Origin: an uncultured Persicobacter sp.
GTDB taxonomy: Bacteria; Bacteroidota; Bacteroidia; Cytophagales; Cyclobacteriaceae
Direction: 5' to 3'
Length of the DNA: 64,000 nucleotides
Assembly: GCA_947498325.1 (NCBI GenBank)
Contig: CANMKE010000021.1
Coordinates: 1-64,000 of the forward strand
The notes beneath the pieces were generated by a model. That model worked only from the letters and a program-made list of their open reading frames with translations. It had not been told where the DNA came from and did no database searches. This document shows, piece by piece, positions 1 through 64,000 of this stretch (position 1 is the first letter of the stretch; each line of letters starts with the position of its first letter). Made by a program: the position numbers and the translations under genes.

Positions 1-219
1 AGTATCAAGGTGCATAACTTTAATAATTATTTACCTTTGTAATATTATATACAGCCCAAAAGTTTACGCGCATGCCTTTCAGGACTGGTATGCCAAAGGC
101 ACTTTTTGTAACAGCTTTGGTTTTTAAGCCGAAGTAGATAGGTGGCAGAATAAAATTTGGATATTGTTCTTCCATGCATAGCTACACAACATTCCTACAG
201 TGAAATATTAAAACACAAA
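1..219. other. Window edge, no convincing gene
   Basis: This is an AT-rich stretch downstream of the susD terminator. The only open frame is a 51-codon minus-strand run from an ATG at 175 down to a stop at 20. It has no ribosome binding site, no recognisable family and no signal peptide, so I treat it as chance or as a remnant. Confidence 0.4.
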
Positions 220-246
220 AAGCACCGAACAAAATGCTCGGTGCTT
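220..246 (-). terminator. Rho-independent terminator after susD
   Basis: The arms AAGCACCGA (220-228) and TCGGTGCTT (238-246) pair perfectly over 9 bp. A short A-run on the plus strand at 217-221 gives a U-tract on the minus transcript. The hairpin lies about 50 bp after the susD stop and closes the susCD operon. Confidence 0.8.
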
Positions 247-293
247 TACTTATTCTTGTCTTGAAAACCATCTATGGTCAAGCAATATTTCTG

Positions 294-1736
294 TTAGTGT
301 TTTGCTACTGCATAATGAGTCTGTTGCAAATTAGGGTTAGCCAAAACCTTATCTACTGGAATAGGCATCCAAAACTGTGGGCTTCCTGCCTGAGCGGAGG
401 CAATATCCATTAGATGACCATCACTTGAATTTAACGCTTGAGAAGTTGTTGCCAAATGATTTCTTCTTAAATCAAACAAGCGGAAACCTTCAAATGCCAA
501 TTCCTTACGACGCTCTGTCAACACTTCATTCAAAGTACCTGTTGCTTTTGGAGGCGTAACACCTTCCTCAAATCGTTGTGCTCGAAGCTGATCAAGAATT
601 GCCGCCGCTTCAGCCGTTTTGTTCAACTGCGCCAAAGCTTCTGCTTTATTCAATAATACTTCAGCATAACGAAGGATTTTTGGAGCTGTTAAGCCAAATA
701 CACCACTTGCTTCTTTGAATTTTTCTGGGAACACATATTTAATGGTATCACCTTCAGAAGACAAATGGTATGCCTTTCTCATGAAATCGTCACGAACATC
801 TCCTTTTTTGAAGACTGCCAATAGCGTTGGGTTCGCACAGAATGCGTTGTATCCGTCATGAAGGTAAAGGTTCCCCTGATTATTGGTTCCATTGGAATTA
901 TCTGCGGTTACGCCAAACTCAAAGATTGTTTCGTCCGCTGAATTTTGACCATTGAAATAATTCAAAAAATCTTTCGCTGGTACCAAAGAAACGCCTGTTA
1001 CTTTATCCGCATTCTTTACCACCTCTTCCAAAGCCTGTTCTTTTGTCAAGCCATTCACTTTTCCTGCTTCCTCATCAGCAATAAAAAGGTAAACACGGGT
1101 TCTCAAAGCATAAACCGCATTTACGGTTGGGTGCTGAACATCCGTAGTATTTTTGATCATGGTCTCGGCTTTGGCCAAATCAGCCAATACTTGCGTATAG
1201 ATCTCCTCAGGTGTTGCATTTTTTGGTTGAAAAGCTTTGGTTTCCTCGCTGTCGTTGGTCATTACTTTATTCACCAACGGCACACCCCCATAATTCTTCA
1301 CCAATTTGAAATCTGCCAAGGCGCGAAGAAAATAAGCCTGACCTTTAAGGTCCTGAAGTTGAGCATCATCCTTAAAGAATGATGGCGCTGTTTCCAGGAT
1401 AAAGTTAGCTGATTCAACGACCTGATAAAGTCCCAAATAGGGTTTCAAATCACAGTTAGCTGGAGAACTTGTCAGGTTAACTCTATTGGTAAATCTTCCT
1501 GATGTGTTCCATGAAGGAACAACATTATCCGTTCCAATATCTGCGCCGTAATATTCATTACGTCCATAGAGGTTTTCATTCCAGAGTTTGGAAATCGTTC
1601 CATCCAATAATTCGCTTGGATTTTCACGGATACCATCTGCCTTTTTTGCAAAATTTGGATCCAAGTCCAAGTTACAAGAAGTCAAGCCCAGGGCCATTGC
1701 AGCCAATGCCCCCAGAAAATATGTTTTAATATTCAT
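294..1736 (-). CDS. susD: SusD/RagB-family nutrient-binding lipoprotein
   Basis: This 480-residue protein is a surface glycan- or peptide-binding lipoprotein that would sit as a lid on the SusC-type channel encoded just upstream. The N-terminus is a lipoprotein signal with lipobox LTSC (cysteine near residue 21). The TPR-like SusD core follows, with the late-domain pattern RYAEVLLNKAEALAQ and the C-terminal ERRKELAFEGFRLFDLRR signature typical of the RagB/SusD family. Length is normal. The gene starts 12 bp after the susC stop, so the two are surely co-transcribed. The substrate cannot be read from the sequence; the xylBA operon 3 kb away makes a xylose-containing glycan possible, but no glycoside hydrolase is linked. 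Confidence 0.93.
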   Translation of the reverse strand: MNIKTYFLGALAAMALGLTSCNLDLDPNFAKKADGIRENPSELLDGTISKLWNENLYGRNEYYGADIGTDNVVPSWNTSGRFTNRVNLTSSPANCDLKPYLGLYQVVESANFILETAPSFFKDDAQLQDLKGQAYFLRALADFKLVKNYGGVPLVNKVMTNDSEETKAFQPKNATPEEIYTQVLADLAKAETMIKNTTDVQHPTVNAVYALRTRVYLFIADEEAGKVNGLTKEQALEEVVKNADKVTGVSLVPAKDFLNYFNGQNSADETIFEFGVTADNSNGTNNQGNLYLHDGYNAFCANPTLLAVFKKGDVRDDFMRKAYHLSSEGDTIKYVFPEKFKEASGVFGLTAPKILRYAEVLLNKAEALAQLNKTAEAAAILDQLRAQRFEEGVTPPKATGTLNEVLTERRKELAFEGFRLFDLRRNHLATTSQALNSSDGHLMDIASAQAGSPQFWMPIPVDKVLANPNLQQTHYAVAKH

Positions 1737-1748
1737 TATACGCTCAGC

Positions 1749-4703
1749 TTAGAATTTAACATTAACACCTGCAGACACCAAACGTCCTTCTGGATATTCA
1801 TAGAAGGTAGCGCCGTTATCAACAGTTGTTGGGGTGTACCCACTGAAGTTTGACCATGTAAACAAGTTTTGACCTGATACATAAAAACGAACACTTGACA
1901 ATTTCAATTTATTCGCTGTCGCTTGAGGTAAACGGTAACCCAATGTAACATTACGCAACTGTAAGTAATCACCATCCTCTAAAGTACGGGTAGAAGGTTG
2001 ATTTCCTCCTCGTGATCCCCAGGCAGGGCGGAAGGCAATATCTCCAGGTTTTTCCCAGCGATTTGTATTTGCTGCAGCTACCTGATTATCCAAATAGTTT
2101 CCGTCAGAGTCAGCATAATCCAGTGTGCTGTTCAAGATTTTATTACCCCCACGGAAGTTGAACATGAAGCTGAAATCGAACTGTCTAAAAGAGAAACTGT
2201 TGGTAATACCACCATTCCAGATCGGCATGGTACTCCCAGCATCAATTTGATTTGCCTCGCCATGAACGGTCGTTGCTACTCGGCCATTTGGCGCATAGAA
2301 TAGCGATGAACTTTTCTGTACCGTCTCTTTAGTGATAGGTGCATTTTCATTCACATACCAGGCAGGCTTACCTGTCTGAGGTTCAGCACCCATCCATTCT
2401 TGCAAATAGAAACGATTGTAAGGCTGACCTTCAATTGTTCTGTAAGAGTTGGTAATCATTGGAGCATTCAACGTCAGCACCTCATTCTTATTGTAAGAGA
2501 AGTTCAAACTGGTATTCCAGGTAAACTTATCCATTTTAAGGTTTTGGGAATTAATGGCAATCTCAATACCGCGGTTAACCATTGATCCGATATTGCTTTT
2601 AATACTTCGGAACCCACTTGAGGAAGCTAATTGCTGACTCAGCAAGATATCTTTCGACTTTTCACTGTATAAGTCGACGTTTACCGACACACGGTCGATA
2701 AGACTGAAATCAAGACCAATGTTTGACTTCACTTTTTTCTCCCATGTCAGGTTCTCATTCCCCAATTGGTAGTGGTAAGCTGCAGGATTCCCCAAATAAG
2801 TATCATAAGAGAATAAGTTTTGCCAGTTATAGTTACCAATAGAAGCGTTACCTGTTGTACCATAAGAAGCTCTCAGTTTCAAGTCGGTAAAAAGCTTGCT
2901 TTTGAAGAAAGACTCATTGGCAATATTCCAGCTCGCACCCACCGCATAGAAGTTACCATAGCGATTTTTACTTCCAAAACGCGAAGAACCATCACGGCGC
3001 AAAGATAAAGAGGCATAATATATCCCGTTGTAATCATAAGTTGCCTGAGACAACAATGAGAAGAATTTAAAATCATAAGACTTTCCACCGATACCAAATT
3101 GATCAGAAGCAGAGCTTGGGTTCTCCAAACCTGAAGGAAGCGATGTTCCTTTCAAGTGGCCCCAGGTATTTGTTTCCGATTGGTACTCAGTACCTGCCAT
3201 CACGGATACATTGTGCTTTCCGGCGAATGTATGCTCGTAGTTCACCAAGTTAGTAGTGGTGAATGTTCCGCGATTACCAAATGAATTATCTACACGACCA
3301 TGCGAAGCGTTTCCGTCAAAAGTAGAAGGCGCGGTGTATGAGTTAGAGAGCGATCGATTAAATCGATAAGAGTTGGTTGAACTCAAAGAGAAATCATCAT
3401 TGATTTGGTAATTCAGTTTACCAGAAACACCACCCCAAAGATTATTTCTTTTGTTGTATTTATTTGCAGATTCATAAAGGAAATTCGCACGAGTTGTATT
3501 CATTTCATCGAGACGAGGCAATGGGTTTCCGTGATCGTCACGGCCACTTACCAAAGGAGAGTTGGCATAAGCCCCAGACAATGGAGAAGAGTAAGCCTCT
3601 CCTTTACCTGCATTTGTTGTGTTCGACAAAGACAAATCCGTTCCAATATTGAACGATAATTTTTCATTGACTTGATCATCCAAGCTGAAACGGCCATTGA
3701 TACGGTCAAAATCTGAACCGATCAAAATACCATCTTGCTGAAAATAACCCATTGAGGCATAGTACTTCACGCTTTCATTACCACCATTAGCAGACAATTG
3801 GTAGTCTTGAGTTTTACCCAAACGGAAAGCTTCATCCACCCAGTCAGTATTTATGCCAGTATCAGGAATACCATGCATCTTACCGATCGTCGACGCGTAG
3901 GTAGGGCCGTCCATAAGTTTGAAATTCCCACGGTTGATCTGCGTTACACCGTAACTTCCTGAGAAGTTGAATTTAGTTTTACCTGCTTTCCCTTTTTTGG
4001 TCGTGATCACGATCACACCGTTAGAACCACGTGCACCGTAAAGTACAGTCGCTGCTGCATCTTTTAAAACACGGATATCTTCAATATCACTTGGGTTAAT
4101 AGAGGATAGTGGATCAGTATCTGCACCATTTCCATCAGAAACTACAGGATCTGCACTAACAATCACACCATCGATCACATACAATGGGTCTGCACTACTG
4201 GAGATCGATCCCATACCACGAACACGAATGTTTGCTTTAGCACCTGGCTGCCCTGATGACTGCTGAATACTCAAACCAGTCGCTTTACCTTCCAAGCCAT
4301 TAGCTACACTTGGGGTAACAATTTCTTTTACATTTTCAATTTTTGGAACGCTGGTCGCCTGGTTCACCTTAGTATAACCGACAATCTCTACCGCTTCAAG
4401 TTGTTTGGCATCAGCGCCTAAAACCACATCCATTTTGGATTGATTTCCGATGGTTTTGGTGATGGTTTTCAAACCAACAAAAGAATATACCAAAGCCGCT
4501 TTTGGCTGATTGACTTCAAGGGAATAATGACCATCAAAATCGGTAACCGTACCGGTGGTTGTGCCCTTGATCATAACGTTTACTCCTGGGAGCGTTTCTC
4601 CCGTATCATCAGTAACCTGTCCGGTTACTATTTTCCCTTGTGCCAATGCCATATTTATGGTAGCCATGGCCAGGAAAAACATCAAAAAGGAAATTTTTCT
4701 CAT
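1749..4703 (-). CDS. susC: SusC/RagA-type TonB-dependent outer-membrane transporter
   Basis: This 984-residue protein is the energy-coupled outer-membrane channel of a Sus-like pair. In order it shows a signal peptide ending near ALAQ (about residue 22), a carboxypeptidase-D-like regulatory domain (GQVTDDTGETLPGVNVMIKG, with DFDGHYSLEV), a plug domain with the SusC motif around VRGMGSISSSADPLYVIDG, and a long beta-barrel ending in an aromatic residue (GVNVKF). There is no anti-sigma-interacting STN domain between signal peptide and CarboxypepD domain, so it is probably not controlled by an ECF sigma/anti-sigma pair. It is first in the operon with susD. An AT-rich spacer of about 840 bp upstream would hold its promoter. 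Confidence 0.95.
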   Translation of the reverse strand: MRKISFLMFFLAMATINMALAQGKIVTGQVTDDTGETLPGVNVMIKGTTTGTVTDFDGHYSLEVNQPKAALVYSFVGLKTITKTIGNQSKMDVVLGADAKQLEAVEIVGYTKVNQATSVPKIENVKEIVTPSVANGLEGKATGLSIQQSSGQPGAKANIRVRGMGSISSSADPLYVIDGVIVSADPVVSDGNGADTDPLSSINPSDIEDIRVLKDAAATVLYGARGSNGVIVITTKKGKAGKTKFNFSGSYGVTQINRGNFKLMDGPTYASTIGKMHGIPDTGINTDWVDEAFRLGKTQDYQLSANGGNESVKYYASMGYFQQDGILIGSDFDRINGRFSLDDQVNEKLSFNIGTDLSLSNTTNAGKGEAYSSPLSGAYANSPLVSGRDDHGNPLPRLDEMNTTRANFLYESANKYNKRNNLWGGVSGKLNYQINDDFSLSSTNSYRFNRSLSNSYTAPSTFDGNASHGRVDNSFGNRGTFTTTNLVNYEHTFAGKHNVSVMAGTEYQSETNTWGHLKGTSLPSGLENPSSASDQFGIGGKSYDFKFFSLLSQATYDYNGIYYASLSLRRDGSSRFGSKNRYGNFYAVGASWNIANESFFKSKLFTDLKLRASYGTTGNASIGNYNWQNLFSYDTYLGNPAAYHYQLGNENLTWEKKVKSNIGLDFSLIDRVSVNVDLYSEKSKDILLSQQLASSSGFRSIKSNIGSMVNRGIEIAINSQNLKMDKFTWNTSLNFSYNKNEVLTLNAPMITNSYRTIEGQPYNRFYLQEWMGAEPQTGKPAWYVNENAPITKETVQKSSSLFYAPNGRVATTVHGEANQIDAGSTMPIWNGGITNSFSFRQFDFSFMFNFRGGNKILNSTLDYADSDGNYLDNQVAAANTNRWEKPGDIAFRPAWGSRGGNQPSTRTLEDGDYLQLRNVTLGYRLPQATANKLKLSSVRFYVSGQNLFTWSNFSGYTPTTVDNGATFYEYPEGRLVSAGVNVKF

Positions 4704-5540
4704 CGCAAAGTGCTTTTCAAGAATTAAAGAATAAGTAGGTTAAATAAACTTCAAAGATCATACTAAACTTGATTGCCCCGAGTCAACGGGTCAATTTCAC
4801 CTTCCGAATTATCAAATTCATTTTGTGTAGCGTCTTATCAAACAGTGAAATTTATATGGTATTAATTTGATAGAATATTAGGGTATTTAGTAAGAGATTA
4901 TCATCATTGAATGCTCATTAGTGATAAAAACACAAAATTACCCCTCCTTCTAAAGCACTAAACTAATTGGTCGGAATCGCTTATACCAACTTGTTAAAGA
5001 CAATTTACACTCCCTTAACTGCATTCTAATTAGCTGCCTTGGAAAGGGATAATTAACAATACCTGAATCACTAAATGCTTAATTAAGAAAAGATTGGCTA
5101 CACAATAAAAATTGTATTTGACCGATATACATCAGTTTAGGAATAGACTCTCAGAATTCGATAACAAATATTCAATGCATAAATCATAAATAACCAAATA
5201 TTATTTTGTTATGGCTTTGGGCGTATTTCAAGCATGGAAGATTAAGCCAAAACGATCGTGTGCCTAAGCTAAAATCCGAAATGATGAACGGTATTTTAAA
5301 ATGACAAATAAAATAAGTGCAAATAGTAATTTGGCATCAGTGGGGGCTGATGAATAAAATGAAGCGCATGAAAAGTAGGAAGCAGGTCGCTTTAAGGCAT
5401 GTAATAAATCAACTTTCAGGGATCACGCTAATTTCATCAGCAGCAACTCCTGAAAATAAAGGGGGAAACTCGTATTCCGTTAAGAAAGTGCCGGGCGATA
5501 TTCTCCCGTGTGCGATTGAAAAATCCGTGGCCAATAAAAA
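4704..5540. other. Long AT-rich leader region of susCD
   Basis: No credible gene is present in about 840 bases. An 84-codon plus-strand frame at 5317-5571 runs into the aminopeptidase terminator and has no family features. The region must contain the susC promoter. A small GC inverted repeat (TTGACCCG / CGGGGCAA on the minus strand, about 4772-4793), roughly 70 bp upstream of the susC start, could be an operator. Confidence 0.5.
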
Positions 5541-5564
5541 AGCCTCAACCAAGTGGCTGAGGCT
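5541..5564 (-). terminator. Terminator after the M29 aminopeptidase
   Basis: AGCCTCA (5541-5547) pairs with TGAGGCT (5558-5564). The preceding plus-strand A-run (5536-5540) gives the U-tract on the minus transcript. It lies about 20 bp past the aminopeptidase stop and separates that gene from susCD. Confidence 0.85.
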
Positions 5565-5584
5565 AATTTAAGTGATGCGGTTTA

Positions 5585-6700
5585 TTATTTCAGGTTTTCA
5601 GGGTTCAGTCCTTCCAACTCTGGAATCACAAATAATCCATCTTTGCGAATCAAACGGCCATCGAAATACATTTCGCCTCCGCCATATTCCTCACGTTGAA
5701 TACAAACCAAGTCCCAGTGCACGCTTGAACGGTTACCATTGTCTGCAGACTCATAAGCCTGTCCAGGAGTGAAATGGAATGAACCGCCGATTTTTTCATC
5801 AAAAAGAATATCGCCCATTGGTTCCATGATATATGGATTCACGCCAATCGCAAACTCCCCAACAAATCTTGCGCCTTCATCAGTATCAAATACCTTATTG
5901 ATACGCTCGGTATCGTTGGCTGTGGCTTTGATGATCTTTCCGTTTTCGAAAGTCAGCTGAACATTTTCATACATGAATCCCTGATAAGGAGACATGGCGT
6001 TATAAGTAACAGTGCCATTAACCGAATCTTTTACTGGAGCGGTAAACACCTCTCCGTCGGGAATATTTCGCTTACCCGAACATTTCACCGCAGGAATATC
6101 CTTGATCGAGAAAGTAAGGTCAGTATTTGGTCCTTTAATATGAACCTGATCTGTGGCTTCCATCAATGTCTGAAGTGCATTCATGGCTTGGTCCATCTTG
6201 GCGTAATCAAGGGTACAAACGTTAAAATAATGATCCTCGAAAGCCTCAGTGCTCATTTTCGCCAACTGTGCCATCGAGGCGGTTGGGTAACGCAACACCA
6301 CCCAGCGGGTCTTAGCCACACGAAGGTCAAGGTGTACTTTCTTTAAAATAGTCTCATTGAAGATTTCCGTCTTTTCATGCGGAACGTCAGTGAATTCATT
6401 CACATTATCACCTGCACGCAAACCGATGTAAGCATCCATATCCCTCATCATGTCGGCTTCGGCCTGCGCCATGCGTTCAAATTGCGCTTTAGTCGCACCC
6501 ATTCGCAAGCTGCGTTCCACTTCAAGGTCTTTTAATGAAACAAAAGGAAGGGCACCGATTTTATTGGCCTCTTTCACCAAAGCTATGACTAATTCCTTTT
6601 GCACACCAAAATTTTCAATCAGCACTTTTTCACCTGCTTTGAGGTCGCAGGAGTAGTTAATTAAATTTTTGGCTAATAGATCTATTCTTGGGTCTTTCAT
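5585..6700 (-). CDS. M29-family aminopeptidase
   Basis: This 371-residue cytoplasmic metallo-aminopeptidase belongs to the AmpS/PepS/aminopeptidase T family, which removes N-terminal residues from peptides using a co-catalytic metal pair. Family landmarks are GKRNIPDGEVFTAPV, FVGEFAIGVNP (first metal-binding Glu), DEKIGGSFHFTPGQAY (second Glu plus His) and SVHWDLV (His and Asp ligands). All expected ligands appear to be present and the length is typical. It is monocistronic, with its own terminator, between the susCD and xylBA units. A role in peptide recycling is a family inference. Confidence 0.9.
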   Translation of the reverse strand: MKDPRIDLLAKNLINYSCDLKAGEKVLIENFGVQKELVIALVKEANKIGALPFVSLKDLEVERSLRMGATKAQFERMAQAEADMMRDMDAYIGLRAGDNVNEFTDVPHEKTEIFNETILKKVHLDLRVAKTRWVVLRYPTASMAQLAKMSTEAFEDHYFNVCTLDYAKMDQAMNALQTLMEATDQVHIKGPNTDLTFSIKDIPAVKCSGKRNIPDGEVFTAPVKDSVNGTVTYNAMSPYQGFMYENVQLTFENGKIIKATANDTERINKVFDTDEGARFVGEFAIGVNPYIMEPMGDILFDEKIGGSFHFTPGQAYESADNGNRSSVHWDLVCIQREEYGGGEMYFDGRLIRKDGLFVIPELEGLNPENLK

Positions 6701-7084
6701 GAGTGAACTATTTTGTTGTTTAAATTTATTTTACGAAAAGAGATTTTTTCAGCCCAAAGCTAAAGAAAGAATTTTAAGTGTGCCTATATTTTAAGCCATA
6801 GATTGATAATTTAGTTTAGGTGGTTTGTATGGTTGGAGGTGTTAAGGACCATGATTACCTTGATTTACAGGATTACCGGGATATATGATAGGGGTAGTGA
6901 AAAGCGCCATCCCGTAGAGACGTTATTTTTAACGTCTAACATAGTGCTGATTTTATCTGCTTTCCCGTAGGTTTATTCAAATGGTTAGGTAAGTCGTTCT
7001 TCCGAACGCCGGTACATGCATTTCAAATTTAGACCCAATCAACTTCGAAACCTTTAACTTAATGACATTAAAGGAAAAAAATAA
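6701..7084. other. Intergenic spacer with a repeat-like hairpin
   Basis: No gene is seen. The spacer holds a perfect 20-bp hairpin at 6918-6937 (AGACGTTA, loop TTTT, TAACGTCT) preceded by CCCGTAG, and a second small hairpin CGTTC-TTCC-GAACG near 6993-7006. These resemble the GTAGAGACG-type dispersed palindromic repeats seen in many Bacteroidota genomes. Confidence 0.45.
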
Positions 7085-7108
7085 AGCCCCGACCCTAAGG
7101 CCGAGGCT
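7085..7108 (-). terminator. Terminator after xylA
   Basis: On the minus strand AGCCTCGGCC pairs with GGTCGGGGCT (two G-U pairs) around a TTA-type loop, followed by a T-rich tract. It lies about 30 bp past the xylA stop. Confidence 0.8.
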
Positions 7109-7137
7109 TGCAAAAGTAAAAACAAATATTTTATATT

Positions 7138-8451
7138 TTAGAACAAGTGGCGGTTAACCATTGCTTCAATGAACTCCTGACGGCCAGAAGTACGTGCAGG
7201 CTCTCCAACGCCAACAGCATGCGTACGCAAGTCTTCCAAAGTCAATTTTCCTGCTTCGAAGTCTGCACCGATTCCTGCATCAAATGATGCATAACGCTCT
7301 TTTCTCAAGCTTTTATATTCAGAGTTCTCCAAAATATCATTCGCTACCAACAACGCTTTGGCGAACAGATCCATTGATGAGATGTGTGCGATGAACAAAT
7401 CTTCCGCCGTGAATGAATTACGACGGATCTTGGCATCAAAGTTTACACCACCACCTTGCAATCCACCACCTTCAAGGATGATTAACATTGCCTCAGTGAT
7501 TTCTGAAAGATTCGTTGGGAACTGATCAGTATCCCATCCGTTTTGGTAATCTCCGCGGTTGGCATCGATGGATCCCAACATGCCATTATCAACAGCTACC
7601 TGCAATTCGTGTGTGAAAGTATGACCTGCCAAAGTAGCGTGGTTTACCTCAATGTTCAGTTTGAAATCATCCTGAAGACCGTATTTATTCAAGAAACCTA
7701 CTACCGTTTCAGAATCGAAATCATACTGGTGCTTGGTTGGCTCAGCTGGCTTTGGCTCAATGAAAAATGTTCCCTCGAAACCATTTTTACGTGCATAATC
7801 ACGTGCCATAGTCAAGAATTGTGCAAGGTGCTCTTTCTCACGCTTCATGTCTGTATTCAACAAAGACATATAACCTTCACGGCCACCCCAGAACACATAG
7901 TTTTCACCGCCCAAAGCGATCGTTGCATCCAATGCATTTTTCACCTGCGTCCCTGCATGTGCCAATACATTGAAATCAGGGTTGGTAGAAGCACCATTCA
8001 TATAGCGAGGGTTAGAGAATACGTTCGCCGTACCCCATAACAACTTCATTCCTGTTTCTTTTTGCTTCACCTGAGCGTGCTCGACGATGCTGTTCAAGCG
8101 GCGCTCATATTCTGCAATAGAACTCCCCTCGTCCACTAAATCAATATCGTGGAAACAATAGTAAGGTGTTCCTAATTTAGACATGAACTCAAAAGCGGCA
8201 TCCATACGCATTTTTGCGCGCTCTACTGCATCCGTTTTCGATGCCCAAGGGAACTCACGTGTTCCAGGACCAAACGGATCGCCACCTTCACCACAGAAGG
8301 TATGCCAGTATGCAGTGGCAAATTTGAAGTGGTCTTTCATGGTTTTTCCAGCCACCACTCGGTTTTCGTCATAATAACGAAAAGCCATAGGGTTTTTAGA
8401 ATCTGCGCCTTCAAATTTGATTTTATCGATGCCTTTAAAAAATTCACTCAT
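7138..8451 (-). CDS. xylA: Xylose isomerase
   Basis: XylA (437 residues) converts D-xylose to D-xylulose in the cytoplasm (EC 5.3.1.5). Metal-dependent TIM-barrel landmarks are all visible: FHDIDL with the catalytic His, [41 protein letters not shown] (metal Glu and the KP motif), [14 protein letters not shown] (Glu and His ligands) and [20 protein letters not shown] (Asp ligands). The length matches the long class II type. It is the second gene of a xylB-xylA operon with a 101-bp spacer. There is no xylR-type regulator or xylose transporter beside it. Confidence 0.97.
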
Positions 8452-8552
8452 AACTATATTTTTAAAAATGTTTATTGTTTCTTTTTTTATGAAAAAGGTG
8501 ATTTGCGGTGAGTAGTTTACCTACAGATTTTCACCGATTATTTATTCTCCAT

Positions 8553-10019
8553 TTATTTCAATAAAGCCTTCCAACGCTGATAAGCCTCCTGATATTGGGC
8601 ACTCATCGCAGTATTGGGCTCAATCAATCCCAGTTTTTCGGTAGAAGCGAAAGCCTCATCAAAAGAAGCAAAATGCCCATGCCCATAAGCTGCTCCCATC
8701 GCTGCCCCACGGCTTCCATCAGTAGCATATAGCTCAATCGGAGCTCCCGAAACCCCTGCAAGCGTATCTCTAAAAATCGGACTCAGGAACATATTCGCCT
8801 TCCCCGCACGGATCACTTTCGGGTCGATACCGATTTCCTGCATCACCTCCATGCCGTAATAGAAAGAGAAAACAATCCCTTCCTGCGCAGCACGCAACAA
8901 TTGTCCTTTTCCATGACGGTTGAAGTCCAATCCATGAATCGAAGCACCAGGGTTTGCATTTTCCAATACACGCTCCGCCCCATTACCAAACGGCAAAATA
9001 CTCAGCCCTTCCGCACCGATAGCGACTGATGATGCCAGCTCATTCATTTCAGGATAAGACAAATCCTTGGCGACATTCTGACGCATCCAATTATTTAAAA
9101 TTCCTGTTCCATTGATGCACAATAACACCCCCAAGCGCCTTGCTGATTCGCTGTGATTAACATGCGCGAAAGTATTCACCCGTGATTTTGGATCGTATTT
9201 CAATTGATCACTTACCCCATAAACCACGCCCGAAGTCCCTGCCGTAGCCGCAATATCCCCTGGTTTCATCACATTGAGAGACAAAGCATTATTCGGCTGA
9301 TCTCCAGAACGGTAACATACTGGCACGCCCTCCCGAAGGCCGAGCTCTTCTGCCATGGTGGAATTTACACGCACCTGCTCGCCAAAAGTGGGAACAATAT
9401 CGGGAATCAATGATGCAGAAATACCATACTGTTCAAGCACGATCTCCGCGACATCATTAGATTTAAAATCCCACAAAATACCCTCCGACAAGCCCGTAGG
9501 TGTAGTAGTGATTTCACCACTGAGTTTCATTGCGATATAATCACCAGGAAGCATCATTTTGTGTACCTGCTCATAAACCGCTGGCTCGTTTTCCATCACC
9601 CATTTAAGCTTGGAGGCCGTAAAATTTCCCGGGGAATTTAAACAGTGAATAAGACATTTTTCAGCACCGATATTTTCAAAAGCAGTATTTCCAATTTCCA
9701 CCGCTCGACTGTCGCACCATATAATAGAAGGTCGTAATACCTGCTGCTGTTTATTGACCAACACCAGACCATGCATTTGGTAAGTGATGCCAATCCCATT
9801 AACAGCCTTGAGGTCAATTTTTTTTCCTGCAATTTTTGTCGCAGCAGTTAATGAGTCCCACCACATTTCAGGTGACTGCTCTGCCCATCCCGCCTGAGGG
9901 CTGTCAATTAATTGCTCCTGCTCAGGGTAAGTTACAGAGAGGACTTGCTGCCCATCAGTTGCCGAGATGACCGACAACTTTACTGATGAGGTTCCTATGT
10001 CATAGCCTAAAAAATACAT
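8553..10019 (-). CDS. xylB: Xylulokinase
   Basis: XylB (488 residues) phosphorylates D-xylulose to xylulose 5-phosphate for the pentose phosphate pathway. It is an FGGY-family sugar kinase. The N-terminal phosphate-binding motif LGYDIGTSSVKLSVI, the xylulokinase signature YQMHGLV, the mid-domain GDQPNNALSLNVMKPG and the C-terminal ATP-site region ATDGSRGAAMGAAYG are all visible. It is first in the operon with xylA. The 283-bp divergent spacer to the H-NOX gene contains a terminator-like hairpin in the xylB leader. Confidence 0.95.
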   Translation of the reverse strand: MYFLGYDIGTSSVKLSVISATDGQQVLSVTYPEQEQLIDSPQAGWAEQSPEMWWDSLTAATKIAGKKIDLKAVNGIGITYQMHGLVLVNKQQQVLRPSIIWCDSRAVEIGNTAFENIGAEKCLIHCLNSPGNFTASKLKWVMENEPAVYEQVHKMMLPGDYIAMKLSGEITTTPTGLSEGILWDFKSNDVAEIVLEQYGISASLIPDIVPTFGEQVRVNSTMAEELGLREGVPVCYRSGDQPNNALSLNVMKPGDIAATAGTSGVVYGVSDQLKYDPKSRVNTFAHVNHSESARRLGVLLCINGTGILNNWMRQNVAKDLSYPEMNELASSVAIGAEGLSILPFGNGAERVLENANPGASIHGLDFNRHGKGQLLRAAQEGIVFSFYYGMEVMQEIGIDPKVIRAGKANMFLSPIFRDTLAGVSGAPIELYATDGSRGAAMGAAYGHGHFASFDEAFASTEKLGLIEPNTAMSAQYQEAYQRWKALLK

Positions 10020-10147
10020 ATAGGATTAATTTTATGATGAAGCGCAAATCATTGAATAGTTCGTAATTCAATAAAAAATTCAACGCTGTATTTTGTGTTC
10101 TTCATAAAGAAACACTTAAAATCCGCTTATGTCAATATCCCTGTGCC

Positions 10148-10180
10148 GCCCGCTGAAAAAAAGCGGTTTCGCAACCGTTC
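10148..10180 (-). promoter_or_regulatory. Terminator-like hairpin in the xylBA leader
   Basis: On the minus strand CGGTT, loop GCGA (a GNRA tetraloop), AACCG, then C and seven Ts form a short intrinsic-terminator shape about 135-145 nt upstream of the xylB ATG. The 3' arm can alternatively pair with the following CAGCGG, placing the T-run in a loop. It may attenuate xylBA or simply block antisense transcription towards xylB. Confidence 0.4.
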
Positions 10181-10302
10181 CCGAGCCTATTTTTTTCTGC
10201 GGATTTGTTACATCTCCTACGTCGGGCAAGAAAATTTTCCAACAACTCAATGAAATGATCATGGTATATTATTGCTAACAGTATCACCAAAATCTTACTT
10301 AT

Positions 10303-10842
10303 ATGAAAGGCATCATTTTCACCGAATTTTTAGAATTGGTTGAGGACAAATTTGGGTTTAGTGTTGTAGATAAGATCATCGAGCAAAGTGAACTACCCTC
10401 CGAAGGTATTTATACTGCCGTTGGGACTTATAATTATAAAGAGATGGTCTCGCTGGTAATGAACCTCCAAAAGCAAACCGACATTCCCGCAATAACACTC
10501 ATGGAAGTTTTTGGAGAGCACCTGTTCAGTCGATTGGCCAAACTATACCCCGTCTTTTTAAATGGAGTGGAAGACCCCATTAAATTTCTGATGAGCCTGG
10601 AGGATTATATCCATGTAGAGGTAAAAAAACTCTATCCAGAGGCAGAGCTCCCCTCCTTCGATACTGAGCTTCAGAAGCCCGACCAGTTAAAAATGACTTA
10701 CCACTCCGTCCGATGCCTGTATCCTGTCGCTGAGGGATTGATTAAAGGCTGTTTCAAACATTTTGAATCTGAGGTACAAATCACTAAAAATATGATTACG
10801 GAAAGTGGCAATAAAGTAGAGTTCATAATTAACAAACTATGA
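10303..10842 (+). CDS. H-NOX heme nitric-oxide sensor
   Basis: This 179-residue soluble protein is a haem-based NO (or O2) sensor of the HNOB/H-NOX family. The start MKGIIFTEFLELVEDKFG and the whole fold pattern fit. The proximal haem ligand is His104 in EDYIHVEVKKLYP, and the haem-propionate clamp YxSxR is intact as Y133-H-S135-V-R137. A distal-pocket tyrosine cannot be judged without alignment, so NO selectivity is an inference. Its stop overlaps the start of the next gene by 4 bp (ATGA), so it is translationally coupled to a hybrid histidine kinase, the usual partner of bacterial H-NOX. Confidence 0.95.
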   Translation: MKGIIFTEFLELVEDKFGFSVVDKIIEQSELPSEGIYTAVGTYNYKEMVSLVMNLQKQTDIPAITLMEVFGEHLFSRLAKLYPVFLNGVEDPIKFLMSLEDYIHVEVKKLYPEAELPSFDTELQKPDQLKMTYHSVRCLYPVAEGLIKGCFKHFESEVQITKNMITESGNKVEFIINKL

Positions 10843-12164
10843 TGGAAAAGGAATTGGCGGCTTTAAAAAGAGCCATTCAGCGGGAGCGACAAGCAAGAAA
10901 GAATTCTGAAGCATTATTGGAGGAAAAATCCCTTGAACTATACCATGCCAATCTGAGATTGACAAACCAAAACAATGTCTTAGAAGAAGAAGTCAGCAGA
11001 CGCACCAAGCAACTTGTAGAGGAAAAAGAACGCGCCGAAGAAGCCTCAAAGGCAAAGGCACAGTTCCTTTCTGTTATGTCGCATGAGATCCGTACCCCAC
11101 TCAATGCCGTAATTGGTATGTCTCATTTATTATTGGACAATGAACCCCGTGAGGATCAGCTGGATTTGATGGAATCATTAGAATTTTCTGCAAAACACCT
11201 GCATAACCTGATCAATGATATTTTGGATTTCAGTAAAATCGAAGCTCAAAAACTTGAAATAGAGGAGATTAATACTGACCTCGGATACATTTGCCGCCAA
11301 CTTTCCAAAACGCTAAAATTCAGGGCTGAGCAAAAAAACATCCTATTCAAACTTGATGACCCTGAGGTCATCCCTACGGTGCTTACCGATCCCACACGTA
11401 TAGCGCAGGTCATTACCAACCTTGCGGGAAACGCCATAAAATTTACTGAAAAAGGGGAGGTTGGCATCCGTATGAAATCCCTCGAAAAGAAGGCGAAGGA
11501 AATCCTTGTTCAAATCACTATTTATGACACTGGAATTGGTATTCCTGAAAATAAAATCGACACCATTTTTGAGTCTTTCAGTCAGGCGGATCTAAACACC
11601 ACCCGAAAATTTGGAGGAACAGGACTTGGACTGACCATCACCAAAAATATTGTCCAAAAGATGGGCGGACATATTAAAGTCACAAGCCAATTAGGGAAAG
11701 GCAGCCAATTTAATGTCATTATTCCATTCAAAATATCGCAAGATCATACATCAAGCAATGCTTATGCGGAAAACAAAATCCCTACAGGCAAAACCATTCT
11801 ACTGGCAGAAGACAATGCCATGAATGTAAAAGTGGCCAACGGGTTTCTCAAGAAATTGGGGATTAATATGGTGCATGCAGAGAATGGTAAAAAAGCCTAT
11901 ATGATGATTGTCGAGCAAGGGATTAATGCCGATTTGATTCTTATGGATTTGGAAATGCCTGAATGGGATGGCTACCAGGCCACCGAACAAATTCGTCACC
12001 ATTTCCCTGAATTACCCATCATTGCCCTGACCGCAAATGCCACTGTGGAAATAAAAAAACGCGCGCTTTCTGTAGGGATGAATGACTATTTAACAAAGCC
12101 CTTTGACCCAGGGACTTTTACAGCGACACTCAAAAGACACCTCGCCCCGAAGGTCTTACAGTAA
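10839..12164 (+). CDS. H-NOX-associated hybrid histidine kinase
   Basis: This 441-residue soluble hybrid sensor kinase has an N-terminal coiled coil (residues about 1-75) with no transmembrane segment or PAS domain. A dimerisation/phosphoacceptor domain follows (SHEIRTPLNAVIG, His82), then a HATPase domain with NLAGNAIKFTEKG, DTGIGIPENKID and GGTGLGLTI boxes. A C-terminal receiver carries the phospho-Asp near residue 370 (LILMDLEMPEWDG) and a lysine in YLTKPFD. The lack of its own sensory domain and the 4-bp overlap with the H-NOX gene indicate that H-NOX is its sensor. No downstream HPt or output regulator lies next to it. Confidence 0.94.
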   Translation: MMEKELAALKRAIQRERQARKNSEALLEEKSLELYHANLRLTNQNNVLEEEVSRRTKQLVEEKERAEEASKAKAQFLSVMSHEIRTPLNAVIGMSHLLLDNEPREDQLDLMESLEFSAKHLHNLINDILDFSKIEAQKLEIEEINTDLGYICRQLSKTLKFRAEQKNILFKLDDPEVIPTVLTDPTRIAQVITNLAGNAIKFTEKGEVGIRMKSLEKKAKEILVQITIYDTGIGIPENKIDTIFESFSQADLNTTRKFGGTGLGLTITKNIVQKMGGHIKVTSQLGKGSQFNVIIPFKISQDHTSSNAYAENKIPTGKTILLAEDNAMNVKVANGFLKKLGINMVHAENGKKAYMMIVEQGINADLILMDLEMPEWDGYQATEQIRHHFPELPIIALTANATVEIKKRALSVGMNDYLTKPFDPGTFTATLKRHLAPKVLQ

Positions 12165-12255
12165 ATTACATAGGATAATTTGAATGTTCATTTATAAAAC
12201 GATAGGTTGAACATTACATAACATCACCCTAAAATAGCATAGCGTTGAAAAAAGC

Positions 12256-14148
12256 ATGACAATAAAGCAACATGCAAATTTCAATCGTTCTACTTATTTA
12301 ATCCAATTAGTTTTCAGGAGTTACCTGTTCTGGATGCTCATATTTGCAGGACAACGCGCCCTGTTTCTACTCTTTAATCAGCATCAGTTAACAGCCGTTC
12401 CTGTTCAAGACATTATTCTTAGCTTTTTATATGCCTGGAAGCTCGATACTTCCACCGCTTGCTATCTATTGGTGCTCCCAGCGCTGATCGCTTTTGCCGC
12501 ACAATACTTAACGTCAGGTCCTTGGCTGAAAATCTCCATTCGATATTATACCCTATTCTTTCTCACCTTTCTGAGCTTCTTGATCAGTGCCGAACTGAAC
12601 GTATTTGAAGTATGGCAAACCAAGCTCAGTTACAGCGTTATGCGATATGTGCAAGAGCCTGAATTGGTGATGGATGTAACTTCCAATTGGATCATCCTGC
12701 GGACAATCTTCCTTTCAGCCTTACAAATTGGCTTCGGCTATTTGCTTTACCTTGTTGTGGTAGAGAAGCATTTATCAGTGATCCGTCAGCACAAAATCAC
12801 TGCCATTCCACAGTTTTTAGTCATTGGGATTGCCATTGCCTGGGGAATTCGTGGGGGCCTTTTTCAAATGACCCCAATTACACAAAGTGTCGTGTACTTT
12901 TCAAAACATCCTTTTATCAACACCGCAACGGTCAACAGTCATTGGAATCTTATCCAAAGTATTGAAAATAATGCCCGAAATGGCAATGGGAAAGCATTTG
13001 AATTTATGCCCCACCAGCAAGCCGAGGCGATTATCAATCCGTTGCTTCAACCCAAAAAGGATACGACAACAAAAATTATTCAGGTTGAAAAACCCAATGT
13101 AATGATCTTCCTACTCGAAGGCTACACTTCTGACCTGATCGAAAGTTTGGGAGGCTATGCTGGAGCTACACCATTTATGGAGGAACTCATAGACGAAGGA
13201 TATACCTTTACCAATTGCCTATCCTCTGCAGTAAGGACGGAGCAGGGCATTTCGGCGGTACTGAGTGGCTACCCCGCTCAACCACGGACAGCCATTATTG
13301 GGCAAATTGCCAAACATCAAAACCTGCCAAGTATTACAGAAGAATTTCAACAGGCTGGTTATTGGACCTCCTTTCACTACGGTGGCGAACTCAGCTACAT
13401 CAACATTAAAGCGTGGATGTATTCTAAAAAATTGGACCTCATCATTGATGATGAACATTGGGCTGACCACCAAAACAAGGGTGGGTTAGGCTTCCATGAA
13501 GAGTATGTTTTACCTCAACTACTGAAAGATCTCAATCAGGCACCGAAGCCATTTTGCTCGGCCATGCTCACGGTCAGTACCCACGATCCTTTCGATAATC
13601 CGAAAATTAAAACCTTTAAAGTGGGCAGGGTCATGAATCAACTACTTGACGCCGCCTATTATACCGATGCACAATTCAAAGCCTTTTTTCAGGCCGCAAA
13701 AAAACAGGAATGGTACAAGAATACTTTATTCGTTTTCGTTGCTGACCATGCCCGTGTCTCCCCTCGCGAATGGCCACGGGATTCCTACGATTCAAGGTTA
13801 ATTCCCATTATTCTTTATGGCGATGTACTGAAAAAAGAATATCAGGGAGTGAAAGACGACCGACTCGTTTCTCAGATTGACATCACTAAATCCTTATTGC
13901 ATCAGGTGTCGCTACCAAGTGACCGTTACCCGTGGAGTAAAGATATGTTTAACCCAACCATGAAGGAGTACGCATATTCTTCCTCCTTTGAAAATATCAT
14001 TTGGTCAGAGGCCCCAGACAAATACCTCGTCTATGACATCAATGAAAACAAACCTGTTGAGCATTTAAGCAAGGGGTATTCTGCCAAAGACCAAGAAATA
14101 GTCAAAGCATATTCACAGTTATTAATGCAAGATTATAACCGCAGATAA
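12256..14148 (+). CDS. LTA synthase-like membrane sulfatase/phosphotransferase
   Basis: This 630-residue inner-membrane protein has about five N-terminal transmembrane segments (residues about 20-220) and a large extracytoplasmic alkaline-phosphatase/sulfatase fold. Active-site landmarks are MIFLLEGYTSD (metal Glu), SSAVRTEQGISAV (nucleophile Thr), VSTHDPF (His) and FVFVADHAR (Asp, His). The family covers lipoteichoic-acid synthases, phosphoglycerol transferases and phosphoethanolamine transferases. A Gram-negative bacterium has no LTA, so decoration of a membrane glycan or lipid by phosphoglycerol or phosphoethanolamine is the likely role. It follows the H-NOX operon by 91 bp. Confidence 0.88.
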   Translation: MTIKQHANFNRSTYLIQLVFRSYLFWMLIFAGQRALFLLFNQHQLTAVPVQDIILSFLYAWKLDTSTACYLLVLPALIAFAAQYLTSGPWLKISIRYYTLFFLTFLSFLISAELNVFEVWQTKLSYSVMRYVQEPELVMDVTSNWIILRTIFLSALQIGFGYLLYLVVVEKHLSVIRQHKITAIPQFLVIGIAIAWGIRGGLFQMTPITQSVVYFSKHPFINTATVNSHWNLIQSIENNARNGNGKAFEFMPHQQAEAIINPLLQPKKDTTTKIIQVEKPNVMIFLLEGYTSDLIESLGGYAGATPFMEELIDEGYTFTNCLSSAVRTEQGISAVLSGYPAQPRTAIIGQIAKHQNLPSITEEFQQAGYWTSFHYGGELSYINIKAWMYSKKLDLIIDDEHWADHQNKGGLGFHEEYVLPQLLKDLNQAPKPFCSAMLTVSTHDPFDNPKIKTFKVGRVMNQLLDAAYYTDAQFKAFFQAAKKQEWYKNTLFVFVADHARVSPREWPRDSYDSRLIPIILYGDVLKKEYQGVKDDRLVSQIDITKSLLHQVSLPSDRYPWSKDMFNPTMKEYAYSSSFENIIWSEAPDKYLVYDINENKPVEHLSKGYSAKDQEIVKAYSQLLMQDYNRR

Positions 14149-14199
14149 TTCACTTGAGTGTCAAATAACGTATCTTGCGCAGCATAAAAATTGACACTT

Positions 14200-15105
14200 A
14201 TGAGATTTCTCGCCATAGACTTTGAAACCGCTAACAGTAGCCGAAATAGTGCTTGCTCCGTTGGGGTAGCATTATTTGAAGAAGGCAAACTGATTCAGAG
14301 TGGGCATTATTATATCAAGCCTGAACCCAATTACTTTGCCCCAATAAACATTGGTGTTCATGGCATTTATCCTGAAATGGTAGAGCACGCCCTGGATTTC
14401 AAAAGTATTTGGGAAGAAATTATGGTGGATTACGCCGCAGAAATTATGGTTTGCCATAATGCAGGCTTTGATATGAGCGTTATTCGTTCTTCCTTCGATG
14501 CCCTTGGCCTACCTTATCCACAGGTAAATTACGCCTGTACCCTTCAGTTGGCAAAAAAACTGCACCCTCAATTACCCCATCATAAATTGAACCTGCTTTG
14601 CCAGTGTTATGATATCCCATTGAATCACCACAATGCAGAAAGTGACGCCGTCGCCTGTGGGTTATTGATGACCCATTTTATGCATCACTTTAGCACCCAA
14701 AGTCCTGAATACCTATATTTGCAATTAGATGGTAGTATGGGCACCTTACATTCCAATGCTTACGAAAGGCCATACATTGGATATGCGCCTCAGATTCCTT
14801 TACATTATCAATCGCCTGCAGAAAAAAAAGCCAAAGAGGAAAGTCCGCTTTCGGGCAAACGGGTAGCCTTCACGGGCAGTCTGAATAATTTCAGCCGTTC
14901 GGAAGCCCAAAAACTGACGGAACAAGTAGGCGGAATTGCTTTTCCTGCCAATGTAAGCCGTTATACACATTACCTTGTTTCCAACAATCCACAGAGCCGA
15001 AGTACCAAAATCCAAAAAGCCCAACAGTTACAAAGTCAGTGTCATCCTATTCAAATAATTGATGAGGAAACTTTTACTCAATATGTGCTGGAGGAATGCG
15101 ATTAG
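14200..15105 (+). CDS. DnaQ-type 3'-5' exonuclease with C-terminal BRCT domain
   Basis: I chose the ATG at 14200 over an upstream TTG, because MRFLAIDFETAN is the normal start of this family (301 residues). The exonuclease domain (about 1-170) has ExoI DFETAN, ExoII CHNAGFDMSVI and ExoIII HNAESDAVACG with the DEDDh residues in place. The C-terminal 80 residues (PLSGKRVAFTGSL to the end) are a BRCT domain. DnaQ-BRCT proteins act in DNA repair and 3'-end trimming as stand-alone exonucleases rather than as polymerase III epsilon. The 3' end overlaps the convergent glpD by 32 bp. Confidence 0.9.
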   Translation: MRFLAIDFETANSSRNSACSVGVALFEEGKLIQSGHYYIKPEPNYFAPINIGVHGIYPEMVEHALDFKSIWEEIMVDYAAEIMVCHNAGFDMSVIRSSFDALGLPYPQVNYACTLQLAKKLHPQLPHHKLNLLCQCYDIPLNHHNAESDAVACGLLMTHFMHHFSTQSPEYLYLQLDGSMGTLHSNAYERPYIGYAPQIPLHYQSPAEKKAKEESPLSGKRVAFTGSLNNFSRSEAQKLTEQVGGIAFPANVSRYTHYLVSNNPQSRSTKIQKAQQLQSQCHPIQIIDEETFTQYVLEECD

Positions 15106-16654
15106 GAAGATAGGTTTTTGCCAGTGCGAAGAAATCTGACATTTCTTGATCGAGCCAGGCGGCGTCCTTCTCCAGCAATTGCTGAAGGATCAGCCCAACC
15201 TCCCCTGCAATGCGCAGGGCTTCCTGGGCATCGAGAAACAGTGCTCTTGAACGACGGGCAAGGACATCTTCTATTTTTCGGGCTTTTTCGTGTTTTACAG
15301 CCCAATAAACCTGCCCTTCACTTAAATTCAATGAGGCGGAAATGACCCTCCCATAGTTTCCTTTTTCCAAAGCAGCCAATTCGGGCGCCGCAGCACCATA
15401 GTGCAGAAGATGCGTCGGAATATCATCATTGCCTGTTCCACTGAAGAGGGGGAGCTGTGCCGTTACACATGGCTGAACAGGTAAATTGAAATGTTGAATC
15501 ACCCGATCAAGGGTATCTTCAGCCATCTTTCGATATGTCGTCCATTTGCCTCCTGTAACTGTAACCAGCGAAGCTTCATTGATATCAATAAAATGACGAC
15601 GGGAAACATCCTTGGTCGCTGCCTTTTTACCCTTGGTGGATACCAGTGGACGCAATCCCGCAAATATGCTTCTGATATCCGCCCGACGAACTTTTCGGGT
15701 AATAAATGCATTCAGGGTGTCCAAGATAAAATCAACCTCATGATCGAAGGCCGTGGGATCTATTGAAGGAGATTTAATGGGCGTATCAGTAGTGCCAACC
15801 AACACTTTTCCGTGCCACGGAATAGCAAATAACACGCGACCATCCTGCGTTTTTGGAATGAGTAATGCCTGATCTGAGGGTAGAAATTCCCGATCAATCA
15901 CAAAGTGAACGCCTTGACTGCTCTGTATTTGGAATTTTGTGGCAGGAGAAGACAAGGCATGAATTCGCTCAGAAAATACCCCCGTGGCGTTAATAACAAC
16001 CTTGGCATTTAGGGCAAACTCCTCTTGACTTTCACGATCACAAGCCATCAGGCCTGCCACTTTATCCTGATCATTTTTTATAAAACCAGTCACCTGGCAG
16101 TAATTGAGGCAAACCCCGTGATATTGTTCTATCTTTTGGACCAATGTGGTCGCCAGACGGGCGTCATCAAATTGAGCGTCAAAATACTGAATACCACCAT
16201 TCAGCCTCTTTTTGTTTAAAGTTGGCTGTGCATACAACACCTCATTTACGGAAAGCCATTGCGAACTCCCCAGGCTCATGGTTCCTGAAAGCCAGTCATA
16301 AAACTTCATGCCCATCAAATAGTAACCACTTGAAAAGTAATTATAAGTCGGAATGATGAAAGAAAGTTTTTTTACCAAATGGGGTGCATTCTTCAGCAAT
16401 AGTCCACGCTCCAGCAGTGCTTCATGAACTAACGAAATATCACCATTTGCCAAGTAGCGTACACCTCCGTGAATCAGTTTGGTGCTTTTGCTCGATGTTC
16501 CTTTGGCAAAATCAGCTTGCTCAAGCAGCAGTGTTTTGAAGCCTCGGGTAGCGGCGTCGAGGGCACAACCCAAGCCCGTGGCACCACCTCCAATAACGAC
16601 TATATCCCAGTCTTTTTGTTGTATAACCTCATGAAGTTGCCTTGCTCTATCCAT
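15074..16654 (-). CDS. glpD: Glycerol-3-phosphate dehydrogenase (FAD-dependent)
   Basis: This 526-residue membrane-associated flavoprotein oxidises sn-glycerol 3-phosphate to dihydroxyacetone phosphate and passes electrons to quinone. The FAD-binding motif IVVIGGGATGLGCALDAA is near the N-terminus, followed by the GlpD signature GTSSKSTKLIHGGVRYL. The catalytic region FAIPWHGKVLVGTTDTP, a GGKWTTYR motif and a C-terminal helical domain are also present. An in-frame TTG lies 21 bp upstream, but the ATG at 16654 is the better start. It is convergent with and overlaps the DnaQ-BRCT gene by 32 bp, with no terminator between. No glpF or glpK is adjacent. Confidence 0.94.
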   Translation of the reverse strand: MDRARQLHEVIQQKDWDIVVIGGGATGLGCALDAATRGFKTLLLEQADFAKGTSSKSTKLIHGGVRYLANGDISLVHEALLERGLLLKNAPHLVKKLSFIIPTYNYFSSGYYLMGMKFYDWLSGTMSLGSSQWLSVNEVLYAQPTLNKKRLNGGIQYFDAQFDDARLATTLVQKIEQYHGVCLNYCQVTGFIKNDQDKVAGLMACDRESQEEFALNAKVVINATGVFSERIHALSSPATKFQIQSSQGVHFVIDREFLPSDQALLIPKTQDGRVLFAIPWHGKVLVGTTDTPIKSPSIDPTAFDHEVDFILDTLNAFITRKVRRADIRSIFAGLRPLVSTKGKKAATKDVSRRHFIDINEASLVTVTGGKWTTYRKMAEDTLDRVIQHFNLPVQPCVTAQLPLFSGTGNDDIPTHLLHYGAAAPELAALEKGNYGRVISASLNLSEGQVYWAVKHEKARKIEDVLARRSRALFLDAQEALRIAGEVGLILQQLLEKDAAWLDQEMSDFFALAKTYLPNRIPPAHIE

Positions 16655-16737
16655 CTCAAAATAAAACCGCAACAATCAATACTTGTTATATGATAATGCC
16701 CAACGACTAAAAAAATAGTTTAATGAAAACAATAATC

Positions 16738-17454
16738 TTAAAAGCGGGAGCGTACCACAAACTGATAAACATTTTCATAGAGACGGTAAGAGTACTTTAG
16801 ATTATCCTCCAATATATAAGTGAAATCTATTTGCCAGTGTGCTCCAATAACGTAACCTGTGCCAAAGGAAAAACGGTTCGTTTCGAAGCCTGTATGCTCC
16901 TGCCGATTAAATACTTTCCCTGAAAATATTTCGTTGGCCACCATCACAAAAACTTTTTTGCCTTTCTGAAAATTAAACCACGGAAGCTCATAATTAAAGC
17001 CTGCCAAATACCGAACACGAGCACCTGTATCGTTGCTCGCATCGCTTCTCCAAAAATACCTTTCTTCAAAACGCAAACGATAAGAAACCTTTAAACCACT
17101 TAATCCGAGCGGATGCTTTCCTGTTAAGTCCTGATTGAGCCTAATCTCATTCACCCACTCGAATTGATCTCGGATAGATTCTACAGGTTGTTTCCAGTCC
17201 TTCCAGAATCCGCCACCAACACCTACCGTTAAGGATTTACTATTAAAAAGCGGGGTAACAGCCTTGGTCCGAATCTGAAAACGCTTTTGATGTTTGTCAA
17301 AATAATTGACATAAGCATAATCCGTATTGAAGGATAACCTCGGACTCACCGTATGCCGATCAAAGTGACGTAACCATATTCTACTGGTCTGCGCACTTGC
17401 AGTAACAGAAAAAAATAAAAACAATGAGGTATATAAAAATAGCTGAATTCTCAT
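16738..17454 (-). CDS. DUF2490 outer-membrane beta-barrel protein
   Basis: This 238-residue secreted protein has a signal peptide cleaved near SASAQ (about residue 22). The rest alternates short polar and aromatic strands (EWVNEIRLNQDL, YRLRFEERYFW, VRYLAGFNYELP) and ends in VVRSRF with a terminal Phe, as in outer-membrane barrels. The spacing and the final FTYILEDNLKYSYRLYENV block match DUF2490, a Bacteroidota family of unknown function. It starts 85 bp after the uspA stop and could share its transcript. Confidence 0.75.
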   Translation of the reverse strand: MRIQLFLYTSLFLFFSVTASAQTSRIWLRHFDRHTVSPRLSFNTDYAYVNYFDKHQKRFQIRTKAVTPLFNSKSLTVGVGGGFWKDWKQPVESIRDQFEWVNEIRLNQDLTGKHPLGLSGLKVSYRLRFEERYFWRSDASNDTGARVRYLAGFNYELPWFNFQKGKKVFVMVANEIFSGKVFNRQEHTGFETNRFSFGTGYVIGAHWQIDFTYILEDNLKYSYRLYENVYQFVVRSRF

Positions 17455-17538
17455 ACACTAAAAATCGCAATATAAATTAACAATTACGAATGATTTTTAA
17501 GTAAATTTATTCTAAATTATTAGACTGTCCGAAAGTGA

Positions 17539-18447
17539 TTAAATTTTAGAAATCATATCCAAAAAATCAAAAGTTTCATTCTTATCTTTAACAACAAATA
17601 TCAGCTTATTGGGCACTTCTTCAATCAGTTGCTTTACTTTTGTCCCCATCAGGAGGCGGGTGAGTTTTGTCCGTGCTTGTGAACCAATCACCACAGCAGT
17701 ATTGCTCGTTTTATTGATAAATTCCGCTAAGCTTCCCGCAAGCGTATCATATCTATCGAGGTATAAATGATGAAGCTCATTCACCTCATCTGTCCACTCA
17801 TGCTCGGCCAAAAATTCATCAATATTCTTTCGTTCATTTTCTTCCATGATCGATTTGAATTCTTCGGGAGATTTCCCTGAAAATGAATAACCCTGCGGAA
17901 GAGAATAGGCATTTACCAAATCAATTTTAGCTTGCATTCGGGCTTTCATTCTTTTGGCAAATTCAAATGCCAACACGGACTCTTCACCACCGTCAATTGG
18001 CAGCAATACAGTATCGAATTTTAACGCTTCTTCATTTTTGGGGATAAAAGCCACAGAGCAAGGTGCCAGATTTAAAATACCATAAAGATTGGTGTCTGTA
18101 AACTTTTCCTTTCGCCCGAACATTAAAAGGTCGGCCTGCTTTACCTTTTGCCATTTGAGCACTTCTGTACCCAAATTTCCTTCTTTGACCATATAATCTA
18201 CTTTCGTAGAATCACCATCAAAATAATGACTCACCTCCTCCATCATCAAGGATTTAAGTTGCTCATCCAAGGGTTGTGGCTCCCCCTGTTTTGACTTATA
18301 ATGCGGATGATCAAGATCTCTGATCACATGCATGAGATAGATTTTCTCAAAATTTAACAGGCGATCATAATGATGTACAGCCTTCAGGACATACTGATCC
18401 GTGGCTGAAAAATCAAGTCCTACAATTACTCTTTTGATTTGCTCCAT
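17539..18447 (-). CDS. Tandem universal stress protein (UspA family)
   Basis: This 302-residue cytoplasmic protein has two Usp domains (about 1-145 and 146-285). The first begins KRVIVGLDFSATDQYVLKAV and the second DTVLLPIDGGEESVLAFEFA. The C-terminal domain carries an ATP-binding-type loop, VVIGSQARTKLTRLLMGTKVKQLI. Such double-domain Usp proteins are stress- and starvation-associated nucleotide binders; no specific target can be named. It lies 57 bp downstream of the Sel1-repeat gene. Confidence 0.9.
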   Translation of the reverse strand: MEQIKRVIVGLDFSATDQYVLKAVHHYDRLLNFEKIYLMHVIRDLDHPHYKSKQGEPQPLDEQLKSLMMEEVSHYFDGDSTKVDYMVKEGNLGTEVLKWQKVKQADLLMFGRKEKFTDTNLYGILNLAPCSVAFIPKNEEALKFDTVLLPIDGGEESVLAFEFAKRMKARMQAKIDLVNAYSLPQGYSFSGKSPEEFKSIMEENERKNIDEFLAEHEWTDEVNELHHLYLDRYDTLAGSLAEFINKTSNTAVVIGSQARTKLTRLLMGTKVKQLIEEVPNKLIFVVKDKNETFDFLDMISKI

Positions 18448-18504
18448 AGTTATATAATTAAAAAATGCAGATTTAATTATATATACGTAAAATACAATTT
18501 AGCG

Positions 18505-19227
18505 TTAGGAACCCAAAGACACATTTTTAACATTAAGACTAAGTTCTTTGAGAACTTCAACAGCCGAAGCCTGCCCTGAATTTTTCGCTTGTTCATAAAA
18601 TATTACCGCTTGCTGAAGGTCCTTTTTTACACCATGCCCTGTCTGGTAAGCATGCCCAAGCATAAACTGTGCTTCCCCATTCCCCTGAAAAGCAGCTGTT
18701 TGCAGCCAGTAAATCGCTAAATCCATATCATGCTTCACCCAATCGGTATTTTCCATATAAAGTTTGGCCAATAACAATTGTGCTTCTGGGTGATTCTTTA
18801 TGGCTGCCTTTTTTAACAATTCAAGTGCTTTCAGCTGTTCCTCTTCATCTGTGATTTGCAACAGACTTCTACCGACTTCAAATTGTGCCTGAAGATCACC
18901 CGCAGCAGCAGCGGCTTTCCACCAGGTTTGCGCTACTGATTTATTGATCTGAATACCAATGCCATACTGGTACATTTTGGCCAATTGCTTCTGTGCGCCA
19001 ACATGCCCCTGATTGGCCGCCACCTCCAAATGCTCCATCACTTGCACTGCCTTGCCCTGCGAGCCGACGGTGGTATGCATTTGCTTCATGGCTTCTATAT
19101 AATGATTATTGGCTGACATCCCTAAATGTGGAATTTCAATTTTAAAGATGGCGCTGCTCACTAAAAAGCCCAAACCAACCAAAAGGAAGAGGCAATTGGC
19201 GTAAATGAATGATTTTTTAGAGTACAT
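18505..19227 (-). CDS. Membrane-anchored Sel1-repeat protein
   Basis: I chose the ATG at 19227 rather than a TTG one codon upstream, giving 240 residues. A single N-terminal hydrophobic segment (ANCLFLLVGLGFLVSSAIF) is a signal anchor or uncleaved signal. The rest is about four Sel1-like repeats, with units such as AQKQLAKMYQYGIGI, AQFEVGRSLL, AQLLLAKLYMEN and AQFMLGHAYQTGHGV followed by A..WW or A..YY blocks. These solenoids mediate protein-protein contacts in the periplasm. The function is unknown. Confidence 0.85.
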   Translation of the reverse strand: MYSKKSFIYANCLFLLVGLGFLVSSAIFKIEIPHLGMSANNHYIEAMKQMHTTVGSQGKAVQVMEHLEVAANQGHVGAQKQLAKMYQYGIGIQINKSVAQTWWKAAAAAGDLQAQFEVGRSLLQITDEEEQLKALELLKKAAIKNHPEAQLLLAKLYMENTDWVKHDMDLAIYWLQTAAFQGNGEAQFMLGHAYQTGHGVKKDLQQAVIFYEQAKNSGQASAVEVLKELSLNVKNVSLGS

Positions 19228-19486
19228 CAAGGTAGTTGTTTTAGCATATGTGGTAAATGGTCTACCTATTAAATGTAATATAGGCGTAATTTGTTAATGG
19301 AAATTCAATCTTTTATTTGTACGAGCTGATGTATGGATCAACCGATATAATTTGGGCCTAAAATGTAGATTTTCAACATTTTAAGAATATGACTTAAAGA
19401 AGTTGAATTAAAACTTTAGATAACAATAGCAAAATCACGACTTGGATAATTAATAATTTAATCATAAATCCAAAACGTTCAGATGC

Positions 19487-21373
19487 ATGCCAAGTGGGCT
19501 AAAGGCAGTAATTTTAGAAAAAAAACCAATGGCTTTTCAATTTCAATCTGTTCGACAAAAATTTACGGCCACCATTCTGCTTATGGCCCTGATTTCCTGT
19601 GTTAGTGGCGCGTTATCGTATTACCTTTTCAGGCAAAACAATGCCTTGCATCAAACTCAATTGATGGTCAATCAGTTGGAGAAAAACCTGCAACAGGCAA
19701 CCCAACAACAAACCCTTTTTCAATTGAGGGGTAGAAAAAAAGAGACTTTTTATATCCAGCAGGAAACATCAGAATTATTAGCGATGGATAAATCGCTGTC
19801 AGCAATCGATGCTACATTATCGACCCTTGAAAAAGACGAGATGATCAGTGATCAACAACTGCAATTCAAAATTAACAGATTGTGGTTGCTTGTTGGCCAG
19901 TATGCTTCGCTAACCACTCGATTATCAAAAGCCTATCTTGAAAGAGGCTATAAAAGCTATGGCTTGGAGGGGCAAATGCGAGAAGCCGCACATGCACTTG
20001 AAAAGTCAAAATTTAAAACAGATCAAATCTTCCTGTTGACTTTACGCCGACATGAAAAGGATTACATGCTTCGGGGAGAAAAAAAATACATCGAAAGCCT
20101 GCACAAAACCGCTGAAACATTTTTGCAACAAGTCGATCAAAATGGAGATGCCGCTCGCAAAAGCTACCAAAATGCCATCAAGCAGTATGTCCGTTTTTTC
20201 GATCAGATTGTTAAGGTCGATACGCAAATAGGACAAGATACCGAATCGGGTATTCGTAAAGAAATTGAGATGGTCAAAGCCCGCATTCACCCGATAGTTG
20301 CTGAGATTGAAACTAAAATTACCGAACGAAACCAACAGCTAAAAACCAATTCACAAATGGCTTTGGCGTTGTTCATTATCATCAACTTATTGGCTGGTTG
20401 CTTCTGCATTTTCTTTATCAGCAAAAAAGTAACTGCATCTATCAGCAGGCTGAATAAAGCAGTAGGTAAGGTTATGATAGAAGATATTTCAACAGAAGAA
20501 ATTGAGCGTCAGTTTGATGATCAAAGCAGGGACGAAATTGGCAGCCTCAACCGTTCATTTAAAAAACTGATGTTGCAGATTAAGCAAAGGGAGACGGAAA
20601 ACAAAGCACAGACCGAAGCCCTCGAAGCCGCAGCTCAGGAAGACCAAAACAGACAGTGGATCGTAGCGAGTGTCAATGAGTTGCACCGGTTGTTCAAGGA
20701 AACAGATGGCATCAACACGCTTTGTAAGAATATTTTAAAGTATATTATTGATACCGCCCAGCTGAACCAAGGTGCCCTTTTTGTGAAGCAAACAGACGAA
20801 GATGCTTCGAATATGGAATTGCGGGCATGTTATGCCTACAACCGCGAAAAATTTATTTCAGAAAAATATGAATTAGGGGAAGGATTGGTTGGTACCGTTT
20901 GGCAGGAAGAAGAAGCGATGTACATGACTGATATCCCTGCAGACTATGTGAAAATAACGAGTGGCCTCGGGCATGCCACGCCGAAACATTTATACATTAC
21001 GCCTTTGCTGCATAATGGAACCGTTGAGGGGGTTTTGGAGCTGGCTTCATTAACAGAAATTTCACCTACGGCAATGGCCTTTATTCAACAGGCAACAGGG
21101 TTGATTGCATCAATCATTAATTCAGTAAGAATTCAAGAAGATACCCACCGCCTTTTAAGGGAAAGTCAATCGCAGGCCGAGGAATTAAAAGCGCAGGAAG
21201 AAGAACTACGCCAAAATATGGAAGAGCTTGAGGCAACACAAGAAGAAATGCGCCGACTCGCAGACAAAAAAAGTGAAGAAATTGAGCAGTGGCGACAAAC
21301 GGCAAGCTTGAAAAGCCTGATTATTGACGAAAAAAAATCAAGCACTTCTGAGCAAGAACTTCAGGCTCATTAA
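19487..21373 (+). CDS. Membrane HAMP-GAF sensor protein without output domain
   Basis: This 628-residue protein has a first transmembrane segment (about residues 30-50) and a long helical periplasmic domain resembling HBM-type helical bundles (about 50-285). A second transmembrane segment (LALFIIINLLAGCFCIFFI) and a HAMP linker follow. A GAF domain (about 400-545; GEGLVGTVWQEEEAMYMTDIP) and a charged C-terminal coiled coil come last. There is no kinase, cyclase or methyl-accepting hairpin, so it probably signals through a partner. The ATG at 19529 (MAFQFQ) is an alternative start. It overlaps the convergent small gene by 4 bp. Confidence 0.8.
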   Translation: MPSGLKAVILEKKPMAFQFQSVRQKFTATILLMALISCVSGALSYYLFRQNNALHQTQLMVNQLEKNLQQATQQQTLFQLRGRKKETFYIQQETSELLAMDKSLSAIDATLSTLEKDEMISDQQLQFKINRLWLLVGQYASLTTRLSKAYLERGYKSYGLEGQMREAAHALEKSKFKTDQIFLLTLRRHEKDYMLRGEKKYIESLHKTAETFLQQVDQNGDAARKSYQNAIKQYVRFFDQIVKVDTQIGQDTESGIRKEIEMVKARIHPIVAEIETKITERNQQLKTNSQMALALFIIINLLAGCFCIFFISKKVTASISRLNKAVGKVMIEDISTEEIERQFDDQSRDEIGSLNRSFKKLMLQIKQRETENKAQTEALEAAAQEDQNRQWIVASVNELHRLFKETDGINTLCKNILKYIIDTAQLNQGALFVKQTDEDASNMELRACYAYNREKFISEKYELGEGLVGTVWQEEEAMYMTDIPADYVKITSGLGHATPKHLYITPLLHNGTVEGVLELASLTEISPTAMAFIQQATGLIASIINSVRIQEDTHRLLRESQSQAEELKAQEEELRQNMEELEATQEEMRRLADKKSEEIEQWRQTASLKSLIIDEKKSSTSEQELQAH

Positions 21374-21606
21374 TGAAAAAAGATATACATATTTTTGTAA
21401 TCTTCTTCCACCGACTTCTTCGTCGCTGAATTGAGCACACTGAGACTGTCATTCAGTGCTTCCTGAACAAGCTCCTCATGCTCTCTCGAGAGCACAATTT
21501 CTACATCCTCTTTTACCTCCTGATAAAATAAGGTATTGGCCTCATGGTTTACAGCCATGAGGCTAATGCATACAATAAGTCCGAAGAAGATTAGAATGTT
21601 TCTCAT
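21370..21606 (-). CDS. Small secreted or membrane-anchored protein
   Basis: This 78-residue protein begins MRNILIFFGLIVCISLMAV, a good signal peptide or single membrane anchor, and continues as an acidic helical tail (EVKEDVEIVLSREHEELV). No family is recognised. The ATG is clean and the 3' end overlaps the sensor gene by 4 bp. A short secreted product is plausible, but no homology supports it. Confidence 0.5.
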   Translation of the reverse strand: MRNILIFFGLIVCISLMAVNHEANTLFYQEVKEDVEIVLSREHEELVQEALNDSLSVLNSATKKSVEEDYKNMYIFFH

Positions 21607-21740
21607 GCTGTAAATGTATACAAATCCAAATACAAAAAATGTTCCTTATAGTGCTATTGAGCACAATGTAAGGTTTTCCCATTTTATGCTGAATTACTCA
21701 CAACAAAATACTGAATTCATATTGAGGTAACATTGAGATA

Positions 21741-21819
21741 ACAATAATCCTACTGATGTATAAGTATACGATAATAATGCTGATCGCACTCGTCGAAAAC
21801 GAACATGTAGGATTATTGT
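21741..21819. repeat. 13-bp perfect inverted repeat
   Basis: ACAATAATCCTAC (21741-21753) and GTAGGATTATTGT (21807-21819) are exact reverse complements separated by 53 bp. They lie between the small secreted protein and the symporter. Function is unknown; a looping operator or remnant element ends are possible. Confidence 0.6.
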
Positions 21820-21829
21820 CAGAATGCTA

Positions 21830-21877
21830 ATTTTCGGACATTATCACTCGACAAAAAGCTATAATCAGTCCGAAAAT
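21830..21877 (-). terminator. Weak terminator-like hairpin after the symporter
   Basis: ATTTTCGGAC (21830-21839) pairs with GTCCGAAAAT (21868-21877), extended by imperfect ATTAT/ATAAT pairing. The loop is long and the U-tract poor. It sits 10 bp past the symporter stop. Confidence 0.4.
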
Positions 21878-21885
21878 TACAAGCT

Positions 21886-23373
21886 TTAATGCTCAAACTT
21901 TCTGCGTAAAAATACACTGAATAAAGCGCCTGCACCTAATACCAATGCCCACTGCGTAATGACTGTGGCATTCGAATAAACATCCATAAAATTCCAGTTG
22001 CCGAGTTCATCAAACCAAGGGTAATCACTATAACCTCTCGACAGCCACCAGTAGACTAAACCCAATCCTAAGGGAATAATGGACAGCATGAAAATCTTGA
22101 ATAACAGATCGGGGAATTTAAGATTGCCTGGCATGTCAATCCACTCCCTTTTAAAGTTGCCTATTCCAATTTTTAGCACCGCAAAGGTGACAAACATGCC
22201 ACTGAGAATTAATCCTACTCCCCACACCCAGTCCTGATTGGTAAAGAAATCCAAAGACCAGGCCGAAGGGGCACCAAATACAAAGCATAAAATAGCAATG
22301 ATAAATAATGCCCGCCCACGTGGAATTCCAAGATCAGAGACAAATCGTAAAAACATTTCCAGCATCGTCAATAAACTGCTAAAAGCTGCAAGGCTGAATG
22401 CGAGGAAGAATAATATAGCCACAAACTCACCTGCCGGCAATTGCTCAAACAGATTGGGAATTACCGTGAAAGTCAGTGCCTGATTACCCGTTTGTAATAA
22501 ACTTACTGCCTCCTGAGCACTCGGTGCCAATAAAAATACCGCAGGAATAATGGCTACTGCGCATACCATAGAGGCCACATTATTGCCAAGGCCTGACATC
22601 ACCACATTGAAAGTAACATCATCGTCACGCTTGGAATAGGATCCCAAAGTCATGATCAAACCCCAGCCAGCACCCGTCGACCATGCCGACTGAGATAGTG
22701 CCTCTACCCAAACCACTGGGTCTGAAAACAGTTCAGGGCGAATATTAAACATATACGCAAGGCCTTCTCTACCGCCTTCCTGACTCAAAGTACTTGCTGC
22801 AAGCACCAATAAAAGCACAAACAAAGAAGGGATCAGTATTTTGCTGGCATACTCCAAACCATGTTGTACACCACGTACCAACACCAATACAGCAACAATA
22901 ATTACCCCACCGTGCATCAACATCGTCGGCCAATGATTCGATGAAACGGTGTTCCATAAGTTATCAAAATACACCTGATCATAGGTTACAGGCACATCGG
23001 AAGTCCAGGATGAAAATGCAAAATCGAAAGCCCAAAACAGGAAGTGCAGTCCCCAGGAAACCACCACTGAATAATAGAAAGTAATACCAAGGGTACAACA
23101 GAAAATGAAAATACCCATCCACGAAAATTTCCATCCTGCTGCATTACTGAAAGAGGCAACGACATTTTTCCGAATTCGCTTTCCTATCGCAAATTCGGCC
23201 AATAATATTGGAATAGACCAAACGAACAAAAATAAAAACCACAATAAAATAAAACTGCCACCGTACTGTCCTGCAAGCCTTGGGAACCGCCATAGGTTAC
23301 CTGCACCAATGGCCATTCCCAATGAGGTAATAATTAATCCCCATCGGCCACTAAATCCTTGTTCGTTCGTCAT
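21886..23373 (-). CDS. Sodium-dependent neurotransmitter:sodium symporter (SNF/NSS) family transporter
   Basis: This 495-residue inner-membrane protein has about 12 hydrophobic segments. The NSS signature is clear at the N-terminus: GRWGLIITSLGMAIGAGNLW followed by RFPRLAGQYGGSFILLW, the unwound TM1 region that binds Na+ and substrate. Bacterial members (LeuT, MhsT type) import amino acids with Na+. The substrate cannot be read here. The gene starts 4 bp after the LOG-family gene stop, so they form an operon, perhaps with the DUF2147 gene upstream. Confidence 0.92.
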   Translation of the reverse strand: MTNEQGFSGRWGLIITSLGMAIGAGNLWRFPRLAGQYGGSFILLWFLFLFVWSIPILLAEFAIGKRIRKNVVASFSNAAGWKFSWMGIFIFCCTLGITFYYSVVVSWGLHFLFWAFDFAFSSWTSDVPVTYDQVYFDNLWNTVSSNHWPTMLMHGGVIIVAVLVLVRGVQHGLEYASKILIPSLFVLLLVLAASTLSQEGGREGLAYMFNIRPELFSDPVVWVEALSQSAWSTGAGWGLIMTLGSYSKRDDDVTFNVVMSGLGNNVASMVCAVAIIPAVFLLAPSAQEAVSLLQTGNQALTFTVIPNLFEQLPAGEFVAILFFLAFSLAAFSSLLTMLEMFLRFVSDLGIPRGRALFIIAILCFVFGAPSAWSLDFFTNQDWVWGVGLILSGMFVTFAVLKIGIGNFKREWIDMPGNLKFPDLLFKIFMLSIIPLGLGLVYWWLSRGYSDYPWFDELGNWNFMDVYSNATVITQWALVLGAGALFSVFLRRKFEH

Positions 23374-23377
23374 AAAA

Positions 23378-23938
23378 TTAGTTTATGAAAGACTCCATCC
23401 GCGCAATCAACGCCTGGATGTTTCGCTCACAGTGCCACATATTAATTGTTTGGCTACTGAGAAAACCTTCGTCCTTCATCTTTGTGAAAAAAAGTTGCAG
23501 TGGATCATAAAACCCATCGACATTATGTAAAATTGAAAACTGATGATCGCCAGCTCCAATTGCTTTATTGGTAATAACTTCAAAAAATTCATCCATAGTG
23601 CCCGAGCCCCCAGGCAGGGAAATACTGCCAATAGACAGCTTTTCCATCAGGGTTTTCCTTTCGGCCATACTCGCAACAGGATATAATTCCGTAAGATTCG
23701 GGTGAAGAATTTCTTTGTCCTCAATAAATGGAGGGTAAACCCCAATAACATGCCCACCACTTTCCAGGGCTCCATTGGCCATAGCGCCCATCAGCCCTGA
23801 AATTGAACCGCCATACACGATCCGCCAGCCCGCTTTTGCCAAGGCCTGCCCAAGGGCAAAGGCCTGTTCCATATAAATATCTTTAGCGCCAGTTCGTGAG
23901 GCGCAATAAACCGCTACCGTTTTCGTTCTATTTTCCAT
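23378..23938 (-). CDS. LOG-family nucleotide phosphoribohydrolase
   Basis: This 186-residue cytoplasmic enzyme has the Rossmann-like LOG fold. The hallmark PGGSGTMDEFFEVIT (PGGxGTxxE) and an upstream VYGGSISGLMGAMANGAL motif are intact. Family members cleave nucleoside 5'-monophosphates to base plus ribose 5-phosphate (cytokinin activation in plants, nucleotide hygiene in bacteria). It was often annotated as lysine decarboxylase by mistake. Coupling to the downstream sodium symporter is tight (4 bp). Confidence 0.92.
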   Translation of the reverse strand: MENRTKTVAVYCASRTGAKDIYMEQAFALGQALAKAGWRIVYGGSISGLMGAMANGALESGGHVIGVYPPFIEDKEILHPNLTELYPVASMAERKTLMEKLSIGSISLPGGSGTMDEFFEVITNKAIGAGDHQFSILHNVDGFYDPLQLFFTKMKDEGFLSSQTINMWHCERNIQALIARMESFIN

Positions 23939-23992
23939 TTTCTAAAAAGTGATAAACTCAAATATAATGGAATTCCGAAAGCTGAAGGGCAT

Positions 23993-24415
23993 TTATTGGT
24001 CTTTAAAAGGCAACCATTGCTGGGTTTTATAAAGAAAGCCGAGATATCCCCTGACCATCAGGTGATCTCCTTCTCGCCAAATTTTGCCATCGTACATTTT
24101 GCCATTTTCAGGTTTGAGAATTTCTCCCCCAGCCCAGGTGTCCCCCTGTTGTTTCATGGATTTAATAATGACCATGCCCAACAACGGCTGATTCTTCTGA
24201 TCGCCTGGGCATTCCTTACAAAGGATGTCTTTATCGCCCACCAAAATGTCGACAATCTTTCCAAACATTAGACCGTCTTGCTGATAAATCTCAACAATGG
24301 CTTTATGTTCCCCACTCACTTCATCAACCGTTATCCAACGGCCAAAAGGAGACTGTGCATAAAGCTGAACAAATGACAAACACACGAATGCGAAGGTGAC
24401 CAATCCTATCCTCAT
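23993..24415 (-). CDS. DUF2147 secreted protein
   Basis: This 140-residue protein has a signal peptide (cleavage near LYAQ, residue about 21). The DUF2147 pattern follows: SPFGRWITVDE at the start of the mature part, EIYQQDGLMFGKIV, a conserved paired-cysteine loop (ILCKECPGDQKNQPLLG), then the GGEILKPENGKMYDGKIW block and a final RGYLGFLYKTQQW. It is a small periplasmic or secreted beta-barrel-like domain of unknown function, common in Bacteroidota and Proteobacteria. It lies 54 bp upstream of the LOG gene. Confidence 0.88.
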   Translation of the reverse strand: MRIGLVTFAFVCLSFVQLYAQSPFGRWITVDEVSGEHKAIVEIYQQDGLMFGKIVDILVGDKDILCKECPGDQKNQPLLGMVIIKSMKQQGDTWAGGEILKPENGKMYDGKIWREGDHLMVRGYLGFLYKTQQWLPFKDQ

Positions 24416-24479
24416 GATGAATAATTTTTGAATGAATATTTATAAAATTACCCATTATTGCCCGTCAAAGCAAAAAAAA

Positions 24480-24503
24480 GCCCCTAAACTTAACTTTAGG
24501 GGC
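24480..24503 (-). terminator. Terminator after the export operon
   Basis: GCCCCTAAA (24480-24488) pairs with TTTAGGGGC (24495-24503). There are A8 before and T6 after, so it can act in both directions. It lies 24 bp past the ABC permease stop. Confidence 0.9.
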
Positions 24504-24526
24504 TTTTTTCAGCTACCGTAATTTTT

Positions 24527-25723
24527 TTATTTGCTGATGTTCATTTCCAATTCTTTGGCTTGCTCTGCATCATTTGTTGGAATTTTCCGCAGCTTAAAGT
24601 AAAGTAGTACCATACTCAGCAACCCAAAAATGACCGTCATTAATGCAAGTACTTTCAGCTGAGGGATGATGTCTGATAAGCCAGCACCATAAAATGACAG
24701 CTCTCGGAAAGCGGCCAAAAAGTGCGTCAAAGGAATGCATCGACCTATGAAAGCCACGGCATCAGGCATCTGAGATAATGGCCATGTAAAACCTGAAACC
24801 ACAAAACTTGGCGTCGCCAAAACCATTGCAATTTCTGTGGCTTTCAGCTGGTTAGGCACCAACAATGAAAGCAAAATACCGAGGAATATCACTGGTAATA
24901 AAAATGCAAAAAGCAAAACTGCCATAGCTGGCATATTTTCAGCAAGCGGAATATTGAACATTGGGAACATCACGCCTACCGCAGCGAGCATCATTACGCC
25001 AGTCAGTAAAAATGGTAAAATCTTGACCCCCATAATCTTCCATCCTTTTTTGGTTTTTGAGGTGATTTCATGCCATTTCCCCTCTTCAAACTCCCGAGCG
25101 AAAGTCAAAGCCAAGGCCAACAGGAATACCTGCTGAATAATGGTACCGATCATTCCTGGCCATAGGAAACGCATATAATTGGCCGTTTCGTTATAGTATC
25201 GCTCATAATTCACCGAAAAAGGCTCATACTGATGGCGCGCAATTTCTTCAGGAATTCCCTGTTTTTTTAGACCTTCAATTTCTATCCCCGCCTGCAGGGT
25301 TTTCATCACATATTGCACCCCTTTTGCAGAATAGTTTGCTGAGACAATATTGGCCGTATTGATCGCCACTGAAAGCTCAGGGTCCCGCTTTTGAAGAATA
25401 TCCGCCTCAAAGTGATGGGGAATGGTAATGACCGCTTTATACTTTTCCGACCGAATTGTTTTCGGTAAGTCTGTTTTGTCATACTTGACCATATCCACAG
25501 TAATGAGTTCATTATCGTCAAGCATATCGACAATTTTAGAACTGAGTGCAGACTGATCAAGATCGACCACCATAATCGGTAAATTTGACGGTGAGCCTTT
25601 CTGATAGGTAAAGCCGAATAACAAACCATAAACCACTGGTGCGGCAAAAAATATCACCATCACCACTGAATTACTGAACATCATTCGGAACTCCCGCTTT
25701 ATTAAAGCTATAAATGTTTCCAT
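24527..25723 (-). CDS. ABC-2 type export permease
   Basis: This 398-residue inner-membrane protein of the YhhJ/YbhR type has one transmembrane segment near residue 20-38, a large periplasmic domain (about 40-180) and a C-terminal ABC-2 membrane domain with about five segments (EFEEGKWHEITSKTKKGW, LATPSFVVSGFTWPLSQMP). It is the last gene of a TolC-HlyD-permease operon. No nucleotide-binding subunit is encoded in the operon or elsewhere in the window, so the ATPase must be supplied from another locus. Confidence 0.9.
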   Translation of the reverse strand: METFIALIKREFRMMFSNSVVMVIFFAAPVVYGLLFGFTYQKGSPSNLPIMVVDLDQSALSSKIVDMLDDNELITVDMVKYDKTDLPKTIRSEKYKAVITIPHHFEADILQKRDPELSVAINTANIVSANYSAKGVQYVMKTLQAGIEIEGLKKQGIPEEIARHQYEPFSVNYERYYNETANYMRFLWPGMIGTIIQQVFLLALALTFAREFEEGKWHEITSKTKKGWKIMGVKILPFLLTGVMMLAAVGVMFPMFNIPLAENMPAMAVLLFAFLLPVIFLGILLSLLVPNQLKATEIAMVLATPSFVVSGFTWPLSQMPDAVAFIGRCIPLTHFLAAFRELSFYGAGLSDIIPQLKVLALMTVIFGLLSMVLLYFKLRKIPTNDAEQAKELEMNISK

Positions 25724-25729
25724 TGCCCG

Positions 25730-26686
25730 TTATTCTTTAATGAGTGCGTTGGTATTAACAAAAAGGTGGTTGGCTTCCTGCTGATCAATAGCCTTGACCT
25801 GAATTTCGAAAGCACTTTCACCAAGTTTAGCCGTAGGATAAGCCGTTGTACGGTCGGCGTATTTAGTCAAGGCGGAAACTTTACTCACTTTCGCCTTGAT
25901 AGATTTATCAAGATATGGGACATAAACGGTATGTACAGCGCCCACTTTGTATTGGTTCACCTCGGATTCAGCTACCGTAAAACGGAAGAAAGTGCTGTTA
26001 GGCAACCAGCCCACAAAAAGGCTATATCCTGCCAAAGACAACTCCCCTTCCTTTAAGGTAATGGTAGAAATTTCCATAGATTTTGGTGCAATGACAAAAC
26101 GCTCAGATTCGGCTACTTTAGCCAGCTCCACAGCCCCTTCGGCCCGTTGCATCGTGCCCAGCGCCATGCGTACTTTTTCATTCCTTACCCCCTTGGTAAC
26201 TTCTTTCTTTTTGGCAAGGACACCCTCGTACTGGGCTTTGGCTCCGATGTACTTCATTTTTACTTCATCAAATTTCTGTGCGGAAATCAACGAGTCTTCG
26301 TACATGTTTTTCATCCGATGGAAAGATTTCGAAGCGAAATCATACTGCTCCTTAACTGCCGACAGCTTGGCATCAATCTGTGCAAACTGCTCCGCCGTAG
26401 CTCCGTTCAAAGCCATTTCATACTGCGCCTTAGCTGCAAGCAAAGCCCCTTCAGCCTGATGTTTCTTGGCTTCCACTTCAGGGATATCGAGAATGGCAAG
26501 GGTATCCCCAGCACGTACAAAATCACCTTCCTCTACTTTAAGAGAGAGAATTCTTCCAGGAACCTTTGGTGCGACGGCAATAGAGGACTTTTTCACCTTT
26601 CCTTTGATGCCTGCCGCTTGTTCATTACTGTTACATGCAGCCAATAAAGTAGCTACTGCGAGGGATATAATTGTTAATTTTTTCAT
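25730..26686 (-). CDS. HlyD-family membrane fusion lipoprotein
   Basis: This 318-residue periplasmic adaptor links the inner-membrane permease to the TolC channel. The N-terminus is a lipoprotein signal (ISLAVATLLAAC, Cys near residue 18). A barrel-sandwich half-motif (VAPKVPGRILSLKVEEGDFV, AGDTLAILDIPEVE) follows, then an alpha-helical hairpin rich in coiled coil and the second lipoyl half (TLKEGELSLAGYSLFVG). It starts 22 bp after the TolC-type gene and is followed 6 bp later by the permease. Confidence 0.92.
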   Translation of the reverse strand: MKKLTIISLAVATLLAACNSNEQAAGIKGKVKKSSIAVAPKVPGRILSLKVEEGDFVRAGDTLAILDIPEVEAKKHQAEGALLAAKAQYEMALNGATAEQFAQIDAKLSAVKEQYDFASKSFHRMKNMYEDSLISAQKFDEVKMKYIGAKAQYEGVLAKKKEVTKGVRNEKVRMALGTMQRAEGAVELAKVAESERFVIAPKSMEISTITLKEGELSLAGYSLFVGWLPNSTFFRFTVAESEVNQYKVGAVHTVYVPYLDKSIKAKVSKVSALTKYADRTTAYPTAKLGESAFEIQVKAIDQQEANHLFVNTNALIKE

Positions 26687-26708
26687 GATGCTAATTTGGA
26701 AAAATAGG

Positions 26709-28166
26709 TTATTGGATATTTTCTAACTGAAGATCGCCTGTCGCCTCAAGTAAGGACACACCTGCACGACGCTGGTCATAGATCACTTTGTTCAAGGCCA
26801 TTTTGGTTTGTTGCAAATCCGTGATGGCCTCTAACAGTTGGTTCACTGTAGCAAGCCCTTCCGCATATTCTTTTGAGCGGATTTCAAGGCCAAGATTTGC
26901 CTTTTCAACCTTCTGCTGCAATACGGCAATTTTACTGCTATTGACCTGAAAATCAACCTTCGTTTTTTCTAAAGATAAAGCCAATAGTGAAGTAGCGTCC
27001 TCGAGTTTATTCACTGCAATAGTATGGTCTATTTTTGCTATCTGACGTTCATGAGCGGTATGAAAACCATCGAAGATTTCCCAGGTAACCGCTACACCAA
27101 CCATACTTGCAGGGTCCACAACCGCCATATCCTTCATATTAATATACTGCGACGTTCCGAAGGCCATCGCCTTAGGCAGATAACCCGAAATGGTGGCTTT
27201 CTGCTGATATGATCTTGCCGCCACCGATTCCTTCAATGCTGCCACTTCTGGTCGGTGATTGATATCGTTCCCTGTAGAAACCTGCACCCATGGTGTCAAT
27301 ACCACATGATGCATAGCAATTGCTTCGGCAGGCTCTCCTGTAAGTTGCTCAAGACGGGTCAAGACCAACTGCTTATTTCCCGACAGCTCAATGTCTTTGG
27401 TATCAAGATCCAATGAGGCAATTTCTATTTTTTGAAGATCGTATCGGGTAATTAATCCATTGGCCTTCGCTTTTTGGGCTCGCGTCTTTTCCTTATCGAG
27501 CAACTTTCTGGCATCATTCAATACTTGTTCCGAAGCCGAAATCAGCCCTAATTTATCGTAATAATCCGTTACCTCTTTAATCACCTGCCCTTCCTGACGT
27601 TTAACCATCAGGCGTTCAGCGGCAATTTTATGATCCAGCGCCTTGGAAAGATAAGTCACTTTAAGGCCTGAAAACAATACCATTTTCGCAGAGATACCTG
27701 CGTTCCAGATATTCATATCATTTGAAGTCAAGCCAAACGATGACGGAATCTCAGGCAGTTTGCCGATTAACTCCGGCAACATCGCTCCCAAAGCGGGGTT
27801 TCCTGCTGCAATAACTGGCGCCAAACCACCAAGCATCCCACCAAGGTTTTGCCCCATTCCCAAAATTGATTGAGGAGTTTGGATATCATGGACATTCAGA
27901 CCTGCATAAGCATAACCACCATTTAGCGATACCTTTGGGATAAAAGTTCCCCAGGCCATCTTCTTTTGAATTTCCGTTTTGTGATAACCTAATTGTAGAT
28001 TCTGCACTTCCCTGTTTTGGTGCAGGGCCTTTGAAATTAGGTCTTGTAAATAAGCACGGTCCTGGGTCTGCTGTGCTTCCGTATTAATTGATTGTGCTTT
28101 TGACGGCACCCACAGGGTGATGCTAAAAACCATCAAGCAAAAAAATGTCACTTTCCTTTTCATCAT
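26709..28166 (-). CDS. TolC-family outer-membrane efflux protein
   Basis: I chose the paired ATG at 28166/28163 (MMKRKVTFFCL) rather than an upstream TTG, because it places the signal peptide at the N-terminus (about 485 residues; cleavage near SKAQS). Two outer-membrane-efflux repeats with long coiled-coil helices are visible (ISASEQVLNDARKLLDKEK, and the matching second-half helix near EKANLGLEIRSKEYAEG). It begins the export operon TolC-HlyD-ABC permease. Substrate unknown. No TetR regulator is adjacent. Confidence 0.92.
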   Translation of the reverse strand: MMKRKVTFFCLMVFSITLWVPSKAQSINTEAQQTQDRAYLQDLISKALHQNREVQNLQLGYHKTEIQKKMAWGTFIPKVSLNGGYAYAGLNVHDIQTPQSILGMGQNLGGMLGGLAPVIAAGNPALGAMLPELIGKLPEIPSSFGLTSNDMNIWNAGISAKMVLFSGLKVTYLSKALDHKIAAERLMVKRQEGQVIKEVTDYYDKLGLISASEQVLNDARKLLDKEKTRAQKAKANGLITRYDLQKIEIASLDLDTKDIELSGNKQLVLTRLEQLTGEPAEAIAMHHVVLTPWVQVSTGNDINHRPEVAALKESVAARSYQQKATISGYLPKAMAFGTSQYINMKDMAVVDPASMVGVAVTWEIFDGFHTAHERQIAKIDHTIAVNKLEDATSLLALSLEKTKVDFQVNSSKIAVLQQKVEKANLGLEIRSKEYAEGLATVNQLLEAITDLQQTKMALNKVIYDQRRAGVSLLEATGDLQLENIQ

Positions 28167-28196
28167 TAAGGCGTCTTGTTCTAAATGTTGAAACAA

Positions 28197-28543
28197 AAGT
28201 AAAACAAAAATCAGAAAATGGAAACCGATAAAATAAAATTAGTTCCCTGTTAGGAAACCTAAAATTTGGCAATAACCAAAAACAGTCCTTATAATAACCC
28301 TACGGCTTATTTATAGAAACTCCACAAAAAAATAAAAATGAATATTTTTTCATAAAAATCTTTATGCGCTGAAATTGTAGTCATATTTACAGAAACGAGG
28401 CGCTAAAAATACCATATTAGAAAGGAATACTATGCTAACATATAAAGATGATAATATTTACTGATGCATTTAAAGTGATAATCCTCAATCATAAAACCAA
28501 TAATAGTCATTGATGAATATATATTCACCCAAGTGTAGATATA
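28197..28543. other. AT-rich spacer upstream of the export operon
   Basis: No gene is seen. The region carries the promoter of the tolC-type operon. An imperfect inverted repeat (TTCCCTGTTAGGAA, about 28243-28256) roughly 80 bp upstream of the start could be an operator. Confidence 0.35.
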
Positions 28544-28549
28544 AAAAAA

Positions 28550-28569
28550 AGCAGCCATAATGACTGCTT
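28550..28569 (-). terminator. Terminator after the phosphofructokinase gene
   Basis: AGCAG(T/C)CAT-type arms flank a short loop (28550-28569), with eight As on the plus strand before it giving a U8 tract on the minus transcript. It lies about 27 bp past the stop. Confidence 0.85.
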
Positions 28570-28595
28570 TTTGTAAATATTATAAAACTGGAAAA

Positions 28596-30002
28596 TTACT
28601 TTTCCTCATTTTTCATGCTATAAGGCTGTCCTGTATTCTCCAATACCGACCACCAAAGTTCACCTGAAAGGTCAATTTTCTTACGAGAACTTGTTGCTGT
28701 AGGTATTGGCAAGAAGGTAAAGTGCATATTCCAACGACCCACTACAAAGTCTGTTTTACCAGCCATTACACCATGAACCGCATTCATTGCCAATGAAGAA
28801 CAGAAGATAGAATCTGCTGCAATCGCTGGTTCAGAACGGATGATATAAGAAGGGTCAATATATTTTACCGTTGCCTCAAAGTTCTGATCTTTGAAGAATT
28901 TCGAGATAGAATCTTTCAACAACAAGCCAATATCCTGGTGCTTGATGTTTCCTGAAGCATCTTTTTCAACATTTTGGTCATCCTCAAATAAGTTCTGACC
29001 TGCACCTTCGGCAACTACTACTACTGCATGGTGTCCTTTTACCAGACGATCCTTCAGGCTCTCCAAAAATCCATTTGGTCCGTAAAGATCAAATTCAGAT
29101 TCAGGAACCAATACAAAGTTCACATCAGGCATGGCCAAAGCCGCATTAGCAGCAATAAAACCAGAGTCACGACCCATTACCTTAACAATAGCAACACCAT
29201 TATAAGCACCTGTAGCCTCGTTGTGAGCATCACGGATGATTGGCGCAGCAGTTGTAAAAGCGGTTTCGAAACCAAAAGTTTTGTGGATAAAATTGACATC
29301 ATTGTCAATCGTCTTAGGAATACCCGCAGTAGCGATTTTCAAGCCACGACGCTCGATTTCTTCCTGAATAACGTGGTTACCAGAAAGGGTACCATCACCA
29401 CCGATAGTAAACAACATTTTGATGTTGTTACGCTCCAAAGTATCCACCATGCGCTCGATATTCTGACGACCACGGCTTGAGCCAAGAATCGATCCACCGA
29501 ACATGTGAATGTCTTTTACTTTTTCTGGGGTAAGGTCAACCCACTCGTGACCAAATTCAGGAATTAAACCTTCATAACCGTAAGGAATTCCAACAATATT
29601 TTTAATGTTGTAACGGTAATAAAGGCCGTTTACAACTGAACGAATAACGTTATTGATACCTGGGCACAAACCACCGCAAGTAACGATCGCTGCCTTGGTA
29701 TTGGATGGAGAGAAGAAGATTTTTTCACGGGGCCCCGCCTTTTCAAACGTAATTGGATCCGTCCCTTCTTTCAGGCATTTTTTAAATCCTTCCAGAGTAG
29801 GATCATATAAAATGCGGTCATCGTTGTCTACAAATAATCCCTCCGCCATCGGAGTATTCTTGTAAGCAGTATACAATGGAGATGTAACTGTACATTCTCC
29901 CAAAGATTTAACTTCGAAATCTTGATTTGTCATCGCTTCTATTTCCGTTTGCTTATTTCCTTCAATACTATATTTGAATCCAAAGTTATTTGAATCCTTC
30001 AT
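28596..30002 (-). CDS. 6-phosphofructokinase (long, plant/spirochaete-like clade)
   Basis: This 468-residue glycolytic kinase phosphorylates fructose 6-phosphate. The phosphate-donor site reads TIGGDGTLSG and the following motif PKTIDNDVNF. The glycine in GGDGT favours ATP (PPi enzymes have GGDD), while the lysine in PKTIDND is shared with PPi-type, plant ATP-PFK and Treponema TP0108-like enzymes. VMGRDSGFIA (substrate binding) is intact. It is about 100 residues longer at the N-terminus than E. coli PfkA. The ATG at 29933 (MTNQDF) is an alternative start. Monocistronic. Confidence 0.9.
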   Translation of the reverse strand: MKDSNNFGFKYSIEGNKQTEIEAMTNQDFEVKSLGECTVTSPLYTAYKNTPMAEGLFVDNDDRILYDPTLEGFKKCLKEGTDPITFEKAGPREKIFFSPSNTKAAIVTCGGLCPGINNVIRSVVNGLYYRYNIKNIVGIPYGYEGLIPEFGHEWVDLTPEKVKDIHMFGGSILGSSRGRQNIERMVDTLERNNIKMLFTIGGDGTLSGNHVIQEEIERRGLKIATAGIPKTIDNDVNFIHKTFGFETAFTTAAPIIRDAHNEATGAYNGVAIVKVMGRDSGFIAANAALAMPDVNFVLVPESEFDLYGPNGFLESLKDRLVKGHHAVVVVAEGAGQNLFEDDQNVEKDASGNIKHQDIGLLLKDSISKFFKDQNFEATVKYIDPSYIIRSEPAIAADSIFCSSLAMNAVHGVMAGKTDFVVGRWNMHFTFLPIPTATSSRKKIDLSGELWWSVLENTGQPYSMKNEEK

Positions 30003-30324
30003 TAAAATTAATGACCTGCCTTACCTTTTAAAAGATAATGCTCCAAAAAAACTGATATTTAGCAGATTTGGGCGTTCAATTGCATTACAGGCTATTAACA
30101 TACATTAAAATACGAAAATTTATCGCTTGTATAAAGGTAAATAGCAAATGAATCAGCACAAACCCGAGCTACGCCCTGGTTATTTGATGGTCTCGTTTTA
30201 ATTTTGCCAAATATGAGAAAAAAAAGATGGAACTCACAAGGGTTCGGAGGATTTCAGCGGTGAAAAAAATAAATAAAATACATGATTTCCTTTGAATTGG
30301 TTAACCAATAGGGCGGAGATAAAA
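30003..30324. other. Spacer between acs terminator and phosphofructokinase
   Basis: No gene, hairpin of note or repeat is seen apart from the acs terminator at its left edge. It should hold the phosphofructokinase promoter. Confidence 0.4.
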
Positions 30325-30350
30325 AAAGAGGCGTCCATAACCACCTCTTT
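30325..30350 (-). terminator. Terminator after acs
   Basis: AAAGAGG (30325-30331) pairs with CCTCTTT (30344-30350), and the A-run at 30321-30327 supplies a U-tract on the minus transcript. It lies 21 bp after the stop. Confidence 0.8.
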
Positions 30351-30370
30351 TCATTTGTTTGCTAAAACAA

Positions 30371-32293
30371 TCAGTCCAGCAGCTCCACTTTCTGAGCGCC
30401 TTCTTTTATAGATTCAACAATGCTTGGATCCAGCAAAGTTGAAATATCTCCAAAATTCTCCACCTGCCCTTCGGCGATTTTGCGGAGTATTCTTCTCATG
30501 ATTTTTCCCGAACGGGTTTTAGGCAACCCACGGACAATCTGTACTTTATCTGGTCGGGCAATCTTGCCGATTTTCTCTACCACCGTCGCCATAATTTCAG
30601 CCTTGAGTTCTGTAATCGTGCTGACCTCAAGCTTGGAGGAATCGCACACTACATAGGCATAAATTCCCTGACCTTTGATGTCATGAGGGTAGCCGACAAC
30701 GGCACTCTCAATAACCCCCGTGTACATATTGATGGCATTTTCAACTTCTGCCGTACCGAGGCGGTGACCTGAGACATTAATCACATCGTCCACCCGACCC
30801 AGGATTCTATAATAACCATCCTCATCCCTTCGGCAACCATCCCCTGTAAAATAATACCCTTTGAAAGTAGAGAAATAGGTGTTTTTACATCGCTCATGAT
30901 CCCCCCAGGTGGTGCGGATCATTGATGGCCATGGGAATTTGATACACAGATTTCCTTCCACACCTTTTCCTTTTATCTCCTTGCCTTCCTGATCCACCAA
31001 AACAGGCTGAATACCTGGCAAGGGTAAAGTGGCATAGGTCGGCTTGGTTGGCAACACGCCAGCAATTGGACTGATCATGATACCGCCAGTTTCGGTCTGC
31101 CACCAGGTATCGACAATCGGGCAGCGCCCTTTTCCAATATGGAGGTGATACCACTCCCATGCCTCACGGTTAATCGGCTCCCCAACCGTACCAAGCACCT
31201 TGAGGCTCTCCAATCGATAAAGTTCTACATACTCCAAACCTTGCGCCATCAGGGCGCGGATAGCCGTTGGGGCGGTATAAAAAATGTTCACCTTCAGGCG
31301 ATCAACAATCCGCCAGAAACGGCCAGCATCAGGATAAGTCGGGATTCCTTCAAACATGACGCTTGTCGCCCCTTCCAACAAGGGCCCATATACTATATAA
31401 GAGTGCCCAGTAATCCAGCCAATATCAGCTGTACACCAGTAAACATCATTTTCCTCGTACTGAAATACATTTTTGAAAGTATAGGCGGTATATACCATAT
31501 AGCCGCCAGTCGTATGCAAAACCCCCTTAGGCTTCCCTGTGGAACCAGAAGTATAAAGGATAAACAAGGGATCCTCGGACTCCATGATTTCTACTTTACA
31601 GTTCGCATCCACCTGCTCGAGCTCTTCGTGCCACCATACATCCCGACCAGCGGTCCACGAGGTATGATCTTTCGTGCGCTCATAAACAATCACTGTCTCC
31701 ACCACTCCAGGGCATTTTTCCAGTGCCTCATCAGCAATGCTCTTCAAAGGGATCACCTTATTTCCTCTCGGGCCAAAATTGGCCGTCAGCAACACCTTTG
31801 CGCCAGCATCTTTTACCCTGTCTGCGAGGGCCTGCGCTGAAAAGCCGCCAAAAATCACCGAATGTATCGCCCCTACTCGTGCACAGGCCAAAACTGCAAT
31901 AGCGAGTTCTGGAATCATCGGCATATATAAACATACCCGATCTCCCTTTCTCACACCTTTAGACTTGAGAACATTGGCAAATTTACACACCTGCTCATGC
32001 AATTCCCGATAGGTGAAAATACGATCCTCCTCTCGGGGATCATTGGCAACCCAATGTATGGCTGTTTTTTCAGCCCGATGTAAAAGGTGCCGATCGAGGC
32101 AATTTTCCGTAATATTTAATTGCCCTCCTTTGAACCAGGAGACATTATAATCTTCGAAATCATATTCAAGAACTTCATCCCAGTGTTTTCGCCATACAAA
32201 TCGCTCGGCTTGTGCGGCCCAGAAGCCCTCGGGGTCGGTAACACTCTTTCGGTAGTCTACGGCATAGTCCTCAAGATTTTTAATTCTGCTCAT
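30371..32293 (-). CDS. acs: Acetyl-coenzyme A synthetase
   Basis: Acs (640 residues) makes acetyl-CoA from acetate, ATP and CoA by way of acetyl-AMP. Adenylate-forming enzyme motifs are complete: LFILYTSGSTGKPKGVLHTT (P-loop-like), DTWWQTETGG, YYFTGDGCRRDEDGYY and GRVDDVINVSGHRLGTAEVE. The C-terminal PKTRSGKIMRRILRKI contains the catalytic and acetylatable lysine. Length is the family norm. It is followed by its own terminator. The porin-like gene upstream has a separate terminator, so the two are probably independent units. Confidence 0.97.
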   Translation of the reverse strand: MSRIKNLEDYAVDYRKSVTDPEGFWAAQAERFVWRKHWDEVLEYDFEDYNVSWFKGGQLNITENCLDRHLLHRAEKTAIHWVANDPREEDRIFTYRELHEQVCKFANVLKSKGVRKGDRVCLYMPMIPELAIAVLACARVGAIHSVIFGGFSAQALADRVKDAGAKVLLTANFGPRGNKVIPLKSIADEALEKCPGVVETVIVYERTKDHTSWTAGRDVWWHEELEQVDANCKVEIMESEDPLFILYTSGSTGKPKGVLHTTGGYMVYTAYTFKNVFQYEENDVYWCTADIGWITGHSYIVYGPLLEGATSVMFEGIPTYPDAGRFWRIVDRLKVNIFYTAPTAIRALMAQGLEYVELYRLESLKVLGTVGEPINREAWEWYHLHIGKGRCPIVDTWWQTETGGIMISPIAGVLPTKPTYATLPLPGIQPVLVDQEGKEIKGKGVEGNLCIKFPWPSMIRTTWGDHERCKNTYFSTFKGYYFTGDGCRRDEDGYYRILGRVDDVINVSGHRLGTAEVENAINMYTGVIESAVVGYPHDIKGQGIYAYVVCDSSKLEVSTITELKAEIMATVVEKIGKIARPDKVQIVRGLPKTRSGKIMRRILRKIAEGQVENFGDISTLLDPSIVESIKEGAQKVELLD

Positions 32294-32573
32294 GTTGGTT
32301 GTGGTAATTTTAGTTTTAGCTTGACTGTATTAGTTTCCTTGAATCCTTTTGCACACTGCTGCACCTGTTAAATAATAAAAAAATATAATTATCGGATTAT
32401 TAACTTAACAACAGAATAAATTAAGGCCTAATTATTGATTAACAGAATTTAATAGTATTTTTTAAGAATTCACAATTATTAACCGAAGATTTACCGTATT
32501 TTTTCCACCTTCATAAGCTGACCAACAGCCAGAAAAATCCCAAAGCGGGTTTCCAAAAAAATCGAGGTATAAA
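32294..32573. other. AT-rich acs upstream region
   Basis: No gene is seen. It carries the acs promoter and is very AT-rich (about 32370-32500) with no clear palindrome. Confidence 0.4.
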
Positions 32574-32605
32574 AAAATCCCACTTTTGGAAAAAAGTGGG
32601 ATTTT
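32574..32605 (-). terminator. Terminator after the porin-like gene
   Basis: A 14-bp perfect stem is formed by AAAATCCCACTTTT (32574-32587) and AAAAGTGGGATTTT (32592-32605). It is bidirectional in shape and lies 25 bp past the porin stop. Confidence 0.9.
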
Positions 32606-32629
32606 AATATGTTATGTAGCGCCTATGAA

Positions 32630-34015
32630 TTACAAAGCAATCTGCGCCTGAATTCTGAATTGTTCTGTAGTTTGTGCTGCAGAAAGGTTGTTGAAATCAT
32701 TGGTGTATTCCGCAGTAATCTTTGCGTGAACCCCCATCAAGTACCAGTTAGCACCAATGTTCATTTGGTATCCGTTCTGATCTGCATATTGGAAACTGCT
32801 TCTTGAATATGCTGCGTAAGGCTGCAAGCGACCTTTCTCCGAGAACTTAGGTAATAGAAAGCCAACCTGACCGTACATTACATCACCATTTGAAGTCCAT
32901 TTGCCTTTATAAGCGTCGTTACCATAATCGTAGTGGTAATAAGCGCCATATGCTGTAAGTGCTCCACGACCCATTGGGGCATCATAGAAAAGATCAGCAG
33001 CAAAATGCTTCACATCATTGGTTTGAACAGCATTTTTAAAAGCATTCATATCTGTTAACGACAATTGCTTCAAATCTGAGAATGACTTTGATTCACCATT
33101 TTTGGTCTGAATCATACCATCTTTATGATAGAAGAATCCTGCACCAACATTGAAGATGTGTTTCTGACCCAAATAAGTTCCGACAGCGAAAGGTAATTTA
33201 TCTGATTCCTGATCCAAGAACTGGTAAGTGAAATAACCCTGAAGAACGGTATTTCCCAAGTTACCATTAGACAAGTATTTTGATGCATACGCACCGTTTG
33301 ATGTCAAGTCAGTTTTACCAGTAGCATCAAATGAATTTTCCATTGCATCGTTAAATGCCATGCGGTAATGTAATTTACCGATATGTCCTTTGGTGTAAAC
33401 ACCGATATGGCGAACAAACTGATCTGAGTTACCCAAAGTAGGCCACATGAAGAAAGGCTTCTGCATGTCCAAAGTCAGCATATTGATCGTAGAACCGTTG
33501 CTCATTCTTGATAAACCATTCCAGTAATGCAAACCTGCACCAATAAACATAGAAGCAGGAGCTGTATCGAAAATTTTGTATTCCGCCCATGCATCATGTA
33601 AAAATACCTGAGAAGCATTTCCTGAACCTGTTGGAGACATATTGTGTGCACCAAGACTGTTGGTACCAAAGTGTGTAACGATCAAAAAGCGATCTGACAT
33701 CTGCGCCATCGCCAATAAACGTGCACGACGAACACTTGGTGTGAATTTGAATTCATGCTGTGCATTCTCCTGACCTACAGCCCAGATTTGCGCCCACATG
33801 ATAAAACGGATATAAGCAGAACCACTCTCATTCAATTTCAATTGAAGTGGATGGTAGGTTTCGTGGTGATCAGCAGTCACAGGGCCCACTACTACATTTT
33901 GCCCCAATTCCGTTGTTGTTTTATGGCCTTCAGCTTTGGTAATTGCTGAAATAGAAATCAAAAACACCAATAGTAAGGCTACTTTAAGCCCCGATTTTTG
34001 TAACAATTGATTCAT
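32630..34015 (-). CDS. Outer-membrane porin-like beta-barrel protein
   Basis: I chose the ATG at 34015 (MNQLLQK) over a TTG two codons upstream (461 residues). A signal peptide (VALLLVFLISISAITKAEG) is followed by a barrel of alternating amphipathic strands (AYIRFIMWAQIWAVGQ, FTPSVRRARLLAMAQ, LHYRMAFNDAMENS, YGQVGFLLPKFSEKGRLQPY) and a C-terminal strand ending IQAQIAL. It resembles phosphate-selective porin O/P-like proteins, but I do not recognise a precise family. Solute unknown; proximity to acs hints at organic acids but is weak evidence. Confidence 0.7.
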   Translation of the reverse strand: MNQLLQKSGLKVALLLVFLISISAITKAEGHKTTTELGQNVVVGPVTADHHETYHPLQLKLNESGSAYIRFIMWAQIWAVGQENAQHEFKFTPSVRRARLLAMAQMSDRFLIVTHFGTNSLGAHNMSPTGSGNASQVFLHDAWAEYKIFDTAPASMFIGAGLHYWNGLSRMSNGSTINMLTLDMQKPFFMWPTLGNSDQFVRHIGVYTKGHIGKLHYRMAFNDAMENSFDATGKTDLTSNGAYASKYLSNGNLGNTVLQGYFTYQFLDQESDKLPFAVGTYLGQKHIFNVGAGFFYHKDGMIQTKNGESKSFSDLKQLSLTDMNAFKNAVQTNDVKHFAADLFYDAPMGRGALTAYGAYYHYDYGNDAYKGKWTSNGDVMYGQVGFLLPKFSEKGRLQPYAAYSRSSFQYADQNGYQMNIGANWYLMGVHAKITAEYTNDFNNLSAAQTTEQFRIQAQIAL

Positions 34016-34243
34016 TATCAAAAGCGTTTAGTCTTATAAGTTAAGTGTTCAAACGAACACTGAATGAATTGCAAAAACTTTACCCAAATGATGGATAATG
34101 CAAAAATTCTTGAAAAAAGATAAAATTGATCTATAAAAAACATACTTAAGATCATAATTGAGCTTTCGATCTAAAATAGGATCTCCTCGATAAAAATTCT
34201 TGGCAAGGTCATTGAACACCACTCCATAAACAACAAAAAAATT

Positions 34244-34444
34244 ATGGAAACGGTATTACAACTCATTGAATTACTGAACAATAAGGACGAATCTCCAAAA
34301 GCAATATTGGTTCACCCTGAGAGCTACGATATATTGAAGTTATATCAAAAAGATGATTTCTATATTTCATTTTTCAAGGGAAATCCACCCATTTTAGTTT
34401 CGGATGACTCCATTCCCTTGGGTCAATTATCGGTTAAATTCTAA
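34244..34444 (+). CDS. Small hypothetical protein
   Basis: This 66-residue open frame starts with a clean ATG after an A-rich leader (METVLQLIELLNNKDE) and contains mixed helix and strand (SPKAILVHPESYDILKLYQ). There is no signal peptide and no known family. It stands alone between divergent transcription units. Codon usage looks like that of its neighbours, so it may be real. Confidence 0.5.
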   Translation: METVLQLIELLNNKDESPKAILVHPESYDILKLYQKDDFYISFFKGNPPILVSDDSIPLGQLSVKF

Positions 34445-34553
34445 CAACTTTATTACATCATTTATCATCCCATAAATTTAGAATTTTATTCTAAAACATA
34501 GGCTAAGGCCAATAATATTATTATATTTGAATTATAATAATACAACTTAACCT

Positions 34554-36149
34554 ATGATTAAGCATATAAAAACTTGGCTATCAGCCATATTGGTGCTATG
34601 CTCAACATCTGCCTGTGATCACAGCTGGCTTAATGTAGAGGAATTAAACATCGAGCAAAATGATGGACACTACTACATGCCTGTTGGACAAGCCAATTAC
34701 AGCATGCGGGAGTTTATGAAGCTCGTTACAGGTGATGAGGTGAATATAGATGAAACCGAAGACGGCCAACTTTATTTGCGATACTCCCACAACATCGAAT
34801 CCCAAACGTTACAGGATCTCATAGAAATTCAGGATGAACAGTGGCGAGAAGATATCAATCTCGCATTGCAGCAGGTTCCTTCCTCCAATCAGCGGATGCA
34901 GGCCGATGGGGCACTGATCGCGCATCGTGAGTTTGAGTGGGAAATGGCCGCTATTGAGGGTTTTCAGATGACAGAACTGAAATTTCTCGAAGCACTAATG
35001 ACCTTCAGATTTGAACACAGTGCCAGATCGCTTTTTATGGTCAACATTACCATTCCAAGTATAAGAAATGCAGATAAAACGGTGGTTAGTTATGAGGTAG
35101 ATTTAGCCAATAACCTCCCACAGCTCAGCACAACACTAAAGGATCATTTTCTGAGCCTGAGAAAAGAGGGCGACAAAAATTACGTGGACATCACCATGGA
35201 TGTTTACGCCAAATCGGGCACTCCACCCGATATTGCCACTTTACAAGAGCCGCTACAAATTACCTCAACAATTACCAATGCTGAAATGGCCCACATTTAC
35301 GGCTACCTCGGCCAAAAAAATGATTTGCTCGAGCTTGCGCCTATTAACCTGGAATTCATGAAAGAGATGGAGCCTGATCAGATCAAGCTAGCTTCATCGA
35401 AAATGACCGTAAATATTACAAACAAATTTGGGGCAAATCTGGATGTTGACCTGCAATTGGCAGGCAGCCGTGATGATACGCAAACCGCTTTAAACCATAC
35501 CGAGGAATTACTGATTCATCGTGCTGCTAATATTGGCGACGAAGCGAGTACAATTTTTACTTTCCATCGCGATAACAGCAATATTACTGATTTACTAAAC
35601 ACCTTCCCCACCTCCATAGCCGTGGCCATCGACGCCACCTCGGTACCACATAATGCCAGTGAAGGCGAAGAGTTGAACTTCTTTTCCAGCCATGGGGGAA
35701 TTGATGGTACTGTGGATATTGAAATTCCGCTTGAAATGTCTTTTGATACCTTCATTTACGATCAATCCACTGAAATTAATGAGATTGACGTCGATACCGC
35801 AGCGATACAAAGTGCTTCGATCATCATCAACACAACCACGACGATCCCCTCCAATATTGCACTGCAGTTTGTTTTTATCGGTGAGAATGATCAGCCTCTG
35901 GCTACGCTCTTTCCCGCCGCGGGCAAACTGATTGTCGGTTCCTTTGATGGAACACCGCAGGAATCTATCAGCCATACGAATATTGATAAAACCACCCTTT
36001 TTGCGCTCTCTCAGGCTAAAAAGATCAATACCTACTTTACATTCGATACGCGTACCGATCAATCGTTACAAAAGTCCAAATTTGTCGCCGATCAGAATAT
36101 CGATATAAAGATAGGGCTGAACGTCAGCATGAAAATTACCGACTTATAA
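34554..36149 (+). CDS. Large hypothetical lipoprotein paired with a DUF5723 protein
   Basis: This 531-residue protein has a lipoprotein signal (WLSAILVLCSTSAC, lipobox STSAC, Cys near 21). The rest is beta-rich, with repeated patterns such as LQITSTITNAEM, SSKMTVNITNKFGANLDVDL and TVDIEIPLEMSFDTFIYD, suggesting Ig-like or beta-sandwich domains. No enzyme motif is seen. The next gene, an outer-membrane DUF5723 protein, starts 20 bp downstream, so the two likely form a surface complex. Function unknown. Confidence 0.75.
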   Translation: MIKHIKTWLSAILVLCSTSACDHSWLNVEELNIEQNDGHYYMPVGQANYSMREFMKLVTGDEVNIDETEDGQLYLRYSHNIESQTLQDLIEIQDEQWREDINLALQQVPSSNQRMQADGALIAHREFEWEMAAIEGFQMTELKFLEALMTFRFEHSARSLFMVNITIPSIRNADKTVVSYEVDLANNLPQLSTTLKDHFLSLRKEGDKNYVDITMDVYAKSGTPPDIATLQEPLQITSTITNAEMAHIYGYLGQKNDLLELAPINLEFMKEMEPDQIKLASSKMTVNITNKFGANLDVDLQLAGSRDDTQTALNHTEELLIHRAANIGDEASTIFTFHRDNSNITDLLNTFPTSIAVAIDATSVPHNASEGEELNFFSSHGGIDGTVDIEIPLEMSFDTFIYDQSTEINEIDVDTAAIQSASIIINTTTTIPSNIALQFVFIGENDQPLATLFPAAGKLIVGSFDGTPQESISHTNIDKTTLFALSQAKKINTYFTFDTRTDQSLQKSKFVADQNIDIKIGLNVSMKITDL

Positions 36150-36169
36150 CCTCCAACCCGCATCAACCC

Positions 36170-37564
36170 ATGAAATACTTTCTATTCCTCATTATGGCTT
36201 TTGGAGTGTTCTACAATACTCATGCTCAAAATCAGCAAACCCTCTATCAGTTTGACCCTCAGAGTAATGCAACAGCTTTTCAGATGAATCCTGCATTCAT
36301 CCCCGCTGCCAAATTCACCATCGGGTTACCCATAAGCCAATTGAATATTCAAGGGCGTTTTGGACTGAAACCCACTGATATTGGCACCTATGATCAAGAA
36401 ACGCAAACGTTGAACATTAATGCAAACAATTATAAAATAAGATCAGGGGAAGATTTTGAAAACCGTTTCTCAGGAAATTTCACGCCCATATTTATTGCTT
36501 ATTCCAATGGGAAAACGGCATTTTCTTTCAGTGCTGGTACCCGATTTTACGCACAGCACCAAGTTTCGCAATCCCTCATCGACCTTGCCATTAATGGCAA
36601 TGGCTTTACGGAGGAAGAACTTGCTGGCGGTCAATATACAAAAGTAACGACAGGAAATATTTCCACCTCTAATATAGTTTATGGGCAAGCATCGATGGGT
36701 TTTGGAAGAAAAATAGGCGAACGCCTGACCATCGGGCTGAAAGGTAGCTTTCTTTGGGGCATGTATAATGTGAGCACCAATGACATGAGTGTGACCATTG
36801 AAAGCGATGCCCGTGCCAACCGAAACAAGGTGCATTCCAGCGACGGGGTGATCAATACCTCCAATATTTCTGACAATTCCGCGCATGGTGACGAGATTCT
36901 TTCCGCCATTTCTCCAAATGGAAATTATGGCGTAGCCATAGATTTGGGAATCAATTATCAGCTGACCGAAAAGGTGACCATCAGTGCTGTCGTTAAAGAT
37001 ATGGGCGCTATCCAATGGGATCAGCAAACAGAAGAAATTACTTTTTCAAAAAGTGCAATTGACCAAAATGGAATTGATTTGGATCGCTTCCTGAATATCA
37101 AGAGTGAGTCTGATGGCAGTGATGTGGATTTTTTAGAAGAAGTTACCGACCAATTCGAGGAGGTTTTGCAATTAGACTCCGTCCAAAATAAAAAGCACAC
37201 TGCAACCTTACCGATCAGAAATATGATCAGTATTGATTACCAGCTATCCAAGCGGCACCGCGTAGGCCTAACCTCCATTAATGAGTTTCATCAAGGATCA
37301 TGGAATGCAGGTATCAGCACTTTCTATAATTTTTACCTTGGCTCAGCCTTTTCCATGATTGTTAACTGGACAGCAATTAATAATAGCTATGATAATATTG
37401 GCGCAGGATTTCGATGGAATATTGGAGCGGTACAACTTTACATGCTGACAGATAATATACTTGCGCCACTGCGACCACACCAAACCAATAATTTCGCACT
37501 ATCTACAGGTATAAACCTGCAGTTTGGTCGTAAAAAAATGAAGGTTAAGAATTGGGAGGATTAA
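36170..37564 (+). CDS. DUF5723-like outer-membrane protein
   Basis: This 464-residue protein has a signal peptide (cleavage near THAQ, residue about 19). The mature part starts with a family-typical AFQMNPAFIPAAKFTIGLP block and continues as a long beta-barrel (GLKGSFLWGMYNVSTN, GVAIDLGINYQLTEKVTIS, RVGLTSINEFHQGSW). It ends with a GINLQFG barrel strand before a short charged tail. It is similar to DUF5723/PorV-like barrels of Bacteroidota. It follows the lipoprotein gene by 20 bp. Function unknown. Confidence 0.75.
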   Translation: MKYFLFLIMAFGVFYNTHAQNQQTLYQFDPQSNATAFQMNPAFIPAAKFTIGLPISQLNIQGRFGLKPTDIGTYDQETQTLNINANNYKIRSGEDFENRFSGNFTPIFIAYSNGKTAFSFSAGTRFYAQHQVSQSLIDLAINGNGFTEEELAGGQYTKVTTGNISTSNIVYGQASMGFGRKIGERLTIGLKGSFLWGMYNVSTNDMSVTIESDARANRNKVHSSDGVINTSNISDNSAHGDEILSAISPNGNYGVAIDLGINYQLTEKVTISAVVKDMGAIQWDQQTEEITFSKSAIDQNGIDLDRFLNIKSESDGSDVDFLEEVTDQFEEVLQLDSVQNKKHTATLPIRNMISIDYQLSKRHRVGLTSINEFHQGSWNAGISTFYNFYLGSAFSMIVNWTAINNSYDNIGAGFRWNIGAVQLYMLTDNILAPLRPHQTNNFALSTGINLQFGRKKMKVKNWED

Positions 37565-37817
37565 ATTTATCAATTTTCTACAGTTGTTACCAGGGTCTGA
37601 TGATTGATGATAAGCTTGGGCTGCATAAAAAAATGTACCAATATTTGACATCAATCATTGGCCTGTTTTTAATAGGAAGCACCAAAAAGGTCCTCAATTG
37701 TGCTACATAAAATGCCCACCATTCCCTCCAAATATTGCCTCTTCATTAAGTTCTCCTTACTGAGCCTCTAAGGAAAAAGGGACATCAAAAAGAATAACAC
37801 GCACTGAATCCACAATA

Positions 37818-38450
37818 TCAGTTATCGACGACACTTAAATCTGTGTTCAATACCGATTCATCGATCATTTTTTTAAGATTGGCAATAAAATGCGGACTAT
37901 CGCTTTGAGCTGATTCTTCAATTGTTTGATTCGGGAAATGGAAGATCGCCTTACCACTTAATGCAAAATTAAGTATTGCACTATATATGATCGACACAAA
38001 GAAAGTGGGGCTTATCCTCAGGTCTATATTATATTTCAGGGTAACTTTCAGCAATTGTTCGTTCAGACCTGCAAGAATTGATTCTGTAACACCGATTGCC
38101 CGAGCGCACAACATTGGCCGCGCATTGAGATGTTGCTCAATCTGAACCACTTTTAACAATGGCCGCAATTCAATAAATAACTCCAGCAGTGCAATACAAT
38201 TCTCTGTAAAAGACTGCGCGGTCAAATCTTCAGACTTACAGGAGTTCATCAGGTCACTGACTCTTTTCTGATACATTACTATGGATTCATTGAGAATCGC
38301 CTCCTTGGAGCCAAAATAGTAATTCAGCATTCCCTGGCTTACATTGGCACTCTGCGCAATCGCTCGAGTTGATGCTCCATCATAACCTTTGGCAGCAATT
38401 ACATTTATGGCTCGTTGTAAAATTAGTGACTTCTTCGTTCTCGATATCAT
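37818..38450 (-). CDS. TetR-family transcriptional regulator
   Basis: This 210-residue repressor has an N-terminal TetR DNA-binding domain. The helix-turn-helix reads GYDGASTRAIAQSANVSQGM followed by LNYYFGSKEAILNESIVMY, which is diagnostic. The C-terminal ligand domain is unassigned. No drug- or solute-exporting gene is adjacent, so its target may be itself or the DUF5723 pair. Two imperfect palindromes (CTAACTCAATCAGTTG near 38600, CTAACTAATGGTTGG near 38629), about 150-190 bp upstream of the start, are candidate operators. Confidence 0.93.
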   Translation of the reverse strand: MISRTKKSLILQRAINVIAAKGYDGASTRAIAQSANVSQGMLNYYFGSKEAILNESIVMYQKRVSDLMNSCKSEDLTAQSFTENCIALLELFIELRPLLKVVQIEQHLNARPMLCARAIGVTESILAGLNEQLLKVTLKYNIDLRISPTFFVSIIYSAILNFALSGKAIFHFPNQTIEESAQSDSPHFIANLKKMIDESVLNTDLSVVDN

Positions 38451-38782
38451 AACTTAATTATCTTCGAATTAACCATTCACTCACCGTAATAACATGTGGG
38501 CTATGGCTTATAAATAATGTACAAGATGTTCAAGTCACGCTATAATCACAAAATTCAAAATCAAACAACTAAGTAAATCGTTAATAGCAGATTAGAAAAA
38601 CTAACTCAATCAGTTGATTAACAGCACTAACTAATGGTTGGAGCTGAATCAACAGCCATTTTAATCACTATATCGTATCGATATTTATTTGTATTCTAAT
38701 CCAATTATAATAATTACTATCCCGAAACAAAACCCGAAATAGTGCTAATCATAAAAATAGGACAATGGTTTGGGACAAAAAA
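38451..38782. other. TetR upstream region
   Basis: No gene is seen. It is an AT-rich regulatory spacer with the two imperfect TAACT/AGTT inverted repeats noted for the TetR gene. Confidence 0.4.
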
Positions 38783-38805
38783 ATACCACCAAAGGTTGGT
38801 GGTAT
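38783..38805 (-). terminator. Terminator after the HA-repeat gene
   Basis: ATACCACC (38783-38790) pairs with GGTGGTAT (38798-38805), with an A-run before it giving a U-tract on the minus transcript. It lies about 16 bp past the stop. Confidence 0.88.
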
Positions 38806-38821
38806 CATTTGTAAGGCAAAT

Positions 38822-39583
38822 TTATAATTCTTCAAGCATTTCATTCTCGATCCGTTCTTGCCGTTTTCGGCTTTTAAATTCAGAGGCCTGCCGCTTAATA
38901 TCAATCTTTTCCATTTCGCTGAGCGCATTTTTCAAACGCTCCCTTTTCAGTTCAAATGGAAAGTTGATACTTTCGAGTGCCTGTAACTGAAGGGGCGTTC
39001 GTGTCCGCTTTATTTGATTATACATCCATGCATAAAGCTTCTTCTCAGAAGTAGGGACGTTGAAGTGGCCATGTTTCTTGTAGAAGCGTTTCATTTTGAG
39101 GAACATTTTCTCCCAATAGTCCTCCAGTACATTCCACGAAAAACCGATATCCTCAAGCCGCTTGATCCGATCCAGCGGCATTCTGTTTTCTTTATACAAT
39201 CTGCGCTGTTCATTCACAAACCGACTCAATTTGTAAAGATCAGAACCACGGGGCCATAAGGTCTGGGAAACGTGCGTCGTCCCATATTTTTCTTTATAGT
39301 CGATCAACTTACCGATGTTCTCTTCGAACTTATCGGCTGTTCGGTAACCCCAATCAAAATTAATCGCTTCCAAAAGATCGCGCTTCTCCTGGGAAAAAAC
39401 CGAGCGGGTACGAGAGAACCTTCGCTGGTTTTTACACCACAGATATAATTTTGAAAACTTGGCATCACCATGAGGCACTTTAGAGTGCCCATGTTCCTCA
39501 TAAAAAGCTTTTAGCTCTTCATATCGCTCTATCCATTTGGCATCCCAATATTGATGATTTGAGGCTTTTGAGATTTTTTCCAT
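38822..39583 (-). CDS. Stand-alone helicase-associated (HA) repeat protein
   Basis: I chose the ATG at 39583 (MEKISKASN) over a preceding TTG (253 residues). The protein consists of about three to four HA domains (PF03457-like), each with the pattern Y-E-L-F-HGH-VP-L-W-Q-R-R-L-I-F-W: FYEEHGHSKVPHGD, LYLWCKNQRRFSR, INFDWGYRT, then DYKEKYGTTHVSQT, then FYKKHGHFNVPTSEKKL. Usually these repeats follow a DEAD-box helicase core; here no helicase is present. It is very basic and may bind nucleic acid. Function unknown. Confidence 0.8.
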   Translation of the reverse strand: MEKISKASNHQYWDAKWIERYEELKAFYEEHGHSKVPHGDAKFSKLYLWCKNQRRFSRTRSVFSQEKRDLLEAINFDWGYRTADKFEENIGKLIDYKEKYGTTHVSQTLWPRGSDLYKLSRFVNEQRRLYKENRMPLDRIKRLEDIGFSWNVLEDYWEKMFLKMKRFYKKHGHFNVPTSEKKLYAWMYNQIKRTRTPLQLQALESINFPFELKRERLKNALSEMEKIDIKRQASEFKSRKRQERIENEMLEEL

Positions 39584-40012
39584 CAAAATATCTTGAAGTT
39601 AACTGACTATCATTACACATATATGTATACCAAAAGTTTAATCTATTGATCAGCAAATTGAGTAAACGCATTATTAACCCCACCTCCATCCTTAACCGCA
39701 ACAAACACTCAACACCTTAAAAACCAATGACATACAAAAATATTGTTTAATACTCAAACAATATTTATTCAGAAATTTAAATTATTACAACCATAATTTA
39801 ACAGAATAAATATGTAATTCTGTTTGAGATCAAATCAAATAAGCGAAGTTCAGTTTTTTTGTTCAGAACAATTGACTATCGCTATCTGATAGGAATGGTA
39901 TGAATAAGTAACATCCTGTCCTTAAAAATAATAATAATTTTACCTAAACAAAAGTATTTTATTGACAATCTAAAGCAAAAAAATACAATTTGAAAAATTG
40001 GACATAAAAAAA
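39584..40012. other. AT-rich spacer with an 11-bp inverted repeat
   Basis: No gene is seen. AAATATTGTTT (39738-39748) and AAACAATATTT (39756-39766) are perfect arms around a 7-base loop, about 155 bp upstream of the HA-repeat gene. This looks like an operator rather than a terminator. Confidence 0.45.
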
Positions 40013-40036
40013 CGGGTACGAAACTTCGCGTACCCG
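40013..40036 (-). terminator. Terminator downstream of the HAD gene
   Basis: CGGGTACG (40013-40020) pairs with CGTACCCG (40029-40036), and seven As at 40006-40012 give a U7 tract on the minus transcript. It lies about 100 bp after the stop, so the mRNA has a long 3' tail. Confidence 0.85.
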
Positions 40037-40139
40037 CATTTCCACTGTTCAACCTGCAAATTGCTGTTACTCAAAAATAGGCAATTTTTTGCAAGTAGAG
40101 AAGTTGAACCGTATTTATATTTTTTATTATGAAAAAAAC

Positions 40140-40838
40140 TTATCCAATTGTTTTCACAAATTCTGTAACAGAAGCAAAAGCAACAATTTGATGGTGGTTT
40201 TCCTCAGCAGGAGCTACTGTTTCATGTTCCCAAGTGCTTGAAAATGGAATATGTACCGCTTGGCCACCGATTTCAAGAACAGGAAGAACATCCGATTTCA
40301 AAGAATTGCCAATCATCAGAAACTCTTCCGCCTTAATATCATGACGGTTGAGTATTTCCTGATACTGTGCCGCAGTCTTGTCTGATACAATTTCAACTTT
40401 ATCAAAATAATCTGCCAGCCCTGAACGGGCTAACTTGCTTTCTTGGTCTAATAAATCACCTTTGGTAATAACCATGAGTTGATAGTGCTGAGAGAGGGTT
40501 TTTAGGGCCTGCTCAACGCCTTCAATATTTTCAACGGGATGTTCAATCATTTCTCGACCCCAGTCAATGATCTGCTGAATGTCCCCTCCTCTTACCAAGC
40601 CTTCGGTAAGTTCAACGGCAGTTTCAATCATTGAAAGAATAAAACCCTTCACACCGTAACCAAAATACTTGAGGTTTTTGATTTCCGTTTGAAACAAATG
40701 CTTCCGCAGCACTTCTTCAGGAACGTACTGTTCCAAAAGCTTGAAAAAACGTTCTTGTGTGGCATCGAATATGGTTTCGTTTACCCACAGCGTATCATCA
40801 GCATCAAAGGCTATCGTTTTTATTTTTGGATCTATCAT
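40140..40838 (-). CDS. HAD-superfamily hydrolase
   Basis: I chose the ATG at 40838 (MIDPKIKTIAFDADDTLW) over a TTG 36 bp upstream, because the catalytic motif then sits at the usual place (232 residues). Motif I is FDADDTLW with the nucleophile Asp, motif II is VITKGD, motif III is around SDKTAAQYQ, and motif IV appears as FLMIGNSLKSDVLPV. It belongs to the YjjG/phosphoglycolate-phosphatase-like group of small-molecule phosphatases. Substrate unknown. Confidence 0.88.
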   Translation of the reverse strand: MIDPKIKTIAFDADDTLWVNETIFDATQERFFKLLEQYVPEEVLRKHLFQTEIKNLKYFGYGVKGFILSMIETAVELTEGLVRGGDIQQIIDWGREMIEHPVENIEGVEQALKTLSQHYQLMVITKGDLLDQESKLARSGLADYFDKVEIVSDKTAAQYQEILNRHDIKAEEFLMIGNSLKSDVLPVLEIGGQAVHIPFSSTWEHETVAPAEENHHQIVAFASVTEFVKTIG

Positions 40839-40949
40839 AATGGGACTTTTAGAGCGATTATTGGTTTGAGGCAATAATAATTACTTTAGTGCGGAATAAG
40901 AACTGCACTAATAAAAATTAATCAACAATTCGCAATACGCAAAAAAAAA

Positions 40950-40970
40950 ACAGCTTCAAACTGAAGCTGT
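40950..40970 (-). terminator. Terminator after the small HTH gene
   Basis: ACAGCTTCA, loop AAC, TGAAGCTGT is a perfect 9-bp stem. Ten As at 40941-40950 give a U-tract on the minus strand. It lies about 50 bp past the stop. Confidence 0.88.
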
Positions 40971-41021
40971 ACATGTTATTCATTTATAAGAACAGAACCC
41001 TTAAATGGCCTTTCTGATGTT

Positions 41022-41297
41022 TTAGTCTTTAATAATCTCGTTCATGTAGGAGATCCTCTTTTGAATTTCAGCTTCAATAACATCAATTATTTTCACTACT
41101 TCTTTCGGATTCATCCTATCCACCGCTTTCATCTTCTTATTGTAAGACTGATAGCTGATGCCCATTCCTTTGACAATATCGGTTTGCTTGATCGGCAATT
41201 CCGCAATCATTGAAGGAAGGTGCTCAATCATTTCCTGATATTTTGTGATAAGGTCCTTCATTTCTTTTAACGAAGGCACAGATTCATTATTGCTCAT
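41022..41297 (-). CDS. Small HTH-like DNA-binding protein near the origin
   Basis: This 91-residue protein has a central helix-turn-helix-like stretch (IKQTDIVKGMGISYQSYNKK, about residues 36-55) flanked by helices, similar to short XRE/Cro-like proteins. A 7-bp palindrome (TTACTGA / TCAGTAA, 41490-41510) lies about 190 bp upstream. Its position 1.3 kb from the iteron origin makes a copy-number or partition-related regulator conceivable, but this rests on position only. Confidence 0.6.
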   Translation of the reverse strand: MSNNESVPSLKEMKDLITKYQEMIEHLPSMIAELPIKQTDIVKGMGISYQSYNKKMKAVDRMNPKEVVKIIDVIEAEIQKRISYMNEIIKD

Positions 41298-41531
41298 AGT
41301 ATTAACAGTTAATTTGATGTCGATTCAATTTGGTAGAAATTATAACAAAAATTGAACCATCTCAAAAGGTGAGGTTCAAAATCCGCTCATGTATATAATC
41401 TAACTGTCAATAAAAATGTTTAATATAGGATGATAAAGGTTAAAATTTTCTTTTGAAATTGATGTTTCTGATCTCAACAAAAACCTAACTTACTGAAAAA
41501 GAGTCAGTAAAAAAAATTATGAATGATCCTC

Positions 41532-42230
41532 TTAATTTATGTTATCATTAAATTTATAGCCTACCCCTTTAATGGTCACGATCAGGTCATTGCCAATCTT
41601 CTCACGAACCTTCCGCACATGCACATCCACAGTTCGAGGAAGGATATACACATCTGTTCCCCAGATATCCCTTAATAACTCATCCCTTGAGAGTATTTTT
41701 CCTGGTGATTGCGCAAGTGTATAAAGCAACTCAAACTCTTTCTTTGGAAGCGGCAGCTTTTCTCCATGCGTCTCCACGGTGTAACTCGTTTTATCAATGC
41801 GTAGCGAGGGAAACGTCAATACATCCTGCGCATCCATCGTTTTGGGAGAAGTACGCTCCAGGAGGGCCTCTATTCTTCTTTTAAGCGCACGTGGCTTCAC
41901 AGGTTTGATAATATAGTCGTTTGCCCCCATATCGAAGGCTGCAACCTCTGAATACTCTTCAGAACGCGCTGTTAAAAATACAATCAATGCCTGATCAATC
42001 TCAGGATTATTTCTCAGTTGCCTGCAAGCCTCAATGCCATCCATATTCGGCATCATTATATCAAGCAAAATCAAATCTGGTTTGAACACCCTCGCACGCT
42101 CAACGGCTTCAATCCCATCTGCGGCAGTTTCAATGGCATAGCCTGCATTTTTTAAATTATACTCCAGTAAATCGCGGATGTCTTCTTCATCATCCACTAC
42201 CAAAACTTTATGTTGTATTGATTCCATCAT
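41532..42230 (-). CDS. OmpR/PhoB-family response regulator
   Basis: This 232-residue two-component regulator has a receiver domain (about 1-125) with VLVVDDEEDIRDLLEYNL, the phospho-acceptor in LILLDIMMPNMDG, a conserved Thr in FLTARSEE and a lysine in IIKPVKP. The C-terminal winged helix (about 130-230) has the typical LPLPKKEFELLYTLAQSPGK and RTVDVHVRKVREKIG. No histidine kinase is adjacent, so it is an orphan. It is transcribed away from the origin. It resembles the PhoB-like regulators of Bacteroidota. Confidence 0.93.
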   Translation of the reverse strand: MMESIQHKVLVVDDEEDIRDLLEYNLKNAGYAIETAADGIEAVERARVFKPDLILLDIMMPNMDGIEACRQLRNNPEIDQALIVFLTARSEEYSEVAAFDMGANDYIIKPVKPRALKRRIEALLERTSPKTMDAQDVLTFPSLRIDKTSYTVETHGEKLPLPKKEFELLYTLAQSPGKILSRDELLRDIWGTDVYILPRTVDVHVRKVREKIGNDLIVTIKGVGYKFNDNIN

Positions 42231-42397
42231 GTATCTAAAATTACAATGACAATGTTACAACCTACCCGTGAATAAATTTTTGTGCAAAAATTACCATTGC
42301 TTTAAGATATCAGCTTGATGATAACATTCGCTTAACCGCCTATTTTATTTATTTTTAAAGACGCTCCCAAACATTTGTGTTGCAATAAGTTTAGAGG

Positions 42398-42476
42398 TGA
42401 CAAAACAGGTAGCTTGATTCATGTTCCGTCGCACCTAAAAAAGAAAGCTCTCAATTGTCCGCGACAAAATAGGTAC
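42398..42476 (+). repeat. Two dispersed iteron copies
   Basis: TGACAAAACAGGTAG (42398-42412) and CGACAAAATAGGTAC (42462-42476) share the iteron core GACA....AGGTA. They are 64 bp apart, close to three 21-bp periods, and lie left of the AT-rich tract. Confidence 0.75.
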
Positions 42477-42547
42477 GTCCCTTTAATTTACTTTTTAAAG
42501 CAATATCCCAATATTTAAATTCATCTGAAAGACAAAATCAATCGGTG

Positions 42548-42592
42548 TGTTTTGTATTGTTTTATTTTGTTTTAACTGTTTTAATTGTTTTA
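42548..42592 (+). repeat. Helically phased TGTTTTA tracts (putative DNA unwinding element)
   Basis: TGTTTT(G/A) begins at 42548, 42558, 42568, 42577 and 42586, giving spacings of 10, 10, 9 and 9 bp, all on the same face of the helix. The tract is nearly pure A+T and sits just before the tandem iterons, as DNA unwinding elements do in iteron plasmids. Confidence 0.7.
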
Positions 42593-42637
42593 GGCTTTGT
42601 ATCCTTTTGATATACAGATGGTTAGAAAGGGCTATTA

Positions 42638-42783
42638 CGACATAGTAGGTAATCTGCGCGACAGATCATGTATTTGGCGTGACATAGTAGGTAATTGGTA
42701 CGACGTATTGTGGATAAAGTCTGACGTATCATGAACATCACGGACATTTTAGGTATTTAGATAGACATTATAGGGATTGTTGT
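42638..42783 (+). repeat. Seven tandem 21-bp iterons
   Basis: Repeat units begin at 42638, 42659, 42680, 42701, 42722, 42742 and 42763 (steps 21, 21, 21, 21, 20, 21). Each begins with (C/T/G/A)GAC. The best-conserved form is CGACATAGTAGGTAAT (units 1 and 3), with the others diverged. A 21-bp period is two helical turns, so all copies face the same side, as needed for cooperative Rep binding. A possible degenerate copy follows near 42807. Confidence 0.88.
42709..42717 (-). promoter_or_regulatory. DnaA box
   Basis: TGTGGATAA here is the exact reverse complement of the consensus DnaA box TTATCCACA. It lies inside the fourth iteron of the origin, so Rep and DnaA would compete or cooperate at this unit. 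Confidence 0.75.
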
Positions 42784-42858
42784 AAATTTTGTGTGTAGAA
42801 AAATTTTGACGAATTGTGTTTTATTGATACTGGATATTAAATTATTTAATTAGTTGTT

Positions 42859-42995
42859 CCTTTTCTGTCGTAATAACTTTCCAGCCTACCTTTTCTGTCG
42901 CATAATATTGATTTGGGTTTTACAGCAATTTGTGTTGATAGACTCTTCTGTGTTCATGTTCTGTCGGATTTATTTTGGAATATCCCTACAATGTC
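42859..42995 (-). promoter_or_regulatory. Inverted iterons over the rep promoter (candidate autorepression sites)
   Basis: Four minus-strand copies of the iteron core occur. CGACAGAAAAGG is found at 42859-42870 and 42889-42900 (a 12-bp exact repeat 30 bp apart). A third at 42951-42966 ends in CATGAACA, like unit 5. A fourth at 42981-42995 matches unit 7 at 13 of 15 positions. Copies in the rep promoter are classical sites for Rep-dimer autorepression. Confidence 0.7.
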
Positions 42996-43028
42996 GTAGT
43001 TTCGATTTTGAAACGAATGCGACAGATT

Positions 43029-44480
43029 ATGAATATCACTGATCGTTCCGTAGCAGGAATAAAAAACTACAAAATTGTTAAGTCGAATAAGCTTATCAAT
43101 TCAAAACATACATTGAGTCCTTTGCAGTGGCGTTTGATATTATTAACTGCTGCTCAGATTCGCAAAGATGACACCGAATTTAATGAGTGTTGCATTGGTT
43201 TACGTGAACTTTTTGATCTTAAAAAGGGAGATAAAATATCGGATAAGTACAATCAGGCTCGTGAGGCAGCTGTAGGGCTGACCAACTCTTCTGTATATAT
43301 TCAGAAAGGCAAACACTGGGTGGCTTTTCCGTTTGTAACTAAAGCGGAGGGGAATGAAGGAGAAGACTTTATCAAGATTCGATTTGCGCAGGAAATGAAG
43401 CCATTTTTCCTGCAGTTGAATGCCGGAGAATACACCGCTTATAAGCCAATAAATTGTTGGGGATTCGTTAGTGGTCACAGTTTCAGGCTTTATGAGCTGC
43501 TGATTCAGTATTTTCCAAATATTAATAAAAGGAATTTCACCCTTGACAGCTTCAAGAATTTATTAAATGTTGAGGATAAGTATAAGCGATTTTCTGACCT
43601 TAAACGGCGGGTGATTGAGCCTGCTGTTCATGATATCAATTCTTACGAACCCTCTGGGATGTTTGTGGAATATGAGATCAAAAGACGTGGACGATCAGTA
43701 ACGGACATTATCTTCTATATGTCCAAAAAAGGGAATGCTTTAGTTTCTGATGCTGCTGCCGCTGAAATGGGCAAGGTGAATATTGAAGAGCCTGCTGCTA
43801 ATCAGGCTGCGTTGAATTTTGATAAGGTGTCCGCCGAAGAGGTTGTGCCAATCCCTAATCTGTCGGAGGATGAGGAAATTCTTGCTGCCATAGGGTTTAA
43901 GGCCAAAAATAAGGCTGAACAACAAAAGGCGCTTGAGGCTATTTCTCATCTAATTCGCCAGTATGGCCTCATTCAGGTACATAAAAAGGTCTTTGTGGTG
44001 CAGCAAGCCGCCAATGTCAGTAGTCCTATTGGGTATTTAACGATGGCCTTAAAGGATGATTACCAATTGAAAGAGCCCGCAAATGCGACTGCGAAAGCTT
44101 CGGATGCCCAGTCTGCTTATGTGCAAAATAAGCAGAAAGAACAACAGGCGCGGACCGCAAAAGTGCTGCATAAGAAAAAACAAGATGCGATTTCGAAAGA
44201 ATTTGATAAATTCTGGAAGGATCTCTGTTTTCAATATTTGAATGAAAATATTTTCGGGCAGTACCCCAATTATGTGGCTTATCTAAATTCAGATGCCTCT
44301 GCTTATGAGCGTAAATTTTTGGAGGAATGGAACAAAAATAAGCCCTCAGCAGAAGCGAAGAAGTATTTTGGCAGATGGATTATCGGGCAAATTGGAACCA
44401 AGGAGCATCAGGCATATTTGAAAGAAGGTGTTAAATATTATGCGCAGAAGCATCATGATTTTGACTGGGATGCCCTATAG
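43029..44480 (+). CDS. Rep_3-family plasmid replication initiator
   Basis: This 483-residue initiator resembles RepB/RepE/Pi-type proteins and binds iterons to open the origin. The N-terminal half has the Rep_3 winged-helix pattern: IVKSNKLINSKHTLSPLQWR, the FNECCIGLRELFDL block, and SFRLYELLIQYFPNINKRNF with a second winged helix (LDSFKNLLNVEDKYKRFSDL) ending VIEPAVHDINSY. The C-terminal 230 residues are an extra, partly helical tail of unknown role. I prefer the ATG at 43029; the ATG at 43017 and a TTG at 42975 are in frame. An iteron copy (43019-43033) overlaps the start codon. Confidence 0.93.
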   Translation: MNITDRSVAGIKNYKIVKSNKLINSKHTLSPLQWRLILLTAAQIRKDDTEFNECCIGLRELFDLKKGDKISDKYNQAREAAVGLTNSSVYIQKGKHWVAFPFVTKAEGNEGEDFIKIRFAQEMKPFFLQLNAGEYTAYKPINCWGFVSGHSFRLYELLIQYFPNINKRNFTLDSFKNLLNVEDKYKRFSDLKRRVIEPAVHDINSYEPSGMFVEYEIKRRGRSVTDIIFYMSKKGNALVSDAAAAEMGKVNIEEPAANQAALNFDKVSAEEVVPIPNLSEDEEILAAIGFKAKNKAEQQKALEAISHLIRQYGLIQVHKKVFVVQQAANVSSPIGYLTMALKDDYQLKEPANATAKASDAQSAYVQNKQKEQQARTAKVLHKKKQDAISKEFDKFWKDLCFQYLNENIFGQYPNYVAYLNSDASAYERKFLEEWNKNKPSAEAKKYFGRWIIGQIGTKEHQAYLKEGVKYYAQKHHDFDWDAL

Positions 44481-44822
44481 TGTATTTAAATTAATGGTTA
44501 GAAATCTTGAATGTTGTGCGGAGTCAGTATGATGACCGTATTCCAAGATGGATATAAGAAATTGTGGCTTTGTCGGCCTCAGTAATTAAGGAGCATTTTC
44601 ATGCTCCTTTTTTTGTCGCTCGAATTTTTCAAATCAGCACTTTCGTAAAGTGCTTTAGATCAGAATATTGTGATTTAATTTCACCAAATTATATTTGGTG
44701 TAAAAATTAAACAGCTGTAAATGAGTACTTTGCGTTAAGGTGTACGGATTAGGGATATGCGTAAAAATTAGTCCCTTAATTGGCGCAGCGAGTAAGGGAT
44801 TATCAGTATCTAAAATTGTTAG
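44481..44822. other. Spacer after rep with small palindromes
   Basis: No gene is seen. After the rep terminator come AGCACTTT-CGT-AAAGTGCT (44636-44654), CACCAAAT-TAT-ATTTGGTG (44682-44700), a TACTTTG element (about 44725) resembling the Bacteroidota -7 box, and a further pairing TCCCTTA / TAAGGGA between about 44772 and 44800. The arrangement could encode a small RNA, but that is speculative. Confidence 0.4.
44588..44609 (+). terminator. Terminator after rep
   Basis: AAGGAGCAT, loop TTTC, ATGCTCCTT is followed by a T-run to 44614. It lies about 108 bp past the rep stop. Confidence 0.88.
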
Positions 44823-44830
44823 CAAAAAAA

Positions 44831-44857
44831 AGCCACTCATTTGTGCGATGAGTGGCT
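44831..44857 (-). terminator. Terminator after the NagB-PIG-L gene
   Basis: AGCCACTCAT (44831-44840) pairs with ATGAGTGGCT (44848-44857). Eight As immediately before it (44824-44831) supply the U-tract on the minus strand. It lies about 42 bp past the stop. Confidence 0.9.
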
Positions 44858-44898
44858 CGAGAAAATGTGTGTTCTTTCGAACAATTGTGCAATGTGAA

Positions 44899-46863
44899 TT
44901 AATCTATAAAATGGTAACGAACAAACGCTTCCATTGCTTCATATTCAGCCAACCCTAACTGATTGTACAGGTCAGCAGTTTCTTTATTTCGCTCCTCGGC
45001 ACGTTGCCAAAATTCTCTTGAGTCAGAACCTTGAAAAACAACGCCGTCTTTTTGAGATTCATGGTAGAAAATTGATTTACGCTTACGCAAAACTTGGTAA
45101 GGGCTCATTGGTACTGCCATTTCAATTTCGTTGATTGGCCATTCGTGCCATGCACCACGGTACAACCAAACCCAACAATTTTGCATAGACTCTTCATTTT
45201 TCAGCCCATTTAATGCTGCAAAAATACCATCAAGACATACACGGTGTGTGCCATGTGGGTCGGCCAAATCACCTGCTGCATAAATTTGATGCGGTTGAAT
45301 CTCCTGAATGATATCTGTAATGATCTGAATATCATTGTCGCCAAGAGGCAATTTTTTCACCCGACCAGTTTCATAAAATGGAAGGTTGAGAAAATGAACA
45401 CGTGATTCTTCAATTCCTATATAACGACAGGCTGCGATAGATTCTTCCTGACGGATAGAGGTTTTGATCGATCGAACACTTGGCGTATCAATATCACCCG
45501 TTTCTTTCATGTCAAGGAAACCGATAATTTCTTTATGCAAAGAGCAGGATTCCTGTGTTGAAATCTTGAAGCGATCATTGAAAGCTTTGGTGAATTTTGC
45601 AAAACGGCGGGCATCATCATCCATCACGGCAATATTACCCGATGTTTGGTAGGCGATATGTACTTCATGGCCCTGATCTACCAATCGCTGAATGGTACCT
45701 CCCATTGAAATCACATCATCGTCGGGATGTGGCGAAAATACCAATACCCTTTTTGATTCCGGCTGAGCTCTTTCGGGACGTTGTGAGTCATCAGCATTCG
45801 GTTTTCCTCCAGGCCAACCTGTGATGGTATGCTGAAGCATGTTGAAAACCTTGATATTAATATCGTGCACCGGGCCGTAAATGGTTACGAGCTGATCCAA
45901 GCCATGCTCGTTATAATCTTCAGTTGTAAGTTTTAAAACTGGTTTTCCCAAAGAAATGGATAAATGGCAAACCGCTTTCTTAATCATGGCATCAGTCCAG
46001 ACAATATCACGAACAAGCCAAGGGAAATCAATTCGGGTCAATTTCTCCGCCGCTGCTTCGTCCAGAATAACATCTACATTAGGGTGTTCCTGAAGAAAAG
46101 TGGTCGGAACACTTTCTGTAATCGGACCTTCAACTGCCTCACGGATAATTGGTGCTTTTCCGTTACCCCAGGCCATTAGTAAAATTTTTCGGGCTTCCAT
46201 AATCGAGCCCACCCCCATCGTAATTGCGCGGCGGGGTACATTATTTATCCCACCAAAACTTGGCGCGGCATCTCTTCTGGTTAACTGATCGAGTGTAACC
46301 ATTCTTGTTCTTGAACGAATACCAGAACCTGGCTCATTGAAACCAATGTGTCCTGTTCGGCCAATACCCAAAAGTTGGATGTCTATTCCTCCTGCCTGGC
46401 GAATTTGTAATTCATAATTTCGGCAGAATTCAGGCACCTCTTCCATACTTAATGTTCCATCAGGAAGGTGTGTATTTTCTTCCTTGATGTCGATATGATC
46501 GAAAAGGTTTTCTTTCATGAATCGAACATATGAATGTACCGATTCAGGTAACATCGGATAATATTCATCAAGGTTGAATGTGATGACATTTTCAAAGCTT
46601 AACCCGTCCTCTTTATGTGCGCGGATTAATTCTTCATAAACTTTCAATGGAGACGAACCCGTGGCCAAACCCAAGACAACCGTTTTGTTTTCCTGCTGGC
46701 GTTTTTTGATCAAAGAAATAATTTCCTGAGCAATCCATTTAGAACCTGTTTTGGCATCTTCATAAATGGTAGTGTTTAAATGTTCAAATTCCCGATCTGT
46801 TAGGAAGTTTTCCATGTTTAAACCCAACTCGTTTTCATTTAAAGTATTGAATTGCGTCTCCAT
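44899..46863 (-). CDS. nagB: Glucosamine-6-phosphate deaminase fused to a PIG-L deacetylase-like domain
   Basis: This 654-residue protein has two domains. Residues about 30-290 are NagB-like: VVLGLATGSSPLKVYEEL, FNLDEYYPM with the catalytic Asp, and LLGIGRTGHIGFNEPGS with the catalytic His/Glu loop. Residues about 370-600 are a PIG-L/LmbE domain with zinc motif FSPHPDDDVISMGG and a downstream DPHGTHR-type His. NagB turns glucosamine 6-phosphate into fructose 6-phosphate and ammonia; the PIG-L part could deacetylate an amino sugar. This long form is common in Bacteroidota. It is divergent from a ROK repressor. Confidence 0.92.
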   Translation of the reverse strand: METQFNTLNENELGLNMENFLTDREFEHLNTTIYEDAKTGSKWIAQEIISLIKKRQQENKTVVLGLATGSSPLKVYEELIRAHKEDGLSFENVITFNLDEYYPMLPESVHSYVRFMKENLFDHIDIKEENTHLPDGTLSMEEVPEFCRNYELQIRQAGGIDIQLLGIGRTGHIGFNEPGSGIRSRTRMVTLDQLTRRDAAPSFGGINNVPRRAITMGVGSIMEARKILLMAWGNGKAPIIREAVEGPITESVPTTFLQEHPNVDVILDEAAAEKLTRIDFPWLVRDIVWTDAMIKKAVCHLSISLGKPVLKLTTEDYNEHGLDQLVTIYGPVHDINIKVFNMLQHTITGWPGGKPNADDSQRPERAQPESKRVLVFSPHPDDDVISMGGTIQRLVDQGHEVHIAYQTSGNIAVMDDDARRFAKFTKAFNDRFKISTQESCSLHKEIIGFLDMKETGDIDTPSVRSIKTSIRQEESIAACRYIGIEESRVHFLNLPFYETGRVKKLPLGDNDIQIITDIIQEIQPHQIYAAGDLADPHGTHRVCLDGIFAALNGLKNEESMQNCWVWLYRGAWHEWPINEIEMAVPMSPYQVLRKRKSIFYHESQKDGVVFQGSDSREFWQRAEERNKETADLYNQLGLAEYEAMEAFVRYHFID

Positions 46864-47120
46864 TATGTTATATGATTATATTAAATAAGCTTCTTTATTA
46901 ATTAAAGGGTTAATATTCCCCCTTCATTACGAAGGTATCTAAAAAAATAAGCAAAACCAACAGTTTTAAATTAAAAATGGATAGAATTAGGCCGTATTAA
47001 ATAAAAAAAGCAATTTTATTCATTGGATTTGGGAATATTTAAGGCTATTTTGAGAATTATTAATTTATTTTGATTGAAATGATCGCTAATTACAGGGATC
47101 ATCGACTATATAACATCTAA

Positions 47121-48347
47121 ATGGACCCATCTGTTAGTAAAATATCTATAAAAAAGCAGATACGGAAAAACCAGATTTTAAGGTTTTTTCGCGCTCATCC
47201 CCTATTGTCTCCATCTGACATTGCTAATGAGACGCAGTTGACGCTTCCGATGGCCTCTTCGCTGACCAAAGAGTTGGCTGATGAAGGCTATATTGTGGTT
47301 GCTGAAGTGCAGAACTCCAAGGTTGGCCGTCCGGCGACCCTCTATCAGTTGAATCCTACGGGAGGATATACTTTGGGTATTACTCTTGGTGCGCGTAAAT
47401 CGCGTATGATTCTGCTGAACCTTAAAGAAGAAGAGCTGGATTTTATTGAATATGCGAGTGTTGATTTGAATGATGAGGAAAATACGATCAATACGCTTTC
47501 AAACCGGATTGATGAATTGATTTCCAAAAATGAGATCCCAAGGGATAAAATCCTCGGGGTTGGTTTTGCAATCTCGGGTTTGGTCAATGCGAAAAGTGGT
47601 AAGTCGCTGACTTATTTTAAAGATTCCACCTCTTCGCTTCAGGAGTTGTTACAGGAAAAACTTGGTTTCGAGGTGGCACTGGAAAACAATGTGAATGCGG
47701 TTACCCTGGGCGAGAAGTACTTTGGAAAAGCCAAGGAAACGGAAGATGCTGGCTGTATTCACCTTGACTGGGGAATAGGTATGGGGTTGATTCTCGGAGG
47801 TGAACTCTATGGTGGGCATTCTGGTCTTGCAGGGGAAATTGGTCATATTCGCGTTGTTGAAGGTGGCGATATTTGTTCTTGTGGAAAGATTGGTTGCCTG
47901 GAAACCGTGGCTTCAGGGCGAGGGCTGATCAATAAAGCTGTCCGGTTACTGAAAGAAGGTCGGCCAAGTATCATTGCCAAAAAGTATCATGGAGATTTTG
48001 ACCAGATCGTACTGGAAGATTTATTGGATGCAGTTCAGCGCGGAGATCAGTTTAGTCTGGAGCTTGTAGAAGAAGCGGGTAAATATATTGGAAAGAGCAT
48101 TGGTACTTTGATTAACCTTTTGAATCTTGAAAAGGTCATTTTAAGTGGTAAACTTTCTCAAATGGGAGACGCCCTACTCTACCCTATTCGGTCGGCAATT
48201 ATGCACAGTTCGCTTACGGAGATGAAGGATGATGTGGACATCGTAATTTCTGATATTGATGTTAGGGCGGGCTGTCTTGGAGCGACAACCTTGATTACCA
48301 AGAAAATTTTTGAGAGTGTAAATATCGACGCCGATCTTTATGTTTAA
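47121..48347 (+). CDS. ROK-family transcriptional repressor (NagC/Mlc-like)
   Basis: This 408-residue regulator has an N-terminal winged HTH (about 15-75; LLSPSDIANETQLTLPMASS followed by LTKELADEGYIV) and a C-terminal ROK domain. The ROK zinc motif is intact as CSCGKIGCLETVASGRG, and the sugar-binding EIGHIRV block is present. The ATP-phosphate loop is only partly conserved (IHLDWGIGMGLILGGELYGG), as in regulators rather than kinases. It is divergent from the nagB-PIG-L gene across a 257-bp spacer, so it probably controls amino-sugar catabolism and itself. Confidence 0.93.
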   Translation: MDPSVSKISIKKQIRKNQILRFFRAHPLLSPSDIANETQLTLPMASSLTKELADEGYIVVAEVQNSKVGRPATLYQLNPTGGYTLGITLGARKSRMILLNLKEEELDFIEYASVDLNDEENTINTLSNRIDELISKNEIPRDKILGVGFAISGLVNAKSGKSLTYFKDSTSSLQELLQEKLGFEVALENNVNAVTLGEKYFGKAKETEDAGCIHLDWGIGMGLILGGELYGGHSGLAGEIGHIRVVEGGDICSCGKIGCLETVASGRGLINKAVRLLKEGRPSIIAKKYHGDFDQIVLEDLLDAVQRGDQFSLELVEEAGKYIGKSIGTLINLLNLEKVILSGKLSQMGDALLYPIRSAIMHSSLTEMKDDVDIVISDIDVRAGCLGATTLITKKIFESVNIDADLYV

Positions 48348-48365
48348 GATCAGCTGATAAAATAA

Positions 48366-48398
48366 AAAGGGATTTCAATACTACATTGAAATCCCTTT
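48366..48398. terminator. Bidirectional terminator between the ROK repressor and parB
   Basis: A 14-bp perfect stem AAAGGGATTTCAAT / ATTGAAATCCCTTT around the loop ACTAC has As before and Ts after. It serves the two convergent genes. Confidence 0.93.
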
Positions 48399-48400
48399 TT

Positions 48401-49279
48401 TTATGTTGGTGAGTTTGTAATTTCTTGTAATTGATCAATTAAGTTACGAAGCTGGTGAAAGTCTTCTGGCGTTGAGTTTGAATCAATGCGGCGTAATACT
48501 TTGTTGATTTCTTTTTTCTTAATATCAGTAGGCGTAAGTGTCTTTTTAACCGATGGTTTTTTCTGAGGTTTATGCTTGCTGATCAGTTGTTGAATAGTTT
48601 CAGCCTGCTCTTTAACTTCAGTTTCGGTAAGTTTTGCAAGGCCTTGGACATCTGATTTTCGAATTTTTGTATCCCCCGAAAGGATAGACTCCTTCAGGGC
48701 TGGGTCAGTCTTTCCAATCAGATCAACGCCTGTGGCATAGTCCGCATTATTCCTGACAGATTTCGGTGAAGTCTTGTATTCCTCGGCAAGACGCACCTCC
48801 GTTTTTACTGAAGTAGCAACCTGGTGTTGGTCTCCCGTTCTCTTTTGCCCACCTTGTGTCCCCTTTTCTCGCTGATAGCGCAAGCCTATAAAATAGGCAC
48901 GTTGCTCGTCAGTGAGGTTTCTTCGGCCAAGCTGATTATTGATCATCCAGTCTTTAGCCGCCTCCATATTTTTAAACTCAAGAAGCTTGAAGTCAAAATG
49001 AAGTTGGTGTTTTTGGGTGATGCTGTAACGGTTATGACCATCCACGAGCACATATTGGCCTTCTGTTTTCCAAATTAATATCGGTTCCCTAAGTCCTTCC
49101 TCAAGGATATTCGCCTCCAACTGCTCATACTCTTCTTTTTGTAGCGCAGGAATCATTTGCTTGAGCTCGTCATTGATGATGATATTACTCTTTATCACCT
49201 CCTTCGAGTCTCCCAAGAAATTAGAAGTTGCTTTTTTTGCAACATTCTTTTCTTTAGCCATTTGGAATTTTTTTGCCAT
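48401..49279 (-). CDS. parB: ParB-like partition protein with atypical GHNR motif
   Basis: This 292-residue protein is the DNA-binding adaptor of the partition system, starting 10 bp after parA. The ParB N-terminal domain (about 40-115) reads LREPILIW then YVLVDGHNRYSI; the canonical CTP-binding GERRxR is replaced by DGHNRY. A central HTH-like part follows (NQLGRRNLTDEQRAYFIGLR, then LAEEYKTSPKSVRNNADYA). The C-terminal tail is basic (SKHKPQKKPSVKKT) and ends in a short helical dimerisation-type segment. The ATG at 49261 is an alternative start. Its likely binding sites are the five palindromes beyond parA. Confidence 0.85.
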   Translation of the reverse strand: MAKKFQMAKEKNVAKKATSNFLGDSKEVIKSNIIINDELKQMIPALQKEEYEQLEANILEEGLREPILIWKTEGQYVLVDGHNRYSITQKHQLHFDFKLLEFKNMEAAKDWMINNQLGRRNLTDEQRAYFIGLRYQREKGTQGGQKRTGDQHQVATSVKTEVRLAEEYKTSPKSVRNNADYATGVDLIGKTDPALKESILSGDTKIRKSDVQGLAKLTETEVKEQAETIQQLISKHKPQKKPSVKKTLTPTDIKKKEINKVLRRIDSNSTPEDFHQLRNLIDQLQEITNSPT

Positions 49280-49289
49280 AAAATCAGAA

Positions 49290-50066
49290 TCAATTAAAAG
49301 TTTCGACCAATTCTTTTGTTAAGTTGAGGTAATCTTTTGCCCCGTTGGAAGTCGGTGCATAATCAAGAATATGTTGCCCTATTTCTACAGATTCAGCCAG
49401 GGAGATATTCTGACGGATATTGGTTTTCATCAATAGATCATCTCCAATCAGTTCGCTTACCTGATTCACGGCTTCCTGTGAAAGGACTGCACGGCTATTA
49501 TACTGAGTGAAAAAAGCACCCGCCAAAGCCAATTCATTATTCGCACCAGCATCTTTTATTTCCTCAATAATGGAAATGACTTTACGTAATCCATCGAGGC
49601 TGTATTTTTGTGCATGCAAAGGCACAATCACGCGGCTTGCTGCGACCAATGCATTAACGGTTATGATTCCAAGCGATGGAGGGCAATCCAATAAAATGAA
49701 ATCATATTTGTCATGAATTTCGGCAATGGTTTTTTTGAGCTTAAATTCTCGGCCCAGGCTTGCGTTCAATTCTGTTTCATAATCAGCAAGAGAATCGTTA
49801 CTGCAAGTCATGTGCAGGTTTTCCTCCAATGAAATAATGATGTCTTCGAGCTTGTAATTTTTTCGGAATACTGACGTGATGTTTCGGTCATCAGACATTT
49901 CAAAGCCCAAACCATTGGAAAGGTTGCCCTGCGAGTCCAAATCCATGATCAAGGTACGGTATCCTAATTTGGCTAAGCATGCGCCCATACTGGCGACACT
50001 TGTTGTTTTTGCCACTCCCCCTTTGCGGTTGGCAAATGCTAAAATAATGGGTTGTTTCTTTGTCAT
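49290..50066 (-). CDS. parA: ParA-family partition ATPase
   Basis: This 258-residue type Ib-like ParA has the deviant Walker A NRKGGVAKTTSVASMGACLA, Walker A' LIMDLDSQGNLSNGLG and Walker B KYDFILLDCPPSLG, followed by the typical VNALVAASRVIVPLHAQKYSLDGL. There is no N-terminal DNA-binding extension, so autoregulation would fall to ParB. It is the first gene of the parAB operon. The first centromere palindrome lies about 110 bp upstream of its start, within promoter range. Confidence 0.96.
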   Translation of the reverse strand: MTKKQPIILAFANRKGGVAKTTSVASMGACLAKLGYRTLIMDLDSQGNLSNGLGFEMSDDRNITSVFRKNYKLEDIIISLEENLHMTCSNDSLADYETELNASLGREFKLKKTIAEIHDKYDFILLDCPPSLGIITVNALVAASRVIVPLHAQKYSLDGLRKVISIIEEIKDAGANNELALAGAFFTQYNSRAVLSQEAVNQVSELIGDDLLMKTNIRQNISLAESVEIGQHILDYAPTSNGAKDYLNLTKELVETFN

Positions 50067-51510
50067 TATATTTAAAATGAATCGGCTTACTCATCGACTT
50101 GCCTTGATCGCTACTGCTGCAATTGCTTCCTCAAAAGATGATTTATAAAAATCGCTGAAAAATGCTTTTGGGATGAAGTGGTAAAATTTACCACTTTACG
50201 ATACGAATTGTAGCTCTATTTTTGTTCTGAGAACTTTTTTGGCTGTCCTGCTTTGGAGATTATAAAGGTATAAATTTTGTTTTTATTCTCACTCCTTGTC
50301 AAGAAAAGTTTTCTTTTGATTCGTAAAAATTCATCGTTTTTCCATTAAATCGCATACGATTTCCAAATAATTATTGAAGTGGTAAATTTTACCACTTCAA
50401 TAATGGGTGTTTGATTTGGTCGTGAAGGTGCTTTCTCCTGATTAAATTATTGGAGTGGTATCGTTTTATTTTTCTGAATCGATACCTATTTTCATTGAGG
50501 TGCCGAGGCGTGCTTTGGTGAAGTGGTAAAATTTACCACTTGAAATTCGATCTACCATATTACAATTTACACGTTTTTGGGTGTGATAAATGAATTAGAC
50601 TTCTGTAGAAAGGCAAGTGCTTTGCTACTGTTGCGATGTTCTCAGATGGTAGGCTACAACTACAATTTTCTTTCCCGCAATAGATTATCCTCGTCACGTT
50701 AGGCACTCCAAATTTTTTGACTTTCTATGTAGAAATGTATGTAATGCTCCTACCCTATCTTGACTTTGGCACCTTATGGCTAAAGAACCGATAGTGCTAT
50801 CGTTTCAAACAACCTCTTCTATTTGTGAAGTGGCAAAATTTACCACTTTGATTTCTGCTAAATAATGCTGTGTCTATTCCGAGTTACTGCGGTTTTGTAT
50901 ATGGGCCTTTTGCGTGGGAATAGCGATCTTTGAAGAAGAATAGTGGTTAGATCCCTAAATTATTCATGATTTTCTATTGTCCGTAAATGTCGCAGAATCA
51001 TACAGATTTTTCATTCGCTACTGAATACTCCTTTTCAAACTGCGTATTGCAAGACTTCCGAAATCTGCCATCGTATTTAAATCCCTCAAGGAATGAATTG
51101 CTAATGGATATTAGTGAGGCTTTGCTTTTACCCTTGTCTTATTATTCTAAATTGACAGGGCTTAATGAGAAAAGGGGCTGTTCATGAAGTGGTAAAATTT
51201 ACCACTTTAATTGTTGCAGACTTTAACTATTGGCTTGATTTGATTGCTTGGCGATAAATTCGGAAGTTATCAAGAGTCTCGTTCTGAAGAAAAAGACAGA
51301 ATTTTTTGATATATCAATTGAGCGAAATAAAATTTGGCAAAAAGTAATGATCAGTATTTTGTTGATGGAAAGGTGTCCGTTTGCTACGCTTTAAGCATAT
51401 GGAATTAGGCGTCTTAGCGAAATATTAGTTGGTTTTGCGGCCCAATTTATATGCACTTTATTTTGTATTTTAAAGTTTTTAATTACGATTCAAACTAAAA
51501 CCTAACGATA
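50067..51510. other. Non-coding partition region
   Basis: This gene-free stretch of about 1.4 kb is occupied by the five parS-like palindromes and AT-rich filler. A 66-codon frame at 50987-51187 ends exactly at the fifth palindrome and shows no protein features. Near 50453-50490 a half-site (GAGTGGTA) and a small inverted repeat (TGGTATCG / CGATACC) are seen. Confidence 0.6.
50176..51207. repeat. Five-copy palindromic centromere (parS-like) array
   Basis: A 21-bp palindrome with 10-bp arms AAGTGGTAAA / TTTACCACTT and one central base occurs at 50176-50196, 50377-50397, 50521-50541, 50828-50848 (one T to C change) and 51187-51207. The steps are 201, 144, 307 and 359 bp. The second copy extends to a 35-bp perfect palindrome (50370-50404). 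No copy was noticed elsewhere in the window. Location upstream of parA and exact repetition point to ParB binding sites. Confidence 0.85.
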
Positions 51511-52425
51511 ATGAGTTTAACGAAATTATCAGATTTGAGCCAACTGTTAATCGATGCATCCATTAAACCTCGTTTAGTGGTCGCAGTAGCTGCAGATGAT
51601 TATGTTTTGGCGGCGGTGAGTGAGGCGGCGAGTGCTGGCTATGTTTTTCCTATCCTTGTTGGTGATGCGGATAAGATTAAGATGGTTATTGAGCAAAATA
51701 ATTTCGTTTTCAATCAGGTTGAAATTGTTGATGAGCCCGATGATGATAAAGCCGTTTATCAGGCCGTTGCATATATAGCAGAAGGTAAGGCTGACATTCT
51801 AATGAAGGGCCTTATATCAACGGGTACATTGTTAAAGCGTGTTCTTGATAAGACGTTTAATCTGAAAGCTTCTAAAGTGATGTCTCATTTGGCATTTTTT
51901 GAGATGCCGAGTCAAAATAGGGTAGTGGCAGTTACAGATGCTGCAATGAATATCGATCCTGATCTCAACCAAAAGGTAGCGATTGTAGAAAACTCAGTGA
52001 GCTTCATGCGAAAAATAGGCTATGAATTGCCTAAAGTAGCTGCCATAGCTGCTGTTGAAGTTGTTAATCCTGCAATGCAAGCCACCTTGGATGCCTCGGC
52101 ACTGACGGTAATGAATCTTCGTGGTCAGATTAAAAATTGTGTGATAGATGGTCCTTTGGCCTTGGACAATGCCGTGAGTATGGAAAGTGCTCAGCATAAA
52201 AAAATCACTTCTGATGTAGCGGGACAGGCAGACCTGCTTTTGGCACCAAATTTGGATTCAGGTAATATACTATATAAAGCCTTTGCGTTTATCGGGCATA
52301 GCCCCAGTGCGGCGGTAATTTTAGGCGCCAAATGCCCTATAGTATTGACCTCGCGTGCGGACAGCCCACAATCGAAACTGAACTCTATTATGTTGGCTGC
52401 TGCAGCACTTGTTTTAAAAGATTAA
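51511..52425 (+). CDS. ptb: Phosphate butyryltransferase
   Basis: This 304-residue enzyme transfers the acyl group of butyryl-CoA (or branched acyl-CoA) to phosphate, giving acyl phosphate and CoA. It belongs to the PTA/PTB family: VVAVAADDYVLAAVSEAA at the N-terminus, the LMKGLISTGTLLKRVLDK block, FFEMPSQNRVVAVTDAAMNI and the C-terminal LTSRADSPQSKLNSIMLAA. Length is typical of Ptb and shorter than phosphate acetyltransferase. It is followed 10 bp later by butyrate kinase. Confidence 0.94.
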   Translation: MSLTKLSDLSQLLIDASIKPRLVVAVAADDYVLAAVSEAASAGYVFPILVGDADKIKMVIEQNNFVFNQVEIVDEPDDDKAVYQAVAYIAEGKADILMKGLISTGTLLKRVLDKTFNLKASKVMSHLAFFEMPSQNRVVAVTDAAMNIDPDLNQKVAIVENSVSFMRKIGYELPKVAAIAAVEVVNPAMQATLDASALTVMNLRGQIKNCVIDGPLALDNAVSMESAQHKKITSDVAGQADLLLAPNLDSGNILYKAFAFIGHSPSAAVILGAKCPIVLTSRADSPQSKLNSIMLAAAALVLKD

Positions 52426-52435
52426 ACATTGACCC

Positions 52436-53542
52436 ATGAAAAGTTTAAAAATATTAACCCTAAACCCAGGATCTACCTCAACCAAAATTGCTGTTTATAG
52501 TGGAGAGTTGGTTTTGATCTCTGAAACGATAAAACACCAAAGCGAGGAGCTGGATCAGTTCGACACCATTTTTGATCAAATGGAACTGCGCAAGCACACC
52601 ATTTTGGAGTGCCTTTCTGCGGCAAATATTGAGATTGATTCTTTAGATATGGTCATTGGTCGTGGTGGACTGTTGAAACCAATTTCGTCGGGGATTTATG
52701 AGGTCAATGAGGATATGCTTTATGATTTGGTTCATGGTGATTTGCAGCATGCCTCCAATCTTGGCGCTTCAATTGCTCATGAAATTGCCAAAACCAGCAC
52801 TAAAGGAATCAAGGCTTATATTGCAGACCCTGTGGTGGTCGATGAAATGTCTGAAATTGCCAAGCTGACAGGACATCCAAATTTTAAGCGTCGTTCTATC
52901 TTTCATGCGCTCAATCATAAAGCCGTGGCGCGTCATTATGCAGGAATAACTAAAAAGCCTTATGACCAAATGAACTTGATCATCGCTCACATGGGCGGAG
53001 GCGTTTCAGTTGGTGCACACCAAAATGGAAAGGTCGTGGATGTTAATCAGGCACTCGATGGAGAAGGGCCCGTTTCACCTGAGCGTTCGGGGAGCTTACC
53101 CGCAGGCGATTTGATTCGTGCCGCCTTCAGTGGAAAATATTCGGAGGCTGAAATGCTGAAGATGGTTGTTGGACACGGTGGGATGGTCGCTTATTTGGGG
53201 ACTAATGATGCCTATAAAATTGAACAACTTGCAGAAAAAGGAGATGAATCAGCTATTCAGTTTTATGAATTGATGGCCTATCAGGTGAGTAAAGAGATCG
53301 GCTCCCTTGCCACTATTTTTGCGGGTAATGTGGATGCCATAATACTAACAGGTGGATTAGCAAAAAGTGATTACCTTGTTGATAAAATTAAAGCCCGCGT
53401 TTCTTTCTTATCCAAAGTAGAAGTATTTCCTGGGGAAGATGAAATGTATGCTTTGGCCATGAATGGCATTTGGTTGAATCAGGGAATCCTGCAATTACAG
53501 ACTTATAAAGGACGCGGAGAAAAAGAAAGTGTAAACGGCTGA
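52436..53542 (+). CDS. buk: Butyrate kinase
   Basis: This 368-residue ASKHA-fold kinase makes butyrate (or isobutyrate and other branched acids) and ATP from acyl phosphate. Signatures are LTLNPGSTSTKIAVYSGE, IIAHMGGGVSVGAHQNGKVVD (acetokinase-family motif), GPVSPERSGSLPAGDLIRAA and AIILTGGLAKSD. It is co-transcribed with ptb (10-bp gap). Substrate range cannot be read; linkage to icmF 4 kb away suggests C4 acids. Confidence 0.95.
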   Translation: MKSLKILTLNPGSTSTKIAVYSGELVLISETIKHQSEELDQFDTIFDQMELRKHTILECLSAANIEIDSLDMVIGRGGLLKPISSGIYEVNEDMLYDLVHGDLQHASNLGASIAHEIAKTSTKGIKAYIADPVVVDEMSEIAKLTGHPNFKRRSIFHALNHKAVARHYAGITKKPYDQMNLIIAHMGGGVSVGAHQNGKVVDVNQALDGEGPVSPERSGSLPAGDLIRAAFSGKYSEAEMLKMVVGHGGMVAYLGTNDAYKIEQLAEKGDESAIQFYELMAYQVSKEIGSLATIFAGNVDAIILTGGLAKSDYLVDKIKARVSFLSKVEVFPGEDEMYALAMNGIWLNQGILQLQTYKGRGEKESVNG

Positions 53543-53644
53543 TTAGTAGGTCGTTGCTTAGTTGCTTAGTATCAAGACTACATGCGATAAGTTTAATTAT
53601 AGCAGCTGTTTATTTTACATAATATTTACGAAACTGAAAAAAAT

Positions 53645-53669
53645 AAAGGCTACCGAAAGGGTAGCCTTT
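53645..53669. terminator. Bidirectional terminator after buk
   Basis: AAAGGCTACC (53645-53654) pairs with GGTAGCCTTT (53660-53669), flanked by A- and T-rich tracts. It serves buk and the convergent secreted-protein gene. Confidence 0.92.
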
Positions 53670-53683
53670 ATTTTTTAGGACTC

Positions 53684-54163
53684 TTATTCTTTTACCAAAG
53701 GAGTATTTACGCCTTGAGCAATGCGTAGTTGTGTATCTACAACATTTTCAATTTGGAAGAATCTGACAGCGACATAAACATTGATTTCTTTTTGAATGCG
53801 CTTGAAATAACGTTCTTGAATTTTCAGAATATTTTTTTCTTTTTTGAAGTAGTTTTTAGCAACTTCATCAAGTTGGTCTGCTGAGAGTTTTGCTTTTTCC
53901 AACTCAGCAAAGGCGATTAAGTTTTTGATAACATCTAAAGAATAATTGGACATTTCTTTTTCGTAATCAGCATAAATAGCCCAAAAAGCCTCGCTGTGCT
54001 CAGGCTTCAATTGCATATTTTCGACAAAAACAGCCTTTTTTTCCAACTGAATTTCTGAGTGAATCATTTGGATTTCTTCATTCGAAATATTGGTCTTTTG
54101 TGCATTAACATTGGCGAAAGTAAGACAAATAAACGCAGGAATTAGAATGAATAATTTTTTCAT
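53684..54163 (-). CDS. Secreted helical protein of unknown function
   Basis: This 159-residue protein has a signal peptide (LFILIPAFICLTFANVNAQ) and an almost entirely helical, charged mature part. The pattern EHSEAFWAIYADYEKEMSNY and NYFKKEKNILKIQERYFKRI resembles Bacteroidota periplasmic proteins with a FW..Y..Y core that sometimes sit beside sigma or sensor genes; a Spy/CpxP-like fold is possible. No regulator is adjacent here. Confidence 0.65.
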   Translation of the reverse strand: MKKLFILIPAFICLTFANVNAQKTNISNEEIQMIHSEIQLEKKAVFVENMQLKPEHSEAFWAIYADYEKEMSNYSLDVIKNLIAFAELEKAKLSADQLDEVAKNYFKKEKNILKIQERYFKRIQKEINVYVAVRFFQIENVVDTQLRIAQGVNTPLVKE

Positions 54164-54216
54164 GGTTGATCGTATTAAGTTATTGATTGATGTTCAGATT
54201 TTGTAAGCAATATAGG

Positions 54217-55599
54217 TTATTTTAATGTTTTTCTCATGTAATTTAGTAAATCAATTGGGGTAATTAATCCGAGAAATTTGCCTTGATCGATCAGTATAGC
54301 CGTTAATCCCTGTTTTAGCAATGACTGTAACTCACTTAGGCTTGCTTCTTTGTTAATGAGTTTCAGATCGGAAGTCATACAGTTACTCACAGGATGATTA
54401 AAGTTCAGTTGTTGATCGTTTAATGCCACCAAAAGATCGGACTCATCCACTATACCGATAATCTTATCCTGATCCATGATTGGAAGTTGAGATATTTCAT
54501 ACAGCTTCATGTTATTCAAGGCCATATCCACGGTATCTTCCTTTTTTAAGGTAATCACTTCCCCCAGGTCATACCTTCGAGAGAGGAGATCTCTTAAATC
54601 GCCGAATTGTTCCTGTCGGATAAAACCTCGGTCTTTCATCCAAAAATCATTGTACATTTTAGACAGGTATTTGTTTCCTGTGTCGCAGACAAACGTAACG
54701 ACATTTTTAGGTGAAGTTTGCGCTTTACAGTAAGCGATGGCAGCTGCAAGGAGTGTTCCTGATGAAGAACCACCCAATAAACCTTCCTTGCGAAGAAGTT
54801 CCCGTGCAGTATTCAGGCTTGTTTCATCATCGACAGTAATCGCTTCACTTACGGCCGAAAAATCACCGATGTCAGGAACAAAATCCTCCCCGATTCCTTC
54901 GACCACCCAAGAGCCTGCCTGATCAAACTTTCCTTTATTGATAAAGTCCGCCATGATGCTGCCTTTTGGGTCTGCAAGGATAATTTCAGTCGCTGGATAG
55001 TGTGCTTTAAAATATTTGCTCAAGCCCGTAACCGTTCCCGAAGAGCCTACACCTACGACAATCGCATCTACCTTGCCTTGCAGTTGCTCGGCAATTTCAG
55101 GACCTGTAGTGGTGTAGTGTGCTTTAGGGTTGGCGCTATTTTCAAACTGATTGATATAATAGGCGTTGGGGGTTTCTTGGGCAATTTTTTTAGCTAAATC
55201 TTGGTAATATGCTGGATGACCTTTGTTTACATCAGATCTTGTTATAATAATTTTAGTGCCCATTGCACGCAGGTGCTGCACTTTCTCCTGACTCATTTTA
55301 TCAGGAATCACCAAAATTAACTCGTATCCTTTTACAGCGGCGACCAATGCCAAGCCAATGCCCGTATTTCCAGCAGTGGCTTCTACAATGGTTCCTCCAG
55401 GTTTTAAATACCCCTTTTCTTCGGCATCAATGATCATCGACAAACCAATTCGATCTTTTATAGACCCACCGGGGTTGAGCGATTCCATTTTCAGGTATAA
55501 ATCACAAACGCCTGTGTCTATACGATTTACCTTAACCATTGGCGTTTTACCAATCAGGTCAAGGCTATCCATTAGAAGTTTAGGGCAATCATTTACCAT
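54217..55599 (-). CDS. Cystathionine beta-synthase with CBS-domain pair
   Basis: This 460-residue PLP enzyme condenses serine (or O-acetylserine) with homocysteine or sulfide. The PLP lysine is in LNPGGSIKDRIGLSMI and the phosphate loop in VEATAGNTGIGLAL; VVGVGSSGTVTGLSKYFK and SSGTLLAAAIAYC are also present. Two C-terminal CBS domains (about 330-455) begin GEVITLKKEDTVDMALNNMK and NCMTSDLKLINKEASLSE and may sense adenosyl ligands. Unlike the human enzyme there is no haem domain. Cystathionine or cysteine synthesis cannot be distinguished by sequence reading. Confidence 0.92.
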   Translation of the reverse strand: MVNDCPKLLMDSLDLIGKTPMVKVNRIDTGVCDLYLKMESLNPGGSIKDRIGLSMIIDAEEKGYLKPGGTIVEATAGNTGIGLALVAAVKGYELILVIPDKMSQEKVQHLRAMGTKIIITRSDVNKGHPAYYQDLAKKIAQETPNAYYINQFENSANPKAHYTTTGPEIAEQLQGKVDAIVVGVGSSGTVTGLSKYFKAHYPATEIILADPKGSIMADFINKGKFDQAGSWVVEGIGEDFVPDIGDFSAVSEAITVDDETSLNTARELLRKEGLLGGSSSGTLLAAAIAYCKAQTSPKNVVTFVCDTGNKYLSKMYNDFWMKDRGFIRQEQFGDLRDLLSRRYDLGEVITLKKEDTVDMALNNMKLYEISQLPIMDQDKIIGIVDESDLLVALNDQQLNFNHPVSNCMTSDLKLINKEASLSELQSLLKQGLTAILIDQGKFLGLITPIDLLNYMRKTLK

Positions 55600-55682
55600 G
55601 CTGTTGGGCTTTATTTTTTGGGTTTGATCATTTAATTGAACGATAAAACCATAAAAATAGCCGAAAACCTTACAGATTTATT

Positions 55683-56189
55683 TTAGGAGGACTGAAGATA
55701 CTGGCGCCAGCTTTTATTGGTCTTGATGGTATTTTTAAGCATCAATAGAAAAGAGGGCCTAAAGGGTTGATGGCGCAAAGTCATATTGGCTTGTTCAATG
55801 CTCCTATCTCCTTTTTTTGCATTGCATCTTTTACAGGCTGTTACGAGGTTTTTCCAGGTGGAAGGTCCGCCTTTCGAACGAGGAATGAGGTGGTCAAGGG
55901 TGAGGTCCTTGGTTTCGTCACAGTAAACACACTGATGATTGTCCCTTTTGAATATATTGGGCTTAGAAAGAATCACTTTCTGAAATGGGACATTAACATA
56001 ATTTTTCAGCTTGATGATGGACGGCAGCGGATAGCGATGGTTAATGGTGCGCAGATATTCTCCTTCAGCCTGATTGACTAATTCAGCTTTATTCAAATAT
56101 ACCAATAAAAAGGCCTTGTAACTGTCACATACTGCCAAAGCACTATAATCAGCATTGAGTAGAAGGGCGTGTTTTTGTAAATTCTTCAT
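55683..56189 (-). CDS. HNH endonuclease
   Basis: This 168-residue protein has an HNH domain in its middle third: CVYCDETKDLTLDHLIPRSK, continuing as GGPSTWKNLVTACKRCNAKK. The two CxxC zinc pairs and the catalytic DH and N are intact. The N-terminal region (ALLLNADYSALAVCDSYKAF) matches a group of stand-alone HNH proteins common in Bacteroidota and Cyanobacteria, of unknown cellular role. It has no restriction partner. Confidence 0.9.
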   Translation of the reverse strand: MKNLQKHALLLNADYSALAVCDSYKAFLLVYLNKAELVNQAEGEYLRTINHRYPLPSIIKLKNYVNVPFQKVILSKPNIFKRDNHQCVYCDETKDLTLDHLIPRSKGGPSTWKNLVTACKRCNAKKGDRSIEQANMTLRHQPFRPSFLLMLKNTIKTNKSWRQYLQSS

Positions 56190-56333
56190 AAATCAAAATG
56201 GCTCCGTTTGATAAGTATATATAAAATTTAGCCATTTTGTTTTAATTTTTGGTACTTATGTAACTTTTAATGATTTGAGCACCAGTATTTTATATTTCGG
56301 TATGCATTGAGCATCCACGAAATGGTTTATATC

Positions 56334-56348
56334 CCCCAGCCACTGGGG
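56334..56348. repeat. GC-rich hairpin in an AT-rich spacer
   Basis: CCCCAG, loop CCA, CTGGGG stands out in otherwise AT-rich DNA upstream of the HNH gene. It has no U-tract on either strand. It may be a dispersed repeat fragment or an mRNA leader structure. Confidence 0.35.
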
Positions 56349-56463
56349 TGGGTTCATAATGTAAAAATGCAGTAATCAGTAAAAGTAAGCCATTAAAATT
56401 AGTTTATCCGCAAATGGAATAATCACTGATCATGGCCTACCTTTTATGATGTTCCTAATGCGA

Positions 56464-57369
56464 TCAAGGAATTTCTTCGCCAAGATAAGCCTCATACAAT
56501 ACGAACCATTCCTGGGTCGTTAATTGATGTTGCAATCCTTCAAGGGCGTCTTTCAATCGCTGTATTTTTGTTGTTCCAAGCACGGGTACAGGTAGTGCAG
56601 GATGCTGACATAACCAAATCAACAGTAGCTGATCGAGTTGCACACCATATTTTTCCATGATGGGCTGAGCAGCGTCAATGATCCTGTTTTCTCGTTCACC
56701 TTTTTCCGCTTTGAATAACTTCCCTCCGCCTAAAGGAGACCAGATGGTTGGCTGGTAGCCTTTTTGTCGGGCTTGATCAAAGGTCCCGTCTGTAAATGCA
56801 TCAGGCTTTAGTAAATTGCACTCTACCTGGTTGGTGGACAGCGGTGTAAGACTGTTAAGGTGCTCAAATTGGCTGGGTGTAAAATTGGAAACTCCAAAGT
56901 GGAGCACTTTACCTTCTTGCTTGAGTTCGTCAAAAACTTCTGCAACAACCGAGGTGTCCACTAAGGGGCTTGGTCGGTGAAGAAGTAAAAAATCAAGGTA
57001 ATCAGTATTAAAATTCATCAGCGATTGTTCAACGGAGGAACGAATATGTTTTGCGCTGTAATCATAATGTTTTGTAGTAAAAGCTGGACGAGCATCGCAA
57101 GGCATGCAAATACCACATTTTGTAATAATCTTCATGGAGGATCTCAGGCTGCTGTGATCCGCCAAGGCCTTCCCAAATTCCTGTTCAGTGGAGTAATTTC
57201 CATAAATATCAGCATGGTCAAAAGTATCAATGCCATTTTCTAAACAGGCCTCTATAAGGGCAAGATATTCCTTGGTATTAAATTGTGCACCCCACTTTCC
57301 CCATGTCATGGTTCCTGCAATTACAGGGGAGAAAAGAGCGGGTAGCTTATTGTTACGATCAGTATTCAT
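56464..57369 (-). CDS. Aldo/keto reductase (YdhF-like)
   Basis: This 301-residue NADPH-dependent oxidoreductase has a TIM-barrel AKR fold. Landmarks: GTMTWGKWG near the N-terminus, NGIDTFDHADIYGNYSTEQE with the catalytic Asp and Tyr, LLLHRPSPLVD (catalytic His), HFGVSNFTPSQFEHL, NQVECNLL and the cofactor-binding PVPVLGTTKIQRLKDAL. It is similar in layout to E. coli YdhF. Substrate unknown. It is transcribed alone, divergent from icmF. Confidence 0.92.
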   Translation of the reverse strand: MNTDRNNKLPALFSPVIAGTMTWGKWGAQFNTKEYLALIEACLENGIDTFDHADIYGNYSTEQEFGKALADHSSLRSSMKIITKCGICMPCDARPAFTTKHYDYSAKHIRSSVEQSLMNFNTDYLDFLLLHRPSPLVDTSVVAEVFDELKQEGKVLHFGVSNFTPSQFEHLNSLTPLSTNQVECNLLKPDAFTDGTFDQARQKGYQPTIWSPLGGGKLFKAEKGERENRIIDAAQPIMEKYGVQLDQLLLIWLCQHPALPVPVLGTTKIQRLKDALEGLQHQLTTQEWFVLYEAYLGEEIP

Positions 57370-57522
57370 ATTGTAAAGATAGTTGTACTCCCTAATTTGT
57401 CGCGCAAGATAACAGAATCAAATCATTTTTGAATTTAATGGGCAGATTAATTATTCTAACGTTTGCGACTTGATCAGAAAATGATCAATTTATATTAGAA
57501 GTGAACCCAAAATAGCCCTTAT

Positions 57523-60500
57523 ATGAAAGCCGAGAAGCCTTATCAGCCTAAAAATTTTGTACGTATTGTTACTGCTGCCTCCTTGTTTGATGGGCACGAT
57601 GCTGCGATTAATATTATGCGTCGGCTGATGCAACATGCAGGGGTAGAAGTGATCCATCTTGGTCATAATCGGTCTGTAAATGAGATTGTTGACTGTGCCA
57701 TTCAGGAGGATGCACAGGCCATTGCCATTACTTCCTATCAGGGGGGGCATTTGGAATTTTTTAAGTATATGTATGACCTGCTTTCGGAAAAGGGAGCGGC
57801 GGATATTCTGATTTTTGGTGGTGGCGGGGGGACTATTCTGCCCGATGAAATTACTGAGCTACACCAATACGGCATCAAAAAAATTTATTCTCCAGATGAT
57901 GGCAGAAAAATGGGCTTGCAGGGCATGATCAATGATCTGGTGCGTAAGGCGGATTTTCCGCGTGGTGAAAATGAAATTTCCGTCCATGATCTGTCGGTGA
58001 AGAATCCCTATTTAGTCGCAAAAGCAATTTCTGCTGTGGAAAATGAAATTTCGGTCCATGATTTGTCGCTCAAAGAGCTATATAAACAAGCGGAATCAAC
58101 GAACATTCCTGTACTTGGGATAACCGGAACAGGTGGGGCGGGAAAATCTACCGTTACAGATGAACTTATACGACGACTGATTAGGGATTATTCTGACAAA
58201 ATGATTGGGATTATTTCTGTTGATCCCAGTAGAAGGCGAACAGGAGGGGCGCTGCTTGGCGATCGAATAAGAATGAATTGTATTCATAATGAGCAGGTTT
58301 ATCTTCGATCCATGGCTACTCGCGCTGAAAATGTTGCGTTAAGTGGACATATTAGGGACGCGGTGAACATTCTAAAAGTGGCGGCTTATGATTTCATCAT
58401 TTTGGAAAGCTCGGGTATTGGTCAATCAAGCTCGGAAATGGTGGATATTGCTGATCATACGGTCTATGTCATGACGCCAGAATATGGAGCAGCGAGTCAG
58501 TTAGAGAAAATAGATATGCTTGATTTTGCGGACTTTATCGTGCTGAATAAGGCCGACAAAAGAGGTGCTGAAGATGCACTTCGAGATTTGCGCAAACAAT
58601 ACCGAAGAAATCATCAGGATTGGGAGACGCCCGACGAGCAACTACCCGTTTTTATGACCGTCGCTTCTCATTTCAATGGGCAGGGTGTCGAGCATACTTA
58701 TCAGCAGATTGTCCATAAATTGTCGCAAAACCATCGCCGTACCTATTCTGTCACGGAAGAGGAGTCCATAAAACGTCGCAATGAAATTATTCCTCCTGCA
58801 CGCGTCCGTTACTTGTCTGAGATAGCAGAAGTTATCAGAAACTATAATACCAAAGTGGCACGCGACAGTGAAACAGCACAGCAGGTTCAGGCACTGGAAA
58901 TGACGAAGGAAATGCTCCCTGATTTGTCAACGATTGAAACAAAAATAGCCGAGTTGCGACAAAAAATGGACCATGAGAACTGGGCTGAATTATCTATCTG
59001 GGAGGCGTTGTCGGAGGAGTATAGTCGGGAAGAGGTTGAATATCAGGTTAGAAACAAAAAGATTAAAGTCAGTAATTATACCCTATCATTGTCGGGCACT
59101 AAGTTGCCCAAAGTACTGATGCCGACATATCAGGGATTTGGTGATCGATTACGGTGGTTACGTCAGGAAAATTTGCCTGGTCGATTTCCTTATACAGCGG
59201 GGGTGTTTCCTTTTAAGCGAGAAGGGGAGGATCCCACGAGGATGTTTGCTGGTGAGGGGGGACCTGAGCGTACCAATCGGCGTTTTCATTATGTTAGTGC
59301 AGGTTTACCCGCCAAACGCTTGTCAACCGCTTTTGACTCCGTTACACTATATGGCTCAGACCCAGCAGAAAGACCTGATATTTATGGAAAAGTGGGAAAC
59401 TCTGGGGTTTCTGTTTGTTGTCTTGATGATGCCAAAAAACTGTATGCTGGTTTTGATTTATCAGACCCTAAGACGTCGGTGTCGATGACTATTAATGGCC
59501 CTGCCGCAGTGATAACAGCCTTTTTTATGAATGCCGCAATTGATCAGAATTGTGAGAAATACATTCATCAGCATGGATTGGAGTCTGAAGTGCGACAAAA
59601 AATGGACGATATTTTTAAGCGCAGAGGACAGAAAAAGCCGACGTATCAGGGACCGCTTCCGAGTGGAAACGACGGATTGGGGACGTTTTTGTTAGGGGTA
59701 TCTGGTTCCGATGTTTTACCCGAGGAGATATACCGACAAATCAGGGACGAAACGTTGTCTCAGGTGAGGGGGACAGTTCAGGCGGATATTTTGAAGGAAG
59801 ATCAGGCACAAAATACCTGTATATTTTCGACAGATTTCTCATTGCGACTGATGGGGGATATGCAGTTATATTTTACAGCGCACCAAATTAATAATTTCTA
59901 TTCCGTTTCAATATCTGGTTACCATATTGCCGAAGCAGGAGCCAATCCGATTACACAGTTGGCCTTTACGCTTGCTAACGGTTTTACCTATGTCGAATAT
60001 TATTTGGCACGGGGGCTGAAGGTGGATGATTTCGTCCCTAATCTGTCGTTCTTTTTCAGCAATGGTATTGATCCCGAATATGCAGTGATCGGACGTGTGG
60101 CGCGTAGAATTTGGGCCAAGGCGATGAAATATAAATACCATGCAAACAGCCGAGCGCAGAAACTGAAATATCATATTCAGACCTCGGGTCGGTCGCTTCA
60201 TGCACAGGATATTGCTTTCAATGATATCCGCACAACCTTGCAGGCCCTATATGCGATTTATGATAATTGCAATAGCCTACATACCAATGCGTACGATGAG
60301 GCGATTACAACTCCAACGGAGGAATCTGTGCGTCGGGCAATGGCGATTCAGCTGGTGATTAATAAAGAGCTTGGCTTAGCAAAAAATGAAAATCCGCTGC
60401 AGGGCGCGTTTATCATTGAGGCGCTCACAGATTTGGTCGAAGAGGCTGTTTTAGCTGAATTTGACCGCCTGACAGATCGGGGCGGTGTGCTGGGTGCGAT

Positions 60501-60867
60501 GGAAACCATGTACCAACGTTCTAAGATTCAGGAGGAAAGTATGCATTATGAGCAAAAGAAAGCCGATGGGTCTCTACCGTTAATTGGAGTCAATACTTTT
60601 CTTTCCTCAACAGGTTCGCCAATTGAAACTCCTGGAGAAGTCATTCGAGCGACAGCAGATGAAAAACGCTATCAGATAAATATGCTGAATGATTTTCAAA
60701 AAGCCATGTCTGGGGAAAGTGAGCAACAGCTCGAGCGTTTAAAAGCGGCTGCTATTGCTGGTGAAAATATGTTCAATCAATTGATGGAAACCGTTAAATT
60801 CTGTAGCTTAGGACAAATAACAGCAGCACTTTATGAGGTCGGGGGGCAGTACCGCAGAAATATGTAA
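57523..60867 (+). CDS. icmF: Fused isobutyryl-CoA mutase (IcmF) with duplicated linker
   Basis: This 1114-residue B12 enzyme interconverts isobutyryl-CoA and butyryl-CoA. It has an N-terminal B12-binding domain ([10 protein letters not shown], His25 as cobalt ligand, about 1-140), a MeaB-type G-protein chaperone (GTGGAGKST at 202-210, [26 protein letters not shown]) and a C-terminal mutase domain with the IcmF-type [12 protein letters not shown] (about 555) and [19 protein letters not shown]. Methylmalonyl-CoA mutase has a different substrate loop (RPW). The linker contains [10 protein letters not shown] twice (residues 149-158 and 173-182), 28 of 30 bases identical and 72 bp apart. Confidence 0.93.
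57967..58068 (+). repeat. In-frame tandem duplication in the icmF linker
   Basis: GAAAATGAAATTTC opens two 30-bp copies at 57967-57996 and 58039-58068 that differ at two positions. The 72-bp step preserves the frame (24 codons). Confidence 0.85.
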
Positions 60868-60972
60868 ATTTCAAAATTTGGCCAAAAAGGCCTTTTTAAA
60901 TTAATTTTTATCAAAAAATGCTGTTTTTTTCTGCGAATATCACTTACTTGCATGTGGAAGTTTTGGCGTGAT

Positions 60973-60996
60973 TTTTGATGATTTAAATCATCAAAA
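60973..60996. repeat. 24-bp perfect palindrome between icmF and glk
   Basis: TTTTGATGATTT is followed directly by its reverse complement AAATCATCAAAA, with no loop. It lies about 145 bp upstream of the glucokinase ATG and 105 bp past icmF. It looks like a dimeric regulator site. Confidence 0.6.
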
Positions 60997-61095
60997 TATT
61001 TGACGTACTTGTTGAGTAAATGGGCTGGAAAATGACCAATTTTCACACCTTATTATATTCAGGTAAATTGCCAAAGCTTCATTTGGTTTCGGCCT

Positions 61096-61103
61096 TATAT
61101 TTG
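61096..61103 (+). promoter_or_regulatory. Candidate Bacteroidota -7 promoter element of glk
   Basis: TATATTTG fits the Bacteroidota sigma -7 consensus TAnnTTTG and lies 38 bp before the ATG. A convincing -33 TTTG at normal spacing is not seen, so this is tentative. Confidence 0.35.
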
Positions 61104-61141
61104 ATCTATTACACATAAAATAAACGATTTTTTATACAAGT

Positions 61142-62107
61142 ATGAAAAAGGTAGCAATCGGTATTGACATTGGGGGAACGAACTCCGCTATTGGAATTGT
61201 TGATGAGGTAGGAACTGTGCTAACACGCGGGAATATTCCTACTGATAGACATAGTGATATCAACTTGTACATTGATGATTTGGCCGCTGAAATTGAGCGA
61301 ATTATCGCTTCTACAGATGTTGAATTGGATATTCAGGGGATTGGTCTCGGAGCGCCTAATGGTAATTACTACAATGGAACAATTGAGTTTGCTCCTAATT
61401 TGAGATGGAAAGGTGTTGTTGAATTGACGAAGTTGCTTTCTGAACGATTCAATTATCCTGTAATTAAATTGACAAACGATGCGAATGCTGCAGCGCTTGG
61501 AGAATCGATTTATGGATGTGCCAAAGGATTGAAAAACTATATCATGATTACCTTGGGAACGGGTCTGGGTTCAGGCGTTGTGATCAACGGTGATTTGGTT
61601 TACGGACATGATGGTTTTGCTGGAGAGCTCGGACACGTTTGTGTAGAGCACGGTGGTCGTGAGTGTGGTTGTGGTCGTTTGGGCTGTTTGGAAACTTATT
61701 GTTCGGCTACTGGTTTGGTGCGTACTGCCTATGAACTTTTAGGGAAGTCGAATAAGCCATCAGTTTTGCGCGAGGTGGTAAACACTGAAAAATTGACTTC
61801 AAAGTTGATCTATAAGTATGCCATTGAAGGTGATGCATTAGCAAATGAGTGTTTCCGTTTTACTGCAGAAAAATTAGGCAAGGCATTGGCTGATTTCACG
61901 ACTTTCTCAAGCCCTGAGGCGTTTATCCTTTTTGGCGGTTTGGCCAATGCAGGAGACTTGTTGATCAAGCCAACGAAAGAATACATGGAGGCAAATATGC
62001 TGGAGATCTTTAAAAACAAAGTAGCGATTAAGCCATCAGAACTTCCTGGTGCTGATGCTGCGGTTTTGGGAGCGTCTTCATTGGTATGGAAAGAGCTTTC
62101 TAAATAA
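61142..62107 (+). CDS. glk: ROK-family glucokinase
   Basis: This 321-residue sugar kinase phosphorylates glucose (or a related hexose) with ATP. The N-terminal phosphate loop IGIDIGGTNSAIGIVDE, the catalytic NDANAAALGE, ITLGTGLGSGVV, the EXGH-type GELGHVCVEHGG and the ROK zinc motif CGCGRLGCLE are complete. Unlike the ROK protein at 47 kb it has no HTH domain and a full ATP site, so it is a kinase. Monocistronic with its own terminator. Confidence 0.93.
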   Translation: MKKVAIGIDIGGTNSAIGIVDEVGTVLTRGNIPTDRHSDINLYIDDLAAEIERIIASTDVELDIQGIGLGAPNGNYYNGTIEFAPNLRWKGVVELTKLLSERFNYPVIKLTNDANAAALGESIYGCAKGLKNYIMITLGTGLGSGVVINGDLVYGHDGFAGELGHVCVEHGGRECGCGRLGCLETYCSATGLVRTAYELLGKSNKPSVLREVVNTEKLTSKLIYKYAIEGDALANECFRFTAEKLGKALADFTTFSSPEAFILFGGLANAGDLLIKPTKEYMEANMLEIFKNKVAIKPSELPGADAAVLGASSLVWKELSK

Positions 62108-62130
62108 TATTCAAATCCATGATTTGATGA

Positions 62131-62155
62131 AAGTGCGCTTCTTGGAGGCGCACTT
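62131..62155 (+). terminator. Terminator after glk
   Basis: AAGTGCGC (62131-62138) pairs with GCGCACTT (62148-62155) and is followed by Ts to 62160. It lies about 24 bp past the stop. Confidence 0.9.
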
Positions 62156-62225
62156 TTTTTATGTCCTTTTTTCAGCCCACATCAAGGCACTATTCCGCTC
62201 AGGTGATGAATCAATCGGCTGGCAG

Positions 62226-63770
62226 TTATTGTTTACAGTCCATGTTGATGTTCTTTACATCGAGCTCAATATCATTTTCTGTGTTCACCAATTGAATATC
62301 TTTTCCCGCCCCGCAAATGGTTACATTTTCAAAAGTTAACTGAACAACATCATCTCCGTCTCCTGGATAAATATTGAATAAAGTACGCATTCTACTGGCG
62401 TGAAATGTGACGTTTTTGATCAGAAAATCGTGGCAAATGTTCCCCTCAGTGCTCAGGATCGATACCGGTGATCCTTTAAACTCTCCTCCTTCGAGGTGAA
62501 AATGCCTGATAGGGTCTCTGAAAGTAAAATAGGGAGTCTGACTATTGTTACAATTGACCTGCGCATTTTTTATTTGGAGATTGTTACCACCAATGCCATC
62601 GAATTTATCCCAAACGCCTCCTTGTTGAGTATATTCACCAAAGAAAAAGGCTGCATTCAAAGCATCTGGACGTAGATCAATGACGGGATTGATAATCTGA
62701 TTATGGTCGCTCCGAAGTAAAAAACCGCCGTTACCATTTTTTACGGTACAGTTCAGCCACTGAATACCAGAGGCAGCACCGTGGGTACTAAATCCCGCTT
62801 TCCAGTCATTGGTCGAGCTACAATTTTTAACAATAATATTGCGCGTAACGGGACTGGCGCCATAGCCTGAAATTTCAAAAGAATGTTTGTTGTTCTTCCC
62901 GTGGCAGTTGCTAATCTCCCCATTTTCAGCGCCAGAGATGTAAAAACCATAGCCATGTGGGAGTTTCTTTTCATGTCCCTGTAAAATGCCTTCTGCCTCT
63001 AAATTCTCGTACGTAAAGCCATATACATGAGAGATGCGAAATCCTTGTTTTGCTTTTTCTGTAACATCCTTTAATGCGACATTTTTGTAAAAGGCATTGG
63101 TTGCATTTTTTATATATAGACAGACCGATCCATTTTTCATTTCTACGGAAAGGTTTTGGATGCCCACATGATCAGCCAGTTCATAATAAGTTAAAGAGAC
63201 TTTCTTATTATAGTCATCTTTTAGACCTCCTTTAATTGTACAGCTGTTTCCACTGACAGATGAAATGATAACACTCTCTCCTTTTTTATAATAGCTGCGA
63301 AGGCCATTGTAATCATCACTTGAGGTAATTAATACACGATCTCCCGGGTTGATCCATTGTGCTAAATTTTTTGAAGAATTGATCGTTTTTCCTCCTTTGG
63401 ATAATTTGATTTTTCCAAGGCTCATCAAGCTTCGTTTGCCACCCAATACAACCCCTTGCTCTACATTGGTAAAATGAATTTTTGTCTTCTGCTTGCCTTT
63501 TCCTTGCAGGATATTATTCTGGCCAATAATCGTTTCGAGGCAGTAAAAATCCCCCGAAGAAAGTTCCACGACCTTCCCAGATTTCATGGCTTGCATAATT
63601 TCTTCCTGGTCATTATTGCCATCGCAAATAAATTGCGCACTCTTCTTTTCCTGCGGGGAAGCATTTTGTGCGGCGACCACTACCTTACCTTGCGAAAATG
63701 CCTGAGGTGAATAAGCGATATAAAAAAAGCTAAGCAAAAAAATGCATAGTCCAGAATAGCGTTGCTTCAT
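62226..63770 (-). CDS. Secreted right-handed beta-helix protein
   Basis: This 514-residue protein has a signal peptide (LCIFLLSFFYIAYSPQAFSQ). The mature part shows stacked short strands with N-rich turns (KNVALKDVTEK, FTYENLEAEGILQ, GEISNCHGKNNKHSFEISGY, RNIIVKNCSSTNDWKAGFST, IQWLNCTVKNGNGGFLLRSD), the parallel beta-helix fold of pectate lyases and glycoside hydrolases. A lyase or depolymerase role is possible but no catalytic residues can be assigned. No PUL genes adjoin it. Confidence 0.75.
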   Translation of the reverse strand: MKQRYSGLCIFLLSFFYIAYSPQAFSQGKVVVAAQNASPQEKKSAQFICDGNNDQEEIMQAMKSGKVVELSSGDFYCLETIIGQNNILQGKGKQKTKIHFTNVEQGVVLGGKRSLMSLGKIKLSKGGKTINSSKNLAQWINPGDRVLITSSDDYNGLRSYYKKGESVIISSVSGNSCTIKGGLKDDYNKKVSLTYYELADHVGIQNLSVEMKNGSVCLYIKNATNAFYKNVALKDVTEKAKQGFRISHVYGFTYENLEAEGILQGHEKKLPHGYGFYISGAENGEISNCHGKNNKHSFEISGYGASPVTRNIIVKNCSSTNDWKAGFSTHGAASGIQWLNCTVKNGNGGFLLRSDHNQIINPVIDLRPDALNAAFFFGEYTQQGGVWDKFDGIGGNNLQIKNAQVNCNNSQTPYFTFRDPIRHFHLEGGEFKGSPVSILSTEGNICHDFLIKNVTFHASRMRTLFNIYPGDGDDVVQLTFENVTICGAGKDIQLVNTENDIELDVKNINMDCKQ

Positions 63771-64000
63771 GTCGTTCGGAATGATTGATTCAGTGATAGA
63801 ACCAAAGAAGGGGCATTTAGTTTGCGGCTCATTTTAATGGGCCTCAAAGACTGATTTTCGGTTAATTTTTTTGAGCAACTGAACCATCGGTAGCGGGTTT
63901 GGTTATTGAATTCAACCAATAAGAGATGCGGGAGAGATGTTTTTAAAAGCAAAGTTGAAATATATTTGGGGCCTGATGCAGGGAAGTTTTTGGCTTGTTC
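63771..64000. other. Upstream region of the beta-helix gene at the window edge
   Basis: About 230 bases show no open frame of note and no clear palindrome. It should contain the beta-helix gene promoter. Confidence 0.35.

Follow-up and report, generated by a model that had tools for sequence, protein, structure and literature searches.

Introduction

Replicons of the Rep_3 family follow a standard course, in which Rep binds the iterons, melts AT-rich DNA and starts replication, and the rep gene is autoregulated. To our knowledge, the initiator sites known to lie remote from an origin come from chromosomes or from chromosome II of Vibrio cholerae.

As described in the excerpted parts of the respective sources, RctB sites outside ori2 of V. 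cholerae chromosome II have been shown to titrate the initiator and to inhibit replication (Baek and Chattoraj 2014, PMC3937223); the RctB sites have been reviewed (PMC6090056), and RctB binds eight regions on Chr1 and six on Chr2 (PMC11711613). Escherichia coli concentrates DnaA boxes near oriC, in an arrangement described as ideal for titration (PMC12371093). For extrachromosomal replicons, the initiation 'timers' are listed as an open question in a text whose excerpted part does not mention Persicobacter (PMC13342612).

The Rep_3 replicons of the Persicobacteraceae, with rRNA operons on small plasmids, were described by Anda et al. 2023 (PMC10645730), and the main text of that source holds no description of the origin analyzed here. 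A full-text literature search returned, among the matches listed, which were mostly judged from the title and the start of the abstract, no paper that we recognised as dealing with this origin or its remote sites. This work reports a group of sites, remote from a Rep_3 iteron origin, that match the origin matrix far beyond synonymous-codon chance and whose synonymous positions have been conserved in a diverged relative.

Results

The replicon and its relatives

The window, a stretch of 64,000 nucleotides from an uncultured Persicobacter sp., belongs to a contig of 98 kb from a 5.66-Mb assembly of 194 contigs, and 13 Rep_3 matches above cut-off are found in the whole assembly. Over 3601 aligned bp, its origin region has 98.1% identity with that of pPP3 of Persicobacter psychrovividus NBRC 101262 (NZ_AP025295.1; circular, 379,741 bp) and, across 66% of its length, 75% with that of JZB09-Plasmid2 of Persicobacter sp. 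JZB09 (JZB09-P2, CP012860.1; circular, 858,818 bp); the Rep protein shares 99.8% identity with the pPP3 Rep and 81% with the JZB09 Rep. Judged by these alignments, the replicon of the window has already been sequenced and annotated, as plasmid pPP3, whose annotation gives the order rep, nagB, ROK, parB-like, parA. Searches of genome contigs found no further relatives of the replicon, and the independent lineages number two only, the window and pPP3 being near-identical.

A plasmid-type set of rep, parA, a parB-like gene and a parS candidate is carried by a large replicon, with relatives of 380 and 859 kb, a combination that is expected of a chromid. Metabolic genes annotated on pPP3 include acs, phosphofructokinase and nagB, no rRNA or tRNA genes were found within the 64-kb window, and the GC content of pPP3 is 41.5%, against 43.0% for the whole genome (the latter from PMC10645730, Table 1). 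Between pPP3 and JZB09-P2, a collinear block of ~41 kb (pPP3 length) holds the origin, the parS candidate and the remote cluster, and the adjacent blocks are rearranged (14 blastn blocks of more than 600 nt, pPP3 203,283-244,843 versus JZB09 892-47,547, with pPP3 150-310 kb compared). The five near-palindromes beside parA (Table 1) are likely the parS of the replicon; at up to two mismatches they have no copy elsewhere in the 5.66-Mb assembly.

A Rep_3 iteron origin at 42.6 kb

The preliminary description had placed seven repeat units at 42638-42783 on a strict 21-bp period. All seven are present at these coordinates, but the period is near-strict rather than strict (21, 21, 21, 21, 20 and 21 bp), because the step from 42722 to 42742 is 20 bp. 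JZB09-P2 carries a seven-unit array with the same position and spacing, and has its 20-bp step at the equivalent position (26767 to 26787 in CP012860.1). At a lag of 21, the segment 42637-42783 is identical to itself at a fraction of 0.524, whereas the remaining lags between 15 and 29 give 0.19-0.32, and 0 of 9122 other 147-bp windows have a lag-21 value as high; Tandem Repeats Finder by itself reported only 2.9 copies, at 42638-42698. With at most one mismatch, the window contains 25 copies of GACAnnnnAGGTA, whereas 100 shuffles gave 8.3 on average and no more than 15, and extra sites of the iteron motif flank the array on both sides and in both orientations.

The initiator gene beside the origin matches both Rep3_N (85.6 bits) and Rep3_C (66.4 bits) above the Pfam cut-offs, and residues 14-230 of Rep resemble 1rep_C, a replication initiator whose structure is known (E 3e-11), which we take to be RepE of F. 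The C-terminal half of the protein (~250 residues, window 43749-44480) has no Pfam match, and aligns with other Rep_3-type proteins of its own genome, for example over residues 298-481 with one on contig C58. In both complete circular replicons, the cumulative GC-skew minimum falls inside the origin region, at 230,891 in pPP3, which converts arithmetically to ~42,544 in the window, and at 26,978 in JZB09-P2, and the maxima lie elsewhere, at 63,350 and 424,215, respectively; the skew is therefore consistent with bidirectional replication from this origin.

JZB09 shows a TGTTTTA-repeat stretch comparable to the AT-rich stretch beside the iterons. A very similar stretch recurs in two origins with different iterons, at 42556-42594 in the window and at 1137-1159 of locus L002, and TGTTTTANNTGTTTTAGG has one more exact match, at contig C24:75306. 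Within L002, which is part of contig C34, the motif of the window replicon itself occurs with 21.5 bits at 989-1007 (near 33795 of C34 in genome G000), ~500 bp upstream of a second Rep_3 gene that seems, by eye, to have iterons of a different kind (CCCCATGGTACGTCGTAAAA type); this site could possibly reflect cross-talk between replicons or chance, and the search for relatives found no plasmid similar to the replicon of the C34 rep gene.

The exact DnaA box announced for the fourth unit, TTATCCACA, was indeed found there on the minus strand, overlapping that unit, and is one of three exact copies in the window (shuffle mean 0.65; three copies in 1 of 100 shuffles). The JZB09 origin region has two one-mismatch DnaA boxes only, at other places, and the box is weak evidence for an origin because it is not conserved there. 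Site 43018, which overlaps the start codon of rep, forms an inverted pair with 42980 on the opposite strand, and this pair may represent an autoregulatory operator of rep. The single site inside rep, at 43849, is by itself within chance, since 223 of 2000 synonymous shuffles contained at least one site of at least 15 bits.

The Rep domains, the array in JZB09 and the GC-skew minima support the assignment of a Rep_3 iteron origin at 42.6 kb, as the preliminary description had proposed in calling the region a complete plasmid-type origin beside a Rep_3 gene; that the origin is complete is presumed. By itself, the array is an ordinary plasmid replication origin, one more of a known type, and its annotation is routine. 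It is true, as was also remarked, that the repeat is unfamiliar from studied plasmids, but this is unremarkable, because seven other Rep_3 replicons of the Persicobacteraceae all differ from one another in their 20-22 bp iteron and the replicon has already been annotated as pPP3.

Table 1. Features of the origin, the partition region and the remote cluster, in window coordinates.
Feature	Position	Strand	Remarks
Response regulator gene	41532-42230		directly left of origin; also in pPP3
Outlying iteron-like sites (42396..42478)	42396, 42415, 42460	+, -, +	left of AT-rich stretch; 14.4, 17.8 and 20.0 bits
AT-rich stretch (75% A+T)	42540..42600	+	four 9-bp ATTGTTTTA-type repeats; candidate unwinding element beside iterons
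Seven direct-repeat iterons	42638..42783	+	consensus ~CGACAnAnnAkGkA; conserved in JZB09-Plasmid2
19-bp scored sites of the seven iterons	42636, 42657, 42678, 42699, 42720, 42740, 42761	+	
Exact DnaA box inside iteron 4	42709..42717	-	kept in pPP3, absent from aligned JZB09 unit
Sites in rep promoter and leader (42854..43036)	42854, 42884, 42950, 42980, 43018	-, -, -, -, +	candidate autoregulation operator
rep, Rep_3-family initiator, 483 aa	43029..44480	+	Rep3_N and Rep3_C, then ~250 residues without Pfam match; start per pPP3 annotation
Single strong site inside rep	43849..43867	-	20.4 bits
parB-like gene	48401..49279	-	ParB_N below Pfam cut-off (21.4 versus 26.3 bits); annotated ParB N-terminal domain protein in pPP3
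parA (AAA_31)	49290..50066	-	
Candidate parS, five 21-bp near-palindromes AAGTGGTAAAATTTACCACTT	50176..51207 (50176, 50377, 50521, 50828, 51187)		beside parA
Remote-cluster site between aldo/keto reductase and mutase genes	57386..57404	-	19.2 bits; JZB09 counterpart gap has a site (9332)
Fused B12-binding / MeaB GTPase / acyl-CoA mutase gene, 1114 aa	57523..60867	+	IcmF-type architecture; contains remote cluster
Remote cluster in mutase gene	57980..60050	both	15 sites of at least 13 bits (17 of at least 11); candidate Rep-titration/handcuffing locus
Minus-strand remote sites in mutase gene	57980, 58002, 58052, 58709, 58737, 58762, 60032	-	
Plus-strand remote sites in mutase gene	58172, 58343, 58955, 59121, 59591, 59637, 59668, 59732	+	

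A second cluster of origin-type sites in the mutase gene

Sites were scored with a 19-bp matrix that was trained iteratively on three origin regions, those of the window, pPP3 and JZB09, with zero remote sites used and 46 sites in all, among which those of the window and pPP3 are near-duplicates. At a cut-off of 13 bits, just missed by unit 7 of the array (12.8 bits), the window holds 31 sites, namely 14 at the origin, one in rep and 16 at 57386-60050, 15 of the latter inside the mutase gene. The preliminary description thus overlooked a second, equally large cluster of origin-type sites at 57.4-60.05 kb, ~15 kb from the origin, which is visible already by a one-mismatch pattern search. Even a matrix built from the seven units alone gave 35 matches of at least 10 bits on the 98-kb contig, of which 16 lie in 57386-60050, 13 at the origin and rep, and 6 elsewhere.

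The remote sites are irregularly spaced and lie on both strands, and make up the busiest 3-kb window of both the contig and pPP3, with 16 sites of at least 13 bits against 15 at the origin. pPP3 has its sites at the equivalent place, and the rest of its 380 kb has two sites of at least 14 bits. Across the 5.66-Mb assembly, GACAnnnnAGGKA occurs 55 times, 16 of them in the origin and remote places of the 98-kb contig, a total that is not enriched genome-wide, because a reversed control pattern gave 81; CGACAnWnnATGGA occurs 9 times, 5 of them within the remote cluster, and the lists of these two exact patterns across the assembly showed no other dense cluster. Similarly, JZB09-P2 as a whole is barely enriched, with 112 matches of at least 9 bits against 86-104 in Markov samples, and therefore the remote signal resides in the clustering and not in the total.

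The remote sites exceed codon chance and are conserved

In 1000 synonymous-codon shuffles of each mutase gene, the number of sites of at least 15 bits reached a maximum of 4, against 10 observed in the window, 11 in pPP3 and 6 in JZB09, and the observed counts were reached by 0 of 1000 shuffles at each of four cut-offs in each of the three genes. Sites of at least 15 bits are found in only 2 of 237 open reading frames of at least 200 aa in pPP3 and in 4 of 452 in JZB09-P2, the mutase gene being at the top of both. Homologous mutase genes of other genomes, at 63-68% identity, lack them altogether (0 of 28, with one site of at least 13 bits in 2 of 28; the partial L141 is included in this count and the partial L142 left out).

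The mutase proteins of the window and JZB09 are 73.9% identical, and 13 of the 17 window sites of at least 11 bits score at least 10 bits at the aligned JZB09 place, as do 12 of 16 in the reverse direction, which leaves four sites without a counterpart on each side. Among codons for the same residue, the third positions differ in 9 of 45 cases inside sites versus 411 of 750 outside (window versus JZB09; Fisher p 4e-6), and no circular shift of the site pattern gave a value as low (0 of 1114 with window-defined sites and 0 of 1115 with JZB09-defined sites, at each of three cut-offs). These comparisons between two lineages argue that the remote sites are maintained by selection.

Other Rep_3 replicons and a further cluster in JZB09-P2

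Of the 12 other Persicobacteraceae records, seven were scanned, over 60-140 kb each and one as a whole (pPP8 60 kb, pPP5 100, pPP6 117, JZB09-P5 138, JZB09-P8 all 81, pAT1 140 and pAT3 132), with weak matrices for JZB09-P8 and pAT1. All seven carry a 20-22 bp array directly upstream of rep, different in sequence in each, and within the scanned stretches none has a remote cluster; JZB09-P5 has two sites 3.5 kb away from its own origin. Therefore, a remote cluster is no general need of Rep_3 megareplicons, and the feature belongs to the lineage of the window replicon.

In JZB09-P2, additional sites lie at 3.7 kb and in the neighbouring aldo/keto reductase gene. A further cluster was observed on the other side of its origin, at a distance of 27-30 kb, where five sites of at least 13 bits (CP012860.1 54464-57580) are located within genes that have no homologue on pPP3 and in the gaps between them. 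The counts in the gene at 54107-55849 were reached by 0 of 2000 shuffles at cut-offs of 11, 13 and 15 bits and by 39 of 2000 at 17 bits; those in the gene at 56173-59559 are marginal (7 of 1000 shuffles at 11 bits and 59 of 1000 at 13).

Two other assignments were considered for the remote cluster and rejected. It is probably not a centromere, because a separate parS candidate exists, the five 21-bp palindromes beside parA, which are unique in the assembly at up to two mismatches and make the better parS; and a second origin at this place was discarded, the GC-skew minimum being at the rep origin.

Discussion

Based on the clustering and the conservation of the remote sites, we propose that a Rep_3 theta-type origin, together with a remote cluster that acts as a locus for Rep titration and/or handcuffing, is probably the explanation of this region. 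First, Rep monomers would bind the seven in-phase iterons and melt the adjoining AT-rich stretch, from which bidirectional replication of the theta type would start, and the sites around the rep start codon could provide autoregulation. Second, the remote sites are predicted to bind Rep as well, approximately doubling the number of Rep sites, and would be duplicated soon after initiation, because they are near the origin. The cluster may then lower free Rep or pair with origins, and thereby keep this large replicon of low copy number from initiating again. That the cluster works as a titration and/or handcuffing locus we infer with less confidence than the binding of Rep; it is considered the most likely role because the cluster belongs to the same replicon, is duplicated early and has about as many sites as the origin. 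The anatomy of the sites by itself does not separate titration, handcuffing, an enhancer and a structural role.

Among the other readings, it is unlikely that the cluster binds Rep but acts positively or structurally, as a looping enhancer or as an organiser linking the origin and the parS region. In R6K, looping activates distant origins, and the origin, the parS candidate and the cluster stay together in the collinear block with rearranged neighbours; however, the sites are unevenly spaced and occupy both strands, and a positive distant cluster is absent from the seven other Rep_3 replicons scanned. We regard as very unlikely that the motif belongs to another DNA-binding protein acting at both places, such as a nucleoid protein or the response regulator of 41532-42230, even though the gene of the latter is directly left of the origin in the window and also in pPP3, since the seven other replicons each have an array of their own sequence directly upstream of rep, and strong sites overlap the rep start codon. 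That there is only an ordinary Rep_3 origin, and a chance or codon-driven resemblance without function in the mutase gene, would agree with the absence of remote clusters from the seven other replicons, but is highly improbable in view of the synonymous shuffles, the 28 homologues without a site of at least 15 bits and the conserved synonymous positions. Equally improbable, finally, is that Rep regulates the transcription of the mutase gene, as 15 sites spread through the coding sequence on both strands rather than the promoter, and the further JZB09 cluster sits in unrelated genes, notwithstanding the site at 57386 in the gap upstream of the gene and its JZB09 counterpart at 9332.

Returning to titration and/or handcuffing by Rep sites, a broader proposal would be that a plasmid-derived replicon controls its initiation via a locus for Rep titration/handcuffing that is encoded by the synonymous positions of a metabolic gene close to its origin, and that such loci arise anew in any genes that happen to be located at tens of kb from the origin. 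The latter part is suggested by the further cluster of JZB09-Plasmid2 at 54.5-57.6 kb, because pPP3 has no homologues of the genes in and between which it sits. This proposal is put forward tentatively, its chances being a little under even. If it is true, the replicon would represent a stage in the turning of a plasmid into a chromosome-like replicon. A dense and conserved group of Rep_3-type sites within a coding gene would show that a plasmid initiator can gain a chromosome-like titration control, and that the codon choice of an unrelated enzyme can be restricted by the control of replication. The cluster allows a clean test, because synonymous recoding removes the sites and leaves the protein unchanged.

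Dense initiator-type sites that are apart from the origin yet near it, and on the same replicon, are one mark of a titration locus, and such sites were found here. One likeness is to the RctB sites on chromosome II of V. cholerae, an iteron replicon whose initiator sites likewise form a cluster at tens of kb from its own origin (PMC3937223, excerpted text). However, that system comprises six sites over 74 kb, at a distance of 40 kb, as well as 39-mers (PMC3937223), whereas the present one, known from sequence, is of the Rep_3 type and packs 16 sites into 2.7 kb at a distance of 15 kb, with a single gene containing all of them except one. The datA locus and the origin-proximal excess of DnaA boxes in E. 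coli are similar in being dense initiator sites near an origin that are replicated early, but concern DnaA and a chromosome, with datA described as non-coding, in place of a plasmid-type initiator and a coding gene (PMC12371093, excerpted text). The Persicobacteraceae Rep_3 plasmids of PMC10645730 are of the same family, from genomes with multiple Rep_3 replicons, and P. psychrovividus was sequenced in that study; its topic is rRNA plasmids, and its main text uses the word 'iteron' three times, in a general remark and in references.

In conclusion, the origin resembles the Rep_3/RepE-type iteron origins of F, P1, R6K and pPS10 in its adjacent Rep with Rep3_N and Rep3_C, its direct repeats about two helical turns apart, the AT-rich stretch beside them, the inverted sites at the rep promoter and the DnaA box (present in 2 of the 3 sequences compared here). 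It differs from them in belonging to a replicon of 380-859 kb, in its longer Rep (483 aa), in an exact DnaA box that is not conserved in JZB09, and in the extra remote site cluster within a coding gene. This in-gene remote cluster appears to be the new part, and may have its counterpart in the RctB sites on chromosome II of V. cholerae.
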